DNA from: Salinicola socius
GTDB lineage: Bacteria; Pseudomonadota; Gammaproteobacteria; Pseudomonadales; Halomonadaceae
Assembly: GCF_001937195.1 (NCBI RefSeq)
Contig: NZ_MSDO01000020.1
Coordinates: 124,001 to 188,000 of the forward strand
Reading direction: 5' to 3'
Length of the DNA: 64,000 nt
The notes beneath the pieces were generated by a model. It saw only the letters and a program-made list of their open reading frames with translations, was not told where the DNA came from and did no database searches. The position numbers and the translations under genes were made by a program. Below are positions 1 to 64,000 of this stretch, one piece after another (positions within the stretch are counted from its first letter, which is position 1; each line of letters starts with the position of its first letter).

Positions 1-1779
1 CAACCCCACAGCCTGGTCGTGGACTACACCGGCATCTACTACGACGCGACCCGGCCGTCCGACCTGGAACGGCTGCTCGCCGACGCCGATTTCGAGGCCG
101 ACGAGCTCGCGCGCGCCGACCACGCCATGCAGCGCCTGCGTCGACTGCGGCTATCGAAGTACAACCATGCCCCGGACCTTCCGCTACCCGCGGCCGAGCG
201 CCCGCGCGTGCTGGTCATCGACCAGACCCGCGACGATGCCTCCATCACTCACGGCATGGCCGATGCCAGCTCGTTCCAGCGCATGCTAAAGAGCGCGCTC
301 GCCGACCATCCTGACGCCGAGATCCTGATCAAGACCCATCCGGACGTCATCGCCGGGCGCAAGCAGGGGTATCTGACCCAGGCCTCGTCCGACCCCCGCT
401 GCCGTCTGATCGGTGACGACCTCAATCCGTGGGCGCTGATCGACGCCGTCGACGCGGTCTACGTCGTGACCAGTCAACTGGGATTCGAAGCGCTGATGGC
501 CGAAAAGCCGGTTCACTGCTTCGGCATGCCGTTCTACGCCGGCTGGGGACTGACCCGGGATGCGCTGCGCTGCGAACGCCGTCAGCGTTCCCGCACGCTG
601 TCGGAGCTCTTCGCCGCGGCCTATCTGCGCTACTGTCGTTATGCCAACCCCTACACCGGGCAGGCCTCGACGCTCGAGGCGACGATCGATCTGATCGCCG
701 ATCAGAAACGCCAGCGGGATCGGCTGGCAGGCCGTTGGCTGGCCGTGGGATTTTCCAGCTGGAAACGGGCCTTCATCAGCGACTTCCTGGGACCCGCCTC
801 GAACGTCCGCTTCATCCAGGGCGACCATCCGCAGCCCCGCGAACTGGAGGGCCGCGACAGCCTGGTGGTGTGGGGTCAGAAAGCCACCGACGAGATCAAG
901 GCGCTGTGCCGCCGGCACGGACTCAAGCTGTGGCGGATGGAGGATGGTTTCGTGCGCTCGGTCGGGCTCGGCGTCGATCTGACCCGGCCACTGTCGTTGG
1001 CCTTCGACTCGCGCGGGCTCTACTACGACGCCGGCAACGAAAGCGACCTCGAACGCCTGCTGGCGGAGACGGATTTCGAGCCGGCGCTGCTGACTCGCGC
1101 CCATCGTCTGCGTCAGCGTCTGACTGAACTGAAGCTGTCGAAGTACAACGTGCGGGGCAAGACACTACCCGCGCTGCCATCGGATGCGATCGGTTCGCGC
1201 CCGATCGTGCTGGTGCCCGGCCAGGTCGAGAGCGACGCGTCGATCGCCCATGGTTCGCCCGAGATCAAGACCAACCAGGCGCTGCTCGAGGCGGTCCGAC
1301 AGAATCGCCCCGAGGCGTTCGTCATCTACAAGCCGCACCCGGACGTGGTCTCGGGGGCGCGGGTGGGTCTGCTCGACAGGACCGCCCGCCAGCTCTACGA
1401 CCTGGAGCTGGTCGACTGCGACATCATCGATCTGATCGAACTCGCCGACGAGATTCACACCATGTGCTCATTGACGGGGTTCGAGGGTCTGATGCGCGAT
1501 GTGGAAGTGCATACCTACGGTCTGCCGTTCTACGCCGGTTGGGGGTTGACCCACGATCGGTTATCCTCCCCGCGCCGCCAGCGAAGATTGACACTGGATG
1601 CGCTGATCGCCGGCGCGCTGTTGATGTATCCGACCTATGTCGATCCTGTCAGCGGCGAGTTCTGCAACGCCGATACTGCCGTCGAGTTGATGCAGCAGCA
1701 GCGCGACCAGCGCACCGGCCTGCCCCTGCGCGTTCGCTTCTACCGGCTATACCGCAACCTGTTTTCCAGAAGGCAATGA
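1..1779 (+). CDS. kpsC: KpsC-like capsule Kdo transferase (5' end cut off)
   Basis: The frame is open from the first base, so the start lies upstream of the window; the GTG at 19 is internal. Two homologous domains are visible: residues equivalent to DYTGIYYDATRPSDLERLL near the left edge and SRGLYYDAGNESDLERLL near base 1015, each followed by SKYN, an (I/Y)KxHPDV motif and MPFYAGWG or LPFYAGWG. This tandem layout is that of KpsC, a cytoplasmic dual beta-Kdo transferase that with KpsS builds the poly-Kdo linker on a lipid in ABC-exported capsules. About 590 of an expected 670 or so residues are present. The next gene starts 1 base after the stop, so the two are probably co-translated. Confidence 0.9.
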   Translation, partial: QPHSLVVDYTGIYYDATRPSDLERLLADADFEADELARADHAMQRLRRLRLSKYNHAPDLPLPAAERPRVLVIDQTRDDASITHGMADASSFQRMLKSALADHPDAEILIKTHPDVIAGRKQGYLTQASSDPRCRLIGDDLNPWALIDAVDAVYVVTSQLGFEALMAEKPVHCFGMPFYAGWGLTRDALRCERRQRSRTLSELFAAAYLRYCRYANPYTGQASTLEATIDLIADQKRQRDRLAGRWLAVGFSSWKRAFISDFLGPASNVRFIQGDHPQPRELEGRDSLVVWGQKATDEIKALCRRHGLKLWRMEDGFVRSVGLGVDLTRPLSLAFDSRGLYYDAGNESDLERLLAETDFEPALLTRAHRLRQRLTELKLSKYNVRGKTLPALPSDAIGSRPIVLVPGQVESDASIAHGSPEIKTNQALLEAVRQNRPEAFVIYKPHPDVVSGARVGLLDRTARQLYDLELVDCDIIDLIELADEIHTMCSLTGFEGLMRDVEVHTYGLPFYAGWGLTHDRLSSPRRQRRLTLDALIAGALLMYPTYVDPVSGEFCNADTAVELMQQQRDQRTGLPLRVRFYRLYRNLFSRRQ

Positions 1780-1780
1780 T

Positions 1781-3028
1781 TTGAGCACGACGCGCAAACA
1801 CTTTCTGTTGCTACAAGGTGTCTGCTCACCTTTTTTCGACCGGCTGGGCGAACGGTTGCTGGCGGCGGGTCACTCGGTGACCAAGATCAACTTCACCGTC
1901 GGTGACAGCGTCTACTGGCGTCAGGGGAACACCTACGCCTACCGCGGTCAGGCCAAGGACATTCCCGAGTATCTCTGCGACATCTGGGATCGCCACGAGA
2001 TCACCGATCAGGTGGTGTTCGGCGATCGTCGCCCGGTGCATCGGCGGGCCATTCTCGCCGCCCGTCGCCGTGGCATTCGCAACCACGTCTTCGAGGAGGG
2101 CTATTTTCGCCCTTTCTGGGTGACGCTGGAGCGCGAGGGGGTCAATGCCCATTCGCTGTTGCCGCGCGATCCGGAGTGGTATCGCGAAGCGGGCAAGCGC
2201 CTGCCCAGCGCCGGTCGGCCGCTGGCGTTTCCCAACCAGTTTCACACGCGTGCGCGCCACGACGTGCTCTATCACCTGGCCGGGGTCGCCAACCCGTTTC
2301 TCTATCCCCACTATCGCAATCACGCCCTGGTCACGGCACCGGCGGAGTACGCAGGCTTCCTGTTGCGCAAAGCCCGCGAGCCGCACTGGAAACGCCGTGA
2401 TGCCGATCGACTGCAGGCGCTACACGCGTCCCGGCGGCCGTTCTATCTGTTGCCGCTGCAGCTGAAGAGCGACGCTCAGATCCGCTATCATTCCGACTAC
2501 AAGAGCATGCAGGAAGTGATCGGCAAGGTGGCCGCCTCGTTCGCCTACCATGCGCCGCGCGATGCGTTTCTGGTGATCAAGAATCACCCGCTCGACATGG
2601 GCCTGGCCCAGTACGCGCGACTGATCAAGGTGTTGACCCACGAATATGACCTGGGCGACCGCCTGGTCTATCTCGAGGGCGGCAACCTCGAACCCCTGCT
2701 CAAGCAGGCCAGCGGGCTGGTCACGGTCAACAGTACCGCCGGCAACGTATCGCTGGGCTTCGGCTGCCCGACCCATACCCTGGCTTCTCCGATCTACGAT
2801 ATGGCGGGACTGACCCATCAGGGCACGCTGGATGATTTCTGGCACAATACTTCCGCCCCGGACGCGGAACTGTTTCGGGCCTATCGCCGCACCGTCGCGC
2901 AGACAGTCCAGATCAATGGCGGATTCTACTGTCGCCCCGGGATCGATCTAGCCTCGGAAAACGCTCTCCAGGCGCTGCAACGGGAGCGCTCCCCGCTAAA
3001 ACAACTCATGGATGAGATCGCGTCATGA
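1781..3028 (+). CDS. kpsS: KpsS-like capsule Kdo transferase
   Basis: The 415-residue product starts with KHFLLLQGVCSPFF and has the KpsS-type pattern GDRRPVHRRA, FEEGYFRPFW and VIKNHPLDMG, with a late TVNSTAGNVSLGFG stretch typical of capsule biosynthesis phosphatase/glycosyltransferase-like folds. KpsS adds the first Kdo to the lipid acceptor and works with KpsC. The start is TTG at 1781, with AGAAGG just upstream; no ATG lies close enough to the conserved N-terminus to replace it. It follows kpsC by 1 base, and its TGA overlaps the ATG of the next gene. Confidence 0.88.
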   Translation: MSTTRKHFLLLQGVCSPFFDRLGERLLAAGHSVTKINFTVGDSVYWRQGNTYAYRGQAKDIPEYLCDIWDRHEITDQVVFGDRRPVHRRAILAARRRGIRNHVFEEGYFRPFWVTLEREGVNAHSLLPRDPEWYREAGKRLPSAGRPLAFPNQFHTRARHDVLYHLAGVANPFLYPHYRNHALVTAPAEYAGFLLRKAREPHWKRRDADRLQALHASRRPFYLLPLQLKSDAQIRYHSDYKSMQEVIGKVAASFAYHAPRDAFLVIKNHPLDMGLAQYARLIKVLTHEYDLGDRLVYLEGGNLEPLLKQASGLVTVNSTAGNVSLGFGCPTHTLASPIYDMAGLTHQGTLDDFWHNTSAPDAELFRAYRRTVAQTVQINGGFYCRPGIDLASENALQALQRERSPLKQLMDEIAS

Positions 3029-3822
3029 CCCGAATCGTCATTACCGGGGCCACCGGAGCCATCGGCCAGGCACTGGCCGCCGTCTACGCCAGGCCCGGCA
3101 ATCAGTTGGTCCTGCATGGTCGTCAGCGCGACGTGCTCGATGCGCTCGCCGCCTCCTGCCGCACCGCGGGAGCCGAGGTCGAGCTCAGTCACGTCGAGCT
3201 GGGCCAGACTCGGCTCGACGATGACAGCGCGCTATTGACGTGGCTGGAATCGCTGTGTACGCCTGCCGTGCCTGATATCGTGATCGTCAACGCCGGCATC
3301 AACATCGACATCGGCGAAGACGGCCGGGGCGAAGCGTGGGAAGCGGCCAGCCGCCTGCTCGAGATCAACCTGCGGGTACCGATGGCGATGGGCAACTTCC
3401 TCGGCAAGCGCATGCGCGCCGCCGGTCATGGTCAACTGGTGCTGATGAGTTCGCTCGCGGCGTATCACGGCCTGCCGGTGACGCCCAGCTACAGCGCCAG
3501 CAAGGCCGGCGTAAAGGCCTACGGCGAAGCGCTTCGCGGCTGGCTGGCGCCGCACGGCGTCGGGGTCAGCGTGGTCATGCCGGGCTATGTCAGCTCGAAG
3601 ATGTGCCACGAGATGCCTGGGCCAAAGCCGTTCCTGTGGCAACCCGAGCGCGCTGCCAGGTTCATCGCCAAGGGCGTCGAAAGGAATCGCGCCCGGATCA
3701 GCTTCCCGTTCCCGCTCAATTTCGGCTGCTGGTGGCTGGCCGTGCTGCCGGCGGCGATCTCGCAGCGCCTGCTGACGCTGTTCGGCTACGACCACGACCA
3801 AGGCGACGGAGCGCATCGATGA
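3025..3822 (+). CDS. Short-chain dehydrogenase/reductase (RkpH-like)
   Basis: This is a classical SDR of 265 residues. It has the NAD(P) glycine motif TGATGAIG at residues 7-14, NAGIN near 90, and the catalytic Ser and YSASK near 140-160. The C-terminal 50 residues are hydrophobic (CWWLAVLPAAI), suggesting membrane association, as in 3-ketodihydrosphingosine reductases. ATGA overlaps with the genes on both sides make it part of one operon. With a PKS/FAS and an alpha-oxoamine synthase downstream, I infer it reduces the 3-keto group of the amino-ketone lipid they would form. This resembles RkpH in the rhizobial rkp region. The SDR family call is firm; the substrate is inferred. Confidence 0.85.
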   Translation: MTRIVITGATGAIGQALAAVYARPGNQLVLHGRQRDVLDALAASCRTAGAEVELSHVELGQTRLDDDSALLTWLESLCTPAVPDIVIVNAGINIDIGEDGRGEAWEAASRLLEINLRVPMAMGNFLGKRMRAAGHGQLVLMSSLAAYHGLPVTPSYSASKAGVKAYGEALRGWLAPHGVGVSVVMPGYVSSKMCHEMPGPKPFLWQPERAARFIAKGVERNRARISFPFPLNFGCWWLAVLPAAISQRLLTLFGYDHDQGDGAHR

Positions 3823-5378
3823 TGGATGGATTCTGGAACGGGTTCTGGGCCACGGTGGCCACGCTGGTCGTCACCAGCCTGTTCGAACTGCTGCTCAAGC
3901 CGCGCCCCCAGCCGCTGTGGCAGCGCGCGCCGGCAGCAGTTGCCGTTCACCTGGCCACCACCGTGCTGCACTTCGCCTTGTGGCTGTTGATCGTACAGCG
4001 CCCCTGGTTTGCGCTGGTGATCGCCGCTTCGCTGCAGATGGTGGTGATCCAGGTCAACAACACCAAGTCGAGCTCGCTGCGGGAACCCTTCCTGTGCCAG
4101 GACTTCGAGTACTTCGTCGATGCGGTTCGCCACCCCCGCCTCTACATCCCTTTTTTCGGTATCGGTCTGACCATCGCCGCCAGCCTGGCCGGCGCCATCG
4201 CGATCGGTATCGGCTTCTGGCTCGAACCCTCGCTCTTCGGTCACGCCGACGCGCCCTGGTCGCTGCTGGGCACCCTGGTGCTGGTGGCGGCCAGTATCGC
4301 CGTGCTGATCTGGCAACTGCCCCGGTTGACCGGTTGTACGCTCGAACCCAACGACGACCTGGTCAGGCTCGGCCTCTATCCCTACCTCTGGGCCTATGGT
4401 CGCCTGACTCGTGACCCGATCGACCGTCAGGACAACGACAACGCCTTCGCCCTGCCGGTGGATCTGGATAGGGACAGCGTGGATCCCGCCACGCTGCCCA
4501 ACGTGGTGCTGGTCCAGAGCGAATCCTTCTTCGATCCGCGCGACTGGCATCCCGCCATACGGCGTGAGCTGCTCGGCCAATACGACGCGCTGATGGCAGA
4601 AGCGCTGCAGAGCGGACGTTTCGACGTTCCCGCCTGGGGCGCCAATACCGTGCGCACCGAGTGTGCGGTATTGACCGGCTTCACGCCGTCGCGGCTCGGC
4701 GTGCATCGCTTCAACCCCTACCACCAGCTGTCGAAGCTGGCGGTCAACAACCTGGCAGGCGCGCTCAAACGACTGGGTTATCGGACCGTCTGCATTCATC
4801 CGTACCCCGCCAGCTTCTATCTGCGCGACAAGGTCTATCCCAATCTGGGCTTCGACACATTCCTGGATATCGCCGACTTCGAACTCAGCGAGCGCGACGG
4901 CCAGTACACCGGCGATCTCGCGCTGGCGGATCGGGTTCAGAAACAGCTGGCGGCGGCCGATGAAAAACCGCTGTTCATTTTCGTGATCAGCATGGAGAAT
5001 CACGGCCCGCTTCATCTGGAGACTGCCGATCCGGCCGTGGCAGAGCGGTGGATCGAAGGCGGCGTTACCGATGATTGCGAAGAGCTGACGGTTTATCTGA
5101 GGCATCTGCGCAATACCGATAGTATGCTGGAGCGACTCAGGGACTCTCTTGATAACAATGACCGGCCCGGCATTCTGGGTTTCTACGGGGACCATGTGCC
5201 GATCATGCCGAAAGTCTACGCACGCCACGGCGAGCCGGATGGTTTCACGAACTATTTCATCTGGCAGACCAGGCCTCATTCGGGCGATAACGTGCGGATG
5301 ACGCTTCCAGCCGATAAGCTGGGAACAACGATCTACGAAAGAATTATCGACCACGCTGGCAAGCTTGGTGCGAATTGA
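3819..5378 (+). CDS. LTA synthase-like membrane sulfatase-fold phosphotransferase
   Basis: The start is taken as ATG 3819, overlapping the preceding TGA (ATGATGG); the frame stays open further upstream but only inside the SDR gene. The product is 519 residues. About five hydrophobic helices occupy residues 5-170 and a periplasmic alkaline-phosphatase-superfamily domain runs from about 227 (NVVLVQSESFFD) to the end. T277 sits in TVRTE where LtaS-type enzymes have their nucleophile. HGPLH and GDHVP are metal-site motifs. LtaS/OpgB-type enzymes transfer phosphoglycerol or related head groups from phospholipids. Here it may decorate the capsule or its lipid; it occupies the place of the membrane protein RkpI in rhizobia. 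Substrate unknown. Confidence 0.8.
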   Translation: MMDGFWNGFWATVATLVVTSLFELLLKPRPQPLWQRAPAAVAVHLATTVLHFALWLLIVQRPWFALVIAASLQMVVIQVNNTKSSSLREPFLCQDFEYFVDAVRHPRLYIPFFGIGLTIAASLAGAIAIGIGFWLEPSLFGHADAPWSLLGTLVLVAASIAVLIWQLPRLTGCTLEPNDDLVRLGLYPYLWAYGRLTRDPIDRQDNDNAFALPVDLDRDSVDPATLPNVVLVQSESFFDPRDWHPAIRRELLGQYDALMAEALQSGRFDVPAWGANTVRTECAVLTGFTPSRLGVHRFNPYHQLSKLAVNNLAGALKRLGYRTVCIHPYPASFYLRDKVYPNLGFDTFLDIADFELSERDGQYTGDLALADRVQKQLAAADEKPLFIFVISMENHGPLHLETADPAVAERWIEGGVTDDCEELTVYLRHLRNTDSMLERLRDSLDNNDRPGILGFYGDHVPIMPKVYARHGEPDGFTNYFIWQTRPHSGDNVRMTLPADKLGTTIYERIIDHAGKLGAN

Positions 5379-5415
5379 GAAAGGCGTAGCCCGCGCTACG
5401 AAGCAAGGAGTCCCA

Positions 5416-8400
5416 ATGACCAAACGCGTTGCCATCATCGGCGCGGCTCACCGGTTCCCGAGCGCCCCGACATCACAACGTTTCTGGCAAGCGCTCAAGA
5501 CCGGCGAAGACCTCGTCACCTCGGTCGCAGACGACCGTTGGGGCCTGGAAGCCTATCGCCATCCTGACAAGCAGCACCCTGGCACGAGCTACACTTTTGC
5601 CGCCGGCAGTCTCGGCGACATCTCCGGCTTCGACGCCGGCTTCTTCGGCATCTCGCCGCGCGAGGCCGCCCAGATGGATCCGCAGCAGCGAATCCTGCTG
5701 GAGATGACCTGGGAAGCCATGGAGGACGCCGGTATTCCGCCGCAGACACTGCGCGGAAGCCAGTGCGGCGTGTTCCTGGGTATCGCCAGTCTCGACTACT
5801 CGTATCGCATGGCCGACGACATGTCGGCGATCGAACCTTCGACGGCGACCGGCAACACCTCGAGCATCGCCTCGAACCGGATCTCCTACGTGTTCGACCT
5901 GCACGGTCCGAGCATGTCGATGGATACCGCCTGCTCCTCGTCGCTGGTCGCCTTTCACCAGGCGTGCCAGTCGATCCGCTGTGGCGAAACGGAAATGGCG
6001 CTGGCCGGTGGCATCAGCCTGCACCTGCACCCGTTCGGCTTCATCATCTTCTCCAAGGCGAGCATGCTTTCGCCCACCGGACGCTGCCAGGTCTTCGATG
6101 AGTCCGGAGATGGCTACGTCCGCTCCGAGGGCGGCGGTATTTTCCTGCTCAAGGATTACGACAAGGCCGTTGCCGATGGCGACCGGATTCTGGCCATCGT
6201 TGCCGGCAGTGGCGTCAATACCGACGGTTACAAGAAAGGCCTGACGGTTCCCAATCCCGACGCCCAGGTCGCGCTGATGAGCCAGACCCTGGCGCGCGCC
6301 GGCCTGGCACCGGACGATATCGACTATCTGGAAGCGCACGGCACCGGTACCGCTGTCGGCGACCCGCTGGAAACCCGCGCCATCGGCGCGGCGATCGGCC
6401 AGAAGCGCAAGACGCCACTGCCGATCGGCTCGGTCAAGAGCAATCTCGGCCACCTGGAAACCGCCTCCGGCGTGGCAGGGCTGGCCAAGGCGCTCTACGC
6501 GCTGCGTGAACGCGAAGTGCCCGCCACCATCGGCATTCGCAAGGTCAATCCGCGGATCGACGTGAAGGGCTGGAATCTCGACATCGTCGACAAGCCACGC
6601 AAGCTGAAAGCCGAAGGCCAGTTGACCGTCGGCATCAACTCGTTCGGTTTCGGCGGCGCCAACGCGCACGTGATCCTGCAGTCTCCGCTCGAAACGCCGG
6701 TCTCCGAGGCTATCGATACGCCCGTACGCCGGCTGCCGCTGTGTCTCAGCGCCCGCAGCCCGGAAGCGCTGCGCGAGTTCGCCGCACGCCTGAGCGACAA
6801 TCTGACCGCCGGCAAGGTGTCACTTTACGACACCGCTTACAGCCTCGCTTTCCGTCGCGAAAGCCATCCCCACGCCGCGGTGCTGCTCAGCGACAATGCC
6901 GCCGATGCGATCACCCGGCTGGACGCGCTGGCCGCTGCCGAGAGCGTCCCCGGTGCCGCCGTCGGCGAGCGCGTCGACGCAGGCTACGGCCCGGTGTTCG
7001 TCTATGACGGCAACGGCTGCCAGTGGGCCTCGATGGGCCGCACGCTGCTGAACGAATCCCCGGTCTTCGCCGCGGCCGTGGATGAAGTCGATGCGCTGTT
7101 CGCGCATCACGCTGACTTCTCCCTGCGCGCCGAGCTCGATGGCACCAATCAGCGCACCGACGACCAGCATGGCGCCAATAGACAGCGCAGCAACGATGAC
7201 GATCGTCTGGCCCGCACCGAAATCGCCCAGCCTGCGCTGTTCGCGCTGCAGGTCGGCGTGACCCGGCTGCTCGAGGCCGAAGGCGTGCGCCCCGCCGCCG
7301 TTACCGGCCATAGCGTCGGCGAGGTCGCCGCGGCCTGGGCCTGCGGCGCGCTAAGCCTGGCCGATGCGGTCAGCGTCATCTATCACCGCAGCGCCTGTCA
7401 GGGTCGTACCCGCGGCAGCGGCGAAATGACCGCTGTCGGCCTCGGTGCAGAAGCCATGCAGCGCTGGCTGGAGGACCCCGCTCACTCGGCGGTCGTGATC
7501 GCCGGCATCAACGGCCCCAAGGGCGTGACCCTGGCAGGCCCGGCGGAGGCGCTCGAACGTCTGGAAACAGCGTTGTCCGCGGAGCGGATCTTCGCCAAAC
7601 GCCTGACGCTGGATTACGCCTTCCACAGCGCCGCGATGGATCCCATCCGCGAGGACGTCATCGCCGCGCTGGCGCATCTGTCACCCCGCGACGCCCGGAT
7701 CCCGTTCCTCTCGACCGTGGCCGGCAAGCCACTGGCAGGCAGCGAGCTGGGCGCCGAATACTGGTGGCTCAACATCCGCGAGCCGGTGCAGTTCGGGCCG
7801 GCAGTCGACTCGTTGATCGAATCGGGTGCGCGCACGTTCGTCGAGATCGGCGCGCAGCCGATCCTGCGCCGCTACCTCACCGACGCCCTCTCGGCGCAGT
7901 CGGTCAGTGGCAGCGCCATCGGCACGCTGAGCCGCGATCATGATGGCGCTGCCGCCATGGAAGCGAGCGTGGCAGCGTTGCTGGTCAGCGGTGCCGTCTC
8001 CCCCGAGGCGTGGTTCCCGGTGGCCGGCCGCTTCGTCGAGCTGCCGCACTATCCCTGGCAGCGCGAGCGCTACTGGGTCAAGACCACCGGCGACTCCCAG
8101 GGGCTGATGGGGCGCCACTACGAACATCCGCTGCTGGGCTACCGCCTGGCGCGTCAGGGCATGGCGTGGGAAAGCCAGCTGGATACTCGCCGCCTGCCCT
8201 GGCTCGCCGACCATCGCGTCGGTGACGCCACCGTGTTCCCCGGTGCCGGTTTCGCGGAACTGGCGCTCGCCGCCGCCGCGGCCGCCAAGGCATCGCCGGT
8301 GCTGGATATCGAAGCGCTGGAGATTCTCAGCCCGCTGCTGCTGGATGCCGCCCACGGCAAGAAGCTGCAGCTGGAAATCCAGGATGCCGACGGCTCCCTG

Positions 8401-11400
8401 ACCATCAAGACTCGCGAGCCGGCCAGCGACGACGCCTGGACGCTCAACGCCCGTGCCCGCATCGCGGCGCAGACGCGAGGCCTGCTGCTGACACGTCGCG
8501 GCACGCCGCTGCCGAACCGCCCGGCGGATTACACCCGCGAACAACATCTGGCGATGGCCGCTCATGTCGGGCTGGAGTACGGCCCCGGTTTCCAGGCGAT
8601 CAGCGACGTTTGGGTCGAGGATGACCGCGCCATGGGTCGCATCGAGCTGCCCGCCGCGATTGCCGAGGACCAGCGCGACTGCCTGCTGGCACCCGGCATT
8701 CTCGACAGCGCCTTCCAGCTGTTCATTCCGCTGCTGGCCGATGAGCTCGCCAAGGCGGGCGGACTGGCCTTCGTGCCCGTGCGCCTGGAACGGATCCAGC
8801 TCCAGGTCGACGCCGCGCCGCCGGCGTGGATGGAAGTCCGCCTGACCAGTCGCGCACCGCACTCGCTGTGTGCCGACGTGGCGCTGTTCGATGCCAACGG
8901 CAACGCCGTGGCGGTGGTCGAGGGTGCCCGGTTCAAGGCCGCCCGCCTGCGTCACGCCGTGACTCATCGCTTGAGCTATCTCGATCATCGCCTGGTGCCG
9001 GCACCGCGTGAAGCCGCTGCCCTGCCGCTGGACGACGCCACCGCCGAACTGGCACTGGCACAACTGGTCGACAACTACCGCAGCGTGACCGACAGTCGCT
9101 ACGGCGAAGAGGTCGAACCGCTGCTGGAGACGCTGGTCTCCGCGTTTCTGGATGAAGCCCTGCGCGGCTATGCGGACAGCGACGGGCAACTGCTCGCCGG
9201 CCAATTCGACGCCGGAGCGATCGAAACCCGCCAGCGTCGTCAGGCACTGATCGAACTGGCGCTGGCCACCGGTATCGTCGCGGAAACGCCGGCCGGATGG
9301 CAGCTGCAGGAAACGCCGGATATCGATGCGGCCATGGTATGGAATCTGCTGATTCGGGACTATCCGGACTATGCCGCACTGACCCACAGCATCGGTCGTT
9401 TCGGCCTGCACCTGACGGACTGGCTCGAAGATCGGCTCGACGTCGCCACGCTGGGCCTGGATGCCACGCGTCTGACGCGGCTGGTGCAGGCTGCCGTCGG
9501 CGAGCGCGGCTGGCATGCGCTGGCCGATACCTGGCTGGCGCAATACGCCATGACGCTCGAGCTGTTGCCGCCGCATCAGCGGCTGGTCATGCTCGAAGCC
9601 TCGGCGCTGCGCCCGCAGCTCGGCGAACGGCTGATGGGCGGGCTGAGCGGAGATCGCGCCCAGTATCGCTTCGCCGCGCTGAGAGATAGCGCGCTGAACG
9701 AAGCGGAATCGCTTGCCGAGCATGACGCCAGGGTCGACCTGCTGACGACCGACGCCGCCATCCCTGCGATCGGTGCCAACGTCGCGCTGGTGACGCTGGA
9801 TGGCACCCAGGGCGAGATCGATACGCTGCTGCGTTGGCTGCCCACACAGTTGGCGGACGATGCCCAGATCGCGTTCCTGGCGCTGGGCGACACCGACTGG
9901 CAGTCGTTTCTTTCCCTGGCGATGGAACCGGATTCACGTTCCGCCGACCTCGAGACGACCCGCCAGCAGCTGGAAGGCCTGGGTTATCGCCAGCTCGAAC
10001 GCCATACGCTGGAAAGCGAGCAAGGCGGACTGCAACTGCTGACCGCCCAGGCGCCGTTGACGGCACCCTCGACGGAAACCGAATCCGAGACCGTGCGTGG
10101 CGATGCGGCCCATCCGGCCGAACAGTGGCTGATCATCAGCGACGACAACGCTCAATGGCTGGCCTCGAAACTGATCGCGCGCTTCGAGACGCTGGGACAG
10201 AACGTGCATCATCTGGCCGGCAGCGAATTGGCGCCCCAGGATCTGCTTCCGCTGGCACTGGAATCCTTCGACCCGAGCCAGATCGTCGATCTGCGCGGCT
10301 TGGCCAGCACCGCCGAGGACCGCTGCGTAATCGCTGCCCAGTGGCTGCAGACGCTGGAGTCGCTGGAGTGCCCTGCGGCGCTGTGGTGGCTCACGCTGGG
10401 CGTGGGGGCGCATTTTTCTACCCTGCCCGAGGCCGCAGTCAAATCGTTTTCACTGCCCGAGCATTCCAAGCTGCCCGAAGACGCAGCGCTTTGGGGCTTC
10501 GGCCGTTCGCTACAGAACGAAGCCGGTAGCCGGCAGGTTCGGCTGCTGGACCTGCCGCTGTCGAGCCGCGAGTCGCTGTCGAGCGAGCTGCTGGACGCGC
10601 TGCTGTTCGAGCTCAGCGTGCCGGATGCGGAAACCGAGGTCGTGCTGGATGCCGACGGCCAGCGCTGGGTGCCCCGGCTGGGATTGGCGCCCGCGCCGGG
10701 TACGCAGGTCAGCGAGGAAGAAGCCGCCAGCGATCGCGCCGTCAGCCTGGGCTTCGAGCTGCCGGGTCAGCTGCGTCATCTGCGCTGGCAGCCGCATGAT
10801 CTGCCCGCACCTCAGGCCGGTCAGGTCGAGATCGCGGTCAAGGCGACCGGGCTCAACTTCCGCGACGTCATGTACGCGCTCGGTCTGCTGTCGGACGAAG
10901 CGATCGAGAACGGCTTCGCCGGCCCCACGCTGGGTCTGGAGTTCGCCGGTGAAGTCATCAGCGTGGGCGATCCGAACGGCTCGCTGCGCCCCGGTGATGC
11001 GGTGGTCGGCTTCGGCCCCGCCAGCTTCAGCGACCGGCTGATCGCCGACGTCAACGCGGTAGCGCCGATCCCCGCCGAGATCGGCTATGCGGCCGCCGCC
11101 ACGATCCCGACGACCTTCTTCACCGTCTACTACTCGCTCAAGCACCTGGCGCGCCTGCAGCCCGGCGAACGGCTGCTGATCCACGGTGCCGCCGGCGGTG
11201 TCGGCCTCGCCGCGATCCAGGTCGGCCGCTGGCTGGGCGCCGAAATCGTCGCCACCGTCGGCTCGCCGGAAAAGCAGGACTTCCTGCGCCTGATGGGCGT
11301 CGAGCGCATCTACGACTCACGCAGCCTGACCTTCGCCGAAGAGATTCTCCACGACAACGCGATGGAACGTCAGGCGCGGGAAGACGGCAGCAACGGCCGC

Positions 11401-13026
11401 GGCACCGGCACCGATGGCGTCGACGTGGTGCTGAACTCACTGGCCGGCGAAGCCATCAACCAGAACCTGCGGGTGCTGAAGCCCTTCGGTCGTTTCATCG
11501 AACTCGGCAAGCGCGACTTCTATGAAAACACCAAGGTCGGCCTGCGCCCGTTCCGCAACAACCTCAGCTACTTCGGCGTCGACTCCGACCAGTTGATGAG
11601 CGAGCTGCCCGAGCTCACCGGCGAGCTGTTCAGCGAAATGATGGCGCTGTTCGCCGATGGCACGCTGGCGCCGCTGCCGTACATCGCCTTCGGCAGCGAT
11701 CGCGTGGTCGAGGCTTTCCGCTACATGCAGCAGGCGCGCCAGATCGGCAAGGTCGTCGTCACCTACGAACGCCCGCCGAAGATGGCGCCCGCGCCGGCCA
11801 GGGACATTCCGCTGACGCTGGACGCCGCAGGCACCTACGTGGTCACCGGCGGACTCGGCGGCTTCGGCCTGGCCACCGCCGAATGGCTGGCCGCCAAGGG
11901 CGCGCGCCAGCTGCTGTTGCTGAGCCGCCGGGGCGCGACCACCGAGGAAGCCGAGGCCGGTATCGAACGGCTGGAGGCGCTCGGGGTGACGGTGGCGGCG
12001 CGTGCCTGTGACGTGACCGACGCCAAGGCGCTGGGGCGCGTGCTCGATGACGCACGCCAGACGCTCGGCCCGATTCGCGGCATCGTCCACGCCGCCACGG
12101 TCATCGACGATGGCCTGATCCGCAATCTCGATGAATCGCGCATCCGCCAGGCCATGGCGCCGAAGCTCGAAGGCGCGCGACATCTGGATTCGCTCACGGC
12201 CGACGACGCGCTCGAGTTCTTCGTGGTCTACTCCTCGGCCACCACCCTGTTCGGCAACCCCGGCCAGGCGAGCTACGTGGCCGCCAACCATTGGCTGGAA
12301 GCGTTCACCGCCAACCGTCGCGCCAACGGGCGCCCGGGGACGGTGGTCCGCTGGGGCGCGATCGAGGATGTGGGCTTCCTGGCCCGCAACACCCAGACCC
12401 GCGACAGCCTGCAGGAGCGTCTCGGCGGCCAGGCGTTGACCTCCACCGACGCGCTCGCCGTGCTCGAACGCATGCTGGTGGCGGATGTCGCCTCGCTCGG
12501 CGTACTCGAACTCGACTGGCGGGCGCTGGCGCGCTTCCTGCCCACGGCGGAAGCGCCGCGCTATCGGGAGATCGCGCGCACCGCCGAGGACGACGGCAGC
12601 CAGGAAGGCGACGACGACCTGCAGCAGCTGCTCGCAAGTCTGGCGCCGGAAGCGCTCTATACCACCCTGATCGAAGTCCTCAGCAAGGAGCTCGCCAAGA
12701 TCCTGCTGATCGACGAGGAGAAGATCGATATCCACAAATCCGTCTACGACATGGGCTTCGACTCGCTGATGGGCGTCGAGCTGGTGACCGCGCTGGAAGC
12801 CCGGCTAGGCATTCAGGTGCCGGTGATGGTGCTCAGCGAAGCCGGCACGCTGGCCAAGCTGTGCGACTACCTGATGCTCAAGCTGCGTGGCGGCGAAACG
12901 GCGTCCGACAGCGACGAAGACGCACTCAGCGGGCTGGCCGCCCAGCACGGTGTCGAGGCGCTTCAAAACGGCAACGAACTGCAGAACGGTGACGGATCGC
13001 ACGACGCCGGGGAGGCCAAGTCATGA
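5416..13026 (+). CDS. Single-module reducing type I polyketide/fatty acid synthase (RkpA-like)
   Basis: The start is ATG 5416, with AAGGAG 5 bases upstream (5405-5410); an earlier in-frame GTG at 5365 would lie inside the previous gene. The 2,536-residue order is KS-AT-DH-(degenerate cMT)-ER-KR-ACP. KS has Cys173 in DTACSSSL, H308 in HGTGT and H346 in KSNLGH. AT has S633 in GHSVGE and YAFHS near 736, the Phe favouring malonyl-CoA. DH has H933 and D1097. ER has LNFRDVMYALG near 1811 and GAAGGVGLA near 1922. KR has GGLGGFGLA near 2143, S2274, Y2287 and N2291. ACP carries S2450 in GFDSLM. All reductive domains look intact, so iterative synthesis of a saturated acyl chain is likely. No thioesterase is seen, which fits release by the oxoamine synthase whose ATG overlaps this stop. 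Confidence 0.93.
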   Translation: MTKRVAIIGAAHRFPSAPTSQRFWQALKTGEDLVTSVADDRWGLEAYRHPDKQHPGTSYTFAAGSLGDISGFDAGFFGISPREAAQMDPQQRILLEMTWEAMEDAGIPPQTLRGSQCGVFLGIASLDYSYRMADDMSAIEPSTATGNTSSIASNRISYVFDLHGPSMSMDTACSSSLVAFHQACQSIRCGETEMALAGGISLHLHPFGFIIFSKASMLSPTGRCQVFDESGDGYVRSEGGGIFLLKDYDKAVADGDRILAIVAGSGVNTDGYKKGLTVPNPDAQVALMSQTLARAGLAPDDIDYLEAHGTGTAVGDPLETRAIGAAIGQKRKTPLPIGSVKSNLGHLETASGVAGLAKALYALREREVPATIGIRKVNPRIDVKGWNLDIVDKPRKLKAEGQLTVGINSFGFGGANAHVILQSPLETPVSEAIDTPVRRLPLCLSARSPEALREFAARLSDNLTAGKVSLYDTAYSLAFRRESHPHAAVLLSDNAADAITRLDALAAAESVPGAAVGERVDAGYGPVFVYDGNGCQWASMGRTLLNESPVFAAAVDEVDALFAHHADFSLRAELDGTNQRTDDQHGANRQRSNDDDRLARTEIAQPALFALQVGVTRLLEAEGVRPAAVTGHSVGEVAAAWACGALSLADAVSVIYHRSACQGRTRGSGEMTAVGLGAEAMQRWLEDPAHSAVVIAGINGPKGVTLAGPAEALERLETALSAERIFAKRLTLDYAFHSAAMDPIREDVIAALAHLSPRDARIPFLSTVAGKPLAGSELGAEYWWLNIREPVQFGPAVDSLIESGARTFVEIGAQPILRRYLTDALSAQSVSGSAIGTLSRDHDGAAAMEASVAALLVSGAVSPEAWFPVAGRFVELPHYPWQRERYWVKTTGDSQGLMGRHYEHPLLGYRLARQGMAWESQLDTRRLPWLADHRVGDATVFPGAGFAELALAAAAAAKASPVLDIEALEILSPLLLDAAHGKKLQLEIQDADGSLTIKTREPASDDAWTLNARARIAAQTRGLLLTRRGTPLPNRPADYTREQHLAMAAHVGLEYGPGFQAISDVWVEDDRAMGRIELPAAIAEDQRDCLLAPGILDSAFQLFIPLLADELAKAGGLAFVPVRLERIQLQVDAAPPAWMEVRLTSRAPHSLCADVALFDANGNAVAVVEGARFKAARLRHAVTHRLSYLDHRLVPAPREAAALPLDDATAELALAQLVDNYRSVTDSRYGEEVEPLLETLVSAFLDEALRGYADSDGQLLAGQFDAGAIETRQRRQALIELALATGIVAETPAGWQLQETPDIDAAMVWNLLIRDYPDYAALTHSIGRFGLHLTDWLEDRLDVATLGLDATRLTRLVQAAVGERGWHALADTWLAQYAMTLELLPPHQRLVMLEASALRPQLGERLMGGLSGDRAQYRFAALRDSALNEAESLAEHDARVDLLTTDAAIPAIGANVALVTLDGTQGEIDTLLRWLPTQLADDAQIAFLALGDTDWQSFLSLAMEPDSRSADLETTRQQLEGLGYRQLERHTLESEQGGLQLLTAQAPLTAPSTETESETVRGDAAHPAEQWLIISDDNAQWLASKLIARFETLGQNVHHLAGSELAPQDLLPLALESFDPSQIVDLRGLASTAEDRCVIAAQWLQTLESLECPAALWWLTLGVGAHFSTLPEAAVKSFSLPEHSKLPEDAALWGFGRSLQNEAGSRQVRLLDLPLSSRESLSSELLDALLFELSVPDAETEVVLDADGQRWVPRLGLAPAPGTQVSEEEAASDRAVSLGFELPGQLRHLRWQPHDLPAPQAGQVEIAVKATGLNFRDVMYALGLLSDEAIENGFAGPTLGLEFAGEVISVGDPNGSLRPGDAVVGFGPASFSDRLIADVNAVAPIPAEIGYAAAATIPTTFFTVYYSLKHLARLQPGERLLIHGAAGGVGLAAIQVGRWLGAEIVATVGSPEKQDFLRLMGVERIYDSRSLTFAEEILHDNAMERQAREDGSNGRGTGTDGVDVVLNSLAGEAINQNLRVLKPFGRFIELGKRDFYENTKVGLRPFRNNLSYFGVDSDQLMSELPELTGELFSEMMALFADGTLAPLPYIAFGSDRVVEAFRYMQQARQIGKVVVTYERPPKMAPAPARDIPLTLDAAGTYVVTGGLGGFGLATAEWLAAKGARQLLLLSRRGATTEEAEAGIERLEALGVTVAARACDVTDAKALGRVLDDARQTLGPIRGIVHAATVIDDGLIRNLDESRIRQAMAPKLEGARHLDSLTADDALEFFVVYSSATTLFGNPGQASYVAANHWLEAFTANRRANGRPGTVVRWGAIEDVGFLARNTQTRDSLQERLGGQALTSTDALAVLERMLVADVASLGVLELDWRALARFLPTAEAPRYREIARTAEDDGSQEGDDDLQQLLASLAPEALYTTLIEVLSKELAKILLIDEEKIDIHKSVYDMGFDSLMGVELVTALEARLGIQVPVMVLSEAGTLAKLCDYLMLKLRGGETASDSDEDALSGLAAQHGVEALQNGNELQNGDGSHDAGEAKS

Positions 13027-14345
13027 GCCAGTCCCGCGATGTGCTGAAACAACGCCTGCTGCAGGAAGCGCGCCAGCGCCGCCAGCAGCGCCCGGAGGGC
13101 GACACGGCCCCCAGACCGGCCGCTACCAGTGTCGACGAGCGCTTCACCCGCTTCGACCGTCATCCCGGCTATCAACAGCTCAAGATGATGCGCGAAGGCG
13201 GCAAGCGTCTCGGCATTCCCGACCCGTTCTTCAAGGTCCACGAGAGCACCGCCGGCGCCACCACGGTGATCGGCGGCCGCGAGTGCATCAATTTCGCCAG
13301 CTACAACTACCTGGGGTTGGCGCATCATCCCCAGGTGATCCAGGCCGGCGTCGATGCGCTGGAACGCTACGGCAGCTCGGTATCGGCCAGTCGCCCGGTC
13401 TCCGGGGAACGCCCGATCCACCACGAGCTGGAACGGGCGATCGCCGAGACCTACGAGGTCGAAGAGGCGGTGGTCTTCGTCAGCGGCCACGCCACCAACG
13501 TCTCGACGCTGGGTTACCTGCTCGGCCCCAAGGATCTGCTCCTTCACGACGAGTACATCCACAACAGCACCGTGGTCGGCGCCCAGCTCTCCGGCGCCCG
13601 CCGCATGAGCTTCGCGCACAACGACCCGGCGGCGCTCGAAACATTGCTGACACGGCATCGTCGTCAGTTCGAGCGCGTGGTGGTGGTGATCGAAGGACTC
13701 TACAGCATGGACGGGGATGCCCCGGACCTGAAGCGCTTCGTCGAGATCAAGAAGCGCCATCAGGTGTGGCTGATGGTGGACGAAGCCCACTCCTTCGCCG
13801 TGATGGGCGATCGGGGGCTGGGCCTGCGGGAATACTGTGACGTGCCGGCGACGGACGTCGATATCTGGATGGGCACGCTATCCAAGACGCTTTCCGGCTG
13901 CGGCGGCTATATCGCCGGCTGTCGGGAGCTGGTGCAGATGTTGCGCTACTTCGCGCCGGGGTTCCTGTACAGCGTCGGGATGCCCGCCCAGGTCGCCGGG
14001 CCGTCGCTGGCCGCGCTTCAGGTCATGAAGGATGAACCCGAGCGCCTCGAGCGCCTGCACGACATCTCCCGCTTCTTCCTGCAGCAGGCCAGGCTCAAAG
14101 GGTTCGATATCGGCGAAAGCATTGGCGTTGCGGTGGTGCCGGTCATCGTCGGCAGCTCCGTGCTGGCCGCCGGGCTCTCCGATGCCCTGTTCAAGCACGA
14201 CATCAACGTCCAGCCGATCCTGCACCCGGCCGTACCCGAGAAAAGCGCACGCCTGCGCTTCTTCCTCAACTGCGACCATACCCGCGAGCAGATCGACCAG
14301 ACCCTCGATACACTGGAAACGGAGTGGAAGGCGCGGACCGGCTAG
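13023..14345 (+). CDS. Alpha-oxoamine synthase family PLP enzyme (RkpG-like)
   Basis: The 440-residue product is a fold-type I PLP enzyme of the AONS/KBL/ALAS/serine palmitoyltransferase family. NYLGLAHHP, SGHATNVSTLG, VDEAHSF and the PLP lysine K288 in LSKTLSGCGGY are all present. Such enzymes condense an acyl thioester with an amino acid, with decarboxylation, to give an amino ketone. The N-terminal 60 residues are polar and extra. Its ATGA overlap with the ACP-terminated PKS strongly suggests that it takes the acyl chain directly from that ACP. It parallels rkpG of the Sinorhizobium rkp-1 cluster. The amino acid (glycine, alanine or serine) cannot be told from sequence by eye. Confidence 0.88.
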   Translation: MSQSRDVLKQRLLQEARQRRQQRPEGDTAPRPAATSVDERFTRFDRHPGYQQLKMMREGGKRLGIPDPFFKVHESTAGATTVIGGRECINFASYNYLGLAHHPQVIQAGVDALERYGSSVSASRPVSGERPIHHELERAIAETYEVEEAVVFVSGHATNVSTLGYLLGPKDLLLHDEYIHNSTVVGAQLSGARRMSFAHNDPAALETLLTRHRRQFERVVVVIEGLYSMDGDAPDLKRFVEIKKRHQVWLMVDEAHSFAVMGDRGLGLREYCDVPATDVDIWMGTLSKTLSGCGGYIAGCRELVQMLRYFAPGFLYSVGMPAQVAGPSLAALQVMKDEPERLERLHDISRFFLQQARLKGFDIGESIGVAVVPVIVGSSVLAAGLSDALFKHDINVQPILHPAVPEKSARLRFFLNCDHTREQIDQTLDTLETEWKARTG

Positions 14346-14373
14346 CGTCCCCCCTTCTCGAGGGTGATAAGAC

Positions 14374-14417
14374 ACGGCCTTGTCACCTGACGACTTGACG
14401 GGTGACAAGGCCGTTTT
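14374..14417 (+). terminator. Intrinsic terminator of the kpsC-PKS-oxoamine operon
   Basis: Perfect 14-base arms (14374-14387 and 14401-14414, ACGGCCTTGTCACC and its complement) surround a 13-base loop and are followed by TTTT. It lies 28 bases after the oxoamine synthase stop. Confidence 0.9.
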
Positions 14418-14499
14418 GCTGCCTAACAATGAAGGTCGCAGAGGAACCTGTGTTGACTATCGCCTTTCCGACAGACGGCACGCACCAGACTCGCAATAT

Positions 14500-14790
14500 C
14501 TAGAAGCCAGCTTCCTTCTGGTGTCGAATGGCTAGCACCACGACAACATCACCATCGATACGGTAGCGGGCGACATAGCCGCTATCGCCATGATCGATCA
14601 TCCAGTCCCGATAGTCTGCTGGCAGATCCTCGACAAGGCGCCCGATATGGGGCAACTCCCCGAGTGCCTGAACGCTTTGGATGATGGCTTTCGCAGCCCT
14701 TTCAGCCGCTGCCGGGTTCTTCGGTCGCAGAAAATCACGCAATCGCTCCAGATCCCGAATCGCTGCGGAGGCAAAAATTACTCGTGCCAT
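14500..14790 (-). CDS. RelE/ParE-family toxin
   Basis: This 96-residue protein has the ParE/RelE pattern: AIRDLERLRDFLRPKNPAAA in the N-terminal helices, ELPHIGR in the middle, and the final strand pair YVARYRIDGDVVVVLAIRHQKEAG. ParE members poison gyrase and RelE members cleave mRNA; the subgroup is not resolvable here, although the R-x-L-x-D-x-L-x-P start is more ParE-like. It follows and overlaps the antitoxin gene by 13 bases, the usual antitoxin-first layout. Confidence 0.85.
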   Translation of the reverse strand: MARVIFASAAIRDLERLRDFLRPKNPAAAERAAKAIIQSVQALGELPHIGRLVEDLPADYRDWMIDHGDSGYVARYRIDGDVVVVLAIRHQKEAGF

Positions 14791-15056
14791 GTTGGGCCTG
14801 GCACCTCGTTATCCGTGCCCCAACTGGTCAACCACTCTTCTACTTCGTCAGCGGTCACATGCATACCGGTGGCCTGGTAATGTTCCCAAGCCTTGAGCGT
14901 ATCCCGTCTGAACGCTTCCTGCTTTTCTTCGCGGCCCACATATTGTTCGATGGCCTCGCGCATTAGCCAATGTGCCGAGCGCCTGCGAGCGTTAGCTAAA
15001 TGCTGGATTCGATCTCTCAGATCGTCGTCGAGCTTGATGGACGTCGGCTTCGCCAT
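14778..15056 (-). CDS. CopG/RHH-type antitoxin
   Basis: The start is ATG 15056, with GGAGG 6 bases upstream; an ATG 12 bases earlier at 15068 has no such site. The 92-residue product opens MAKPTSIKLDDDLRDRIQHLA, a ribbon-helix-helix DNA-binding segment (strand followed by two helices with RRSAHWLMREAI). An acidic C-terminal tail should wrap the toxin. It probably represses its own promoter just upstream of 15057 together with the toxin. Confidence 0.85.
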   Translation of the reverse strand: MAKPTSIKLDDDLRDRIQHLANARRRSAHWLMREAIEQYVGREEKQEAFRRDTLKAWEHYQATGMHVTADEVEEWLTSWGTDNEVPGPTWHE

Positions 15057-15223
15057 AGTGGCCTCCATAGTCAGAGGTAATACCTATCACTACTATAAAC
15101 TGGCCAAATCTGACTGTCGATGACGGCAGGCACCGATATTTCTTTACGACCGTGAGCGTTGCAACCCTGTTTACCCTTCCATACGCCTTTCGAGCCGCAG
15201 CACCGAAACCGATTCGGACGTCA

Positions 15224-15523
15224 TCATGATTCTTCGTCCAGCAATCCGTGCCAAGGATTCTCATCCGCCGGCGGGCTAGCCTCACGGTCGGCCTGGCTCA
15301 ATAGATGCTGCACGGCCAGGCGCTTTTCCCGGGGGATCAACATCAGTTCGGCATTGAGCCCTTCCACGACCAGCGAGAGCGTGTCCAACCGTGGGTTGCC
15401 TTCGCGCTCCAGGCGCTGGTACTGCTGACGCGTCATGCCAATACGCGACTGCATGTCCTGCTGGGTCAACTGAAGCTGGCGCCGTCTTTGAAGGATCTGG
15501 TCCAGCACAGGTTTTCGTTGCAT
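15224..15523 (-). CDS. XRE/HipB-like HTH regulator
   Basis: The start is ATG 15523, preceded by GGGAG; a GTG 12 bases earlier lacks support. The 99-residue protein has a helix-turn-helix at residues 10-60 (LTQQDMQSRIGMTRQQYQRLEREG) and then LDTLSLVVEGLNAELMLIPREK, the HipB-like ending of the domain. No hipA or other toxin gene follows; the gene downstream is the unrelated RHH pair. It may be an orphan antitoxin or a regulator left by a degraded module. A near-palindrome just upstream is its probable operator. Confidence 0.75.
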   Translation of the reverse strand: MQRKPVLDQILQRRRQLQLTQQDMQSRIGMTRQQYQRLEREGNPRLDTLSLVVEGLNAELMLIPREKRLAVQHLLSQADREASPPADENPWHGLLDEES

Positions 15524-15551
15524 GCGTGCTCCCACTCTTCACAATAAATGC

Positions 15552-15593
15552 ATCATATAAGATGCTTTTAACAAAAAAAGCAGCTTATATGAT
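15552..15593. promoter_or_regulatory. Inverted-repeat operator upstream of the XRE gene
   Basis: Arms ATCATATAAGATGCT (15552-15566) and AGCAGCTTATATGAT (15579-15593) are inverted copies with one mismatch, separated by 12 A-rich bases. They lie 28-70 bases upstream of the XRE start, as expected for an autoregulated HipB-like protein. Binding is inferred. Confidence 0.6.
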
Positions 15594-15700
15594 TCCGAAA
15601 GGCGGTCAGGGATCAACACGTAATGAAAGGGCATTCACGGCAACCGCTCTCCCGTCAGGGAATGAACTCGGGGCCACCGGCTTTCAGCGCTCCGGAATCG

Positions 15701-15787
15701 AAGAGCGCTCACCTGCGCTTCTTCCTCAACTGCGAACAGATCGACCAGACTCTCGATACACTGAAAACGGAGTGGAAGGCACGCACC
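15701..15787 (+). pseudogene. Remnant of an alpha-oxoamine synthase 3' end
   Basis: These bases match 14241-14339 of the intact gene with, by hand count, 8 mismatches and one 12-base in-frame gap. The encoded peptide LRFFLNCEQIDQTLDTLKTEWKART mirrors the intact LRFFLNCDHTREQIDQTLDTLETEWKART. The rest of the gene is absent. A similar terminator follows at the same relative place, so the repeat is a gene-end fragment with its terminator. Confidence 0.85.
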
Positions 15788-15824
15788 CGCTGGCGCCAAG
15801 CGGCCGGCAGAGCCAGAACGAAAA

Positions 15825-15862
15825 CGGCCTTGTCATCCGACTGGATGACAAGGCCGCTTTGT
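15825..15862 (+). terminator. Terminator-like hairpin behind the oxoamine synthase remnant
   Basis: Arms CGGCCTTGTCATCC (15825-15838) and GGATGACAAGGCCG (15843-15856) enclose a GACT loop, followed by CTTTGTT. The stem resembles that of the terminator at 14374 but the loop is shorter. It could also stop transcripts from the right. Confidence 0.7.
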
Positions 15863-15938
15863 TGCTGAAGTCGCGCCTGAAAAGTCGACGCGCCAGCTAC
15901 CGCTTGTCCTGCAATCGTTCTTCTTGATATCCGCTCAT

Positions 15939-17249
15939 TTAAGACCTCCCTACCAGCGCTGCAAACCAGGAACGCCGTCTCCTCGTTTCGACGGGGGGTA
16001 ACCTCTCGGCATCGCGCTCGGCCTGAATCGGCTCCGGCTGGGCCGGCTCTGACAGTGCCGAGTCTGGTTGGGACGCTTCTGGCTGGGCCGGCTCGGGCCG
16101 CATGGCCTCTATCTCAACCGGTTCCGGTTGAGCCAGTTCGGATTGAACCGTTTCGGGTTGAACGGGTTCGGTTTGAGCTGACTGGGTCGGGAGTTGCCCT
16201 TCGGAAGCGACGGGCGGAATCGCCACCGGTGCTGGGGCCGGTGCCTCGCCGCTTGCCACCACGGCATGGCGCGTGCCTCTCAGAAACGCGATGGCACGGT
16301 CGCGATCCGGCGTTTCGAGCAGCTCCTTGATCATCGAGACAGCGAGACCCGCCCTCTTGAGAATCGCGCGCCGGTCCTGGCTGATAATGCTGTCGATATC
16401 GTTCGCTTCCAGGAAGCGACGGCGTGCCAGATCGTAGTCCCGGAATGGCTCTTCAGGCCAGAAGAAACGGTGGCGCACGGAGACGTTCCGGTGCGATCGA
16501 TAGCCCGGCCGATTCAACTTCAACTGCTTTCTCTGGGAGGGACGGCCGCGCAGCATCATCGCCATGTATTCCTGCTCGGAACGATACATTCGATGAATGA
16601 CGTAAGCACTCATGGGGCGAATGGCGGTGCTATCCGCCAGCTCCGGCTGCTTCTCGTTGAAAACCATCGGCGTGCCATCCGCACCCATTGGCACCACCGA
16701 TTTTCCGAAAATCGGATGATGAACCCGCACGTGCTTTATCTCGACGCCCTCGAGCGGAATCAGCGTCTTTAAATGCGAAGACATTTCGTAGCCCGCGCCC
16801 CGCTGCAGGGGCGTAAACGGCGCGTGCTGCCCCAGTTCGCAATGCCACAAGTGGCAGATAGGGGCCGGCTTCCGGTCACGACACGTTGTCGCCACGAAGC
16901 GGTCAACGGTGGTGGAAAAATCATTGGGCGTCCAGAATTCATCGATATCCAGAAACAGCAGCCAATCCACGTGCTGCTGGCGAGAGCGGTCGAGCTCCCT
17001 GGCGTAGGCGATGGTCTGTAATTTGGCGCTGACGGCGGGATCGCAAAGATCGACCCAATCGATGAATTCGAACGTCACCTGGGGGTGAGAACGATTGATT
17101 CGCTCCAGTACGGCTGACGAGGCGTCCGAGGTGCGATTGATGTAGACATGAATCAGATCGAAACCAAAATGGAGATGGTGAAAGACCCACTCCGCCAGGT
17201 AAGGGCCCTCATCCTTGGCAACGGCACAGACTTTAAAAAGCGGTTTCAT
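15939..17249 (-). CDS. GT2-like glycosyltransferase with Pro/Glu/Gln-rich tail
   Basis: The 436-residue product begins KPLFKVCAVAKDEGPYLAEW and has LLFLDIDEFWTP, a DxD-type site, near residue 100. This fits the Glyco_tranf_2_4 (GT2/GT92-like) group common in capsule loci. The catalytic part spans about 1-320. Residues from about 330 to 425 form a low-complexity tail of PEPAQPE/QPEPVQ units ending in a basic segment RRRRSWFAALVGRS that could touch the membrane. It is the last gene of the ugd-side capsule block, but a terminator and about 370 bases separate it from ugd, so it probably has its own promoter. Acceptor sugar unknown. Confidence 0.75.
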   Translation of the reverse strand: MKPLFKVCAVAKDEGPYLAEWVFHHLHFGFDLIHVYINRTSDASSAVLERINRSHPQVTFEFIDWVDLCDPAVSAKLQTIAYARELDRSRQQHVDWLLFLDIDEFWTPNDFSTTVDRFVATTCRDRKPAPICHLWHCELGQHAPFTPLQRGAGYEMSSHLKTLIPLEGVEIKHVRVHHPIFGKSVVPMGADGTPMVFNEKQPELADSTAIRPMSAYVIHRMYRSEQEYMAMMLRGRPSQRKQLKLNRPGYRSHRNVSVRHRFFWPEEPFRDYDLARRRFLEANDIDSIISQDRRAILKRAGLAVSMIKELLETPDRDRAIAFLRGTRHAVVASGEAPAPAPVAIPPVASEGQLPTQSAQTEPVQPETVQSELAQPEPVEIEAMRPEPAQPEASQPDSALSEPAQPEPIQAERDAERLPPVETRRRRSWFAALVGRS

Positions 17250-17621
17250 GAATGGAATCCCTCAAGCACAATGGCGCTTGACTGTTATTAAAATCATGGT
17301 GGATATCAGCGGCTAGAACGCGCCAGATTCGGGAGACCCGAAAAACGGCCTGGGAGGTGAAAAAGCGCCTAGCAGCATCGCGTAACGCCCAATAACCAGC
17401 AAGATGGTTTCTCTAGCACTTATGTTGCGGCTCAAGATAAGCTCGCTGAATAATCACTTTGGAATATTCTTCGCGCGCCTGAACCCGCCCGACAGTTTCC
17501 AGGTTGGCGTTTGCCCCCAAGCCAGGCCTGAAAACCCAAAAAGCCACCCGAAGATGGCTTTTCAAGAACGCGCGTCAGCCGAGCGTTTCACAGAGTCATT
17601 CGAGCTTCCGGCGGGCTTCGA
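17250..17621. other. Intergenic gap between ugd and the GT2-like gene
   Basis: No convincing gene is seen; a short open frame at 17404-17652 runs across the terminator and into ugd. It should hold the ugd terminator (17539-17562) and the promoter of the glycosyltransferase gene. Confidence 0.6.
17539..17562 (-). terminator. Terminator downstream of ugd
   Basis: AAAAGCCA (17539-17546) and TGGCTTTT (17555-17562) form a short symmetric hairpin with A and T flanks that could work in both directions. It lies about 60 bases after the ugd stop. Confidence 0.7.
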
Positions 17622-18788
17622 TCAGTCACCACCGAAGAGATCGCGCGTATAGACCTTGTCGATGACGTCGCTCAGCTCGTCGGTCAGCCGGTTGGCCAGG
17701 ATTACGTCGCAACGGGACTTGAACGCCGCCAGATCGGCGATCACCTCGGAATTGAAGAACGTCGGTTCTTCGAGTACGGGTTCGTAGACGACGACCTCGA
17801 TCCCTTTCGCTTTCAACCGCTTCATGACGCCCTGCATGGCGCTGGCACGGAAGTTGTCCGACCCCGACTTCATGATCAGGCGATACACGCCGACCACCTT
17901 GGGATGTCGTTCCATCACCGACTTGGCGATGAAGTCCTTACGCGTACGGTTGGCATCGACGATCGCCGCGATGAGGTTGTTGGGCACGTTTTCGTAGTTC
18001 GCCAGCAGCTGCTTGGTATCCTTGGGAAGACAGTACCCGCCGTAACCGAAACTCGGATTGTTGTAGTGGTGCCCGATACGCGGATCGAGACCGACGCCCT
18101 GGATGATCTGCTTCGCATCCAGGCCGAGCGTCTCGGCGTAAGTGTCGAGTTCGTTGAAATAGGCCACGCGCATGGCGAGGTAGGTATTGGCGAACAGCTT
18201 GATCGCCTCGGCTTCCGTACTGTTGGTCAACAGCACATCGATGTCCTGCTTGACCGCCCCTTCCCTGAGCAGCTCGGCAAAGGTCTCGGCACGCGCCGAA
18301 CGCTCGCCCACGATGATCCTGGAGGGGTGCAGGTTGTCGTAAAGCGCCTTGCCCTCACGCAGGAATTCCGGAGAGAAAATCAGGTTGTCGGTTCCGAAGC
18401 GGGTCGAGGCCTCGCTCGTGTAGCCCACCGGAACGGTCGACTTGATCACCATGGTCGCCTGCGGGTTCACCGCCATGACCTTCTCGATGACCGACTCGAC
18501 ACTCGAGGTATTGAAATAGTTGGTGATCGGATCGTAGTCCGTCGGCGTGGCGATGATCACGAACGCCGCGTCGGCATATGCCTTTTCCGCATCCAGCGTG
18601 GCCGAGAACTGGAGATCTCCCCGCGCAAGAAAGGCGGATATCTCGGTATCCTCGATAGGCGAAACCCGGTTGTTCAACATCTCGACCTTCGCGGGGACGA
18701 TATCGACGGCGACGACCTCGTGGTTCTGCGCCAGCAGCATCGCGTTGGAAAGCCCCACATAGCCGGTTCCGGCTACCGCTATTTTCAT
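17622..18788 (-). CDS. ugd: UDP-glucose 6-dehydrogenase
   Basis: The 388-residue product matches the short Ugd class. It has [10 protein letters not shown] at the N-terminus for [27 protein letters not shown] and the catalytic cysteine in [11 protein letters not shown]. It oxidises UDP-glucose to UDP-glucuronate in the cytoplasm. ATG 18788 is preferred over GTG 18794 because AGGGAGAG then sits 8 bases upstream. In this locus it would supply glucuronate (or a derivative) for the capsule repeat. Confidence 0.95.
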
Positions 18789-19040
18789 ACTCACGCCTCT
18801 CCCTGCGATTGAAGCGGGCCGACACTTACCCGCCTCGCGACCTCATTCATGATCCAGCGCCTGCTCAAACGAGCGCCCCTGAAACGATGCGCCATTCTAG
18901 CAGACTCGTCCGAGACCGGAATTAGGCGTTCTTATGAGCCTAAGCCTTTGCGCTTTCCTTCCAGATCAGATCGCAGGGCCAAGTCGCTGAAGACGTACCC
19001 CTTCGCCAGTACTTGGGCGTTGGTTATCGCAGGGTATTCT

Positions 19041-19697
19041 TCACTCAAACTTGTCTTTCCAATAAATGCCTTCTCTCACAGACTGCGCCGGTGTTCCCAC
19101 ACAAAGGCATCCACCCGGCAACGACTTCAATACCGTAGATCTCGCGCCAACCACACTGCCAGCTCCGATCGTAACGCCTTTATAGACATAGACGTTCTCC
19201 GCTATCCATACGTCGTCTTCGACAACAATGTCCTTTGCCGGGTTAATTCTTTCATCGGAAGCGACATCATAAATAGCGTGTTGATCGGATGTCCTGAATC
19301 TCACAGAGGCCAGAAGACATTTCTTACCGATAACGATGCTGGTCCCAGGTTCTCCACAATGAACTCTGGCTTCCTGGCTGTTGAATTTGGTTCCTGCGCC
19401 GATCGAAATACGGGATCCGGACTTCACGATCAGGCTGCCATTAATCTTGCACCTGGGGCCAATTTCGATAACGGAATCGTTGCCGTTGAACAATATCCTG
19501 ACATCTACCATGTTTACGCCGGCACCGATGATCAGGGTATTGTTGACGCCAAGAAATCTCACGCTGGCTCTCTTGACTACCCGAGGATTGTTACGCCCTT
19601 TAATGATGTTCGTCGTTCCTCGCCCGCGAACGACAAGAGACTTCTCCTTTTTTTCAGCGGGCTTCACTTCTTCGACGAGCGTCTCGTTTTCGACCAA
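19041..19697 (-). CDS. Left-handed beta-helix (hexapeptide) acyltransferase
   Basis: The 218-residue protein is dominated by hexapeptide-type turns (IGAGVN, IEIGPRCKI, ISIGAGTKF, IVIGKKC, VTIGAGSVVGARSTV) and ends GTPAQSVREGIYW, as in WcaF/NodL-type O-acetyltransferases. The first 30 residues are charged (EVKPAEKKEK) and precede the helix. The start is TTG 19697, with GAGGGGG a few bases upstream. It probably acetylates a capsule sugar. Its neighbours are the hybrid KpsC-domain gene upstream and ugd downstream. Confidence 0.82.
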   Translation of the reverse strand: MVENETLVEEVKPAEKKEKSLVVRGRGTTNIIKGRNNPRVVKRASVRFLGVNNTLIIGAGVNMVDVRILFNGNDSVIEIGPRCKINGSLIVKSGSRISIGAGTKFNSQEARVHCGEPGTSIVIGKKCLLASVRFRTSDQHAIYDVASDERINPAKDIVVEDDVWIAENVYVYKGVTIGAGSVVGARSTVLKSLPGGCLCVGTPAQSVREGIYWKDKFE

Positions 19698-19758
19698 CTT
19701 TCCCCCTCGTAAGCTGCACGGCTTACACTGTCATGAAAAAAAGCGTATCGGGCCATGG

Positions 19759-22137
19759 CTACCGATGTAGCACAATATAATCGATGGCTTCTTCCAGATC
19801 ACAAGCTCTCCCAAGATCGGGATTGTAATATCGGGATAGATCGACATAGGCAAAATGGAAGACGTCGGTTAATCGTCTCTGTCTCGAACGCCTAGAAATT
19901 TGGAGCCGATCTTCGGTCAGCTCCCAACCAGCGTAGAATGGCATGCCATAGCAGTGCACTTTTTTACCGGCCATCAACGCTTCGAACCCCATTCCGGAAG
20001 TCACGACATGGACTTCTTCAACGACATCGAACAACGCATGGGGATTGATATCGAAATCGATCAAAAAAACATTATCGACATTCTTGATGAAAGCGAGCGA
20101 TTGATTATCGAAGTAACTGCCCTTGCCGCCAGTAATCGCATCGGGATGCTGTTTGATGAGGATATCGTGATTTGGATAATGATGAATAGCATCCTGCAAC
20201 ATCTTGCGGAATGTGGCTTCATCGGCCATTCCCGACACCACCGACTGATCACCACGACGCTGATCCAGGAGCAGGATTTTCAGCTTCTGCGGATTGCCTA
20301 TCGACAGCGGCGCATCGGGAGCGTGGTTGTACTTGGAAACACGGCCTTCGACGATCTTGGCAATCAGCGCTTCCGCTCTGACCATCTCCTGTTCCGTAAG
20401 CTCGGGGCCCGATTGCAGCAACCTTTCCAGCCGAGAAGGCTTGGTCGCATCGTAGTAGGACGTCGTATCGTCCAGAATGATGGACAATCCCGGTTCCCCG
20501 GAAAGCCCGATACCTACCGAGCGAATGAAGCCGTCCTCAAGGATCACTAGTTCACGGCCGAGCGCGTTTCTCGCCTCCATCTGTTTCTTCTTCTCGAGCT
20601 TCTCCGTAATGCCCCACTGAACGAACAGATCGACAGAAGCCAGCTCGATGATGGAATCCTTTCCCTGATTGCTCTGAATGCGTTGATTGGCGTTCAACAT
20701 CGGCAGCAAATAGCGTTGAACGCCATGCCAGGTCGCATCGCTAGAGGGGATGGCGATGATATCGACGCGTTCCCGATTGAACACCTTGTTCAGTGGCGAG
20801 AGCTGGGGTGTCAAGACGCCTGGCCTGGCGGCCTCGATAAGATAGTCCCGTATCCGCGTCGTAGAGCGGCCGTCGAAACTGCCGTTGGAGAACTGGGAGG
20901 CCGCCCATTCCATACCCGCCTGATCAGCGACGAAGCCTTCTGCCATATAAGTCTCGAGATGGCGTTTGATCTCGACGAGGTTGGTGGCCAAAGGAAAGCG
21001 GCAAGGCGCCCAGATCTGATCGAAATCGACATACTTGGTGGACAGCGGCATCTTACCCATCAGAAAGCCTTCGAACATCATCGTGCTGTTCACCGACGCC
21101 ACGACATCACTATGGTAGATCGCTTCCTCGGGGGGGACCAGATAGCAAAGTGCATCATCGATAGCGGCATAGCTAGAAAGCACGAGCCGTTTCTCCAGCC
21201 CGGCCCCCAGGATGTTGTCTTTGGAGGGTGGCAGCCGCACGATCAATTGATACTCCAGCGACTCACAGGCAGTCAAAAGATCGCCAATGGCCTTGCGTTG
21301 CGACTCGCGCGCGACTCTCATGTTCAACTGGGAATCGAGCGGCTGAGAGGCAAACAGGACGGTCTTTTGCGCTGGTGACAGCCCAAAGAGCCGAAAATAC
21401 TGAGGCCGGCTGAGATTGGGCAGGTACTCGGTGTACTTGTCGAATTTGGGCGCCCCGACGCTGAAGAACCGAGAGGCCGGATATCCCCGCTCCACGAATA
21501 TCGACTTCTGCAAATCCCCCCAACCCAGGATCACATCGGCCAACGGCTGTGAGGCATAGGATTTGGGATCCCAATAGTATTTGGTCTTATCCACGAATAC
21601 CGATTCATGAGGAATCAAAATTCTCGGTATGGAAAGCTCTTCACAGACATGGGCAATGACCCGCATGACGGGTGCCCAGTCAAACGTGAAGATGATGCCC
21701 GCGAGCTTTGGGCGAAGCGGGATCAGTCGCCGAACGATCATTTTCCGATAAGTGTCCGGGTTTTCCCGTGCGAATCTCAACACCTCTCTTCGATGAGTAT
21801 TCAGGTCCGCAACAAAATCCAACGGCGCGAGCGTATAGTCCTCTTCGGATTGGATATTGTCGATCAGCGTGTTGGTATGCTCGGCGATCCAGGGTATGTA
21901 GAGGAATATCGGCTTGGAGGATTCCATGGCCAGCTTCAGCTCGTATCCCGCCTCGGGCCGGTACCAGTCAGGTATGAATCGTTCGCTCTTGTTGCCATGA
22001 CTAATTACCGCAGTCGCATCGCCTTTAGGCAATGTCGTGAGCGCACTCTTTCGGGCTTTCTCTCCAGCCTGCTTCTTGCGGTAAGCGTCTTGCCAAAATA
22101 GAACCGGATGCTTGAAGAACTTGGTCGTTTTACTCAT
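19759..22137 (-). CDS. Hybrid capsule protein: glycosyltransferase-like domain plus single KpsC domain
   Basis: Residues 1 to about 430 of 792 resemble capsule/surface-polysaccharide glycosyltransferases with a GT-B-like fold: IFTFDWAPVMR, PHESVFVDK, FFSVGAPKFD, SDVVASVNSTMMFEG. Residues from about 450 to 790 form one KpsC-type domain with LEDGFIRSVGIG, YYDATKPSRLERLL, SKYNHAPDAPL, LIKQHPDA and MPFYAGWELT. That half is closest to the first domain of the kpsC at 1-1779. Ordinary KpsC has two such domains, so this is a different architecture. It lies 20 bases after kpsF. It may add a Kdo-like residue and a second sugar; the product is not known. Confidence 0.75.
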   Translation of the reverse strand: MSKTTKFFKHPVLFWQDAYRKKQAGEKARKSALTTLPKGDATAVISHGNKSERFIPDWYRPEAGYELKLAMESSKPIFLYIPWIAEHTNTLIDNIQSEEDYTLAPLDFVADLNTHRREVLRFARENPDTYRKMIVRRLIPLRPKLAGIIFTFDWAPVMRVIAHVCEELSIPRILIPHESVFVDKTKYYWDPKSYASQPLADVILGWGDLQKSIFVERGYPASRFFSVGAPKFDKYTEYLPNLSRPQYFRLFGLSPAQKTVLFASQPLDSQLNMRVARESQRKAIGDLLTACESLEYQLIVRLPPSKDNILGAGLEKRLVLSSYAAIDDALCYLVPPEEAIYHSDVVASVNSTMMFEGFLMGKMPLSTKYVDFDQIWAPCRFPLATNLVEIKRHLETYMAEGFVADQAGMEWAASQFSNGSFDGRSTTRIRDYLIEAARPGVLTPQLSPLNKVFNRERVDIIAIPSSDATWHGVQRYLLPMLNANQRIQSNQGKDSIIELASVDLFVQWGITEKLEKKKQMEARNALGRELVILEDGFIRSVGIGLSGEPGLSIILDDTTSYYDATKPSRLERLLQSGPELTEQEMVRAEALIAKIVEGRVSKYNHAPDAPLSIGNPQKLKILLLDQRRGDQSVVSGMADEATFRKMLQDAIHHYPNHDILIKQHPDAITGGKGSYFDNQSLAFIKNVDNVFLIDFDINPHALFDVVEEVHVVTSGMGFEALMAGKKVHCYGMPFYAGWELTEDRLQISRRSRQRRLTDVFHFAYVDLSRYYNPDLGRACDLEEAIDYIVLHR

Positions 22138-22157
22138 GGGAATGGACTCGGAGTGAT

Positions 22158-23135
22158 TCAGGCATCAAAACTCTTGATAACGCCTAGCGGCCTACCCGAC
22201 TCGGCGACGATCAACGAGGTCAGTTTGCGTTCGCGCATCAGAAGTTCGCAGTCGTGGAGATTGACATCGCCAGCCACCGTGACGGGCATTCTCCCCATGA
22301 TGTCTCGCGCGGTCAGAGCGTCGGTTACCGAAAACTTCTCGATGGCACGCCGAAGATCACCATCGGTAATGACCCCCAACAGTTCAGCCCGAGGGGACAC
22401 TATACAAACGATCCCCCTTTCGCCCTGGCTGATTTTATTCACTATATGGTCAAACGATGCCTCGGCCGGGAGACATGGCACATCGTGCATGACGTCCCTG
22501 GCCAAGGTCAGAAGCCTTCTCCCCAAGGAACCACCCGGATGAAAACGCGCGAAATCGACGGGCATGAAGGCCCGACGATTCATCAAGGCCACGGCCAGGG
22601 CATCCCCCATCACCAGTGTCGCGGTGGTCGACGTCGTCGGTGCGAGATTGTTCGGGCAGGTTTCCCGTTCGATGGAAACATCGAGATGAACGTTCGCGCT
22701 CCGTGCCAGGGTCGAGTCGGTGCGGCCCGTGATCGCTATCGTTCTGGCCTCTATGTGGCGTAGATAGGGGATGAGCTTGATGACCTCGTCCGTCTCGCCG
22801 CTGTAGGAGATCAGGATCACCAGATCGACACCGCCAATCATCCCCAGATCACCGTGATAGGCCTCGCCCGGATGGACGAAGAAGCTAGGGGTACCCGTAG
22901 AAGCCAGTGTCGCCGCGATTTTCCGCCCGATGATCCCCGACTTGCCCATCCCACAGACGATGACCTTGCCCGTGCAGGACAAGATCAGCTCTACAGCTTC
23001 GAGAAACGCCTCGTTGAGTGACTCACCGATCGCGTCCAACGCGCGGGCCTGATCTTCGAACACACGCCGCGCCAGCGTCAGAGACTCGCTGCTGGCCGAT
23101 GAATGCGCCCCTCTCAGTGGGGTGACGATCTCCAT
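22158..23135 (-). CDS. kpsF: D-arabinose-5-phosphate isomerase KpsF
   Basis: The 325-residue product has an N-terminal SIS domain (CGMGKSGIIGRKIAATLASTG, HGDLGM, SYSGET) and two CBS motifs (RDVMHDVPCLP and RDIMGRMPV). This is the KpsF/KdsD/GutQ layout. It interconverts ribulose-5-phosphate and arabinose-5-phosphate, the first step towards Kdo, which KpsC/KpsS use. The start has AGGAGA 6 bases upstream. An IPR paralogue such as kdsD normally sits elsewhere with lpt genes; location in the capsule locus favours the kpsF name. Confidence 0.9.
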   Translation of the reverse strand: MEIVTPLRGAHSSASSESLTLARRVFEDQARALDAIGESLNEAFLEAVELILSCTGKVIVCGMGKSGIIGRKIAATLASTGTPSFFVHPGEAYHGDLGMIGGVDLVILISYSGETDEVIKLIPYLRHIEARTIAITGRTDSTLARSANVHLDVSIERETCPNNLAPTTSTTATLVMGDALAVALMNRRAFMPVDFARFHPGGSLGRRLLTLARDVMHDVPCLPAEASFDHIVNKISQGERGIVCIVSPRAELLGVITDGDLRRAIEKFSVTDALTARDIMGRMPVTVAGDVNLHDCELLMRERKLTSLIVAESGRPLGVIKSFDA

Positions 23136-23330
23136 ATCGTTCTCCTCTCGTAATCTGCCGTGCCAAATGGCTTTCGCCAGGCACTCACCCAGAGCGCCTT
23201 ATGGCATTAGCGTGAAGAAACGATGACAGAGAAAGATGACGGTTCTATTGCCGTTACATGTCAGCGATGTGACTCGTTGCCAACGAAATCTCTCATTCGG
23301 TCTGGCCAGGCGGTGAATTTCAGGCACAAA

Positions 23331-23355
23331 AAAAGCAACCATCAAGGTTGCTTTT
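23331..23355 (-). terminator. Terminator of the long capsule operon
   Basis: AAAAGCAACC (23331-23340), loop ATCAA and GGTTGCTTTT (23346-23355) form a perfect symmetric hairpin. It lies about 57 bases after the PhyH-like gene stop, and separates that operon from kpsF. Confidence 0.85.
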
Positions 23356-23411
23356 AAAGGAACAAGACTGGCTCAACGGTGTGCTTTCACCGCCGGCGCA
23401 ATGGATCTATT

Positions 23412-24428
23412 TCATATCTGACGCCGGTCGATGACATGCCAGGAAGATTGACCGCCCTTGGCCGCGGCTTTCCTGTCTTCCTGGGCCCGCATGCGCTGAA
23501 GGACGCGATACTGAAGCCGATTGAAGTAATCGAACCCCAAGCCTGGCAGCGGCAGGAATGGATTGGTGCGGCTCATGCCCCATAACGCCAAACGCGAACT
23601 GCCCGGTTCCGCATTGCCCCGCGCGTGGACGCCGAAGGTATTGGCAATCAACAGCGTGTTGCCCTTGACCTGGAACGCTTTCGGGCCGGAAACGCCAAGC
23701 CTTGGCGCTTCCTCCGCGCTGACCCGGAAGGACCCGCGAGCCGTATAGCGATCCGCATGCGACTTGGCCCGCTGGCTCATTTGGTATTCCCACTTCAGGC
23801 GCTCGCGGTGCGGGTGGTTGGAACCGGGCACGAACACGAAGGGGCCGTTTTCGTCCGTCACGTCTTCCAGGTACAGCCAGAACTTCATGGTGGGCTGGAA
23901 CGTATCGACGTGAAGGTTCTTCTGCGGATCACGGTCTTTCTCGCTTTGGAGACTACCGTTATGCACGTTCTCGATATGGCAGATCGGCAAGCGCGCGTGC
24001 CCTGCGCAGTAACGGAACAGCCGCTTCAGGCTGGCTTCGTCCAGAACCGACCGCAGCGTCGGCAACTGCTCGACCACTTCCGGCGCGAGCAGAATCCGAT
24101 GCGTGTTGGTATCGCCCTGGCAACACTCGCGAATCTCGCCCGAATACTGACGCACTTCGGTCAGCAACGCCTGGAACGTCTCCTCCGACAGGTAATTCTC
24201 TTTCAGCACGTACCCGTAGCGTTGGAACTGCTCCCGATCCGTCTTTGGCACACCGCCTGACAGCATCGCCATCCGCAGTCGAGACATCCAATAGGCAGAC
24301 CATACCCGAGCAGCGTGCAGACCATAACGATTCAGGCGCTCGCTCCCCAGCAACGGATTAGCGGCGAATGACTTGGCGCCAGTGAAAAGCTCACCAAACC
24401 AGATCGGATATCGAGTCCAGGATTTCAT
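23412..24428 (-). CDS. Phytanoyl-CoA dioxygenase-like Fe(II)/2-oxoglutarate oxygenase
   Basis: The start is ATG 24428 with GAGGA 8 bases upstream; the frame extends upstream into galE but without support. In the 338-residue product H173 and D175 (LHVDTF), with H268 (GVHARG), form the expected iron-binding facial triad. R270 or R279 could hold 2-oxoglutarate. FVFVPGSNHPHRER is also typical of the family. Such enzymes hydroxylate lipids, sugars or small molecules. As the last gene of the capsule operon, it may modify a capsule sugar or the lipid anchor. Substrate unknown. Confidence 0.8.
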   Translation of the reverse strand: MKSWTRYPIWFGELFTGAKSFAANPLLGSERLNRYGLHAARVWSAYWMSRLRMAMLSGGVPKTDREQFQRYGYVLKENYLSEETFQALLTEVRQYSGEIRECCQGDTNTHRILLAPEVVEQLPTLRSVLDEASLKRLFRYCAGHARLPICHIENVHNGSLQSEKDRDPQKNLHVDTFQPTMKFWLYLEDVTDENGPFVFVPGSNHPHRERLKWEYQMSQRAKSHADRYTARGSFRVSAEEAPRLGVSGPKAFQVKGNTLLIANTFGVHARGNAEPGSSRLALWGMSRTNPFLPLPGLGFDYFNRLQYRVLQRMRAQEDRKAAAKGGQSSWHVIDRRQI

Positions 24429-24457
24429 TACGGATTCCTCAATGGCAGAGGCGGGGA

Positions 24458-25447
24458 TTACGTGAGTTTGACGCGCTTTTGTTCCCAAGCCCAGGCATGC
24501 GCGACGATTGTATCGATATCCGCATATCGTGGGTTCCAACCCAGAATTGATTTGGCAGCGCGGGAATCCGCTACCAGATTGGCGGGGTCCCCTGCTCGCC
24601 GGGGCGCATCTTCGTAAGGCACCGGCTGGCCGGTAACGCGCTCAACGGCATCCAGCACTGCCTGAACACTGAAGCCATTACCATTACCCAGGTTGAATCG
24701 CGTCGTCGGGTTACCTGCCCATAGATACTCAAGGGCGCGTAAATGCGCCTCAGCGAGATCCGTGACATGAATGTAGTCGCGAATGCAGGTTCCATCCTTC
24801 GTCGGATAATCCCTGCCAAAGACCTTCAAGGGAGGCCTCGCACCGAGTACCGCATGCAGCGCCAGGGGAATCAAGTGAGTTTCGGGATCGTGCCGCTCGC
24901 CGATATGGCCCTCTGGGTCGGCGCCCGCCGCATTGAAGTAGCGCAACGCCACTGACTTCAATCCGTATGCGCGATCGAAGTCCTCCAGCATCCGTTCAAC
25001 CATGTACTTGCTGGCGCCATAAGGATTGATAGGCACCTGGGGGTGCGCTTCATCGATCGGGCTGTATTCAGGCTCTCCGAAAACCGCCGCCGTCGAAGAG
25101 AAGATCAAAGGCCCGACATCATGCTCAACCATCGCTTCCAGCAACGTCAAGGTCTTGGCGACATTGGAGCGGTAGTACCGAGCCGGCTCGACTACCGATT
25201 CGCCAACCTGGATCAGAGATGCAAAGTGCAGCACACCGTCAAACTTTTCATCGCTGAACAGAGAATCCAATAATCTACGATCACCGACGTCGCCAATAAC
25301 CAATCGTATATCATCCTCGACAATGGCATTTTCAAAGCCTGTCGAAAGATCATCCAGCACTACTAAATCATGACCTGCTTTCAGCAGCTGATTTACCATA
25401 TGGCAACCAATGTATCCAGCGCCGCCTATTACTAACAGTTTGGACAT
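24458..25447 (-). CDS. galE: UDP-glucose 4-epimerase
   Basis: The 329-residue extended SDR has GGAGYIGCHMV at its N-terminus, FSSTAAVFGEPEYSPI, the YGASKYMVE catalytic Tyr-Lys and ALRYFNAAGADPEG, all GalE marks. It interconverts UDP-Glc and UDP-Gal (possibly the N-acetyl forms). It begins 3 bases after the glmS stop in the same operon, so it supplies nucleotide sugars for the capsule. Confidence 0.93.
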   Translation of the reverse strand: MSKLLVIGGAGYIGCHMVNQLLKAGHDLVVLDDLSTGFENAIVEDDIRLVIGDVGDRRLLDSLFSDEKFDGVLHFASLIQVGESVVEPARYYRSNVAKTLTLLEAMVEHDVGPLIFSSTAAVFGEPEYSPIDEAHPQVPINPYGASKYMVERMLEDFDRAYGLKSVALRYFNAAGADPEGHIGERHDPETHLIPLALHAVLGARPPLKVFGRDYPTKDGTCIRDYIHVTDLAEAHLRALEYLWAGNPTTRFNLGNGNGFSVQAVLDAVERVTGQPVPYEDAPRRAGDPANLVADSRAAKSILGWNPRYADIDTIVAHAWAWEQKRVKLT

Positions 25448-25450
25448 AAA

Positions 25451-27292
25451 CTATTCTACCGTCACACTCTTTGCGAGATTACGAGGCTTATCGACATCGG
25501 TACCTTTTACCAAAGCCACATGATAAGCAAGGAGTTGCAAAGCCACGACGTGTAGTACCGGAGAAAGTAGGCCGTAATGCTCAGGCATCTGCATTACCTG
25601 CATTCCCGCAGAGTTCTTAACGGAGCTATCACCGTCAGCGAACACATAAAGCTGACCACCACGAGCGCTCACTTCCTGCATATTGGATTTGAGCTTTTCC
25701 AACAATTCGTCATTGGGCGCGATCACGACTACCGGCATTTCCTGATCCACCAATGCCAACGGGCCATGCTTGAGCTCGCCTGCGGGATAGGCTTCGGCAT
25801 GGATGTAGGAAATTTCCTTGAGCTTCAGGGCGCCCTCTTGAGCAATGGGGTAATGCCGACCACGACCAAGGAATAGCGCGTGTTGTTTGTTTGCGAAATA
25901 TTGCGCCCAAATTTTGATGTTTGGCTCCAATGCCAACACCTTCTCGACGGCTACCGGCAGATGCCGCAACTCATCCAAGTATGCCTTCTCATCTTCCTGA
26001 GGAAGATTCGATTTGATCTTCGCTAACAATAAGGTAAGCAAGAAAAGCGCGCTAAGCTGAGTCGTGAATGCCTTGGTCGAAGCCACGCCAATTTCCGGTC
26101 CGGCGCGAGTAATAAATCGGAGCGCAGTTTCGCGAACGATAGCAGATTCCGGCACGTTGCAGATTGCCAAGGTATATGTATGACCCTTTTCCTTGGCATA
26201 GTGTAAGGCAGCGAGAGTATCTGCTGTCTCGCCGGACTGGGAAATAACGACGACCAACTGCCTAGGGTTAGCGACACTTTGACGATACCGATACTCACTA
26301 GCAATCTCAACGTTACATGGAATTCCGGCGACCTGCTCAATCCAATATTTAGCGGTCATCCCTGCATAACTGGAAGTGCCGCAGGCGATGATCAATACTG
26401 AATCCACATGCTGAAAGATTGTTTCAGCTTCAGCTCCGAAGATACCTGGTTGAAGCTGCCCCGCTCCACTAAGCATTTCCAAGGTATTACTGAGGGCTTG
26501 AGGCTGCTCGAAAATTTCTTTCTGCATGTAGTGATCGAACTCACCCAGCTCGACCGCATTAGCGCTGAGATTCGAAATCACGATATCTCGCTCTACCAGT
26601 CGGCCGGAAAGGTCTGCAATCGTTACCCCATCAGGGGTTAGCTGAGCCACATCGCCGTTTTCCAGATACACCATGCGCTTGGTGACGGAAAGCAGCGCAG
26701 AAGCATCCGAGGCGGCGTAATACCCTTCATCCGCGATGCCCAGCATCAACGGAGAGCCTTCACGTGCGATCACCAAACACTCCGACTCATCTTCGCTAAT
26801 GACAGCCAGGGCGAAAGCGCCGTCCAAATATCCTACGGCGCGCTGAACGGCAGAGAAGAGATCCTCTGCGGGATCGCCAATCTGTCCCTTCAAGCAAGCC
26901 TGAATAAGGTGAGCGATAGTTTCTGTATCGGTGTCCGAGCTGAAGGTGTAGCCCAATTCCCGCAGTTGGTCACGCAAGGCTTCATAGTTTTCGATAATGC
27001 CATTGTGCACCACTGCCAACCCACCGGAGACATGGGGGTGTGCATTACGCTCAGCGGGAACGCCATGGGTCGCCCATCGCGTATGGGCAATTCCTACACG
27101 CCCCCGCAGCCCCTCTGCTGCGACTTTGTCGACCAACTCAGCTACACGGCCCATGGCACGGGCGCGATGTAGCCCGTTATTCAAAATCGCAAGCCCGGCG
27201 GAGTCATAGCCACGGTACTCCAGTGTTGCGAGCCCCTCCAGTAGAAAGGGAATACTATCATTATCGCTGACCGCACCGACTACGCCACACAT
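25451..27292 (-). CDS. glmS: Glutamine-fructose-6-phosphate aminotransferase
   Basis: The start is ATG 27292, giving MCGVVGAV with the essential N-terminal cysteine; the frame runs upstream but maturation would need Cys at position 2. The 613 residues carry a class II glutaminase domain ([14 protein letters not shown]) and two SIS domains ([15 protein letters not shown]). The C-terminus is [12 protein letters not shown], as in all GlmS. It makes glucosamine-6-phosphate, the route to UDP-GlcNAc. A housekeeping copy would usually sit next to glmU, so this may be a capsule-dedicated second copy, which the window cannot show. Confidence 0.95.
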
Positions 27293-27452
27293 ACCACCCC
27301 CATTTACGCATGCTAACGTTGGAAAAATATCTTTTTTCGAACCCACTATTTACGACTGGGAAAGGCATTAGACAACGTGCCGGTAAACATGGAAACGAAT
27401 AGAAAAGAGAAAGCGATAAAAAATAGATCTTGTTGCACAAGGGCACTGCAAT

Positions 27453-28352
27453 CTAAAGCGACTCCTCGTCATTATTAATGGACGATAGATTAGACATTGT
27501 TGTGAAAAAACCAGCCTGCCTTAACACATCTTGCATTTGAGCCATCGTGACCGACTCAGACTGCGCTGTTCTTCCTTCACCAGTATCATTCTCACCATGT
27601 GTCGTTATTGCATAGGCTGGTTGCCGACCATCAGTTATAACCGGTAGTCTTATATGCATTCTTTTATGCTTTTCGCTAACATCAAAAATAGTTTTTTTAT
27701 AGCTTTCAGAACCGATAACTGCTATACCAGCACCAGTATTTGGATACAGCACTTCTTCGACTTTGCATTCATTTCGGTTAATGATATCTACAATATATCC
27801 CTTACAAAAACTAACAGCTAGTTTTCGATTTCTTGGTTTGACAAATCTTGACAACCGACGTGTGAAATCGTATCTCAAGGCATCGTCGTCATCTAGCCTA
27901 AAAGTAGCGAATGCCTGATTAGTGTTTATTTCAGACAATATATCAGCAGATGCCTGCTTCATTCGAAAGTCATGTTCAGGGTAGTAAACTGGACGCAAAA
28001 AACTAAATTTCTCTCCAAGTGCCTGCAGCCTTCTACGGTAGATATCAGGCAGACGAGAAGAGCATACTACGTAAATCAGAAAATTCTGGTATTCTTGCGC
28101 GTGCAGCGATGGAAGAGTTATATTTTCAAAGAGATTAAAGCGATGCTCCAAACGTTTATCCGCTAATATCATCTCCGCATAGTCTTCGAAAGAGATTTCA
28201 TCGGCTTTTTTAAAATAATTTTTAAAGTTTGAAAGCACAGAAAATCTAACTATTCCCACTATGGTTTTTTCCATCTCAATTCTTTCAAAGGGAATAGAAC
28301 CATTCGAAACCACTGAGCTTTCAAACAACGGATTTTCAATAATTGAATACAT
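27453..28352 (-). CDS. Putative rhamnosyltransferase-like glycosyltransferase
   Basis: The chosen start is ATG 28352, with AGGGG 6 bases upstream; a TTG at 28409 would add 19 residues but has no ribosome site. The 299-residue product contains IVRFSVLSNF, HRFNLFENITLPSLHAQ, VVCSSRLPD and TFRLDDDDAL. This set fits the putative rhamnosyl transferase family (PF11316), where DDD is the likely metal-nucleotide site. It lies in the AT-rich segment between glmS and a licD gene. Donor and acceptor are not known; the family name rests on motifs, not on activity. Confidence 0.6.
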   Translation of the reverse strand: MYSIIENPLFESSVVSNGSIPFERIEMEKTIVGIVRFSVLSNFKNYFKKADEISFEDYAEMILADKRLEHRFNLFENITLPSLHAQEYQNFLIYVVCSSRLPDIYRRRLQALGEKFSFLRPVYYPEHDFRMKQASADILSEINTNQAFATFRLDDDDALRYDFTRRLSRFVKPRNRKLAVSFCKGYIVDIINRNECKVEEVLYPNTGAGIAVIGSESYKKTIFDVSEKHKRMHIRLPVITDGRQPAYAITTHGENDTGEGRTAQSESVTMAQMQDVLRQAGFFTTMSNLSSINNDEESL

Positions 28353-28424
28353 CACTACCCCTGAAAAAGAAGCCTTGAGTTTATCATCGACTAACACCTC
28401 AACAATCAAATCTAGTACTTTATA

Positions 28425-29408
28425 TTAGCCATTATTCATATAATTTTCAAGTTCTTCAATCTCGGCTCTAGACAAACGAGATGATTTATCCCTAACCTTT
28501 AGCTCTCGGCTCCAATTAAAAGTGGGATTAGGTACGCGCCAATCATCTCCATATATAACTTGCAAATAATCCTCGGGGGATTTAGGAACATCTACTTCGT
28601 GACCGCTAATTATAGCTTTGACTGTCCCACCATAACAATCGTTTTTCAAATTCTTCTCTGTAGCGAAACCAAACGCCGATCTCAACACACCATCTTCATC
28701 GAAGTACATGCGAACTAGGTCAACTTGCGCATCGCCATAGTCAGGATGGCTTATGTAGGTGCAAGAAGGTTTCAACTGGAGCTTGTACCCATGATCCCAT
28801 AAGTCTTTAGTAAAAACTTTAGATTCTTCTTTGGCCCCCAAACCAGAATTTGCTTTTGATATGAGCCCAATATCGAAGTCATGATCGTGCCCAATAAACT
28901 CTCCTTCCCGCACGGTGCCCAGCAGCGTCCCTGACATGACAAAAACATCAAGATCATATCTTTCTTTCAAAAATTTTCTAACGCTATGGTAAAGGCTTAC
29001 TACATTTTTTTGCCATTGGTAGTCTAACGTTTTAGATAACCTTAAATAGCCTTTTTGATTAAAAATGTAGCCATTCTTAAGCTTTTTAAACAAGACCTTT
29101 GAGTCAGTAATCCTATCAAAACTGTGACTATAAGTGTAACCATGCCCTACAATGAAAATTTTTTCTCCACAATATTCAAATGACAACTCATCCTCTGGCG
29201 ACATATATCGCCAAACGCTTTTAAAACGTAATGAAAAAGATGCAATTTTGTCGTCAACCCCCGACCGATTAATCACTTGGGTAGTTCTGAAACTCAAAAT
29301 TTCTCTTCCATTGAAACATAATTTTATATATGCATAACTTTCAGCAAATGGCAGAGCTACCCACCCAGCAGCTTCATTTTCCGTCATTGATTCTACCAAA
29401 CCAATCAT
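28425..29408 (-). CDS. LicD-family phosphotransferase with N-terminal beta-sandwich-like domain
   Basis: The LicD signature MSGTLLGTVREGEFIGHDHDFDIG lies near residue 160-185 of 327, followed by VDLVRMYF. LicD proteins are nucleotidyltransferase-fold enzymes that move phosphocholine, phosphoribitol/phosphoglycerol or similar groups from CDP donors. Residues 1 to about 95 form a separate domain starting GLVESMTENEAAGWV with an NGREI strand, resembling the domain at the start of the APH-like gene at 46213. It is AT-rich like its neighbours and is the third LicD protein of the operon. Confidence 0.8.
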   Translation of the reverse strand: MIGLVESMTENEAAGWVALPFAESYAYIKLCFNGREILSFRTTQVINRSGVDDKIASFSLRFKSVWRYMSPEDELSFEYCGEKIFIVGHGYTYSHSFDRITDSKVLFKKLKNGYIFNQKGYLRLSKTLDYQWQKNVVSLYHSVRKFLKERYDLDVFVMSGTLLGTVREGEFIGHDHDFDIGLISKANSGLGAKEESKVFTKDLWDHGYKLQLKPSCTYISHPDYGDAQVDLVRMYFDEDGVLRSAFGFATEKNLKNDCYGGTVKAIISGHEVDVPKSPEDYLQVIYGDDWRVPNPTFNWSRELKVRDKSSRLSRAEIEELENYMNNG

Positions 29409-29454
29409 ACCCCCCCCTTTTATTTGCCAAATCTTACAGAAACTAGAAAAGAGA

Positions 29455-32400
29455 TTAGTGAAGCGATTTTGTAAAAATTTCTAAATTTCTAAATATTATT
29501 TCCGACCCATTTTCTTCAGACATCGCACCAAAAAGGCGCTGGCCAATTTCTCCCGCGTGATGCTTTTCACTTCTATAATCTTTCAAAGCTGCGTCTACAC
29601 TAGCGATAAGAGATTGGCCCCCAAAAACGCGAGGACCGGGTAATTCGGTATCAAAGTCTATATGTGAGCCATGAAAAGTTAAATACTTCTCCACATCAAA
29701 CTGGAAAAACAATACAGGCTTTTTGAGATAATAAAAATCCCACGCTACGCTAGAATAATCTGTTATCAACAGCTTTGCACGCATCAGCAAATCTCTCACC
29801 GACGCTTGTCCAAATTGAATTAAATTAACGTGATCACTCACCACTTCGAAATGTTTTAGCTGCTCTATGATTTTAGGATGCAGATAAAAGTTTAACTTTA
29901 CTTTGTACCTATCAAGGACTTCTGCCAGCTTCAATGAGGAGAGAAGGCTCGTGTATTCTTTAAAGTACTCGGTAGCTCTAAACTCTTCATCCTCAAGGCC
30001 TTCCAGCCAGTTTCTCCAGGTTGGCATAAGGAAAATTTCATCAAATTTTTCAGATTGATCAACAAATGTATGCCAACGCGGGAATGGTGCTACAATCAAC
30101 TCACTAGCCAAGTAACCGAAATTATCTCTGAGTATAACGTTCCTTTCAAATTCACAAGTAACGACAAATCGATCCGCCGCGCAGATATGGCTAGTTTTAG
30201 CGAGATTGATATCGTTTTTCTTCATAGCAGTAACCCCATGTTGAAGGAAAACATAGGGCTTGTTAAAGACCGCTTCGCGGAATGGACCAAATACCCGCCG
30301 CCACGCATATGCGTGCCCTCGAGTCTCCGATGAAATCATGAGCTCACAGGATAATAGCAAGAGCATGTGCTCTTTAGACATGAAATTGACAACGCGGTCT
30401 TTATATTCGGAAAGATTTTTTCGATCCGGCGAATCCTTATCAATTATATAATAGACATTGTCTCGCTTCTTGACTATATCGAGGAAAAAGTAATAAGCAT
30501 TATCTTGGGCAGTATTAGAAAACTTTTCAAATATCAGCCATACTTTCTTAGCTTTCAGGCTCTCCATATTATCTTTATATTCTTCTATAGCTTGCAACTC
30601 TAATTCTCTATACCTTGCATCATCAAATTGGTTATAGTGACGTTTGATAAACGAAACACTTTTTTGGCTAGCCGTCAGGTAAGGATATACAATGTACTGA
30701 TCTTGCGAAAAAGAGAACGTCAACGGGTACTCTCTTAACTTGTCCTTGACGTCTTCGATGACTGTATTGGTCTTTCTCTTGACATCGTATCGGCACCCAT
30801 TTTCGGCGAATAGCGTCATTGATATACTATAGTCGTGATAGAGAAACGCCAATTCTATATCACGCAAGTCAACATCAAAGCTATAATAGACTTCATTTTT
30901 AGACTGATAATGTATGGTTGGTAAAAAATTAAAATTAGTAGCCGCTTCAGCATAAGCTTCCCGCTGATCGATGACTAGTGAATGGACATCTACCGCTAAG
31001 ACCGGATGTTTAAAAGACAGCTTGAACCAGAACCGATAGACACCCTGCGCGTAAGCTAAATCCGACAACACCACATTAACTTCTTTTTTGTGTATTGTCG
31101 ATAAAAGCAAATCATCATTAATCGTGTCAAAAACTGATAGAGCCTTTTCCGTTTGGCCACTCGAATATAGTGAGTAGGCTAGTCTTTGATACCAACCAGC
31201 TGATTTGGTGGATTTTCTATCAATCGCTTTCTGATAGACATCAACCGCTGCACCCCATTGCTCTGCCTTTTCATATATTTTTCCGAGGGAATACCAAGAA
31301 GATGCTTCATCGGGATGCTTACGTGATTCCTCCTCAAGCAAATGCACAGCGGAAGCACTCACGGACTTTTTATAAGCCCTCAGTGAGCCATCAACCAACT
31401 CACCGTGAAGATCGATACCCGGCTTTTCCTGGGTCGAAATATGCGTTTCGATGGCTTCTTGATATCTACCGACTTTCTTTAAAACACTACCTAACCTGTG
31501 GCGCCATTGCGCTGGCGGTTTTGAGTGCATCAAAATGGCATAGCGATAAGCGTCGATTGCAGAGTCCCACTTCTCTTGCATTTCGAGTACGTAAGCTAGC
31601 TTATAATGCCATTTTGGCAGCCCACCAGAAATGGCTAATCCAATTTGATAATGACGAGCAGCTTCTTCCCACTGATTACAGTGATCGTAAGCCAGACCAG
31701 CACAATAATGTAGCTCTCCGTCCGTAGGATGATTTAGAAGCTGATCGAGATAAGCGTCCCTAGCCGCTTTCCATAGCGCGCGCTGCTGATGAAATACACC
31801 AACCCCGTATCGCTTCGCATCTAATGCATCATCCAGAGCGATTGCTTTATCGTAATAAAAATTTTGGCCATTGTCATCTTGCGACTTTACGCCAGTGCAT
31901 TGCAATAAGTACCCAGCTCGATAATACCAATCGGCTGATGATGTTATCCCTTGCGAGTCATTGATATGGATAGCTTTTTCGAAATATCTAAATGCAGCTT
32001 CCCGTGCATCTTTTACTTCGCTTATCTCACCCAATCGAAAATATAAATCCGCCGAACTATCATCTCGAGACACAAGAACTTCCAACTGTTCCTGTTCCTG
32101 CCACCACTTCCCTTGCTTCTTCAGCAAGTTGACCAACTGTTTACGAAGTTCAATATCATTTTCCGGGTACTCAGCCAGATGAGACCGGAGTAGCTTTTCT
32201 TTTTCCCAGCTTGGCTTTTTTGAGCTGCTTACAGCGTTATTCAACGCCTGTGATAGTTGGACGCTCCACTGAGACTGTGTGGGATTTTTTTCCAGCGCCA
32301 GGGCAATGTGGTTATAAGCCAGATCATATTTTTTTTGCCGAAACTCACTCATACCCAGTTTGAAGTATGATGGGGCATGGTCTGGCTTTTCATCAATAGC

Positions 32401-32532
32401 CACAAGAAAGAGCTTTTCCGCTGCGAGCCATTTTTTATTACGAAACTGGACTAAACCCGAGTTATATGCGCTCGGATTTCTACTGCGCATGATATTGAGG
32501 GCACTGAAAACTTTAGCAATCACTTCTCTCAC
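29455..32532 (-). CDS. TPR protein fused to CDP-glycerol glycerophosphotransferase-like domain (TagF-like)
   Basis: The 1,025-residue product has many TPR-like 34-residue helical repeats over residues 15-510 (for example WYRAGYLLQCTG, HYCAGLAYDHCNQWEEAARHY). The C-terminal part from about 640 is a Glyphos_transf/TagF-type domain with FLQHGVTAMKKND near 764 and TDYSSVAWDFYYLKKP near 922. TagF polymerises glycerol phosphate from CDP-glycerol; the tagD-like gene four genes upstream could make that donor. The start used is GTG 32532; M15 is another possibility. AT-rich codon use. Confidence 0.8.
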   Translation of the reverse strand: MREVIAKVFSALNIMRSRNPSAYNSGLVQFRNKKWLAAEKLFLVAIDEKPDHAPSYFKLGMSEFRQKKYDLAYNHIALALEKNPTQSQWSVQLSQALNNAVSSSKKPSWEKEKLLRSHLAEYPENDIELRKQLVNLLKKQGKWWQEQEQLEVLVSRDDSSADLYFRLGEISEVKDAREAAFRYFEKAIHINDSQGITSSADWYYRAGYLLQCTGVKSQDDNGQNFYYDKAIALDDALDAKRYGVGVFHQQRALWKAARDAYLDQLLNHPTDGELHYCAGLAYDHCNQWEEAARHYQIGLAISGGLPKWHYKLAYVLEMQEKWDSAIDAYRYAILMHSKPPAQWRHRLGSVLKKVGRYQEAIETHISTQEKPGIDLHGELVDGSLRAYKKSVSASAVHLLEEESRKHPDEASSWYSLGKIYEKAEQWGAAVDVYQKAIDRKSTKSAGWYQRLAYSLYSSGQTEKALSVFDTINDDLLLSTIHKKEVNVVLSDLAYAQGVYRFWFKLSFKHPVLAVDVHSLVIDQREAYAEAATNFNFLPTIHYQSKNEVYYSFDVDLRDIELAFLYHDYSISMTLFAENGCRYDVKRKTNTVIEDVKDKLREYPLTFSFSQDQYIVYPYLTASQKSVSFIKRHYNQFDDARYRELELQAIEEYKDNMESLKAKKVWLIFEKFSNTAQDNAYYFFLDIVKKRDNVYYIIDKDSPDRKNLSEYKDRVVNFMSKEHMLLLLSCELMISSETRGHAYAWRRVFGPFREAVFNKPYVFLQHGVTAMKKNDINLAKTSHICAADRFVVTCEFERNVILRDNFGYLASELIVAPFPRWHTFVDQSEKFDEIFLMPTWRNWLEGLEDEEFRATEYFKEYTSLLSSLKLAEVLDRYKVKLNFYLHPKIIEQLKHFEVVSDHVNLIQFGQASVRDLLMRAKLLITDYSSVAWDFYYLKKPVLFFQFDVEKYLTFHGSHIDFDTELPGPRVFGGQSLIASVDAALKDYRSEKHHAGEIGQRLFGAMSEENGSEIIFRNLEIFTKSLH

Positions 32533-32576
32533 CTGAACATCCCTGTTCTATACCAGTTGAATTCGAGGAAATAAAA

Positions 32577-33839
32577 TCAATAGTTCAAAAGCTGGCGATA
32601 TCTTGCTGCACGGATTTCGTGGCCTGCACGATGTGACGAGATACACTGGGATGTATAAAAGAGCGACATATTCACATCATCCGTTACTTCTATATTTGGC
32701 GTGTCTAAAAATGTTTCGAACTCAATAACGGGAGTACGCCAATCACCGTAATTTTCGGTCAAGTAAAGGTCGTGGTTTTGTGGCACCCAATATTCGCTGC
32801 CGAGAAACTGGGTCGTCTGTAGCTCGAAGGGGGTGTTCCACCATCGGCACTTGATACCACCATGATAGAGTTTTCCATTCTCTTCATAATGCCGAAACAG
32901 ATCGATCTTCACGCCGTTGGGGTGCATGACGTATAGCGTGTTCTCGCTGACGATTTCCTGCAGTTTGAAGCGGCTGGAGTGCTTGATCGCCTGACGGAGC
33001 GACTTCATGGTGACTTCCGGCATCAGGCCGACGTCGATATCCGTGTCGTGCCCGAGGATCGTACCTTCACGAACGCAACCTAGTAGCGTGCCGCTGACCA
33101 GGAAAAAGTCGATATCGTACTTCGCTAGATCTTCCTTGAGCTGAGCCAAAGCCAGACCGGCCTTCTCTTGCCAGCGACTTTTCTGTGCGTCACTTCGCGT
33201 TGGCGGCGTCTTGGGTTGCCCAGCGGGCACCAGCTCGACCTGGTGCATCAGAAGTTTCGCTTCGGCGATGGCGCGCTCACCGAGCTGCAGGTCCCTCAGC
33301 AGCAGAATGTAATGGTTCCGTGAGCGCAGCCATCCTGGGTCGCCGGGCGAAAAGCGAATCATCACGCTCTCATAGGCTTCCGGGCATTTGGCGCCGAGAG
33401 AAGCCAGGCGCCAGGCGCGGAAATAGCGTGCGGAATTATCATTGAAAGGTATCGCCTTGAGCATGATCAGGGCAGATTCGAAGCGGCCCTGGAAGCGGAG
33501 CGATTCCTGATGAAGATAAAACGCCTCACGAAACGTACTGGTATTGGGTCCAGCCCCCTGCATGACATTAAGCGCGTAGCGTTCCGCATCTGCATATCGC
33601 TTCGTGAATAGCGCCAATGTCGCGGAGAAAACGGACTTATTGGGCAGCGTATCTGGAATAGTGGCGAGACATTCTTCCGTTGCTTCTATTTCCGCCCGTT
33701 TGAAATGCGTCTTCGCATCTTTCAGTCTCGCATTGTACTTCTCGAGATCGGGGTGTTGTCGCTTGAGTCTTGCATCCTCGAAGTAGAGTCGCGGTTTGGT
33801 AACCAGCTTTCTCAGTTTTCGGTAAGTCTTGGAATCCAT
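32577..33839 (-). CDS. LicD-family phosphotransferase with helical N-terminal region
   Basis: The LicD core FFLVSGTLLGCVREGTILGHDTDIDVG starts near residue 245 of 420 and is followed by NGVKIDLFRHY and WNTPFELQTT. Residues 1-210 are helical, TPR-like in places (RYADAERYALNVMQGAG). The protein is a paralogue of the next gene in the operon (33848-35137), with WNTPFELQTT here against YNSPFGLTET there. It starts 8 bases after the stop of that gene. It probably transfers a phospho-alditol or phosphocholine-type group in the capsule; the donor is not evident. Confidence 0.82.
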   Translation of the reverse strand: MDSKTYRKLRKLVTKPRLYFEDARLKRQHPDLEKYNARLKDAKTHFKRAEIEATEECLATIPDTLPNKSVFSATLALFTKRYADAERYALNVMQGAGPNTSTFREAFYLHQESLRFQGRFESALIMLKAIPFNDNSARYFRAWRLASLGAKCPEAYESVMIRFSPGDPGWLRSRNHYILLLRDLQLGERAIAEAKLLMHQVELVPAGQPKTPPTRSDAQKSRWQEKAGLALAQLKEDLAKYDIDFFLVSGTLLGCVREGTILGHDTDIDVGLMPEVTMKSLRQAIKHSSRFKLQEIVSENTLYVMHPNGVKIDLFRHYEENGKLYHGGIKCRWWNTPFELQTTQFLGSEYWVPQNHDLYLTENYGDWRTPVIEFETFLDTPNIEVTDDVNMSLFYTSQCISSHRAGHEIRAARYRQLLNY

Positions 33840-33847
33840 GAATTTCC

Positions 33848-35137
33848 TTAGCGCGAACTTTGGCGAGACGTCGGCAGCGGGTCCGGCTCGTTCAACGTCA
33901 CCAGCAACTTACGGTATCGAGTCATCGATTCGTCATCGCCCTGCAACAAAGCGCCGTTAAGCTTCTTGTAGGCGTGAACGACTAGCTCGTCCTGCGAGCG
34001 GATTTCGGCGTTGGGCGTATCCAGGGTGGAATCGAAGTTCACGATCGGCGTGCGCCAATCGCCGTAGTTCTCTTCCAGGTATCTTTCCGGTGCTTCCGGT
34101 ATCCAGAAACGTTCACCCAGGAACAGCGTCTCGGTTAGCCCAAACGGGGAGTTGTACCATCGCGCCTTGGTACCACCGTGCCAGACGGCATCGTTTTCCG
34201 AGTAATGGAGAAAGACATCGATGGCGATTCCGTTCAGATGCTTCACCCGCAGGCAATCGCCAGCGCGACGAGGCAACAGATGAAAATGCCCGGAAGCCGC
34301 CAATACCTTGGACACGATCTGCTCGTCCGTATCGCTCATCAACCCGATATCGATGTCGTTGTCATGCGCCAGCAGCTTGCCTTCCCGCACGCAGCCCAGC
34401 AGCGTACCACTGACGAGAAACGGCTTCATGCCATTGGCGCGAAGCACACGATTGATATCCTTCAACGCCACGGCGGCACCGCCGGTGCGAAACGCATTGG
34501 CAACCGTGGTGTTGGTACGACTGGGCGTAGGCCGCCTGGATGTGTGTGCTATCACCTCTCGCCAAAGCTCGAAGGCCTTGGCGTACTCGCTGGCGCGCTG
34601 ATAACCGGCGGCCAGATACTGCGCGATGGCCGGATGAAATGGTGGTACTGAGTCGGAAGCCGAAGCACGGCGGTAATTGTCGCGCAAGCGCGCCAACGCT
34701 TCGCTGGAATCCACCAGTTGCGCCATGTAGAGCCAGGTCTTGGGCCGTCGGGTTCGGGGCACCAGGATTTCGAGCTGCGCCCAGGCTTCAGCCAGCTGCC
34801 CCTGAACGCGGGCGATATCCGCCGCAAGATAACGGGCATTGGTATCGTAGGGGCGAATCTCCTGTATCTGCGCCAGCCAGCGGCGGCTCTCTGAGTAGTC
34901 TCCACGGTAGTAATGGCTTAACGCGAGATAAAACAGCGCTTTTTCCTGCCTGCCGTTCCACAGGTTCACGCGTCCACGACGGTTCAACTGCTGGTGACAC
35001 AGCTCACTCAGTTGGTCGTGATTTCCCTGGCGCAGCAACAGCGCGCGACTGGGCGGTCGCCACTTGTCGATCAAGCGCACGGGCTCGTCGATCAATTTCA
35101 ATTGATCGGCTCTGGTTCGAAATGCGGTATTGATCAT
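33848..35137 (-). CDS. LicD-family phosphotransferase with TPR-like N-terminus
   Basis: The 429-residue protein has TPR-like helices over 30-210 (ALFYLALSHYYRGDYSESRRWL) and a LicD core FLVSGTLLGCVREGKLLAHDNDIDIG near 240, then NGIAIDVFLHY and YNSPFGLTETLF. It is the first of two adjacent LicD paralogues. The aspartates in DNDID correspond to the metal site of nucleotidyltransferase folds. The cytidylyltransferase gene lies just upstream (36-base gap), consistent with a CDP-activated donor. Confidence 0.82.
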   Translation of the reverse strand: MINTAFRTRADQLKLIDEPVRLIDKWRPPSRALLLRQGNHDQLSELCHQQLNRRGRVNLWNGRQEKALFYLALSHYYRGDYSESRRWLAQIQEIRPYDTNARYLAADIARVQGQLAEAWAQLEILVPRTRRPKTWLYMAQLVDSSEALARLRDNYRRASASDSVPPFHPAIAQYLAAGYQRASEYAKAFELWREVIAHTSRRPTPSRTNTTVANAFRTGGAAVALKDINRVLRANGMKPFLVSGTLLGCVREGKLLAHDNDIDIGLMSDTDEQIVSKVLAASGHFHLLPRRAGDCLRVKHLNGIAIDVFLHYSENDAVWHGGTKARWYNSPFGLTETLFLGERFWIPEAPERYLEENYGDWRTPIVNFDSTLDTPNAEIRSQDELVVHAYKKLNGALLQGDDESMTRYRKLLVTLNEPDPLPTSRQSSR

Positions 35138-35173
35138 GGAAAACGCCTCACGAGCCTGATTTGTGCAGGCGAG

Positions 35174-35635
35174 TTACGACAGATCCCGGCGCAGCATTTC
35201 CAGCACTTCAAAAGCTTGGGATAGGTCTTTCTGCGAAATCGACAAGAACCGCTTCAATGACCGTTTGAGATCCGTCGTCGAGATACTATCGGTTCGATCA
35301 AGATAGACGACTTCGCAAAGATCGCTCAGGAAGTCGAACTTCCCTTCCCAGTCCTTACCGATGGCGAAGGTGTCGACCTGATATTCCTTCACGTCGGATA
35401 ACTTCTGCTCCCAGCTTTTTTCCGGGATGACGAGATCGACGTATTGAATGGCACTGACGATATCGGCCCGCTGTTCATAGGGGATCAAGACCTTCTTACC
35501 CTTGCCGATATTGAACTCGTCGGTAGAAACACCGACGATCACTCGATCCGCCATCTCATTGAGCCGGCGGAGCAAGTTAAGGTGGCCGACGTGAAACATA
35601 TCGAAGGTGCCATACGTAATAATCGTCTTAGCCAT
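35174..35635 (-). CDS. Glycerol-3-phosphate cytidylyltransferase-like (TagD-like)
   Basis: The 153-residue protein has the nucleotidyltransferase motif GTFDMFHVGHLNLL at 9-22 with HxGH at 15-18, and RTDSISTTDLK near 120, close to the RTxGISTT of TagD. TagD makes CDP-glycerol from CTP and glycerol-3-phosphate. The C-terminus is about 20 residues longer than the Bacillus enzyme. Its ATG directly follows the Stealth gene stop. With TagF-like and LicD genes in the same operon, CDP-glycerol is the most likely product, but CDP-ribitol-type or ethanolamine-type precursors are possible. Confidence 0.82.
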   Translation of the reverse strand: MAKTIITYGTFDMFHVGHLNLLRRLNEMADRVIVGVSTDEFNIGKGKKVLIPYEQRADIVSAIQYVDLVIPEKSWEQKLSDVKEYQVDTFAIGKDWEGKFDFLSDLCEVVYLDRTDSISTTDLKRSLKRFLSISQKDLSQAFEVLEMLRRDLS

Positions 35636-36628
35636 TTAACTTGCCTTGTGAGTCATTGATTTGATTCTCTGGAACAGTGAGGGCGCCGTGACCTTCTGCA
35701 ACTTCTTCAAGGCGTCCGGCACTTTCTCGACGACGGCTTCCGAGTAGTTGAGGCAACCCAGTTTTTTATCCTTCCGGCTCAACACGTTGAGCTTGTGGCG
35801 TATGGCTTCGGGCTCTGCATCGCGACAAAAGGCGACGGAGAAATGCACCCAATCGTTGCCGTCGCGTTTGCGTTTGGCGAGTTTTTGGGCGAAAGCCAAA
35901 TGGTTATGGACAGAAATTGGCCAGAACTGCCTGCGGTTGCGGAAGCGGTGGGAAGCGTTCTTGATGAAGGCTTCCCGATTGGCTTCATAGGCGTTGGCCA
36001 TGATGCTTTTTCGCATCGGGTGTGCAACGTGAATCGCCTTGAAGAACTTGTCATCCTTGAATGGGCTGAACTCCGCACCCTGGCGGTTGTTCAGTGAGTG
36101 GAAGGAGAGTTTTTCAACCTCGTTCCAACCCAACCAACGTCCTCTCAACAGCGCCTTTTTCCTTCGGAAAAAATCATCTGGAGAGACGCTGCCGCACAGA
36201 AAGATATCGTCGTTCATGTAGATGAACTTTTCGGCCAGACCTTCGATACGCCACAGAAACGTCTCGATCGCCAGGGAATTGAACGTTGGCAGTAGATCCT
36301 CATGCCCACGAAAAATTTCGCTATGGTCGACGATGCGTATCTTGTCTTTCAAAGGTTCGATGGGTGCCGGCATGTCTTTCACGCACGCCGGGGTTTGCCC
36401 GTCCGTGACGACATAGACCCGGTTCACCCAGGGCATGTGCGTGGCGATAGACTGCAGGCAAAACCGGATCTCGCCGTTGTCGCTGAACCGGCGCGCCTTG
36501 CTGGCGATCGTCGGTACTCGCCCGGCCTGCTCTAAATAGCGGTTACGCTTTTCCTGCATCACGGGGTCGGATCCATCCACCCACGTGATCACCACATCGA
36601 CAGGGTCCTGCTTCACGGTACTGTTCAA
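35636..36628 (-). CDS. Stealth-family sugar-phosphate transferase
   Basis: All the landmark regions of Stealth proteins are visible in 330 residues: CR1 VDVVITWVDGSDP at 9-21, CR2 RRFSDNGEIRFCLQSI near 46, CR3-like FIYMNDDIFL near 140, and a CR4-like SFHSLNNRQGAEF / ISVHNHLAFAQ region. Stealth enzymes are hexose-1-phosphate transferases that create phosphodiester links in capsules such as those of Neisseria and Actinobacillus. The start is TTG 36628 with GGTGAG 5 bases upstream. It is the first serotype-type gene after the export genes. Confidence 0.88.
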   Translation of the reverse strand: MNSTVKQDPVDVVITWVDGSDPVMQEKRNRYLEQAGRVPTIASKARRFSDNGEIRFCLQSIATHMPWVNRVYVVTDGQTPACVKDMPAPIEPLKDKIRIVDHSEIFRGHEDLLPTFNSLAIETFLWRIEGLAEKFIYMNDDIFLCGSVSPDDFFRRKKALLRGRWLGWNEVEKLSFHSLNNRQGAEFSPFKDDKFFKAIHVAHPMRKSIMANAYEANREAFIKNASHRFRNRRQFWPISVHNHLAFAQKLAKRKRDGNDWVHFSVAFCRDAEPEAIRHKLNVLSRKDKKLGCLNYSEAVVEKVPDALKKLQKVTAPSLFQRIKSMTHKAS

Positions 36629-36689
36629 GCTGACTCACCATTCATCCATGTTTCATAACGCTACCGTCCTGCCACTAGCGACGGTCGTC

Positions 36690-37793
36690 TCAGTCCCGGT
36701 GATCCTTGACGATCAGAATCAGCATGTTGACGATCAAGGCGATGAATAGCGCGATGACGGCAAACACGACGATGTTGTATAGCCGTTCCGGCTGTTCCGG
36801 ATACTGCGGCATGGTCGGGGACTGCAGCGTGGAGAGCTGCTTGAGTTTACGCGCCGCTTCGACCTGCGTGCTTTGCAATGCAGCCAGCGCGCCGGAATAG
36901 CTTTCCTGGGCAAATTTTGCCTGCAGCTGAAGACGTTGATATTCCGAGGAGAGCGAGTTCAGCGCGTTGCCGGATTGGGCCGCCAACCGCTGCTTTTCTT
37001 TCTCGATTTGATCTTCCAGCGCGTTGATCTGGCTCTTCACCCGTACGACTTCCGGAGAGCTCGCGCTCTGGAAACTGCTAAGCGCGGTTTTCTGCGCCTT
37101 GAGACTGGCCAGCTGGCCTTCCAGCGTCGAGACGACACCGCTCAGGCTTTCGACCGTACCCGTCGGCGAAACCAGCCCATTCTCGTTCTGGTAGTCAACC
37201 AGCGCCTGACGCGTTTGTTCGAACGTCGCCTGAAGCTGATCGACCTGCTGCTGAAGGAACTTGACCTGCTCTTCCGCCAGGCGCCGTCCCATATCGTTCA
37301 TGTGCTGCTCACCACGCTCGAGCAGCAGATTGGCGATCAGGTGTGCTTCCTTGGGGTCGAACGCTTCCACATCGATGCGTAGCACGCCAGCGTACTCGTC
37401 GAGCTCCACCGAGACGCGCTTGAGATAGTAATCGTGAAGCTCTTCCAGTGGCGCATTCTCGTCGCTCAGGCGGCTGAAGAAGTCGCCGCCACCGTGCGCG
37501 TAATGCTCGCGGAAGTTGGCGTTCTCCACCAGGTACTGCAGCATGTCGACTGAACGGAGATAGTCTCTCAGCAGCAGCATGTCGGCATTGTTCGCCCCGC
37601 CGCCACCGGAAAGCAGGCTACTGAAACTCAGCTCCGGGGATGAGAGCTGTGGGCTTTCCAACACCACATGCGCGTGGGATACGTAGCGGTCGCTGGCCCA
37701 CACCGCCCAGTAAAAACCGACAAGTACGATGGCCACTACACAGATGACCCAATGAAGATGCCGCGATAATTTCTGTTTGACTGAAGAGTTCAT
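36690..37793 (-). CDS. kpsE: Capsule export inner-membrane protein KpsE
   Basis: The 367-residue protein has a transmembrane helix at about 14-34 and another near the C-terminus (IVVFAVIALFIALIVNMLI). Between them is a long periplasmic coiled coil (LLERGEQHMNDMGRRLAEEQ and following). This is the PCP-3 topology of KpsE, which bridges the KpsMT transporter to the outer-membrane KpsD. ATG 37793 is used; a TTG 3 bases upstream is the alternative. It follows kpsT by 52 bases. Confidence 0.9.
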   Translation of the reverse strand: MNSSVKQKLSRHLHWVICVVAIVLVGFYWAVWASDRYVSHAHVVLESPQLSSPELSFSSLLSGGGGANNADMLLLRDYLRSVDMLQYLVENANFREHYAHGGGDFFSRLSDENAPLEELHDYYLKRVSVELDEYAGVLRIDVEAFDPKEAHLIANLLLERGEQHMNDMGRRLAEEQVKFLQQQVDQLQATFEQTRQALVDYQNENGLVSPTGTVESLSGVVSTLEGQLASLKAQKTALSSFQSASSPEVVRVKSQINALEDQIEKEKQRLAAQSGNALNSLSSEYQRLQLQAKFAQESYSGALAALQSTQVEAARKLKQLSTLQSPTMPQYPEQPERLYNIVVFAVIALFIALIVNMLILIVKDHRD

Positions 37794-37845
37794 CAAATTC
37801 GCTTCTTTGATTCGGTTGAAGCCCGCTAAATCGGGCCTCGTTAGC

Positions 37846-38793
37846 TCATTGCGAGGACGTTTTCTGCTCGATCTCGCGCTTATGCTGTTTCAGCGACCGA
37901 AAGCGGTGCCTTACGCTGAGGCGTTTGTCACGCAACTCTTTGCGCTCCCGCTGTATCTCGGCGATAACGGCCTCATCCGTTGCCGATTCCTGACGATATT
38001 CCGCGATGATCTGCTGCTTGTGGATCTGTGCACTCTCGCGGCGCAGGGCTTTCATCTGCTCGTCAATGGAACTCGGGTCGGTTGGCAGTGGAGCCTCATA
38101 GTCGTCGTCATCCTCATCGGCCACGTCGGTGATTAGCCCGGTCGCCCGATGATACGCCTCGATGGCGTCATCGATACGATCGAACCAGTGCGCCTGCCCC
38201 TGGTCGATGAAAATGCCCGCCTGACACATTTGCTTCAGCGTGCCCTCACCGTGAGAGACCATGATCAGGCTGGCGTGATCCACCCGCTGCTGGAATGCCT
38301 CCCTGGCCTTGGCCTTGAACGCACGGTCGCCGACGGCTGTGGCTTCATCCGAGATATAGATATCGAAGTCGAACGCCAGCGAAAGACCGAACGCGAGGCG
38401 CGCCCGCATGCCCGAGGAGTAGGTATTGACCGGGTCGTCGAAGGCCTTGCCGATTTCAGCGAAGTCCTGGACCTCCTGGATCAGCTTGTGGAGGCTCTTC
38501 TTGATGCCGTGAACCCGAGCGACGAACTTGACGTTCTGTCGCCCGGTCATGGATCCCTTGAACCCGCCGGCCAGGCCGATCGGCCAGGAGACGCGTCCCT
38601 TGCGGATCACCCTGCCGCGGTCTGGCGCATCCATGCCGCCGATCAGGCGCAGCAATGTCGACTTGCCCGCGCCATTGCGCCCCACCACCCCGACACTGAC
38701 GCCATCGGGGATGGTGAGGTTGATGTCTTTCAGCACCCAGCCACCGCCGTGCGGCCCGTGGTAACGCTTGTATAGGTTCTGGATTTCGATCAT
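37846..38793 (-). CDS. kpsT: Capsule ABC exporter ATPase KpsT, with C-terminal extension
   Basis: Walker A GRNGAGKST is at 38-46, signature YSSGMRARL near 125-133 and Walker B IYISDEA near 145-151. These are typical of KpsT, which drives export of Kdo-linked capsule with KpsM. The standard protein is about 220 residues; this one is 315. The additional part (from about 220) has an acidic DEDDDDYE patch, then a highly charged helical stretch (EIQRERKELRDKRLS, REIEQKTSS) that looks like a coiled coil. The function of the tail is unknown. It begins 4 bases after kpsM. Confidence 0.92.
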   Translation of the reverse strand: MIEIQNLYKRYHGPHGGGWVLKDINLTIPDGVSVGVVGRNGAGKSTLLRLIGGMDAPDRGRVIRKGRVSWPIGLAGGFKGSMTGRQNVKFVARVHGIKKSLHKLIQEVQDFAEIGKAFDDPVNTYSSGMRARLAFGLSLAFDFDIYISDEATAVGDRAFKAKAREAFQQRVDHASLIMVSHGEGTLKQMCQAGIFIDQGQAHWFDRIDDAIEAYHRATGLITDVADEDDDDYEAPLPTDPSSIDEQMKALRRESAQIHKQQIIAEYRQESATDEAVIAEIQRERKELRDKRLSVRHRFRSLKQHKREIEQKTSSQ

Positions 38794-38797
38794 CGGA

Positions 38798-39610
38798 TCA
38801 CCTTGCCTTCAAGCGCGACGCGAAGCGGACGTGCATGACCAGCCCCAGGGTGAGAGAGGCAAGTGCCCAGAACCAGAGATAGGTCATGTCGATACCGGGG
38901 ATCGAATGGTAGCTGTCGAAAAAGCTGAGACGCATGCTTTCGATACCATGGACGATCGGGTTCCACAGCAGATATTGCTGGTACTGCGCGGGCACGTAGG
39001 TCACCGGAAAGATGACACCGGATATCAGCAACAGCGGCAGCGTGACGATTCTGACGACGCGCCCGACTTCCGGCACCAGGCCTGAAGCTACCGAGAGCAG
39101 AACCCCAAGTCCGACACCCAGCATCCAGAGCGAGAGCCAATCCATCATCACGCCGAACGCGTGGTCCGGGATCAGGTTGATCTTCAATAATGAGCCGACG
39201 ACGACGAACAGCAGGAAGATGAAGCTGCGGATCATGCCCTCGACGAAACACCGGATCAGCACCGGGTCTATCGGCAATATCTGACGATAGGTAAAAAGCC
39301 CTCGGTTGGCCTCGACGGCCCCCATGGGCCGCAGCATGGCCTCTCTGAAGAGATAGAAGCCCATCAGCCCGACGATCATCCAGGGGACGAATTCCGCCCC
39401 GGTAATATTTCTACCACCGCGAATGTAGGTTCGAATGAAGATCATCACGCCGATCGTCGCGATCGGTTCGAAGATCATCCAGAACCAGGCCATGCGATCC
39501 GCCATGGTTCTGGCGATCATCTCCCGCAGGTACATCGCCGACCAGACATCCCAGGTGACCCGCATGGGATGACGGGTGGAATCCGGAATGTGTTCCGTAT
39601 TTGTCGCCAT
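38798..39610 (-). CDS. kpsM: Capsule ABC exporter permease KpsM
   Basis: The 270-residue ABC-2 type membrane protein starts with a 15-residue polar leader, then MYLREMIART, the conserved amphipathic start of KpsM/Wzm permeases. About six transmembrane segments follow (IATIGVMIFI, FIFLLFVVVGSLL, LLLISGVIFPVTYVP). LLWNPIVHGIESMR is the family end motif. It forms the inner-membrane channel for the capsule with KpsT. Confidence 0.93.
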   Translation of the reverse strand: MATNTEHIPDSTRHPMRVTWDVWSAMYLREMIARTMADRMAWFWMIFEPIATIGVMIFIRTYIRGGRNITGAEFVPWMIVGLMGFYLFREAMLRPMGAVEANRGLFTYRQILPIDPVLIRCFVEGMIRSFIFLLFVVVGSLLKINLIPDHAFGVMMDWLSLWMLGVGLGVLLSVASGLVPEVGRVVRIVTLPLLLISGVIFPVTYVPAQYQQYLLWNPIVHGIESMRLSFFDSYHSIPGIDMTYLWFWALASLTLGLVMHVRFASRLKAR

Positions 39611-39679
39611 TTAACGTTCCCGCGCCTGCCGACACTCAGCCGGACAGGCGCTCATGCAATGCTTGACTTGAAGAGAGGC

Positions 39680-41437
39680 TTACAGATCCAGCGCGACTTT
39701 GGTCGCGACAGCCACCTGGTAAAGAATCTGCGTGATGCTGGTGGCCAGTTCGATGTTGCTGGTCGGCGCGGCCGGCAGCACCATGATCTCGTCGCCGGCG
39801 CGAACGTCGGTATCGCCGGCATGGATGACGGCGCCGTTACGATGGACCACCAGTATCTGGTCGTCATCCGCACGCGGCGTCATGCCACCCGCTTGGTGGA
39901 TATAGTCTTCGGCGCTCATGCCCGGCGTGTAGACCATCGCCTGTGGGATCGTCACTTCGCCACTCAGCAGCACGGAATCCGAGCTTTCCGGAATGGTGAC
40001 CACGTCGCCATCCTGCAGCCGGATATCGGCGATGTTGTCGCCGCGAGCGACGACCAGCCGGCCGGTGGGCTCGGTCTGGCGGGCCTTCTGCACGAACTTC
40101 GCGATCAGCTCGGCCTGACGAACCTGAATCTCGCCTTCTCCGGTGGTCCGCGCCGGATAGCCCAGGTAGGTCTGCTCCAGCCGGTCCAGGCTCTCGTTGA
40201 GCGACTCCTTCTGCTGCTCGGCGACGCTTTCGCGACGGATCGAGACATCCTGGTAGCTGGTCATGTTCCTGGGCACGCTGATCGCGTTCAGGAACTCGCC
40301 CAGATGGGCGTTACGCGGCAACACGTAGCGTGAAGGCCCGTAGTAGCTGCCTTCGACCTGCACCACGATGCTTTCGCTGCGCTTGTCGGCGCTGAACAGC
40401 ACTTCGTCGCCGCGCTGGACGTTCGCCGTGCGGAATTCGTTGAGCGTCAGGTAACGCGCCATCGGCCCGTCCGGGCGGTCGCCGCGCAGTAATACATGAG
40501 AGACGCCGGCACGCAGTCGCGCCAGGTTGGTCACGTCGCCGCCGGTGAGGGTTTCCCCCGCCAGTTCGTAGCGGAACGGGCGTTCGACGTCACCCACCAC
40601 GGCCACGGCCGGCCCGCGCTCTTCGACCACGATGGTGTCGCCGTCGCGGAACTGCGGATGCGGCATGTTGCCGTTGATCAGGAAGTCATAGAGATCGATC
40701 GTGTCGACCGTGCTTCCGCCCCGCTTGATCACGATCTGACGGTAGCTGCCCAGCGCCTGGTCGATGCCGCCTGCCTGATCGAGGAAGTAGAGCATCGAGT
40801 CGCTGGGCGTACCGGAGTAGCGGCCGGGATTCTTGACGTAACCGGTCACGAACACGCCTACCGGCTGGACGCCTTGGAGATTGGTGTAGACCTCGACGTT
40901 TTCCGGGTAGACCGACTTGATCGCGGCGGTCACGCGGGAATTGAGCCCGCTGTTGGTCGTGCCCTGCACGTTGAGCGGCCCGATGCCCGGCAGGAAGATG
41001 TTGCCCTGGGAATCCACCGTCAGCACGCTCTGCATCTCGGTGCCGCCCCAGACACGCAGATTGATCTGGTCGCCGGGCTTGATGGTGTAGCCGGGGTTGA
41101 GGCCGTCGGCCATCACGCCACGGAAGCCGCCGGTAAACAGGTTGGCACCGAACGGCGGGAGCATGTCCGGATCGACAGGGCCCTGGTTCGGGTCGACCGG
41201 GCCATAATTTGCGCTGCTCCAGTTGGCCCGAGGCTGGTCATCGACCGCCTGCTGCCCTGACTGTTGCTGGGACTGTTGCCCGTCGGACCCTTGTACCTGG
41301 GAGCTCATCGATTGGGCTTGCTGATCCTGCGGCACGATGCTGCCGGAGCCGAAGGTTTGCGCGTTAGCCAAACCCACGTTCAGGCACGCTACCGCCACCA
41401 GGCACCCGGCCCGGAAAAACGACGCTGCATGTTTCAT
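39680..41437 (-). CDS. kpsD: Outer-membrane capsule export protein KpsD
   Basis: The start is ATG 41437 with AGGAAG 7 bases upstream, giving a Sec signal peptide (MKHAASFFRAGCLVAVACLN, cleavage after ANA). A Gln-rich linker follows, then the polysaccharide export domain (YTIKPGDQINLRVWGGTEM) and several SLBB-type repeats. The length is 585 residues, close to E. coli KpsD (about 558). KpsD completes the periplasm-to-surface path with KpsE. It is co-directional with kpsM downstream (69-base gap). Confidence 0.92.
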   Translation of the reverse strand: MKHAASFFRAGCLVAVACLNVGLANAQTFGSGSIVPQDQQAQSMSSQVQGSDGQQSQQQSGQQAVDDQPRANWSSANYGPVDPNQGPVDPDMLPPFGANLFTGGFRGVMADGLNPGYTIKPGDQINLRVWGGTEMQSVLTVDSQGNIFLPGIGPLNVQGTTNSGLNSRVTAAIKSVYPENVEVYTNLQGVQPVGVFVTGYVKNPGRYSGTPSDSMLYFLDQAGGIDQALGSYRQIVIKRGGSTVDTIDLYDFLINGNMPHPQFRDGDTIVVEERGPAVAVVGDVERPFRYELAGETLTGGDVTNLARLRAGVSHVLLRGDRPDGPMARYLTLNEFRTANVQRGDEVLFSADKRSESIVVQVEGSYYGPSRYVLPRNAHLGEFLNAISVPRNMTSYQDVSIRRESVAEQQKESLNESLDRLEQTYLGYPARTTGEGEIQVRQAELIAKFVQKARQTEPTGRLVVARGDNIADIRLQDGDVVTIPESSDSVLLSGEVTIPQAMVYTPGMSAEDYIHQAGGMTPRADDDQILVVHRNGAVIHAGDTDVRAGDEIMVLPAAPTSNIELATSITQILYQVAVATKVALDL

Positions 41438-41554
41438 GCAAAACTTCCTGTTGTGTTCACGCGGCTCGAGGCCTGCTTTCCAGCGGTTCGACAAACGATC
41501 TGGCTGTTCGAAAACGATACACGCGGAGGCAGACGCCCAAGCAGGGGATTTTTG

Positions 41555-41974
41555 TTACGGAGTGCTGGGATTGACCAACACCTGCGTGACCAGGCGCTGG
41601 GTATACCAGCCACTGTCTTTTACGAGACAGGCCACCTGCGCGCGATCGGCGGTCGCGGGCGCACCTTGTCTCGCGACATCCAGATGGGCACAGAGCCGGC
41701 CACTCGCGGCGAAGTAGCGTTCCTGGACGATGACGGAAACGTTCGAGCCCCAGGGGCTCTTGGGAAAGGCGGAGATACTGCCGGGCGTGGCATTGTCGAG
41801 AAAGCTGGAAATCTCGGGGCCGAGAGCGGCGGCACCCTGCATGGTGCCGATATTGTCGCCGCCGTAATGGCCTTGCGACGCACAGCCGGCGAAAGAGATA
41901 GACAGCGCCCCCACTGCCAACCACTTTCCGATTCGGCTACAGCCAGAAGAAACCCCGTTGAAAACGTTTGGCAT
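41555..41974 (-). CDS. Small lipoprotein upstream of kpsD
   Basis: The 139-residue product has a signal region and lipobox SFAGC (Cys31), so it should be lipidated. After it comes a glycine-containing segment, then GSNVSVIVQERYFAASGRLCAHLDV, VACLVKDSGWYTQRLV. The second half resembles small surface-antigen lipoproteins with one Cys pair. It is the first gene of the capsule export operon, so a role beside KpsD is likely but unproved. No strong Shine-Dalgarno is seen. Confidence 0.72.
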   Translation of the reverse strand: MPNVFNGVSSGCSRIGKWLAVGALSISFAGCASQGHYGGDNIGTMQGAAALGPEISSFLDNATPGSISAFPKSPWGSNVSVIVQERYFAASGRLCAHLDVARQGAPATADRAQVACLVKDSGWYTQRLVTQVLVNPSTP

Positions 41975-42374
41975 GTTGTCTGTTCAACCTGATGGACGAA
42001 AACAGTGAAAGACCGGCGATGCGGACATCTCCTCGGAAGCCGCAGCCGGTGGATCGATCTACCATCGCACGACACGCGGATCAGCAGAGCGGTTCCAGGC
42101 GTTTTACCTGCGGCACCGTCCCTGATGCGGTCTTGCGGCAAGCTGGTCATGCCGAGCTATCAGTAGGCTCAATCCGTGGCCTGATAACCGTGTGATTGTA
42201 GGGTGCCAGCAAGAGCTTGCCTACAACCAAAAGTGTGGATCTCTAGGATGGGCCGTATCCTGAACGTTACTTTACGTAACCATTAAAACATGGGGTTATT
42301 CATCCATCCATGGCAAATGGCTTACAAATCAATGGATCAGAGGCGCTTCGGAGGGATGCCGGGGAGGCCCAAGG
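41975..42374. other. Intergenic region upstream of the capsule export operon
   Basis: No credible gene. It must carry the promoter for the long leftward capsule operon and the 3' flank of cysQ. GTTAC-TTTAC-GTAAC is a small inverted repeat near 42268. I looked for an ops/JUMPstart element (GGCGGTAG) on either strand and found none. Confidence 0.6.
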
Positions 42375-43202
42375 TCAAGTGCGGCGCGCTAGGCTATGGC
42401 GTAGCGCTCTCTCCCACTTTACGCTGCGCTGGCCGCAGACGATGAAAGATGGATTGAGCGTGCTCGGCTGCTGATTGCAGCGCAGCGGCTCGAGTGTATC
42501 GGCGTCGAGCACTTCGCCCCCGGCGGCGGTGACGACGGCCTGGGCGGCGGCGGTGTCCCATTCACAGGTCGGCGCCAGGCGCGGGTAGAGATCGGCAGCG
42601 CCTTCGGCGACGAGGCACAGCTTGAGCGAGCTGCCCATGGAGACGCGTTCATGGGCAGGCAGTTGGGTGCAGAAGACGTCGACCGGTTCCGCCCCGTGAG
42701 CGCGGCTGGCGACGATCAGCCAGGGTCGTTCACCCGCTGCCGGCAACTCCCGCACGTGGATCGCGCGTTCGCCTTCTGCGGTAATCTTGAACGCGCCCCG
42801 CTCGACATCGCCCCACCAGGTCGCGCCCAGGACCGGCGCATGGACGATCCCGAAGACCGGCACGCCGTCCTCGATCAGCGCCACGTTGACGGTGAATTCA
42901 CCGCTTTTCCTGATGAACTCCTTGGTGCCATCCAACGGATCGACGAGCCAGTAGCGCGACCACTGCCGGCGGGTCTCGAAGGCGATCTCTTCACTTTCTT
43001 CGGAGAGCATCGGTATCTCCGGCGTCAGGCGTTCCAGTAGATCGCTCAGCGAGCGATGGGCGGCGAGGTCCGCCTGGGTCAGCGGGCTGTCGTCGGCCTT
43101 GGTTTCGACGCTGAAGTCCTGGGCGTAGATCTCCAGCACCCTTTCCCCTGCATCGACCACGCCGGCCAGCAACGCCTGCCTGAGGGTTTCGTCGATCTTC
43201 AT
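42375..43202 (-). CDS. cysQ: 3'(2'),5'-bisphosphate nucleotidase CysQ
   Basis: The start is ATG 43202 with GGAGA 7 bases upstream; the longer frame lacks support. The 275-residue inositol-monophosphatase-fold protein has SEESEE, the metal motif DPLDGTKEF and CEWDTAAAQAVV. It dephosphorylates PAP from sulfate activation to AMP. The next gene upstream is an SLC13-type anion permease, which fits a sulfur role for the pair. Confidence 0.92.
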   Translation of the reverse strand: MKIDETLRQALLAGVVDAGERVLEIYAQDFSVETKADDSPLTQADLAAHRSLSDLLERLTPEIPMLSEESEEIAFETRRQWSRYWLVDPLDGTKEFIRKSGEFTVNVALIEDGVPVFGIVHAPVLGATWWGDVERGAFKITAEGERAIHVRELPAAGERPWLIVASRAHGAEPVDVFCTQLPAHERVSMGSSLKLCLVAEGAADLYPRLAPTCEWDTAAAQAVVTAAGGEVLDADTLEPLRCNQQPSTLNPSFIVCGQRSVKWERALRHSLARRT

Positions 43203-43299
43203 GCTTGGGTCTCCGTCGATAGGGCGGGATCGGCGGCAGCGCCAGGCTGCCCGGGTGATAAGCGTACAGCGAGAATGGCCAGCGACTCGAACCGCCACG

Positions 43300-43361
43300 G
43301 ACTGAACGACCAGAGACTGAACGACCAGAGACTTAAACGACCAGAGACTAGAACGGCCAGA
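43300..43361. repeat. Four tandem 15-16-base repeats at the permease 3' end
   Basis: Units of GACTGAACGACCAGA and close variants occupy 43300-43314, 43315-43329, 43330-43345 and 43346-43361. The last covers the stop codon and final codons of the SLC13 gene. No spacers. Confidence 0.85.
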
Positions 43362-45111
43362 CGAGAGGTATGAGCAGTATCGCGGTCGCGCCTACCAAGA
43401 CACTGACGGGAAAGCCCAGCCTGAGGTAGTCGTGCATTCGATAGCCGCCCGGCCCCATCACCATCAGGTTGGTCTGGTAGCCCAGCGCGGTCATGAAGCT
43501 GGCCGAGGCAGCGATGGTGATGGCGATCACGAACGGCATGAAATCCACCCCCAACTGCTGCGAGACCGCCAGCGCGATGGGAAACATCAACACCGCCGCG
43601 GCATTGTTGGTGATCATCTCGGTGAACAGTACGGTCATCAGGTAGACGAACGCCAGCGCCAGCCATGGCGAATCGATATGCCCCACGACCATTTCGGCGA
43701 TGGTCTGCGCGGCGCCGGATTGGGTCATCGCGGCGCCGAGGGAGAACGACGCGGCGATCACGATCAGTACGGAAAGATCGATATAACGCCGCGCCTTGCC
43801 CATGGTCAGGCAGCCGGTCATCAGTAACGCGCCGGCGGCCAGAAAGGCGGCTTCCAGAATCGAGATCAGGTTGGTCGCGCTGAGCACGACCATGAGCCCG
43901 AGGATCCCCAGCGAGAGCGGCGCCTTCTGGAAGTTGGGCGGCGTGGAGTCGTTCAACTGGCTGACCAGCAGGAAATCCTTGCGGTAGCGGTACTGCTCGA
44001 CGAACGCCTCTCCGGTTTCCAGCAGCAGGGTATCGCCGACCTGAAACTCGACATCGCCGACCTTGTCGTTCAGACGAAGCCCGTGACGGGAGATCGACAG
44101 GATCACGGCTTGAAAGTGCGAACGAAATCGCGATTCCCTTACCGTCTGCCCGATCCCCACGAAATCCGGGCTGACCACCGCTTCGACCAGGCAGCGCCGA
44201 TGCTGCGCCACCTCGAGTTTCTGCACGTTGCCGCTGGTGGGGCTCAGCCCGCGAATTTCGCGAAGTTCCCGGGCGCACTCCGGCGTTCCGATGAACACCA
44301 GCGTATCGTTCCCCATCAGTCTGGTGTCAGGCGGTACCGCCGCCATCAACCGATCGTCCCGCTCGATATCGGTCAGGTAGCCGAACTGCAGATTTCGCAG
44401 CCCGGCATCGGCGATGGATTTGCCGGCCAGCGGCCCTTTGGGGTCGACGGTCACTTCGACGCTGTATTCGCGGATCTGATCCAGCTGGGCGCTGGTGCCG
44501 TCGCGCTGGGGCAGCAGCCATTTCCCGAAGATCAGGATGAATCCGCCGCCGACGAGCAGAATCGGCAGCCCGATCCAGGTCAGCTCGAACATGCCCAGCG
44601 AGACGCCCAGCCGGCTCTGCAGCAGGCCGTCGACGACCAGGTTGGTACTGGTGCCGATCAAGGTGCAGGTGCCGCCGAGAATGGAGATGTAGCTCAGGGG
44701 CAGCAACAGCTTGGAAGGCGGCAGGCGCAGGCGTTTCGACCAGTCCTGAATCGCGGGGATGAACATCGCCACGACGGTGGTGTTGTTCATGAACGCGCTC
44801 AAGATGGACGCTGGCAGCATCACCCGCCACTGCGCCCGACGCAGGGTCGAAGGCTGACCCAGGAGCAGCCCGGCGATCCACTTGATCGCGCCGGTCTCCT
44901 TGAGCGCGGCGGCGACCACGTAGAGCGCCGCAATGGTCATCACGCCGGTGTTGGCGAAACCCGCCAGCGCCTCCTGCGGCGTGAGCACATCGGTGAAGAT
45001 CAGAAACGCCATCGCACCGACCAGAATGGCGTCCGGCGCAATTCGCGTCACCACGAGCGTACCCAATACCGCCACTACGGTCGCCACGCTCAGCCAGGCA
45101 TCGATACCCAT
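43348..45111 (-). CDS. SLC13-family anion permease with two TrkA-C domains
   Basis: The 587-residue protein has about five hydrophobic helices before residue 200, including NNTTVVAMF and GTSTNLVVDG. Then come two soluble RCK-C/TrkA-C domains (about 210-300 and 305-390; GPLAGKSIADAGL, VGDTLLLETGEAF). A second membrane half follows with ITNNAAAVLMFP and a GYQTNLMV repeat of the ion-binding loop. This architecture is that of SLC13-type sulfate/dicarboxylate carriers. Next to cysQ, sulfate is the likeliest substrate. Its last codons lie in a tandem-repeat array. Confidence 0.85.
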   Translation of the reverse strand: MGIDAWLSVATVVAVLGTLVVTRIAPDAILVGAMAFLIFTDVLTPQEALAGFANTGVMTIAALYVVAAALKETGAIKWIAGLLLGQPSTLRRAQWRVMLPASILSAFMNNTTVVAMFIPAIQDWSKRLRLPPSKLLLPLSYISILGGTCTLIGTSTNLVVDGLLQSRLGVSLGMFELTWIGLPILLVGGGFILIFGKWLLPQRDGTSAQLDQIREYSVEVTVDPKGPLAGKSIADAGLRNLQFGYLTDIERDDRLMAAVPPDTRLMGNDTLVFIGTPECARELREIRGLSPTSGNVQKLEVAQHRRCLVEAVVSPDFVGIGQTVRESRFRSHFQAVILSISRHGLRLNDKVGDVEFQVGDTLLLETGEAFVEQYRYRKDFLLVSQLNDSTPPNFQKAPLSLGILGLMVVLSATNLISILEAAFLAAGALLMTGCLTMGKARRYIDLSVLIVIAASFSLGAAMTQSGAAQTIAEMVVGHIDSPWLALAFVYLMTVLFTEMITNNAAAVLMFPIALAVSQQLGVDFMPFVIAITIAASASFMTALGYQTNLMVMGPGGYRMHDYLRLGFPVSVLVGATAILLIPLVWPF

Positions 45112-45360
45112 ATTCCTCCCACTCCATGCCTGGGCTGCACCGAGTTACAGCGTCTGAATCCGATAATCGAAAAACGGTCGACGACAACCCCGTCGACTTC
45201 CACGTTGGTCGCATTTTAAGCCGCCAGCCATAGCGGCTACCAGTGCGGCTTTTCTCAGGTAGACGACAGTTAGTTTCAGGAAGGACATGACGAGACCGAA
45301 TGAGACGGTCGAACTGGCGGGACGATAGCGACGGGTGGACGCAGAAAGCCGATATTGGCT

Positions 45361-45732
45361 TCAATCACGATTCAAAAGGGCATCGAGTGAAATGACATCA
45401 CCGACATATTTCTGCGCTAGCCTGGCATCGTCAGTCACTAAGGTGGCCGCCGTTACCAAGGCAGAGGCACAGATAATGCTGTCCGGAAGCTTCATGTGAG
45501 AGCTTCGGCGCACCCTGATCGTTTCAGCTCTGACCTGAGGGTCCAGATCAACTCTCGTCAGCTGACCCAATACCATTTGGATGGCATGTTCTTCTTCAGA
45601 AGCCAAACCTGGGAAACCCAAGAGCTCGAGCTCCGTGATGACCGAATAAACGTAGTGAGCAGCGGGTAACTGAAGCTGATGCCGAATGGCATTGATGAAG
45701 ACGTTGGTATCCAGCAGATAGCTACCACTCAT
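45361..45732 (-). CDS. VapC-like PIN-domain toxin
   Basis: The 123-residue PIN protein has LLDTNVFINAI at the N-terminus, E of TELELLGFP near 35, and LPDSIICASALV with VTDDARL, giving the acidic cluster of a PIN ribonuclease. It overlaps the upstream antitoxin by 11 bases, as usual for vapBC pairs. VapC toxins cut specific RNAs. Confidence 0.88.
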   Translation of the reverse strand: MSGSYLLDTNVFINAIRHQLQLPAAHYVYSVITELELLGFPGLASEEEHAIQMVLGQLTRVDLDPQVRAETIRVRRSSHMKLPDSIICASALVTAATLVTDDARLAQKYVGDVISLDALLNRD

Positions 45733-45955
45733 CCCTCTGACTCCTTTGATACTCGACCCCGTCGTGAGCGGTCAGTGAAGGAGCTATGACACCTGAAAAA
45801 TCGATACCTTCCCGCTGCCGGGCGACGACATCTTCCTCGGCCGAAGCGTCATAAAGCACCACGATCTTGGCGTGTTTGTTCATCAAGTAGGCATACTCGT
45901 CCGGGATTCTCACCACACCATCCTGAATATCGACTTCAAACTCAATCGCACGCAT
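45722..45955 (-). CDS. VapB-like antitoxin
   Basis: The start is ATG 45955, with AGGTGA 6 bases upstream. The 77-residue protein begins MRAIEFEVDIQDGVVRIPDEY, a short beta-rich DNA-binding-like N-terminus, and has an acidic tail with IDFSGVIAPSL. The position directly upstream of the PIN gene supports an antitoxin role. Confidence 0.78.
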   Translation of the reverse strand: MRAIEFEVDIQDGVVRIPDEYAYLMNKHAKIVVLYDASAEEDVVARQREGIDFSGVIAPSLTAHDGVEYQRSQRDEW

Positions 45956-46212
45956 GGCTATCACCTGCTCATAAATCCGAATTCAAACGCTGTTGCGCTA
46001 TTCTAGCAACAAATGCTAAGCCGCCGCCTTGGGTATCCTCTGCCCCTCCCTCCACAGGCCCACAACACCTTACGTTTTCAACGTCATGCGCCTGGCCAGA
46101 TTACGCTGTTCATGGCGAAAGGGCGCGGACATGTTCTCGTCGCTGACATGTTGCCTATAACTGCAGCAACATTGCGCCACCTTATATCGAAAATGTTCAC
46201 TCTAGAACGGTT

Positions 46213-47511
46213 TTACCGAACCGGTGACGTCGCCGCGGGCCCGGCCCTCGAACGCCTGGCGAGCTCGCGAAAGCGCCGACGCAGATAGGCGCCGGCTTCG
46301 GTCGCATGGAAGTCAGGCTGGCGCTGCGACTGCGCGAAGTAGGTCAGAATCAGCCAGCCAAGCCGATGCGCGCGATGCTCACCGAGCCAGCTCTCCGCCA
46401 GGGCCGGCGGTACGCTCAAGAGCAGACGTGAAAGATCGACGCCCGGCGGCAGCATGCCGGCATGATCCCAGTCGATGAACACCGGCCTGCCCGTGCGCGT
46501 TTCGATCAACACGTTGTGGGGGTGAAGATCACCGTGGGCGAATACGCGTGGCAAGCGATAGAGGGTTCGCGTCATTCGCAATAACAGCCCGAGCTCTCGC
46601 CACCGCCCGCGCTGCAACGCTGACAGACAGACCTCTCTGATCATCCGGTTCAGTGCGTGGCGCCCTCGCCGGTCTGCTTTTTTGCCAGCGCCAGTCGTCT
46701 CAACGCCATCCGCCTCAACTGCGGGCATGTCAGCGTTGGCTGTCTCAGAGCTGAAGCTATCGAAGCCCAGTTTACTGCGCATGTCATCGGGCCAACTGGC
46801 AGTCGATAACCGCAGAACCGAGGCGAGAGTGGCACGATACGCCTGCTCGCGATCATTGGTTGACGCCTCGATAGACGTCTCGGGGAACGAACCCAGTACC
46901 TGACCATCGATATGCTCGACCACCAGACTGGCGGTCTCGCCATGGACGATGACGGCTTCCAGCGACGGCGCATCGATAGCGCCGGGCATCAGCACCTGGC
47001 GGTGGAGCCGCTCCAGCCACGCCGCATTGAGACGTGGCCGCTGACAATGAACGACACGTTTTCCCGCCGGCGTTTCGACACAGAGTGCTGACAACTTGCC
47101 CCGGTGACCAAACAGCGGCCGGAACGCCAGAATCTCCAGAGACGCCCGCAGCGGCCCGATGATGTCTCGAAAGGCGGGAAGATCGGCGCAGGCTTGCGCG
47201 TTCAGAAAGCCGTCCGACGCGTCTGCCGGCATCACGACGCTGACGCCACCACCGAGCAGTCGCCCGGTGTCCCCCGCCTTGACCCGGACGAGATCCCCGA
47301 CCTGAAGTTCGAGAAACGCCAGAAAGCCGACTTCGGCTCGAGGGGTGATACCGGCTTCAAGCACATCGCGGCGCGCATGCTGGCAAAGGTCGCAGTAACG
47401 GTCTTCGCCATTGACCGATATGACCACGCCTCGCCCTGGAGCCCACTGGTCTTCGGCGACATACCAGCCTCTGACGATGTCCTGGCTGACCTCATCCACG
47501 AATCCCGGCAT
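46213..47511 (-). CDS. APH-fold kinase with N-terminal GW-type beta-sandwich-like domain
   Basis: The start is ATG 47511 (GGAG 11 bases upstream); longer forms begin in poorly conserved sequence. In 432 residues, the first 85 (GFVDEVSQDIVRGWYVAED, then VNGEDRYCDL and RRDVLEAGI) match a small domain often fused to polysaccharide enzymes. Residues from about 140 form an aminoglycoside-phosphotransferase-like kinase with catalytic HGDLHPHNVL near 324 and FIDWDHAG near 346. It may phosphorylate a sugar, possibly a Kdo or capsule component, as lipopolysaccharide kinases do. Not in the capsule operon but 5 kb from it. Confidence 0.75.
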   Translation of the reverse strand: MPGFVDEVSQDIVRGWYVAEDQWAPGRGVVISVNGEDRYCDLCQHARRDVLEAGITPRAEVGFLAFLELQVGDLVRVKAGDTGRLLGGGVSVVMPADASDGFLNAQACADLPAFRDIIGPLRASLEILAFRPLFGHRGKLSALCVETPAGKRVVHCQRPRLNAAWLERLHRQVLMPGAIDAPSLEAVIVHGETASLVVEHIDGQVLGSFPETSIEASTNDREQAYRATLASVLRLSTASWPDDMRSKLGFDSFSSETANADMPAVEADGVETTGAGKKADRRGRHALNRMIREVCLSALQRGRWRELGLLLRMTRTLYRLPRVFAHGDLHPHNVLIETRTGRPVFIDWDHAGMLPPGVDLSRLLLSVPPALAESWLGEHRAHRLGWLILTYFAQSQRQPDFHATEAGAYLRRRFRELARRSRAGPAATSPVR

Positions 47512-47883
47512 CGCGTGTCTCGCTCCGTTGGCACTCCCTTTACCCCCCGCCTTTATAGCAATGTCCGGCGTCGGGTTGCGTAACGTCTTACAACGGAGAA
47601 GAAACGTGCCGGCAACACAAGCCAACATTTTTTTGCGGTATCCGCCACACAAGGAAGTGCTTGCTGTTGGAGCCTGATATCCGTCGAGGTCGAATCGGCG
47701 ATCGGATGCGATATCGATGAACCGGTTCGCCGGGCCGTCGGCGCAAATCCCCGACCCTCATGTTACGAGCCGTGACGACGACTGACGACTTTACGACAGA
47801 GTGACACGTCTTTTATCGATTCGGCCCTGAATTCGGGTGGATGTTGAACGAGTATTTAATAAACCGAACGGGAGACCTTTGCC
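47512..47883. other. Divergent intergenic region
   Basis: It lies between the APH-like gene (-) and the large repeat protein gene (+) and should hold both promoters. A candidate -10 (TATTTAATA near 47852) lies about 25 bases before the + strand ATG, and GGGAG lies 10 bases before it. Nothing else is recognised. Confidence 0.5.
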
Positions 47884-50800
47884 ATGGCTCAGGAAATCAC
47901 GCGCGAGATTGCTTCGACCCCCGCCCCGGAGGCTGGCGAGCCGAGTGTCGACAGTCGCAGCACCGGTCGCTGGCGATCGGCGCTGTCGAATACCTTGAAC
48001 CTGAGCCAGAAATCCACCCTTCCCGGTGACGACAAATCCAAGCCCGGAAAGCGCGCCGATGCCGACACCGAGGCGCCCAGAAATCTGAACGATTACAATC
48101 AGATCGTGACGATCGGCGACGATCTGATTCGCTACGAGACCAAGGGCGGCAAGGCCGTCGAGGTCGACCGGCACGCCACCCCGGCGCTGTTCGAGACGGT
48201 CAAGCAGGATTTCGACCAGATCAATGGCCTCAACCAGAGCGGAGAGGACGGCTATGGCGTGTTGCCGCCCGATGCAGAGCCGCCCGGCAAGCTGAGCGAC
48301 TATCGCTTCATCGCTCCGCCCGACGAAGTTGCCAAGGGCATCATCCGCTACGAGATGCAGGACGGCACCCGGGTCGTGGTCGCCGAACGCGCCGCCCCGG
48401 AGCTCTACGCTGCCATCAAGAAGGATTACCAGAGCCTGATCGGCATCAATGAAAGCGAGGCTGACGGCTACCAGCGCGTCGGTGGCGATGCCACCCCACC
48501 GCCCTACTACAACACCGAGGTCGGCGCGCCCGGTGAAATGGGGCCGGAGGTGATTCGCTACGAGCATGACGGCGAGAAGTTCGTCGTCGCGCGCAGCGAT
48601 AATCCGGAACGCTACGATTATCTCAGCGAACAGCACGCGACGTTGACCGGCAACGCCGAGCACCAGGATGCCATCGAGGGTTCGGTCGACGATGGCGCCA
48701 CCGTTGCCGGCGCCGATACCGAAGTGCCCGAGTTCAATGATTTCAAGAACTTCAGTTGGCAAAAAGATGCACGTGACGATGTCATTCGCTTCACCACTCA
48801 CGATGGCAGAAATGTGGTGGTGTCGAAGTCTCTGACGCCTGCGCTGTTCGAGACGGTTTCCAACGCCCAGAAGACCTGGGATCGGATCCACGAACTCGAG
48901 GACGACGGCTACAAGCTGCGCTCCGCCGACGAGGACATCCCGGTTCTCGGCAAGGGCGACAGCGTCAAGAGCGCCACCGACGAGCACGGTGACGTCATCG
49001 AAGGGCTCAAGTTGGTCGAGGTCGACGGCGAGAAGTTCGTGGTCTCGAAGGGCGTGACACCGGAGCACTTCGAGGCTGCCTCCAGCTTCCAGCAGACATC
49101 GAGCGAGGATGTCATCGACGATATCTTTGCCGATCACGACCTGCCCGGGTCGGAAGAGACCAACCTGATGGGCCAGGAGACCACCGTCGAGAACGACGAC
49201 GGAGACGCGAAGACGGTCACCGAACTCTACATGGAGAAGCTCGAGGAGAAGGCGGAAAACTCGGACAACGAGAACTTCAAGAAGTATGCCCGCCTGCTCG
49301 AACTCAAATCCCAGCTGGACGACGGAAGCTTCCAGTATCTGCCCTACATGACGGTCGATCATGGTGGCGACTGGACCTACTACGCCAGCGATACCCAGGG
49401 CATGGATCCGGCCGACCTGCGCGGCCTGATCCACGAGGAAAAACTCGGCGAGGAGCTTTCGAAACTGCTAGGTGACGAGGAGATCGCCAAGTTCACCGAC
49501 GAGGCGATGACGGAGGCCCAGAGCAAGATCAAGGATCGCGATGGCCTCGCCGACAAGATCTACGACTCGTTGACCGGCGACAAGGGCGCGGAATATCTCG
49601 ATGCCATCGAGGACCTGCGAGACAAGGGGTTCGGCGACGAAGCCGCCACCCGCTTGAACAATGACCTGAACACGCTGCAGGCCCTCGACCCCGACCGCGC
49701 GGCCGAGGCGAGAGGCAGCATCACCGCCGCCAGCACCGCCAGAGGCCTGGAGGAAGAACTCAGCGATATCGATGCCGAATACGACGCGTCCCAAAACGGT
49801 GACGACGTGTCGCCGGAGAGCGAGGAAGCCGCGGAACAGGTCGCCGCCGACATGGTGCCGACCATCCTCACCAGCATTACCTACAGCACCTTCGGCATCC
49901 AGACCACCAATGGCGTCTGGAACGCGGTGCAGGATGCGCTCTCCACCGACAAGACCGATCCCAAGGGCACGGTACCGCCCAACCTGTCGGCGGACGAGAA
50001 GCTGCAGTTCACCAAGATCATGGCGATCGCCTCTGGCGTGAAGGAGGCTATCAAGTCGCTGGCGCTGAGCGGGAGCAACGTCAAGGAGGCCATGTCGAAT
50101 CCGATCCTGCTCGAGAACATCACCCAGCGCGCCGTGGATAAATATCAGCAGTTGACCCAGGGCAAAGGCGGGAATCCACCGGCCGTCCAGGTCGGCGATG
50201 CCGAGAGCGCAACGTTCAAGGACTCGCTGAAGAGCGGGTTCCGCAGCCTGATGAGCTCGAACACCATGTTCGCGATCGGCGGCACCGCCGCCCTGGCCAA
50301 TGCCATCTATCGACGCTCCGGTGACGATTTCGGCGACACCTGGCAGGAGCGCATGACCGTCGCCCGCGGCATGCTGGTGTTCATCGGCACCACGCCTTTC
50401 GCGCTCAAGGGCATCGCCGATGCGGCGGGCTCGAAACTCGATGAGGGCGGCCGGCTGGCCAAATTGTTCGGCACCACCAACATCACCCAGGCGCTCGGGC
50501 TCGACAAGGAGATGGGTGACGTCCTGCGCGAGCGCTTCCCCGACAAGTTCAACGGCGATAAAGCGCCCTCTCTCAATCCGGGCGAGCAGGCGCGGGGCAA
50601 GCTGGACGACATCCGCGGCAAGCTCGAATCGTTCGATACCCTTCTCGATCAAAGGGACGCCCCCGACTTCGAACAGAAGGCCCAGGGGCTGGTCGACGAT
50701 ATCCAGGGCCAGCTCGACGAGGTCGACCGCGTCGTCAAGGACTCCGACTCGCTCAGCGACGATGAAAAGAAGGAGATCCAGCAGCGCCTGGGCGATATCG

Positions 50801-52428
50801 AGGATCGGCTCGACAAGGTCGAGATGAAGAAGGAGGGCCTGGCGCCCCAGAACGCGGAGGATCTCAGAGCGCTGGTCGACGATCTGTTCGAGGAAATGCA
50901 GCCCTTCGCCTCCTCGGCGACGCCGGCGCAGCAACGCTTCGCCCAGATCGACGACTTCGATCGGGCCGTGGCGGAGTTACTGGACATCGAAAGCAAAGGC
51001 CAGATGCCGGACCAGGCACCGGCACTGTTCGACGAGATGATGAAGAAGCATCGCGCCATCCGCTCGTCGTTCGAATCCGACCCGACGCTGTCCGATGCCC
51101 AACGCACGCAACAGCTCGATCGGCTGGATGAGATCGCCAACCGCCTGGACGATGTTCGCCCGATGGCCAGCGGCGCCCTGCCCAGTGGCGCCGGCGATGC
51201 GCTGGCCGACCTCGACAATCTCAGCGACGATCTCGTTCAGTTCGTCGACCCTGCCAACGGCGAATCGTCGAAAACCGCCATGCAGCCCTTGAACCAGGCG
51301 CTGGATGCCGAAGCCGACGTGATGACCAACGGCGAACGCACTCCCGGCACGTCGCCCGATGGCCCGGGCAGCACCGGCGGCGGCGATGGGTCCAACGGCA
51401 ACAAGAAGACCAATATCTTCGGCCCCGCGCTCAAGGGCCTGGCCTACATGACCGACTTCGCCGGCGGCATTCTCGACACTGTCGTCGCGGGCGTCGGGCT
51501 CAATCAGCTGATCAAGAACGGTGGCACCCCGATGGAGTTCGCCGCCAGTTCGACCGGCGTGGTCTCCGGCGCCTTCTTTACCATCGGCGGCGCCGCCGAA
51601 ATCGGGGCATCACTGCAGACTGCGTCTCGCGTGCTCTCCGGGTTGGGTGCGGGGCTGCGCGCCGCCGGTCCCATCGGCAACCTGATCGGGCTGGGCGTCG
51701 GCTTTGCCAGCCTGATCCTCAATGCGGTGATGGCCCAGAAGAAAGGCGCCGAAACCGAGGGCAAGATACGCGACCAGTTCGAGCAGTTCGCCGAAGATGG
51801 CGTGACGGAAGACGATTGGGGCGAGAAGTTCAACTACCTGATCAACTCGAGCTACGGCTTCAAGGACATGATGCACGCCGGTGACGAGGACAAGGAGCCC
51901 GACCCGCTGTTCAAGGAGTGGTTTCCCGAGGACATGGCGGCGTGGGAGGCGCAGCCGGAGCAGTATGACAAGTTCACGCAGGAGATCCGGGAGAACGGCA
52001 ACGTCGATGACTTCTTCTTCGACTTCGACCAGGACCAGATGCAGCTCAATATTCACGGCCAGGACTTCTATCAGGATAACAAGGAGACCATCGACACGAT
52101 CCTGGGCAATTGGGACGAAGGCGATGGCGGCACCGACTGGACGGGGCCCGACGATATCGTCAGCAAAAGCGATCTCGAGGATATCGTCGATCCGGAAAAT
52201 GGCCACTCGAAGGAGGAGCAGGATGCCGCCGAGTTCCTGCTCAAGAACGAAGAGTTCTTCGCCCTGCTCGATACGCTGCACAAGCAGGATGGTTCGGACG
52301 GCAAGATCAGCAGTGCCGACATCGATTCCTGGATGCAACTGATCGGCGAGCGTGCGATCACCGACGACAACCCGGCCTTCGCCGAGGAAGACAGCATCTG
52401 GGACAACCCGGCGTACTATAAGCTGTAA
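47884..52428 (+). CDS. Very large acidic repeat protein, possibly HrpK-like
   Basis: Function not recognised with confidence. In the 1,514 residues five degenerate repeats of about 73 residues start near 77, 150, 221, 298 and 374; each has a core (V/I)IRYExxxGxxVVVxxxxxPxxF/Y and often ends in EDGY. The middle (about 900-1130) is charged, helical and coiled-coil-like. Hydrophobic, glycine-rich segments occur near 795, 1197-1245 and 1260-1283. The C-terminus has EF-hand-like loops (GPDDIVSKSDL, DGSDGKISSADI). No signal peptide is seen. Hydrophobic segments plus a C-terminal calcium-loop-like part recall HrpK-type type III translocator/effectors, but there is no secretion apparatus in the window. 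It is a monocistronic gene. Confidence 0.6.
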   Translation: MAQEITREIASTPAPEAGEPSVDSRSTGRWRSALSNTLNLSQKSTLPGDDKSKPGKRADADTEAPRNLNDYNQIVTIGDDLIRYETKGGKAVEVDRHATPALFETVKQDFDQINGLNQSGEDGYGVLPPDAEPPGKLSDYRFIAPPDEVAKGIIRYEMQDGTRVVVAERAAPELYAAIKKDYQSLIGINESEADGYQRVGGDATPPPYYNTEVGAPGEMGPEVIRYEHDGEKFVVARSDNPERYDYLSEQHATLTGNAEHQDAIEGSVDDGATVAGADTEVPEFNDFKNFSWQKDARDDVIRFTTHDGRNVVVSKSLTPALFETVSNAQKTWDRIHELEDDGYKLRSADEDIPVLGKGDSVKSATDEHGDVIEGLKLVEVDGEKFVVSKGVTPEHFEAASSFQQTSSEDVIDDIFADHDLPGSEETNLMGQETTVENDDGDAKTVTELYMEKLEEKAENSDNENFKKYARLLELKSQLDDGSFQYLPYMTVDHGGDWTYYASDTQGMDPADLRGLIHEEKLGEELSKLLGDEEIAKFTDEAMTEAQSKIKDRDGLADKIYDSLTGDKGAEYLDAIEDLRDKGFGDEAATRLNNDLNTLQALDPDRAAEARGSITAASTARGLEEELSDIDAEYDASQNGDDVSPESEEAAEQVAADMVPTILTSITYSTFGIQTTNGVWNAVQDALSTDKTDPKGTVPPNLSADEKLQFTKIMAIASGVKEAIKSLALSGSNVKEAMSNPILLENITQRAVDKYQQLTQGKGGNPPAVQVGDAESATFKDSLKSGFRSLMSSNTMFAIGGTAALANAIYRRSGDDFGDTWQERMTVARGMLVFIGTTPFALKGIADAAGSKLDEGGRLAKLFGTTNITQALGLDKEMGDVLRERFPDKFNGDKAPSLNPGEQARGKLDDIRGKLESFDTLLDQRDAPDFEQKAQGLVDDIQGQLDEVDRVVKDSDSLSDDEKKEIQQRLGDIEDRLDKVEMKKEGLAPQNAEDLRALVDDLFEEMQPFASSATPAQQRFAQIDDFDRAVAELLDIESKGQMPDQAPALFDEMMKKHRAIRSSFESDPTLSDAQRTQQLDRLDEIANRLDDVRPMASGALPSGAGDALADLDNLSDDLVQFVDPANGESSKTAMQPLNQALDAEADVMTNGERTPGTSPDGPGSTGGGDGSNGNKKTNIFGPALKGLAYMTDFAGGILDTVVAGVGLNQLIKNGGTPMEFAASSTGVVSGAFFTIGGAAEIGASLQTASRVLSGLGAGLRAAGPIGNLIGLGVGFASLILNAVMAQKKGAETEGKIRDQFEQFAEDGVTEDDWGEKFNYLINSSYGFKDMMHAGDEDKEPDPLFKEWFPEDMAAWEAQPEQYDKFTQEIRENGNVDDFFFDFDQDQMQLNIHGQDFYQDNKETIDTILGNWDEGDGGTDWTGPDDIVSKSDLEDIVDPENGHSKEEQDAAEFLLKNEEFFALLDTLHKQDGSDGKISSADIDSWMQLIGERAITDDNPAFAEEDSIWDNPAYYKL

Positions 52429-52460
52429 GCTATAAGCTGCAGGCTGCAGGCTGCAGGCTG
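52418..52460 (+). repeat. AGCTGYA-type short repeats at the stop codon
   Basis: The end of the large gene runs into reiterated AAGCTGTAAGCTATAAGCTG and then GCAGGCT units (three or so copies). The repeat overlaps the TAA. Confidence 0.6.
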
Positions 52461-52468
52461 AGGACGAT

Positions 52469-52507
52469 AAAAAGCGGGCCATGTCTCTCCTCGAGACATG
52501 GCCCGCT
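52469..52507 (-). terminator. Terminator of aceA
   Basis: Perfect 15-base arms (52473-52487 and 52493-52507) around a 5-base loop, with an A run on the left that becomes CTTTTTAT for leftward transcripts. It lies 48 bases beyond the aceA stop and may also stop the rightward large-protein transcript. Confidence 0.85.
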
Positions 52508-52554
52508 GCCGTTGCAGATTGCGCTAACTGGCAACGCTCACCCGAACTCGACGC

Positions 52555-54177
52555 TCACCCGAACTGGTTCATGGTGTTGAGCCCGCCGCCGGCCTTGAGC
52601 GCGGCGGCACCGGAGAAGTACTCCTTGTGGTCGTCGCCGAGATGGGAGCCGGCCATATCCTGATGCTTGACCGAGGCCAGCCCTCTCCGGATCTCCCTGC
52701 GCTGGACGCCGGCGACGTAGGCCAGCATCCCGGCCTCGCCAAAGTACCCCTCGGCCAGCTCGTCGGTGGAGAGCGCCGCCGTGTGGTAGGTGGGCAGGGT
52801 AATCAGGTGGTGGAACACGCCAGCCTCGCGGGCTGCGTCGCGCTGGAAAGCCTGGATTCGACGGTCCGCCTCCCGCGCCAGCTCGGAGTCGTCGTACGTT
52901 ACGCTCATCAGTTGGCTGCGTTCGATACCGGAGAGCGATCGCCCTTCTGTCTGCCCTTCTGTCTGCCCTTCTCGTTCCCAGTCGTCGAAGACCTGCTGGC
53001 GGAAGTTGAGCGTCCAGTTGAACGAGGGCGAGTTGTTGTAGACCAGCTTGGCGTTGGGCACGACCTGCCGGATGCGGTCGACCATGCCGGCGATCTGACC
53101 GATGTGCGGCTTTTCGGTCTCGATCCACAGCAGGTCCGCGCCGTTCTGCAGGGCGTTGATGCAGTCCAGCACGACCCGATCCTCGCCGGTATCGGAACGG
53201 AACCGATAGAGCCCGTTGGCGAGCCGCAGCGGTTTACGCAGATCGCCGTCGAGCTTGATGATCGTATCGCCTTCGTTGACGTCATCCGCCGAGCAGATCG
53301 GCACGGTGCAGAGAAAGCTGTTGTACTGGTGAGCGAGATCCCCGGGTTCCTTGCTGACCGGCAGTTTCTGCGTCAGCCCAGCGCCCAGCGAATCGGTCCG
53401 GGCGACGATCACGCCCTCCTCGACACCGAGCTCGAGGAACGCGTGGCGGACGGCGTTGATCTTGGCCACGAAATCCTCATGGGGAACGGTGACCTTGCCA
53501 TCCTGATGACCGCACTGCTTGGCATCGGAAACCTGGTTCTCCAGCTGGATGCAGCAAGCGCCCGCTTCGATCATCTTCTTGGCCAGCAGGTAGGTCGCTT
53601 CTTCGTTGCCGAACCCGGCATCGATGTCGGCGATGATCGGTACGACATGGGTCTCGAAGTTGTCGATCTTGTCCAGAATCCCCCTTTCCATTACTTCGTT
53701 TCCGGCCTTCCTTGCGCTGTCCAGTTCACGGAACAGTGGCGTCAGTTCCCTGGCATCTGCCTGACGCAGGAAGGTATATAGCTCTTCGATCAGCGCCGGG
53801 ACGGATGTCTTCTCGTGCATCGATTGATCGGGCAACGGACCGAACTCCGAGCGCATGGCGGCGATCATCCAACCGGATAGATAGAGATATCGCCCTTGGG
53901 TGGTGCCGTGGTGCTTCTTGACCGCGATCATCTTCTGCTGACCGACGAATCCGTGCCAGCAACCGAGAGACTGGGTGTAGCGGGAGGGATCCCGATCGTA
54001 CGCCTGCATGTCTCGACGCATGATGGAGGCGGTGTAGCGCGCGATATCGAGCCCGGTTCGGAACCGGTTCTGTGCCCGCATCCTGGCCACGTTCTCGGGA
54101 TTGATATTGCCCCATCTTCCGTCCTGTTCCAGACAGAACCGGTTCAACGATTCGACATCGCGCTGATAAATCGACAT
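52555..54177 (-). CDS. aceA: Isocitrate lyase (Pseudomonas-type)
   Basis: ATG 54177 is chosen because GGAGG lies 5 bases upstream; the frame upstream is unsupported. The 540-residue enzyme has the catalytic AKQCGHQDGK near 235 (usual form KKCGH), DIDAGFGN, ENQVSD and NNSPSFNW. It cleaves isocitrate to glyoxylate and succinate in the glyoxylate shunt. The length and QCGH variant fit the larger class found in Pseudomonas-like bacteria. A duplicated GQTEGQTEG loop after FDDWERE is encoded by a 12-base tandem repeat and appears to be a lineage-specific insertion. Confidence 0.94.
   Translation of the reverse strand: MSIYQRDVESLNRFCLEQDGRWGNINPENVARMRAQNRFRTGLDIARYTASIMRRDMQAYDRDPSRYTQSLGCWHGFVGQQKMIAVKKHHGTTQGRYLYLSGWMIAAMRSEFGPLPDQSMHEKTSVPALIEELYTFLRQADARELTPLFRELDSARKAGNEVMERGILDKIDNFETHVVPIIADIDAGFGNEEATYLLAKKMIEAGACCIQLENQVSDAKQCGHQDGKVTVPHEDFVAKINAVRHAFLELGVEEGVIVARTDSLGAGLTQKLPVSKEPGDLAHQYNSFLCTVPICSADDVNEGDTIIKLDGDLRKPLRLANGLYRFRSDTGEDRVVLDCINALQNGADLLWIETEKPHIGQIAGMVDRIRQVVPNAKLVYNNSPSFNWTLNFRQQVFDDWEREGQTEGQTEGRSLSGIERSQLMSVTYDDSELAREADRRIQAFQRDAAREAGVFHHLITLPTYHTAALSTDELAEGYFGEAGMLAYVAGVQRREIRRGLASVKHQDMAGSHLGDDHKEYFSGAAALKAGGGLNTMNQFG
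52942..52972. repeat. 12-base tandem repeat inside aceA
   Basis: CCCTTCTGTCTG is present at 52942-52953 and 52954-52965, followed by CCCTTCT, giving the in-frame peptide GQTEGQTEG. Confidence 0.85.
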
Positions 54178-54634
54178 GACTACCTCCACCCGCAGGGATT
54201 GATGATATTCGCAGTAGCCAGATTCATCCTGTCGTGATTCAGACAACCAAAAACGGTCGTTTTAATTCTCATGACAGGAAGAAAATGACCCCATCGACGC
54301 CCCCACTATGTGAGAGATAGCGTCATGGCAACAATCCGTACTTAGCCGTCATCAGGGTAAGGCTTCTACCGAAAATCGTGCTTTTCGATCTATCCTGTAG
54401 TCATGTATGACATATGATTACGGCGATCCTGGCGCGGGTTAATCGTTTGCCGGAAAACTTTCCATTTTGAGATACCATCGGGGTAATTCATGAAATACTC
54501 ATGGTTTCATTGACTTGGCACCGAGCGAGCGCTCTCAGCGCCCTTTCCCGGCGAAAAGGCAGGATCATATCCACCGAGCCGATGAGATCTATCCCTATCG
54601 ACTTTCGTCGACAGGACGCTAGCCGAGTTTCAAA
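54178..54634. other. Intergenic region between bioA and aceA
   Basis: Both genes are leftward, so this 457-base stretch holds the bioA 3' flank and the aceA promoter. GTCAT-GT-ATGAC (54400-54411) is a weak operator-like inverted repeat. No credible gene is seen. Confidence 0.5.
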
Positions 54635-55987
54635 TTATGAATCCGCCGTTGCCCGTTCCAGCCCTTCACGGGTCACTTCTGCCACGCGTTCCAGCTCTTC
54701 CGGGGTGATGACATAGGGCGGCATCCAGTAGATCACGTTACCCAACGGCCGCAGCATGACGCCGCGCGACAGCGCGTGCTCGTAAACGCGCAGGCCACGC
54801 CGCTCGCGGAAGTCGTAAGGTGTCAGGCTGGCCTTGTCTGCGACCATTTCGATCGCCACCACCATGCCGGTCTGGCGAACGTCACCGACGTGGGGATGCT
54901 CGCGCAGCGGTTCGGCGAGTCGCCCCATCAGGTCGGCCTTGCTCCGGTTGGCGACGATCACGTCGTCCTGCTCGAAGATATCCAGCGTTGCCAGCGCGGC
55001 GGCGCAGGCCAGCGGATTGCCGGTATAGCTATGCGAATGCAGGAACGCCTTGAGCGTCGAGTAGTCGTCGTAGAACGCGGCGTAGATCTCGTCGGTGGTC
55101 ATCACCACCGAGAGCGGCAGGTAGCCGCCGGTCAACGCCTTGGAGAGACACAGGAAATCCGGCCGCACGCCAGCCTGCTCGCTGGCGAACAGCGTGCCGG
55201 TGCGGCCGAAACCGACGGCGATCTCGTCGAAGATCAACTGGACCCCGTGACGGTCGCAGGCCTCGCGTAGCCAGGTCAGGTACTCCGGCGGGTACATGCG
55301 CATACCGCCGGCGCACTGAATCAACGGCTCGACGATGACCGCTGCCAGTTCGTCGGCATGGCGTTCCAGCGCCGCTTCCATCTGCGCAAACGCGACGCGC
55401 GCCTGATCGACCCATTGGTCTCGCGGCAGCCCGAAGCCGTCCGGCGCCGGCACCTTGATCACATCCAGCAGCAGCGAGCGGTAGGTGTCGGTGTAGAGCG
55501 CAACGTCGCCGACCGAGAGCGCGCCCAGCGTCTCGCCATGATAGCCGTTGCTGATCGTCAGGAAACGCCGCTTCTCCGGCCGACCGACGTTGCGCCAGTA
55601 GTGGTAGCTCATCTTGAGCGCGATCTCGACGGCCGACGAACCGTTGTCGGCGTAGAAGCAGTGGCCCAGGCCGGCGGGCGCCAGTCTGCCCAATCGCTCG
55701 GAAAGCTCGATCACCGGCTGGTGGGTGAATCCGGAGAGAATCACGTGCTCGAGTTCATCGAGCTGCTGCTTGATCCGTGTATTGATGCGCTCGTTGGCAT
55801 GGCCGAACACATTGACCCACCAGGAGCTGACGATATCGAGATAGCGCTTGCCCTCGAAATCCTCCAGCCATACGCCCTTGCCGCGTCGGATCGGAACGAC
55901 GGGCAGACTTTCGTGATCCTTCATCTGGGTGCACGGATGCCACAGGCTGGCGAGATCGCGCTGCATCCAGTCGTTGTTGACGCTCAT
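54635..55987 (-). CDS. bioA: Adenosylmethionine-8-amino-7-oxononanoate transaminase
   Basis: The 450-residue class III aminotransferase has HPCTQM and the BioA-typical SSWWVN, ADNGSSAVEIALK, FDEIAVGFGRTG and the PLP lysine in LSKALTGGYLPL. It converts KAPA to DAPA using SAM as amino donor. Its ATG overlaps the bioD stop. Confidence 0.95.
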   Translation of the reverse strand: MSVNNDWMQRDLASLWHPCTQMKDHESLPVVPIRRGKGVWLEDFEGKRYLDIVSSWWVNVFGHANERINTRIKQQLDELEHVILSGFTHQPVIELSERLGRLAPAGLGHCFYADNGSSAVEIALKMSYHYWRNVGRPEKRRFLTISNGYHGETLGALSVGDVALYTDTYRSLLLDVIKVPAPDGFGLPRDQWVDQARVAFAQMEAALERHADELAAVIVEPLIQCAGGMRMYPPEYLTWLREACDRHGVQLIFDEIAVGFGRTGTLFASEQAGVRPDFLCLSKALTGGYLPLSVVMTTDEIYAAFYDDYSTLKAFLHSHSYTGNPLACAAALATLDIFEQDDVIVANRSKADLMGRLAEPLREHPHVGDVRQTGMVVAIEMVADKASLTPYDFRERRGLRVYEHALSRGVMLRPLGNVIYWMPPYVITPEELERVAEVTREGLERATADS

Positions 55988-56772
55988 TCGATAGATCCAG
56001 GGTCAGGGGTTCGGGTAGTGGCGCTGGCGGCCAGCAGCGGTTCGATGTCCAGAAAATCGGCGACACGTTCAGCGCATGGTGCTTGCCACCAGGGCGCCTT
56101 TTCCAACCAAGGCGCCTTTTCCAGCCAGGGCGCCTTTTCCAGCCAGGGCACGATGCCCAGGCACGGCACGCCGCCCTGCTCGCTGAGCCACTCGGTCAAC
56201 GAATCCAGGTTCTGCTGTCGTCGCGGTAGATCGGGGTCGACCACGTTGGCAACCCAGCCGGCCAACGCCAGCCCGTCGTGACGGATCGCTTCCAGCGTCA
56301 GCCGGGCGTGGTTGATTGCCCCCAGGCGAACGCCGACCACCAGAACCACGGGCAAGGCCAGCGCGACCGCGAGATCCGACAGCGACTCTTGATCGTTGAG
56401 CGGCACCCGCCAGCCGCCGGCACCTTCGATCAGGGTCAGATCGGCGCCGCCGGCCAGCAGCGAGCGCATCGGATGCTCTAGCGACGACAGCGACAGCGCA
56501 GTGCCCGCTTCCCGCGCGGCGATATGGGGCGCGATGGCGGGTTCGAGGGCGAACGGATTGATCGCGTCATAGGCCAGCGTTGGCTGGCACTGCGCCTGAA
56601 TGGCCAGCGCATCGGCATTGCGCAGCCCTAACGAGGTCCGCTCGCAGCCGGACGCTACCGGCTTACCGCCTGCCGTGGTCAGCCCCCGGCGGCGGGCGGC
56701 CGCCATCAACCCGGTGGTGATGACGGTCTTGCCGGCGTCGGTATCGGTGCCGGTAACGAAACAGGCCGTCAT
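55984..56772 (-). CDS. bioD: Dethiobiotin synthetase
   Basis: The 262-residue P-loop protein has GTDTDAGKT at 8-16 and the partner loop EGAGGWRVPL. It closes the ureido ring from DAPA, CO2 and ATP. Near residue 208-228 it carries three copies of a PWLEKA hexapeptide from an 18-base tandem repeat. This lies in a surface loop region after LGIVPWL and makes the enzyme about 15-30 residues longer than the usual about 225-240. Overlaps bioC and bioA by 4 bases each. Confidence 0.94.
   Translation of the reverse strand: MTACFVTGTDTDAGKTVITTGLMAAARRRGLTTAGGKPVASGCERTSLGLRNADALAIQAQCQPTLAYDAINPFALEPAIAPHIAAREAGTALSLSSLEHPMRSLLAGGADLTLIEGAGGWRVPLNDQESLSDLAVALALPVVLVVGVRLGAINHARLTLEAIRHDGLALAGWVANVVDPDLPRRQQNLDSLTEWLSEQGGVPCLGIVPWLEKAPWLEKAPWLEKAPWWQAPCAERVADFLDIEPLLAASATTRTPDPGSIE
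56093..56146. repeat. Three 18-base tandem repeats inside bioD
   Basis: GGCGCCTTTTCCARCCAR-type units at 56093-56110, 56111-56128 and 56129-56146 encode WLEKAP units. Two of the three are identical; the first has two changes. Confidence 0.9.
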
Positions 56773-57620
56773 GATGCCTCCCCCGTTTCGGCAAGCTGCA
56801 GGATCACGGTGGCGATGCGATAGCGGGTGGGGATCCCCGCCGCTTCGCGCCAGGCTTCCAACGCCCGGTTCAGCGCATCGAGCTGGCGGCGACCCGTCAG
56901 GCCCTGGCGGCCGTGCGCGGAATTGGTCAACGTCGCGGCGCCGATGCGCTTGAGGGCATGTAGCGCTTCGTTCGGCGTCGCGTGGTGAGTCTTGCGTGTG
57001 GTCAGGGTCAACTCATGCAGACGCCAGCCGGGGCGGTCCAGCGTCTCGATCAGGCGCGCCTCGCAGAGAAAGGTATTTCCGGGTCGCGCACCACCGAGCC
57101 GTTGACGCGCCTGCTGCAGCTCTTGCAGCGTGCCCTCGCACAGCGTGGTGAAGCCGAGCCAGCCGCCGGGCCGCAGCACCCGGGCGGCCTCGTTCAGAAA
57201 GTCCGACAGCGATTCACACCACTGCACTGCCAGGCTGGAAACCATCAGATCGACGCTATCGGCAGCCAGCGGGAGGCGCTCCGCGCTACCCACGAGCCAC
57301 CGAATTGGCTGGTCGGCATGCTGCCGGCGCGCTTCGCACAACATGCCGGGCGCGATATCCACGCCAATCGCCGTGGCATCGTGGCGCTCGGCGAGACGCG
57401 AAACCAGATGGCCGGTGCCGCAGCCGACATCGACCAGGGTTTGCAGCCGCTCGAGGGTCGGCAGTCGCGTCAGCAGATCATCGGCCACCGCTCGCTGCAG
57501 CCCGGCGGCGCTGTCGTAGCGGCGCGCCGCCAGCGAGAAGCCATTCGCGATTCGCTGCTGCCGGTTGTTGCCGGCAGATGAAGGCTCGGTGCGCGTCGCG
57601 GCAATTGGGGCGGCAGTCAT
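56769..57620 (-). CDS. bioC: Malonyl-ACP O-methyltransferase
   Basis: The 283-residue class I methyltransferase has LVDVGCGTGHLVSRL as SAM site, GVDIAPGML, SLAVQWCESLSDFLNEA and later HHATPNEALHALKRIGA, the BioC pattern. It methylates malonyl-ACP so that fatty acid synthesis can build the pimeloyl chain. Sits between bioH and bioD, with 4-base overlaps. Confidence 0.93.
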   Translation of the reverse strand: MTAAPIAATRTEPSSAGNNRQQRIANGFSLAARRYDSAAGLQRAVADDLLTRLPTLERLQTLVDVGCGTGHLVSRLAERHDATAIGVDIAPGMLCEARRQHADQPIRWLVGSAERLPLAADSVDLMVSSLAVQWCESLSDFLNEAARVLRPGGWLGFTTLCEGTLQELQQARQRLGGARPGNTFLCEARLIETLDRPGWRLHELTLTTRKTHHATPNEALHALKRIGAATLTNSAHGRQGLTGRRQLDALNRALEAWREAAGIPTRYRIATVILQLAETGEAS

Positions 57621-58411
57621 GAACCCACCCCTCGAGAGCCGTCAGCGACGTGTCGAGAGCCGTCAGCGGCCTGTCGAGAGCCATCGGCCGAGATCATGAA
57701 CGCCGCCATGAGATCGGCGGTCTCCTCCGGGCGTTCCACCGGAAAGGCATGGCCCGCGCCCTCGATCAGCGCCGTGCGGCCGCCCTCGGGCAGACGTTCG
57801 GCGATGGCATGACGCGCCGCTGCCGGCACCAGCGCGTCGCTGCCACCGAAAAGATGCAGCTGCGGGATCGTCAGCGCCCCCAGCACCTCGCGGAGATCCA
57901 GCGCCGACAGCACCCCTAGCCCGGCCAACGCCTGATCCAGCGGCGTCGCTTCCAGCGCTGCCACCAGTTGGCGCCCCAGACGCCGGGCATCGCGCCCGCC
58001 TTGCGCGCTCAACTGTGCGAAGCGTCTGAAGGTTTGCGTCGGGGATGCCCGCAATCCGAGCTGGAAGTCAGCCAGTGCTGCACTCGTCATCGCTTCCGGC
58101 CAGCCCGAGCGGGTGACGAAACTGGCGTTGGCCCCCAGCGTGATCAAGCCTTGCGCGTGCCGGCCGCGCCACTGCGCCAGCGATGCGGCCAGCATGCCGC
58201 CGAGCGACCAGCCGGCCAGCCAGGCGTCCTGGGGTAGCTGGTGATCGAGCGCCGCGACCCAGCTTTCGGGCCGGTGGCTGGTCAGGGCGGGATAGCTCAC
58301 GCACTCGACCTGATAGTCCGGTAACCGCCGGCGCAAGGCGTCCGCCAGCGGTTCCAACGGTGCGGGCCCGAGGACCCAGCCGGGTAACAACAGCACTGTT
58401 TGGGCGCTCAT
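57617..58411 (-). CDS. bioH: Pimeloyl-ACP methyl ester esterase
   Basis: The 264-residue alpha/beta hydrolase has LLLPGW near the N-terminus, nucleophile Ser in GWSLGGM, LFGGSDALVP for the acid region and GAGHAFP for the His. It frees pimeloyl-ACP from its methyl ester, and bioC beside it makes that ester. The C-terminus has a repeated ADGSRxx heptapeptide (three copies) beyond the hydrolase fold. Confidence 0.92.
   Translation of the reverse strand: MSAQTVLLLPGWVLGPAPLEPLADALRRRLPDYQVECVSYPALTSHRPESWVAALDHQLPQDAWLAGWSLGGMLAASLAQWRGRHAQGLITLGANASFVTRSGWPEAMTSAALADFQLGLRASPTQTFRRFAQLSAQGGRDARRLGRQLVAALEATPLDQALAGLGVLSALDLREVLGALTIPQLHLFGGSDALVPAAARHAIAERLPEGGRTALIEGAGHAFPVERPEETADLMAAFMISADGSRQAADGSRHVADGSRGVGS
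57633..57695. repeat. 21-base tandem repeats at the bioH 3' end
   Basis: CGAGAGCCGTCAGCGACGTGT-type units at 57633-57653 and 57654-57674, and a diverged third at 57675-57695, encode the ADGSRxx repeats. Confidence 0.85.
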
Positions 58412-59688
58412 GCCAATCTTCTCCTGGCGGACGACAGCCGACGCGCGGTCGTAAACAGCGCGCTCAACAGCCGGTCGATGTCTTCATGGGTATGGGCGGC
58501 CGAGAGCGTGAACCGCAGTCTCGAGGTCCCGGCGGGGACGCTGGGCGGGCGTATGGCGCTACACCAGAGCCCAGCACTTTCGAGCTCGGCCGAGAGCCTC
58601 AGCGCTGCGGCTTCGTTGACGCCCTGCCGGTTCTCCTGGCGACCCTCTCCCGTCGTGCTCCAGCTCGACCCGATCACCAGCGGCTGAATCGGCGTCGCCG
58701 ATGGCGTGAGATGCAGATCGAACTCGCTCAGACTGGCGGCCCCGCGACGAAAGCGCTCGATCAGCGACAAGAGATGCACGCGACGTTCCGGCTCGTCACG
58801 GACGATATCCAGACTGGTCAGCGTCGCCCAGGCCAGCGCCGGGGACAGACTGGTCGTGTAGATATAGGGTCGGGAAAACTGGATCAGCGCATCGATCAGC
58901 GTTTCACTGCCGGCAACGAATGCGCCCTGGGTGCCGAACGCCTTGCCCAGCGTGCCGACGGTCACGGCTATCCGACTCGGGTCGAGACCTTGCGCTTCCC
59001 GCGTGCCACCGCCATGAGCCCCCAACACGCCGAAACCGTGAGCGTCGTCGATCATCAACCAGGCCCGGTGGCGTTCGCAGTGGGTCGCCAGGGGTTCGAG
59101 CTCGGCGGTATCGCCGTCCATGCTGAACACGCCATCGGTGACCACCAGTTTGCGCCGGGCAGCCTCGACCTCCGACAGCCGCGCGCCGCAGTCGTCGCTA
59201 TCCCGATGCGTATAACGCTCGAGCGTGGCGCCGGCCAGACGCGTGGCGTCCAGCAGCGAGGCATGATTCAACCGGTCGTGCAGCGCGACGTCGCCGCGGC
59301 CGAGCAGGGTCGAGATCACACCCAGATTGGCCTGGTAACCGCTGGAGAACAGCACCGCCCGCTGGCAGCCGGCCAACTCGGCCAATCGCGACTCCAGGTG
59401 TTCATGCGCTTCGCTGTGCCCGCAGACCAGATGCGAGGCACCGCCGCCGGTGCCGAAGCGGCGGGCGCCTTCGGCCAGCGCCTGGGCCAATCGCGGGTCA
59501 CCGGCCAGCCCCAGATAGTCGTTGCTGCAGAATGCCAGCGTTTCCCGCCCTTCCCGGCGGAGATGACCGCCCTTCTCCGCTACCTTCCCGGTCGTCGTCA
59601 CTCTGCGACGATAGCGCTGCCGCTCCCGTTGCGTTGCCAGGCGCGCCGCCAGTACGTCATCCAACGAATCGACGGATGATGCGCTCAT
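58408..59688 (-). CDS. bioF: 8-amino-7-oxononanoate synthase
   Basis: The 426-residue alpha-oxoamine synthase has [30 protein letters not shown] and PLP lysine in [13 protein letters not shown]. It condenses pimeloyl-ACP with alanine. It is a relative of the capsule-linked enzyme at 13023 but its operon position and sequence fix it as Bio[19 protein letters not shown] insert near 355 is unusual. Confidence 0.94.
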
Positions 59689-60758
59689 GCCCGCGCCGTC
59701 GCGTCCGTGACCATGGCGTCTAGCCGAACTTTAGCCATGCGCTGCTGGAGAGCCGCTTCGTGGGCGTCGTCGTCGATGTCTTCACGGGTTTCGGGATGCA
59801 GGCCGAGGCGCTCGAAGAGTCGCTGATCGTGTGTCGCCTGCGGGTTTTGCGCGGTCAACAGGCGCTCGCCATAGAAGATCGAATTGGCTCCGGCAAAGAA
59901 TGCCAGCGCCTGGGTTTCGTCGCTCATCAGCTCGCGTCCGGCGGCCAGACGCACGTGGGAACGTGGCATCACAATTCGGGCGACGGCGATGGTACGAATG
60001 AATTCGATGGGGTCAAGGTCCTCCACGTGCTCGAGCGGCGTGCCCTGGATCCGGATCAGCATGTTGATCGGCACGCTCTCGGGATGCACTGGCAGATTGG
60101 CGAGCTGCTGTAACAGTCCTGCGCGATCATTGACGCTCTCGCCCATCCCGAGAATGCCGCCGCTGCAGATCTTCATGCCGGATTCCCGCACGTGATCGAG
60201 CGTTTCCAGGCGGTCGGCATAGGTGCGAGTGGTGATGATATCGCCGTAGTACTCCGGCGAGGTATCCAGATTGTGGTTGTAGTAATCGAGCCCGGCTTCT
60301 CCCAACTGCTCTGCCTGTTCACGGCTCAACATGCCCAGTGTCATACAGGTCTCGAGCCCCATGGCACGCACGCCGCGCACCATTTCCAGCACCAGCGGCA
60401 TATCCCTGGCGCTGGGATGCTTCCACGCCGCCCCCATGCAGAAACGGCTGGCACCCACGGCCTTGGCCTTGCGCGCCTCTTCCAGCACGGCTTCGAGCTG
60501 CAATAGCTTCTCGCGCTGGAGCCCGGTGTTGTAGTGGCCGGACTGGGGGCAATACTTGCAGTCCTCCGGACAGGCGCCGGTCTTGATCGAGAGCAGCGTG
60601 GAGATCTGTACCGCATTGGGATCGAAATGCTGGCGATGAACGCCCTGCGCCTGGAACAGCAGGTCGTTGAACGGACGTTCCAGCAGCGTCTGGATCTCGT
60701 CGCGCTGCCAGTCATGGCGTAGAGACGCGCGCTGAGTGGGAGAAATAGGCATCGCCAT
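59685..60758 (-). CDS. bioB: Biotin synthase
   Basis: The start is ATG 60758 ([12 protein letters not shown] 60752 is equally possible); the frame further upstream crosses the operator. The 357-residue radical SAM enzyme has the [10 protein letters not shown] cluster motif, KMGAAWK-like [22 protein letters not shown] and [13 protein letters not shown]-like features. It inserts sulfur into dethiobiotin. First gene of bioBFHCDA; overlaps bioF by 4 bases. Confidence 0.95.
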
Positions 60759-60810
60759 ACGAAAGTCAACCTTGATAAGCCAAGAAGTTGACCAAGGGTG
60801 CCATGAGGAA

Positions 60811-60842
60811 TGGTTAACTTCAAACAATCATGAAGTTAACAA
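60811..60842. promoter_or_regulatory. BirA-box-like operator upstream of bioB
   Basis: Half-sites TGGTTAACT (60811-60819) and AGTTAACAA (60834-60842) are inverted and 14 bases apart. This fits the known BirA consensus TTGTnAACC-N14-16-GGTTnACAA except for one base in each inner position. It is 53 bases upstream of bioB, so it should give biotin-responsive repression of the whole operon. Confidence 0.75.
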
Positions 60843-61293
60843 TGCATCGAACCTTTGGTCATGCAGGCAAACGGGCGGAGAGCGATCGATCGAATGAGCG
60901 TGGTCAACACGCTGGCTGAACGTGTTCCAGATCAATGGGTTCTAGCTGAGCCAGTTCCTGGCGAGCAGGCTTTGGAGGAAACAGCTCGGTGAAAATAATG
61001 CGAGAGACAATGCAGCGAAGGAGAAATATAGCGAAGGAGAAATGCAGCGAGGGAGAATGGAGTCGCAAGAAGGTGACGTCCGTCAGCCACTCGGACGGCA
61101 CCCAAGACAGGAAGGTGGACGGCCGTTTGGAGAGACAAGGCGATGACAATGATGGAAACGAGCCAATAACCATTCGCCGAGCGCCCTCTCCCGGCGGCTC
61201 AGCGTGGAATCGCCACGAGGCGACGGCTTTCCGTTGCACCGGTTGGCAACACTGGTGTCGAGTTGCCGCGATCGACGGGCAAGCGACAGCGAT
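60843..61293. other. Gene-poor stretch upstream of bioB
   Basis: No convincing coding sequence. It contains the 61011-61058 tandem repeat and the 3' flank of the small gene at 61294. Short open frames here cross the repeat and have no family features. Confidence 0.5.
61011..61058. repeat. Three 16-base tandem repeats
   Basis: TGCAGCGAAGGAGAAA at 61011-61026, TATAGCGAAGGAGAAA at 61027-61042 and TGCAGCGAGGGAGAAT at 61043-61058. Purine-rich, no spacers. Confidence 0.9.
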
Positions 61294-61479
61294 TCAGTGA
61301 GTTTCGGCTTTGGACTGCTGGTAAAGATCCAGCGCGACCTGACACAGCGCGCCTGCGAGCAGCTCCAGATTGTCATCCGACGCTTCATTGGCGACAACCA
61401 CGCCAAAGGAGCCATCTGGACGCTCGGTCAGCTCGATGCTGTAGCGCTTGAGATCCTGCGGTTTGATCATCTCGCCCAT
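61294..61479 (-). CDS. Small acidic protein of unknown function
   Basis: The 61-residue product (MGEMIKPQDLKRYSIELTER, then DNLELLAGALCQVALDLYQQ) has mixed strand-then-helix character and no cysteine pair or signal peptide. ATG 61479 has GGAGAG 6 bases upstream; M4 is an alternative. The clean ribosome site and protein-like composition suggest a real gene, probably conserved in relatives. No function can be named. Confidence 0.55.
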   Translation of the reverse strand: MGEMIKPQDLKRYSIELTERPDGSFGVVVANEASDDNLELLAGALCQVALDLYQQSKAETH

Positions 61480-61682
61480 GACGTACTCTCCGATCGTCGA
61501 GTCCTGTCTTTCAGAAATCTATCGTTTCGACACAGGGGGAGTATTGCGGATCAATATTGCAGCTGTGTGACAGATCGATGATGTTTATGAGAACAAACGA
61601 AGACAGTATCGCGAAAAAACGAGGAGAGGGATCTGGCGGGTATCAAAGAGGGAATCCAGGAAAATCGACAACGACAACACAT

Positions 61683-61758
61683 TGGCTCCCCGAACAGGAC
61701 TCGAACCTGTGACCCAATGATTAACAGTCATTTGCTCTACCAACTGAGCTATCGGGGA
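61683..61758 (-). tRNA. tRNA-Asn (GTT)
   Basis: 76 bases with encoded CCA. The acceptor TCCCCGA pairs with TCGGGGA, the D-arm has AGCTCAGTTGG, the anticodon loop reads CTGTTAA, and the T-arm has GGTTCGAGTCC. Confidence 0.95.
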
Positions 61759-61788
61759 TCGTCGTTCACCGCTGGCTGATGTGGATGT

Positions 61789-61864
61789 TGGCTCCCCGAA
61801 CAGGACTCGAACCTGTGACCCAATGATTAACAGTCATTTGCTCTACCAACTGAGCTATCGGGGA
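61789..61864 (-). tRNA. tRNA-Asn (GTT), second copy
   Basis: A copy of the previous tRNA, 30 bases away, identical over the 76 bases by eye. The intervening spacer differs from other flanks. Probably processed from one transcript. Confidence 0.95.
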
Positions 61865-62151
61865 CCATCCTTCAGCACGCGCCGTAGTATACGCGCTGAG
61901 TCTTTTGCGTCAAGGCCGGCATGCAGGATTCTTCAAAACGGCGAAAACGAATTATCCAGCACAATCAATATGCTGCAGAGTTCGCCTCTATTGCCGGTTT
62001 GTCCGCCAGCCATACTGGACGAGGAACGCGGATACGTCCATCGATTGCGCGTGAACGAAAGCATCAGAGAGAGATACGCATGCGGCGAAGGCGCACGGAA
62101 TCGAACCGAAAAGCGGGATCGGACGGAACAGCGTGTCGAGGAGAGAACCGT

Positions 62152-62228
62152 TGGTGGCTACGCCCTGATTCGAACAGGGGACCCCATCATTATGAGTGAT
62201 GTGCTCTAACCAGCTGAGCTACGTAGCC
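62152..62228 (-). tRNA. tRNA-Met (CAT), elongator type
   Basis: 77 bases with encoded CCA. The acceptor is GGCTACG/CGTAGCC, the anticodon loop reads CTCATAA, and the T-arm is TTCGAATC. Close to E. coli elongator tRNA-Met rather than the initiator (first pair is G-C and matched) or tRNA-Ile2. Confidence 0.9.
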
Positions 62229-62285
62229 AACGGTATTGCTAAATACGATCAACGTTGCCGAACGACAACGGGGGCGGACTATACC

Positions 62286-62313
62286 TGCGGGCTTGTCCCA
62301 GGACAAGCCCGCA
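62286..62313 (-). terminator. Hairpin downstream of choX
   Basis: Perfect 12-base arms TGCGGGCTTGTC and complement with CCAG loop, 64 bases after the choX stop. No T-tract follows on either strand, so termination by itself is uncertain; it may be an RNA end stabiliser. Confidence 0.5.
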
Positions 62314-62376
62314 GTGGCGATCGAGACGATTTTATCGAACCTTTTTCGATACCGCATCGACGCCATCCAGACGGCG

Positions 62377-63333
62377 TCAGATATCCAGCGCCTGCTTGAC
62401 TGCCGGCAAGCCCGGCTCGCCGTCGACGGTCTTCACGCCCTCGAGCCATCCGTCCAGGGTTTCGGGGTGAGCCTTGAGCCAGGCGCGGGCAGCGTCCTTC
62501 TCGTCTTCGCCATCGTCCATGATGCTACCCATCACTTCGTTCTCCATGTCCAGCGTGAAGCTCAGATTCTGGAGCAGCTGGCCGACATTGCCGCACTCGT
62601 CGACATAACCGGCACGCGTGTTGGTATAGACGGTGGCACCGCCGTAATCCGGCCCGAAGTAGTCATCCGCACCGGACAGGTAGCCGATATCGAAATTGGT
62701 ATTCATCGGGTGCGGCGCCCAGCCCAGGAACACCATCCAGTCCTTGGTGCGGGTACGCGCTCTGACTTCGGCCAGCATGCCGGCCTCGCTGGAGTCGACG
62801 AGTTGCCAGTCCCCCAGGCCAAAGGCGTCGTCGTCGATCATCTGCTGGATGATCATGTTGCCGTCGTTGCCCGCTTCGATCCCGAACAGCTTGTGGCCGA
62901 ACTGATCGGCGTGAGCGTCCAGATCGGCGACCGATTTCACCCCGGCGTCGATGACGTATTCGGGCACGGCCAGGGTGTACTTGGCACCTTCGAGATTGGC
63001 GCGCGGCCGATCGACCTGCCCTTTCTCGATGTAGGGGTCGCTGATCGACTTCATCGACGGCATCCAGTTGCCGAGGAACACGTCGAAATCGCCGCCTTTC
63101 ATGCCCGCGTAAGCGACCGGCACGGAAACGGTGTCGGAAGTCGCTTCATAGCCGAGCCCCTCGAGCACGACGCTGGCCAGTGCGGTGGTCGCCTGGATGT
63201 CGGTCCAGCCCACTTCGGCAAAGCGAACGGTCTGGCAGCTCTCGGGTTCCTGACTCTGGGCCTGGGCTTGAGTCATCGGCGCTACGGCCAGCGCGGCCCC
63301 GGCGAGGGTCCACGCGATGGATGGGGTTTTCAT
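62377..63333 (-). CDS. choX: Choline/betaine ABC substrate-binding protein ChoX-like
   Basis: The start is ATG 63333, with GGGAG 9-10 bases upstream. The 318-residue product has a signal peptide (MKTPSIAWTLAGAALAVAPM, cleaved after QAQA), RFAEVGWTDI near 45, FLGNWMPSM near 88 and GNDGNMI, patterns of the glycine-betaine/choline-binding OpuAC family. Divergent betI supports choline. No transporter ATPase or permease gene lies next to it; a tRNA-Met gene follows instead. It may serve a transporter encoded elsewhere. Confidence 0.85.
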   Translation of the reverse strand: MKTPSIAWTLAGAALAVAPMTQAQAQSQEPESCQTVRFAEVGWTDIQATTALASVVLEGLGYEATSDTVSVPVAYAGMKGGDFDVFLGNWMPSMKSISDPYIEKGQVDRPRANLEGAKYTLAVPEYVIDAGVKSVADLDAHADQFGHKLFGIEAGNDGNMIIQQMIDDDAFGLGDWQLVDSSEAGMLAEVRARTRTKDWMVFLGWAPHPMNTNFDIGYLSGADDYFGPDYGGATVYTNTRAGYVDECGNVGQLLQNLSFTLDMENEVMGSIMDDGEDEKDAARAWLKAHPETLDGWLEGVKTVDGEPGLPAVKQALDI

Positions 63334-63669
63334 GGTGCTTGAACTCCCTGATCTATTATAAGTTATCGTCAATAATCACTGGTTATCGAATGCCAGGATT
63401 TCCATTCGATAGCACAATACACTAGTTTTTATTGATTGACCGTTCAATAAAAAATTTCCATAATGGTCGCCTCAGCTGATGTTGAAAGCCAAGTTAATGA
63501 TAGCTCGACGCACAACCGCTAGCTTGGCAGGGATCAACAAGCCAAGGCACTGGCACACCAGGGCAATGGCGGTTCGTGCGTCAGGACCGGCGCAGTCGGT
63601 CATCCACGCTCGCCTGGAGCGGGTTGACCTCGGTCTCATCACTTCAGCCCCGATTCAGGAGGAAAGCCC
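63334..63669. other. Divergent choX-betI intergenic region
   Basis: It should contain both promoters and the BetI operator at 63428. A short open frame at 63479-63712 is overlapped by betI in another frame and is not supported. Confidence 0.6.
63428..63451. promoter_or_regulatory. BetI-type operator
   Basis: TTTATTGA and TCAATAAA arms enclose TTGACCGT. The whole (TTGATTGACCGTTCAATAAA within 63432-63451) resembles the known BetI site TTGATTGGACGTTCAATATAA. It lies 95 bases before choX and 219 before betI, so BetI may repress choX, and its own gene, when choline is absent. Confidence 0.75.
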
Positions 63670-64000
63670 GTGCCGAAACTGGGTATGCAGCCCATTCGTC
63701 GCCGACAGTTGATCCAGGCGACGCTGGAAGCGATCGACGACGTCGGCCTGGCCGATGCCACGATCGCGCGTATCGCCAAGCGGGCGGGCGTTTCCACCGG
63801 CATCATCAGCCACTATTTCGCCGGCAAGGATGGACTGCTGGAAGCGACCATGCGCCAGGTGTTGAGCGACCTGGGCACGGCGGTACTGGAGCGGCGCGCG
63901 GCGCTGGGCAACGCGCCGCCGGAGGCGCACCTGCATGCGATCATCGACGGCAACTTCGATCGCAGCCAGACCAGCCAATCGGTCATGAAGACCTGGCTGG
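63670..64000 (+). CDS. betI: Choline-responsive TetR-family repressor BetI (3' end outside window)
   Basis: The GTG start at 63670 follows AGGAGGAAA by 4 bases. The first 110 residues ([20 protein letters not shown]) match E. coli BetI, and the TetR helix-turn-helix [21 protein letters not shown] is complete. BetI usually heads betIBA, so betaine aldehyde and choline dehydrogenases are probably downstream. The GTG rather than ATG is notable. Confidence 0.93.

Follow-up and report, generated by a model that had tools for sequence, protein, structure and literature searches.

In the salt-loving bacterium Salinicola socius (Halomonadaceae), six genes that stand together on one strand join capsule-priming enzymes to enzymes with sphingolipid-making close relatives. 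Within the window, a 64,000-nucleotide stretch of contig NZ_MSDO01000020.1, genes for KpsC and KpsS are followed by those for an SDR, an LtaS-like membrane enzyme, a PKS, and an alpha-oxoamine synthase (AOS) (Table 1). On balance, we favor the reading that the anchor of the capsule is both produced and put to use by this operon, with PKS, AOS, SDR, and LtaS-like enzyme building phosphoglyceryl-sphinganine, to which KpsS would add Kdo.

Table 1 Features of the six-gene operon and its downstream flank in the window.
Feature	Position	Strand	Basis and remarks
KpsC-like beta-Kdo transferase	1..1779	+	C-terminal 592 of 686 aa inside the window; PF05159, 271 bits, three stretches
KpsS-like Kdo transferase	1781..3028	+	415 aa; TTG start; PF05159, 284 bits
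SDR (WcbP/RkpH/SgaC type)	3025..3822	+	265 aa; PF00106; YxxxK present; proposed 3-ketosphinganine reductase
LtaS/GacH-like sulfatase-fold membrane transferase (WcbQ/RkpI type)	3819..5378	+	519 aa; PF00884; proposed phosphoglycerol transferase
Mono-modular type I PKS (RkpA/WcbR/SgaA type)	5416..13026	+	2536 aa; KS-AT-DH-ER-KR-ACP by Pfam, motifs, KS tree
PLP-dependent AOS (RkpG/WcbT/SgaB type)	13023..14345	+	440 aa; PF00155, trees, catalytic residues; proposed serine:acyl-ACP condensing enzyme
Terminator-like hairpin, operon end	14374..14417	+	14-base arms and T run; sequence, fold
Decayed second copy of AOS 3′ end plus terminator	15644..15860	+	Sequence comparison

The full KpsC reading frame was read on the contig, where it starts 282 bases upstream of the window (contig position 123719). 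An earlier note on this DNA had described 1-base gaps or 4-base overlaps throughout the six genes. This holds for four junctions, namely KpsC/KpsS (1-base gap) and KpsS/SDR, SDR/LtaS-like, and PKS/AOS (4-base overlaps each), but not for LtaS-like/PKS, where a 37-base gap carries AAGGAG ahead of the ATG at 5416. The note's end coordinate, 14417, is the last base of the terminal hairpin, whose fold energy of −30.5 kcal/mol was reached by none of 200 shuffles; the hairpin is absent from a separate hairpin scan because that scan permits loops of 3–8 only. All six genes recur within 10 kb in 66 of the 80 relative loci examined, so their grouping is far beyond chance.

As the earlier note had claimed, the synthase is complete: Pfam places KS, AT, DH, ER, KR, and ACP in that order, and active-site motifs were found, with D replacing the usual G in the DH motif H-x8-P. 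No thioesterase family is among the Pfam matches to the PKS. The note had also claimed kinship to the rkp genes and named phylogeny of the synthase and AOS as the check. In the KS tree the PKS groups with Sinorhizobium meliloti RkpA (clade of 19 rows, support 98/97, including a Thioclava row without an annotated AOS within 9 kb), and the AOS lies inside the S. meliloti RkpG clade (26 rows, 99/92). The same clade is recovered (31 rows, 98/90) in an enlarged tree that adds seven Pseudomonas-type AOS and omits four near-copies of the first (L126, L130, L203, L204). Together with the shared gene set, these trees bear the kinship out.

Canonical serine palmitoyltransferases (SPT) form a separate clade (100/100) in the AOS trees, with the window AOS outside it. 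The enzyme scores 269, 275, and 202 bits against the NCBIfam SPT models NF047599, NF047600, and NF047603 (cut-offs 500, 640, and 670) and passes no cut-off among the NCBIfam models scored. Tree position and cut-offs rule out the canonical SPT/ceramide pathway of other bacterial sphingolipids for this AOS, although it shares with SPT the reaction type and, by alignment, the catalytic residues. A glycine-using AOS (ALAS or Kbl) is less likely, given a serine at the position of the ALAS threonine in GGTR, a position that we presume to bear on glycine use; the aligned serine also occurs in most BioF and SPT rows. Searching the organism's own genome with the AOS returned only the AOS itself, BioF, and one fragment.

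The closest biochemistry that we found is that of the sgaA/sgaB/sgaC cluster of Pseudomonas fluorescens MYb115, published in 2025. In that paper, SgaA and SgaB are reported to produce C24, C26, and C28 sphinganines from L-serine, which SgaB uses almost exclusively when compared with alanine and glycine (PMC12134224). Lipids 154 Da heavier than the sphinganines are described there as “most likely” phosphoglycerol sphingolipids, a structure assigned by mass, and induction of sgaAB raised the sphinganines but not the phosphoglycerol lipids (PMC12134224). The lipids are treated as secondary metabolites, and capsule, rkp, and wcb have 0 occurrences in the available text (PMC12134224).

A Pseudomonas-type genome, G569, served as stand-in for MYb115. 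Both ends of its PKS fit the sgaA primers in print, with one mismatch per primer, and four genes lie between its SDR and AOS, as the tags KW062_RS19775 (SDR) and RS19800 (AOS) imply if, as we assume from convention, tags are numbered in steps of five. Because of these primer matches and this spacing, the sga cluster is very probably the same operon type as that of the window. In G569, nothing close to the sgaB reverse primer turned up, and none of 236 loci contained the sgaA forward primer exactly. The G569 locus runs KpsC-KpsS-SDR-LtaS-GNAT-KpsC-PhyH and then, unlike the window, has AOS-PKS on the opposite strand from the same kps genes. Window identities to it are 56% for the AOS, 48% for the PKS, and 51% over 241 aa for the SDR and, judged through this primer-matched locus, the three are homologous to SgaB, SgaA, and SgaC. 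Motifs of the window AOS agree with those of Pseudomonas-type AOS, and L-serine is by analogy its most likely substrate. The earlier note's sphingoid-base idea is thus largely borne out by published chemistry on close homologues, but it missed the proposed phosphoglycerol step by the LtaS-like enzyme.

That enzyme has the sulfatase fold, with metal-site and threonine-nucleophile residues present. Its PDB matches comprise eight sequences, seven named as phosphoglycerol transferase or lipoteichoic acid enzymes and one uncharacterized, and its best solved relative is the phosphoglycerol transferase GacH (E 7.9e-31). E235, T277, H395, D458, and H459 are invariant in an alignment of 34 sequences, and we take these to be the metal ligands and nucleophile. 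Five transmembrane helices are predicted for the window protein, and a simple predictor gives five for 5 of 11 sequences, with counts of three or four for the remainder. Predicted helix counts thus vary, and the charge pattern points the catalytic domain to the cytoplasm in 34 of 34 sequences; OpgB and EptA, treated alike, differ. Studied LtaS kin act outside the membrane, and KpsS acts on its inner side. The charge pattern suggests that an LtaS-type transferase may here work on the cytoplasmic face, in an orientation reversed from its kin; a C-terminal domain in the cytoplasm is not known from other members of the family. Where a genome has both the LtaS-like gene and KpsS (LtaS-like at least 220 bits), they lie no more than 2.4 kb apart in 12 of 13 cases, the thirteenth being divided between two contigs, and this proximity persists where PKS and AOS are absent. 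Three genomes (G300, G323, G313) carry LtaS-like and KpsS genes without an AOS of the window type, and the LtaS-like enzyme is therefore not bound to sphingoid acceptors.

(Lyso-)phosphatidylglycerol ((lyso-)PG) is the acceptor known for KpsS, which places Kdo on its glycerol (PMC7694667). The window KpsS scores 270.7 bits against the KpsS equivalog NF050054, below its cut-off of 600 bits. That cut-off is narrow, since it was passed in 0 of 299 genomes (surveys for AOS, LtaS-like, KpsS, and NF050054 are taken as covering the same genomes, having the same count and settings), and it is useless as a marker of acceptor type. In a KpsS tree, a single branch (96/88) parts 24 KpsS with lipid genes from 17 without, against a mean of 13.3 changes in shuffled labels, and the window KpsS falls on the lipid-gene side. 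A second tree, which adds five Pseudomonas-type KpsS and drops the organism's own second KpsS, L039, L066, L160, L173, L174, and L175, still has one change (97/90). The trees cover 33 of 50 KpsS genomes, and the lipid-gene label overlaps in part with taxonomy. An AOS at 350 bits is absent from all of the other 17, among which G304 carries an LtaS-like match of 160 bits, located on a different contig. If the anchor proposed here is right, KpsS would come in two acceptor types distinguishable by sequence.

These observations suggest the following route. Judging by its domains, the PKS would assemble a long, saturated acyl chain, carried on its ACP. As the PKS has no thioesterase match, the AOS would release this chain through condensation with an amino acid, L-serine being the likeliest, to give 3-ketosphinganine, a reaction in print for the homologue SgaB. 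The SDR would then reduce this product to a very-long-chain sphinganine, to which the LtaS-like enzyme would move phosphoglycerol from phosphatidylglycerol. The resulting phosphoglyceryl-sphinganine would be a one-chain sphingolipid twin of lyso-PG, and the Pseudomonas producer is reported to contain lipids of matching mass. A phosphoglycerol transfer, suggested by the match to GacH, would explain how a Kdo transferase known for (lyso-)PG could act here. By analogy with KpsS and KpsC elsewhere, the specialized KpsS would place the first Kdo on the glycerol of this lipid and KpsC would extend the Kdo linker, on which the capsule would be built before export by the Kps transporter. We infer that the capsule is attached to this sphingolipid.

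The gene set itself is already known as the rkp-1/wcb capsule-lipid set. In the sister genus Cobetia, also of the Halomonadaceae, the same genes with the same neighbors have been described: a wcbPQRT “capsular polysaccharide lipid biosynthesis” operon, named after Burkholderia wcb, adjoins kpsSC, so that a “lipid carrier biosynthesis” operon is in print for a gammaproteobacterium; in the available text, however, the product is termed “probably fatty acids” and WcbQ is assigned to the polysaccharide (PMC11766843). Two Cobetia loci (L072, L077) are among our relatives, with the AOS at or past the end of both. The rkp-1 region of S. meliloti (rkpA-G-H-I-J, names that we assigned by content and order to a record without them) likewise brings together PKS, AOS, SDR, LtaS-like, and KpsS-like genes, but differs in gene order and has no KpsC match in that stretch; identities to the window are 47% (AOS), 36–40% (PKS), 27% (SDR), 31% over 432 aa (LtaS-like), and 40% (KpsS). 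A review ties rkp-1 to export of the K antigen and to the making of “a specific lipid carrier” (PMC4881576), and elsewhere the rkp/wcb lipid genes are described, in the portions available, as doing “fatty acid synthase” work. E. coli group 2 capsules, built on (lyso-)PG by KpsC and KpsS, share the Kdo linker enzymes (PMC7694667), whereas the window KpsS groups in its tree with those that have lipid genes, and lipid genes adjoin it. The swf mono-modular PKS/FAS of sponge symbionts has the same six domains in a single module, but its partners are a reductase-sulfotransferase and a radical SAM protein and its KS stands apart from RkpA/WcbR, according to that work (PMC3908369); the different partner genes rule it out as the identity of the window PKS. 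What is new is the link between this capsule operon and SgaAB sphinganine chemistry; among open-licence PMC papers, queries without the name sga found none linking PKS sphingolipids to capsule genes.

Could the lipid be made here for its own sake? The operon might supply a free sphingolipid, as membrane lipid or secondary metabolite, while ordinary lyso-PG carries the capsule and the neighborhood reflects shared regulation only. The sga lipids were indeed published as secondary metabolites with capsule unmentioned in the available text (PMC12134224). Moreover, in 4 of 17 AOS-bearing genomes no KpsS turned up at E 1e-15, and genome G567 keeps PKS-AOS with no KpsS match at E 1e-10; the lipid can therefore exist without Kdo use. 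PKS-AOS also adjoins other genes in Planktothrix and Streptomyces. We nonetheless regard this explanation as unlikely, in view of the close order with KpsC/KpsS in the 66 loci, the KpsS tree split, and the tie of rkp-1 to K-antigen export and a specific lipid carrier (PMC4881576). About as improbable is that the LtaS-like enzyme works in the periplasm, where it adds glycerol phosphate to a sugar of the capsule, leaving as anchor a sphingoid base without a phosphoglycerol head. GacH and OpgB decorate glycans, which, with the match to GacH, favors such a role. So does the Cobetia capsule, which bears mannose-6-phosphoglycerol with WcbQ suggested for the transfer (PMC11766843). Against it, S. meliloti has this gene too, and the KR5 antigen of that species is described, in Rm41 (a strain differing from that of the record used), as consisting of glucuronic acid and a pseudaminic acid derivative (PMC4881576). 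The gene's proximity to KpsS even without PKS and AOS, and the probable phosphoglycerol sphingolipids of the sga producer (PMC12134224), also speak against it.

The base might instead be modified before use, by PhyH-type hydroxylation or by N-acylation (GNAT or LpxC-like enzymes in sister loci), to give a phytosphinganine- or N-acyl-type anchor. A PhyH-type gene at 23412-24539 has 36% identity over 284 aa to the PhyH of the sga-type G569 locus, GNAT genes occur in Pseudomonas loci and a Paraburkholderia locus, and an LpxC-like gene lies between PKS and AOS in Paraburkholderia, Caballeronia, and G320. The G569 GNAT, however, has no match in the organism's own 100 kb, and the dioxygenase may act on sugars; we give this possibility the smallest chance of the three.

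Joining SgaAB chemistry to the rkp/wcb genes yields a named molecule, phosphoglyceryl-sphinganine, with a role for every gene. The chances are about even that this extends to a whole KpsC/KpsS branch, comprising rhizobial K-antigen, Burkholderia-type wcb, Halomonadaceae, and some Pseudomonas systems. The anchor of its capsules would be phosphoglyceryl-sphinganine, assembled locally through the joint work of iterative PKS, serine AOS, SDR, and LtaS-type transferase. A dedicated KpsS subfamily would recognize this sphingolipid copy of lyso-PG, and the PKS sphingolipids of Pseudomonas would be anchor precursors. If true, sphingolipids are a second general way of anchoring Gram-negative capsules, and the “secondary metabolite” sphingolipids of Pseudomonas gain a structural job. 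Our results suggest that, for many bacterial capsules, a sphingolipid may take the place of an ordinary phospholipid as the tie to the cell.

The six genes all run rightward in the order KpsC, KpsS, SDR, LtaS-like, PKS and alpha-oxoamine synthase (AOS), in a genome of 4.17 Mb whose contig C81 holds the window at 124001-188000. The earlier note described 1-base gaps or 4-base overlaps throughout, which holds for four of the five junctions but not for that between the LtaS-like and PKS genes, where a 37-base gap was found with AAGGAG ahead of the ATG at 5416. The PKS carries characteristic motifs in KS (DTACSSS, HGTGT, SNLGH), AT (GHSVG, YAFH) and DH (H-x8-P, DSAFQ), along with ER, KR (YVAAN) and ACP (GFDSL); Pfam returned no thioesterase match in it. 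By alignment, the AOS retains the PLP lysine together with the histidine and aspartate of its family. The LtaS-like protein combines a sulfatase domain with five predicted TM helices; among solved structures it best matches the phosphoglycerol transferase GacH and lipoteichoic acid enzymes. Across 34 sequences, no variation was seen at the T, E, NH and GDH positions that line up with those of GacH.

Phylogeny against RkpA/RkpG and SPT/BioF bore out the rkp kinship proposed in the earlier note. The window AOS groups with RkpG of Sinorhizobium meliloti (26 rows, support 99/92), apart from SPT, ALAS, BioF and Kbl, and this clade holds when Pseudomonas-type rows are added (31 rows, 98/90). In a 19-row set, the window KS falls with RkpA (98/97). 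The RkpG and RkpA labels were assigned to the S. meliloti record from gene content, order and the literature, as the record itself lacks such names. Because both proteins lie in these clades, the operon is, by sequence kinship, a member of the rkp-1/wcb gene set. That set is already in print for Halomonadaceae: in Cobetia, PMC11766843 places the lipid-carrier genes wcbPQRT downstream of kpsSC, and for Halomonas piscis PMC10752968 lists WcbQ and WcbR.

The nearest relatives of the LtaS-like protein are in Salinicola species (identity up to 92%), family Halomonadaceae, which places the source genome in that genus or very close to it. Among 58 sampled genomes, its gene occurs in 18/18 of its own genus (own genome included), 3/19 from other Halomonadaceae genera and 1/21 beyond the family, the last a weak match. 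A scan of named genomes yielded 560 relatives; in the best 80 of these, neighbors within 10 kb include SDR (79), KpsS (77), PKS (76), AOS (73) and KpsC (71), with all six genes together in 66/80 and several of the absences falling on short loci or at contig ends. Halomonadaceae make up most of these 80, and Methylococcaceae and Collimonas are among the rest. All or most of the set is plasmid-borne in Pseudomonas, Paraburkholderia, Caballeronia, Shinella, Sinorhizobium and Methylobacterium; among these plasmid loci, a KpsC match occurs only in Pseudomonas and Methylobacterium, and the Shinella locus has no SDR match. Further features are collected in the table. Separating the operon's terminator from the decayed copy downstream are a toxin of ParE type, an antitoxin-like RHH protein and an HTH_3 protein on the minus strand; this interval may be an insertion whose end was duplicated.

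Features in the window, its contig and related loci
Feature	Position	Strand	Remarks
KpsC	start 282 bases before window	+	open frame
Hairpin with T run, operon end	window 14374-14417		sequence and fold
Interval from operon terminator through decayed second copy	window 14420-15860		decayed copy: AOS 3' end and terminator (DNA 80% over ~108 bases)
Second capsule region	window 19759-41494	opposite to operon	KpsC-like (792 aa), KpsF, PhyH dioxygenase, three LicD-type proteins, CDP-glycerol glycerophosphotransferase with TPRs, Stealth protein, OPX exporter
1514-aa ORF	window 47884-52428		no Pfam match
BioF (AOS tree)	window 58450-59553	-	sole other full-length AOS found in genome search
Second, divergent KpsS-like gene	L009:8215-9462 (C81:96215-97462)		~28 kb upstream; 44% to first
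LpxC-like deacetylase gene (Paraburkholderia, Caballeronia, G320)	L035:16947-17861, L036:16904-17830, L184:15441-16382		between PKS and AOS
LtaS-like gene, S. meliloti Ak57	L037:18100-19822		rkpI place; unannotated; homology begins part-way into open frame
RkpG-type AOS, Planktothrix plasmid	L219:2590-10188		at end of type I PKS; glycosyltransferase genes either side; no kps genes annotated in surrounding stretch
LtaS-like beside KpsS	L180:8505-11341 (G300), L181:8298-11287 (G323), L182:7499-11696 (G313)		no PKS, AOS or SDR match in 20 kb
G567 locus, close relative of G569 locus	L248:2600-7500		retains PKS-AOS plus two KpsC-like genes, of which one is shorter
G569 locus			KpsF, phosphotransferase, KpsC, KpsS, SDR, LtaS-like, GNAT, KpsC, PhyH; then AOS, PKS on opposite strand

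Searching 199 genomes of one genus (g43) at E 1e-90 recovered the AOS in eight, seven at 539–557 bits and one (G418) at 327. We take this genus to be Pseudomonas because published sgaA primers match there: on genome G569 they fall at the start and end of the PKS with one mismatch each, and on G567 with two mismatches each. The locus matching these primers is a kps locus. Four genes span its SDR-to-AOS interval, which agrees with published locus tags RS19775 and RS19800, provided that numbering advances in the conventional steps of five. KpsC, KpsS, SDR, LtaS-like, a second KpsC, AOS and PKS occur together in 4/7 genomes (G504, G511, G550, G569), while KpsS of G381 and G530 is located elsewhere in the genome. 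In G567 no KpsS was found, an SDR is lacking across 40 kb, and just 223 aa of the LtaS-like protein are left. Identity between the window and G569 is 56% for AOS, 48% for PKS, 51% for SDR, 42% for LtaS-like and 49% for KpsS. The paper on the P. fluorescens MYb115 cluster (PMC12134224), which names an SDR, SgaC, contains none of the terms 'capsul', 'rkp', 'wcb', 'Kdo' or 'LTA synthase'. It shows C24, C26 and C28 sphinganines to be products of PKS SgaA and AOS SgaB, with SgaB using L-serine almost exclusively, and reports MYb115 lipids of +154 Da that are most likely phosphoglycerol sphingolipids.

Co-occurrence was examined in 299 Pseudomonadota genomes, with statistics uncorrected for relatedness. 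RkpG-type AOS (at least 350 bits; next match 309) was found in 17, KpsS (E 1e-15) in 50 and LtaS-like (at least 350 bits) in 11. KpsS is present in 13/17 AOS genomes (Fisher 2.7e-8) and 10/11 LtaS-like genomes (7.3e-8), and AOS in 11/11 LtaS-like genomes (3.5e-16), kinship being ignored in each value. At a cut-off of at least 220 bits, the LtaS-like gene lies within 2.4 kb of KpsS on one contig in 12 of the 13 genomes having both. AOS is often away from KpsS, on other contigs in G147, G194, G272 and G206, for example; the LtaS-like gene is thus closer to KpsS than AOS is. Three of the 12 (G300, G323, G313) are without AOS, and the longest LtaS-like and KpsS frames share 1 base in G300 and 4 in G323. 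Conversion of monoacylglycerol to lyso-PG would fit as the LtaS-like reaction in these three.

A KpsS tree of 42 rows (33 of the 50 KpsS genomes, eight named loci and the organism's own second copy) is divided by one branch (96/88) into 24 sequences with AOS or LtaS-like in the genome or locus and 17 without, a single label change versus a mean of 13.3 for shuffled labels. The own second copy falls within the lipid-gene side. Adding five Pseudomonas-type KpsS (including that of G381, far from its PKS) and removing seven rows still gave one change (97/90). The six KpsS scoring best against the NCBI KpsS model (304–388 bits) are all on the side lacking lipid genes; the next two, G313 and G300 (289 and 286 bits), are on the lipid-gene side.

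LtaS-type enzymes transfer phosphoglycerol from PG to an alcohol. The window AOS would use serine, and the LtaS-like enzyme, with PG as donor, would convert sphinganine to a +154 Da product, which is the mass reported in MYb115 and has a head identical to that of lyso-PG. E. coli KpsS places Kdo on the lyso-PG glycerol (PMC7694667). With such a head on sphinganine, the LtaS-like gene would bridge lipid enzymes and Kdo enzymes, and the capsule may be carried on the resulting lipid. This reading joins our observations (the genes, their kinship and conservation, the primer-matched kps locus and the KpsS split) to chemistry shown in print by others, namely sphinganine formation by SgaAB (PMC12134224) and the action of KpsS/KpsC on (lyso-)PG (PMC7694667).

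Several findings weigh against it. The Caballeronia plasmid locus has PKS, AOS, SDR and LtaS-like but no KpsS or KpsC match in 37 kb, and 4/17 AOS genomes are without KpsS at E 1e-15. Loops 1 and 3 of the LtaS-like protein are richer in K+R than the N-terminus and loops 2 and 4 in 34/34 sequences, with loops projected from the window's five helices. By the positive-inside rule, this pattern suggests a cytoplasmic catalytic domain, although a simple predictor gave five helices in just 5/11 sequences and homology points the opposite way. The same treatment placed E. coli OpgB and EptA, whose catalytic domains are periplasmic, in the periplasm. PMC11766843 gives the LtaS-like WcbQ another role, and in PMC12134224 sgaAB induction did not raise phosphoglycerol lipids.

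The gene set is known; the likely product molecule and the KpsS split are what is new. We lean slightly toward phosphoglyceryl-sphinganine made by these genes as the capsule anchor, a leaning tempered by the weakness of the evidence on LtaS-like topology. The KpsS split fits two acceptor types of this enzyme, with taxonomy and label partly overlapping.
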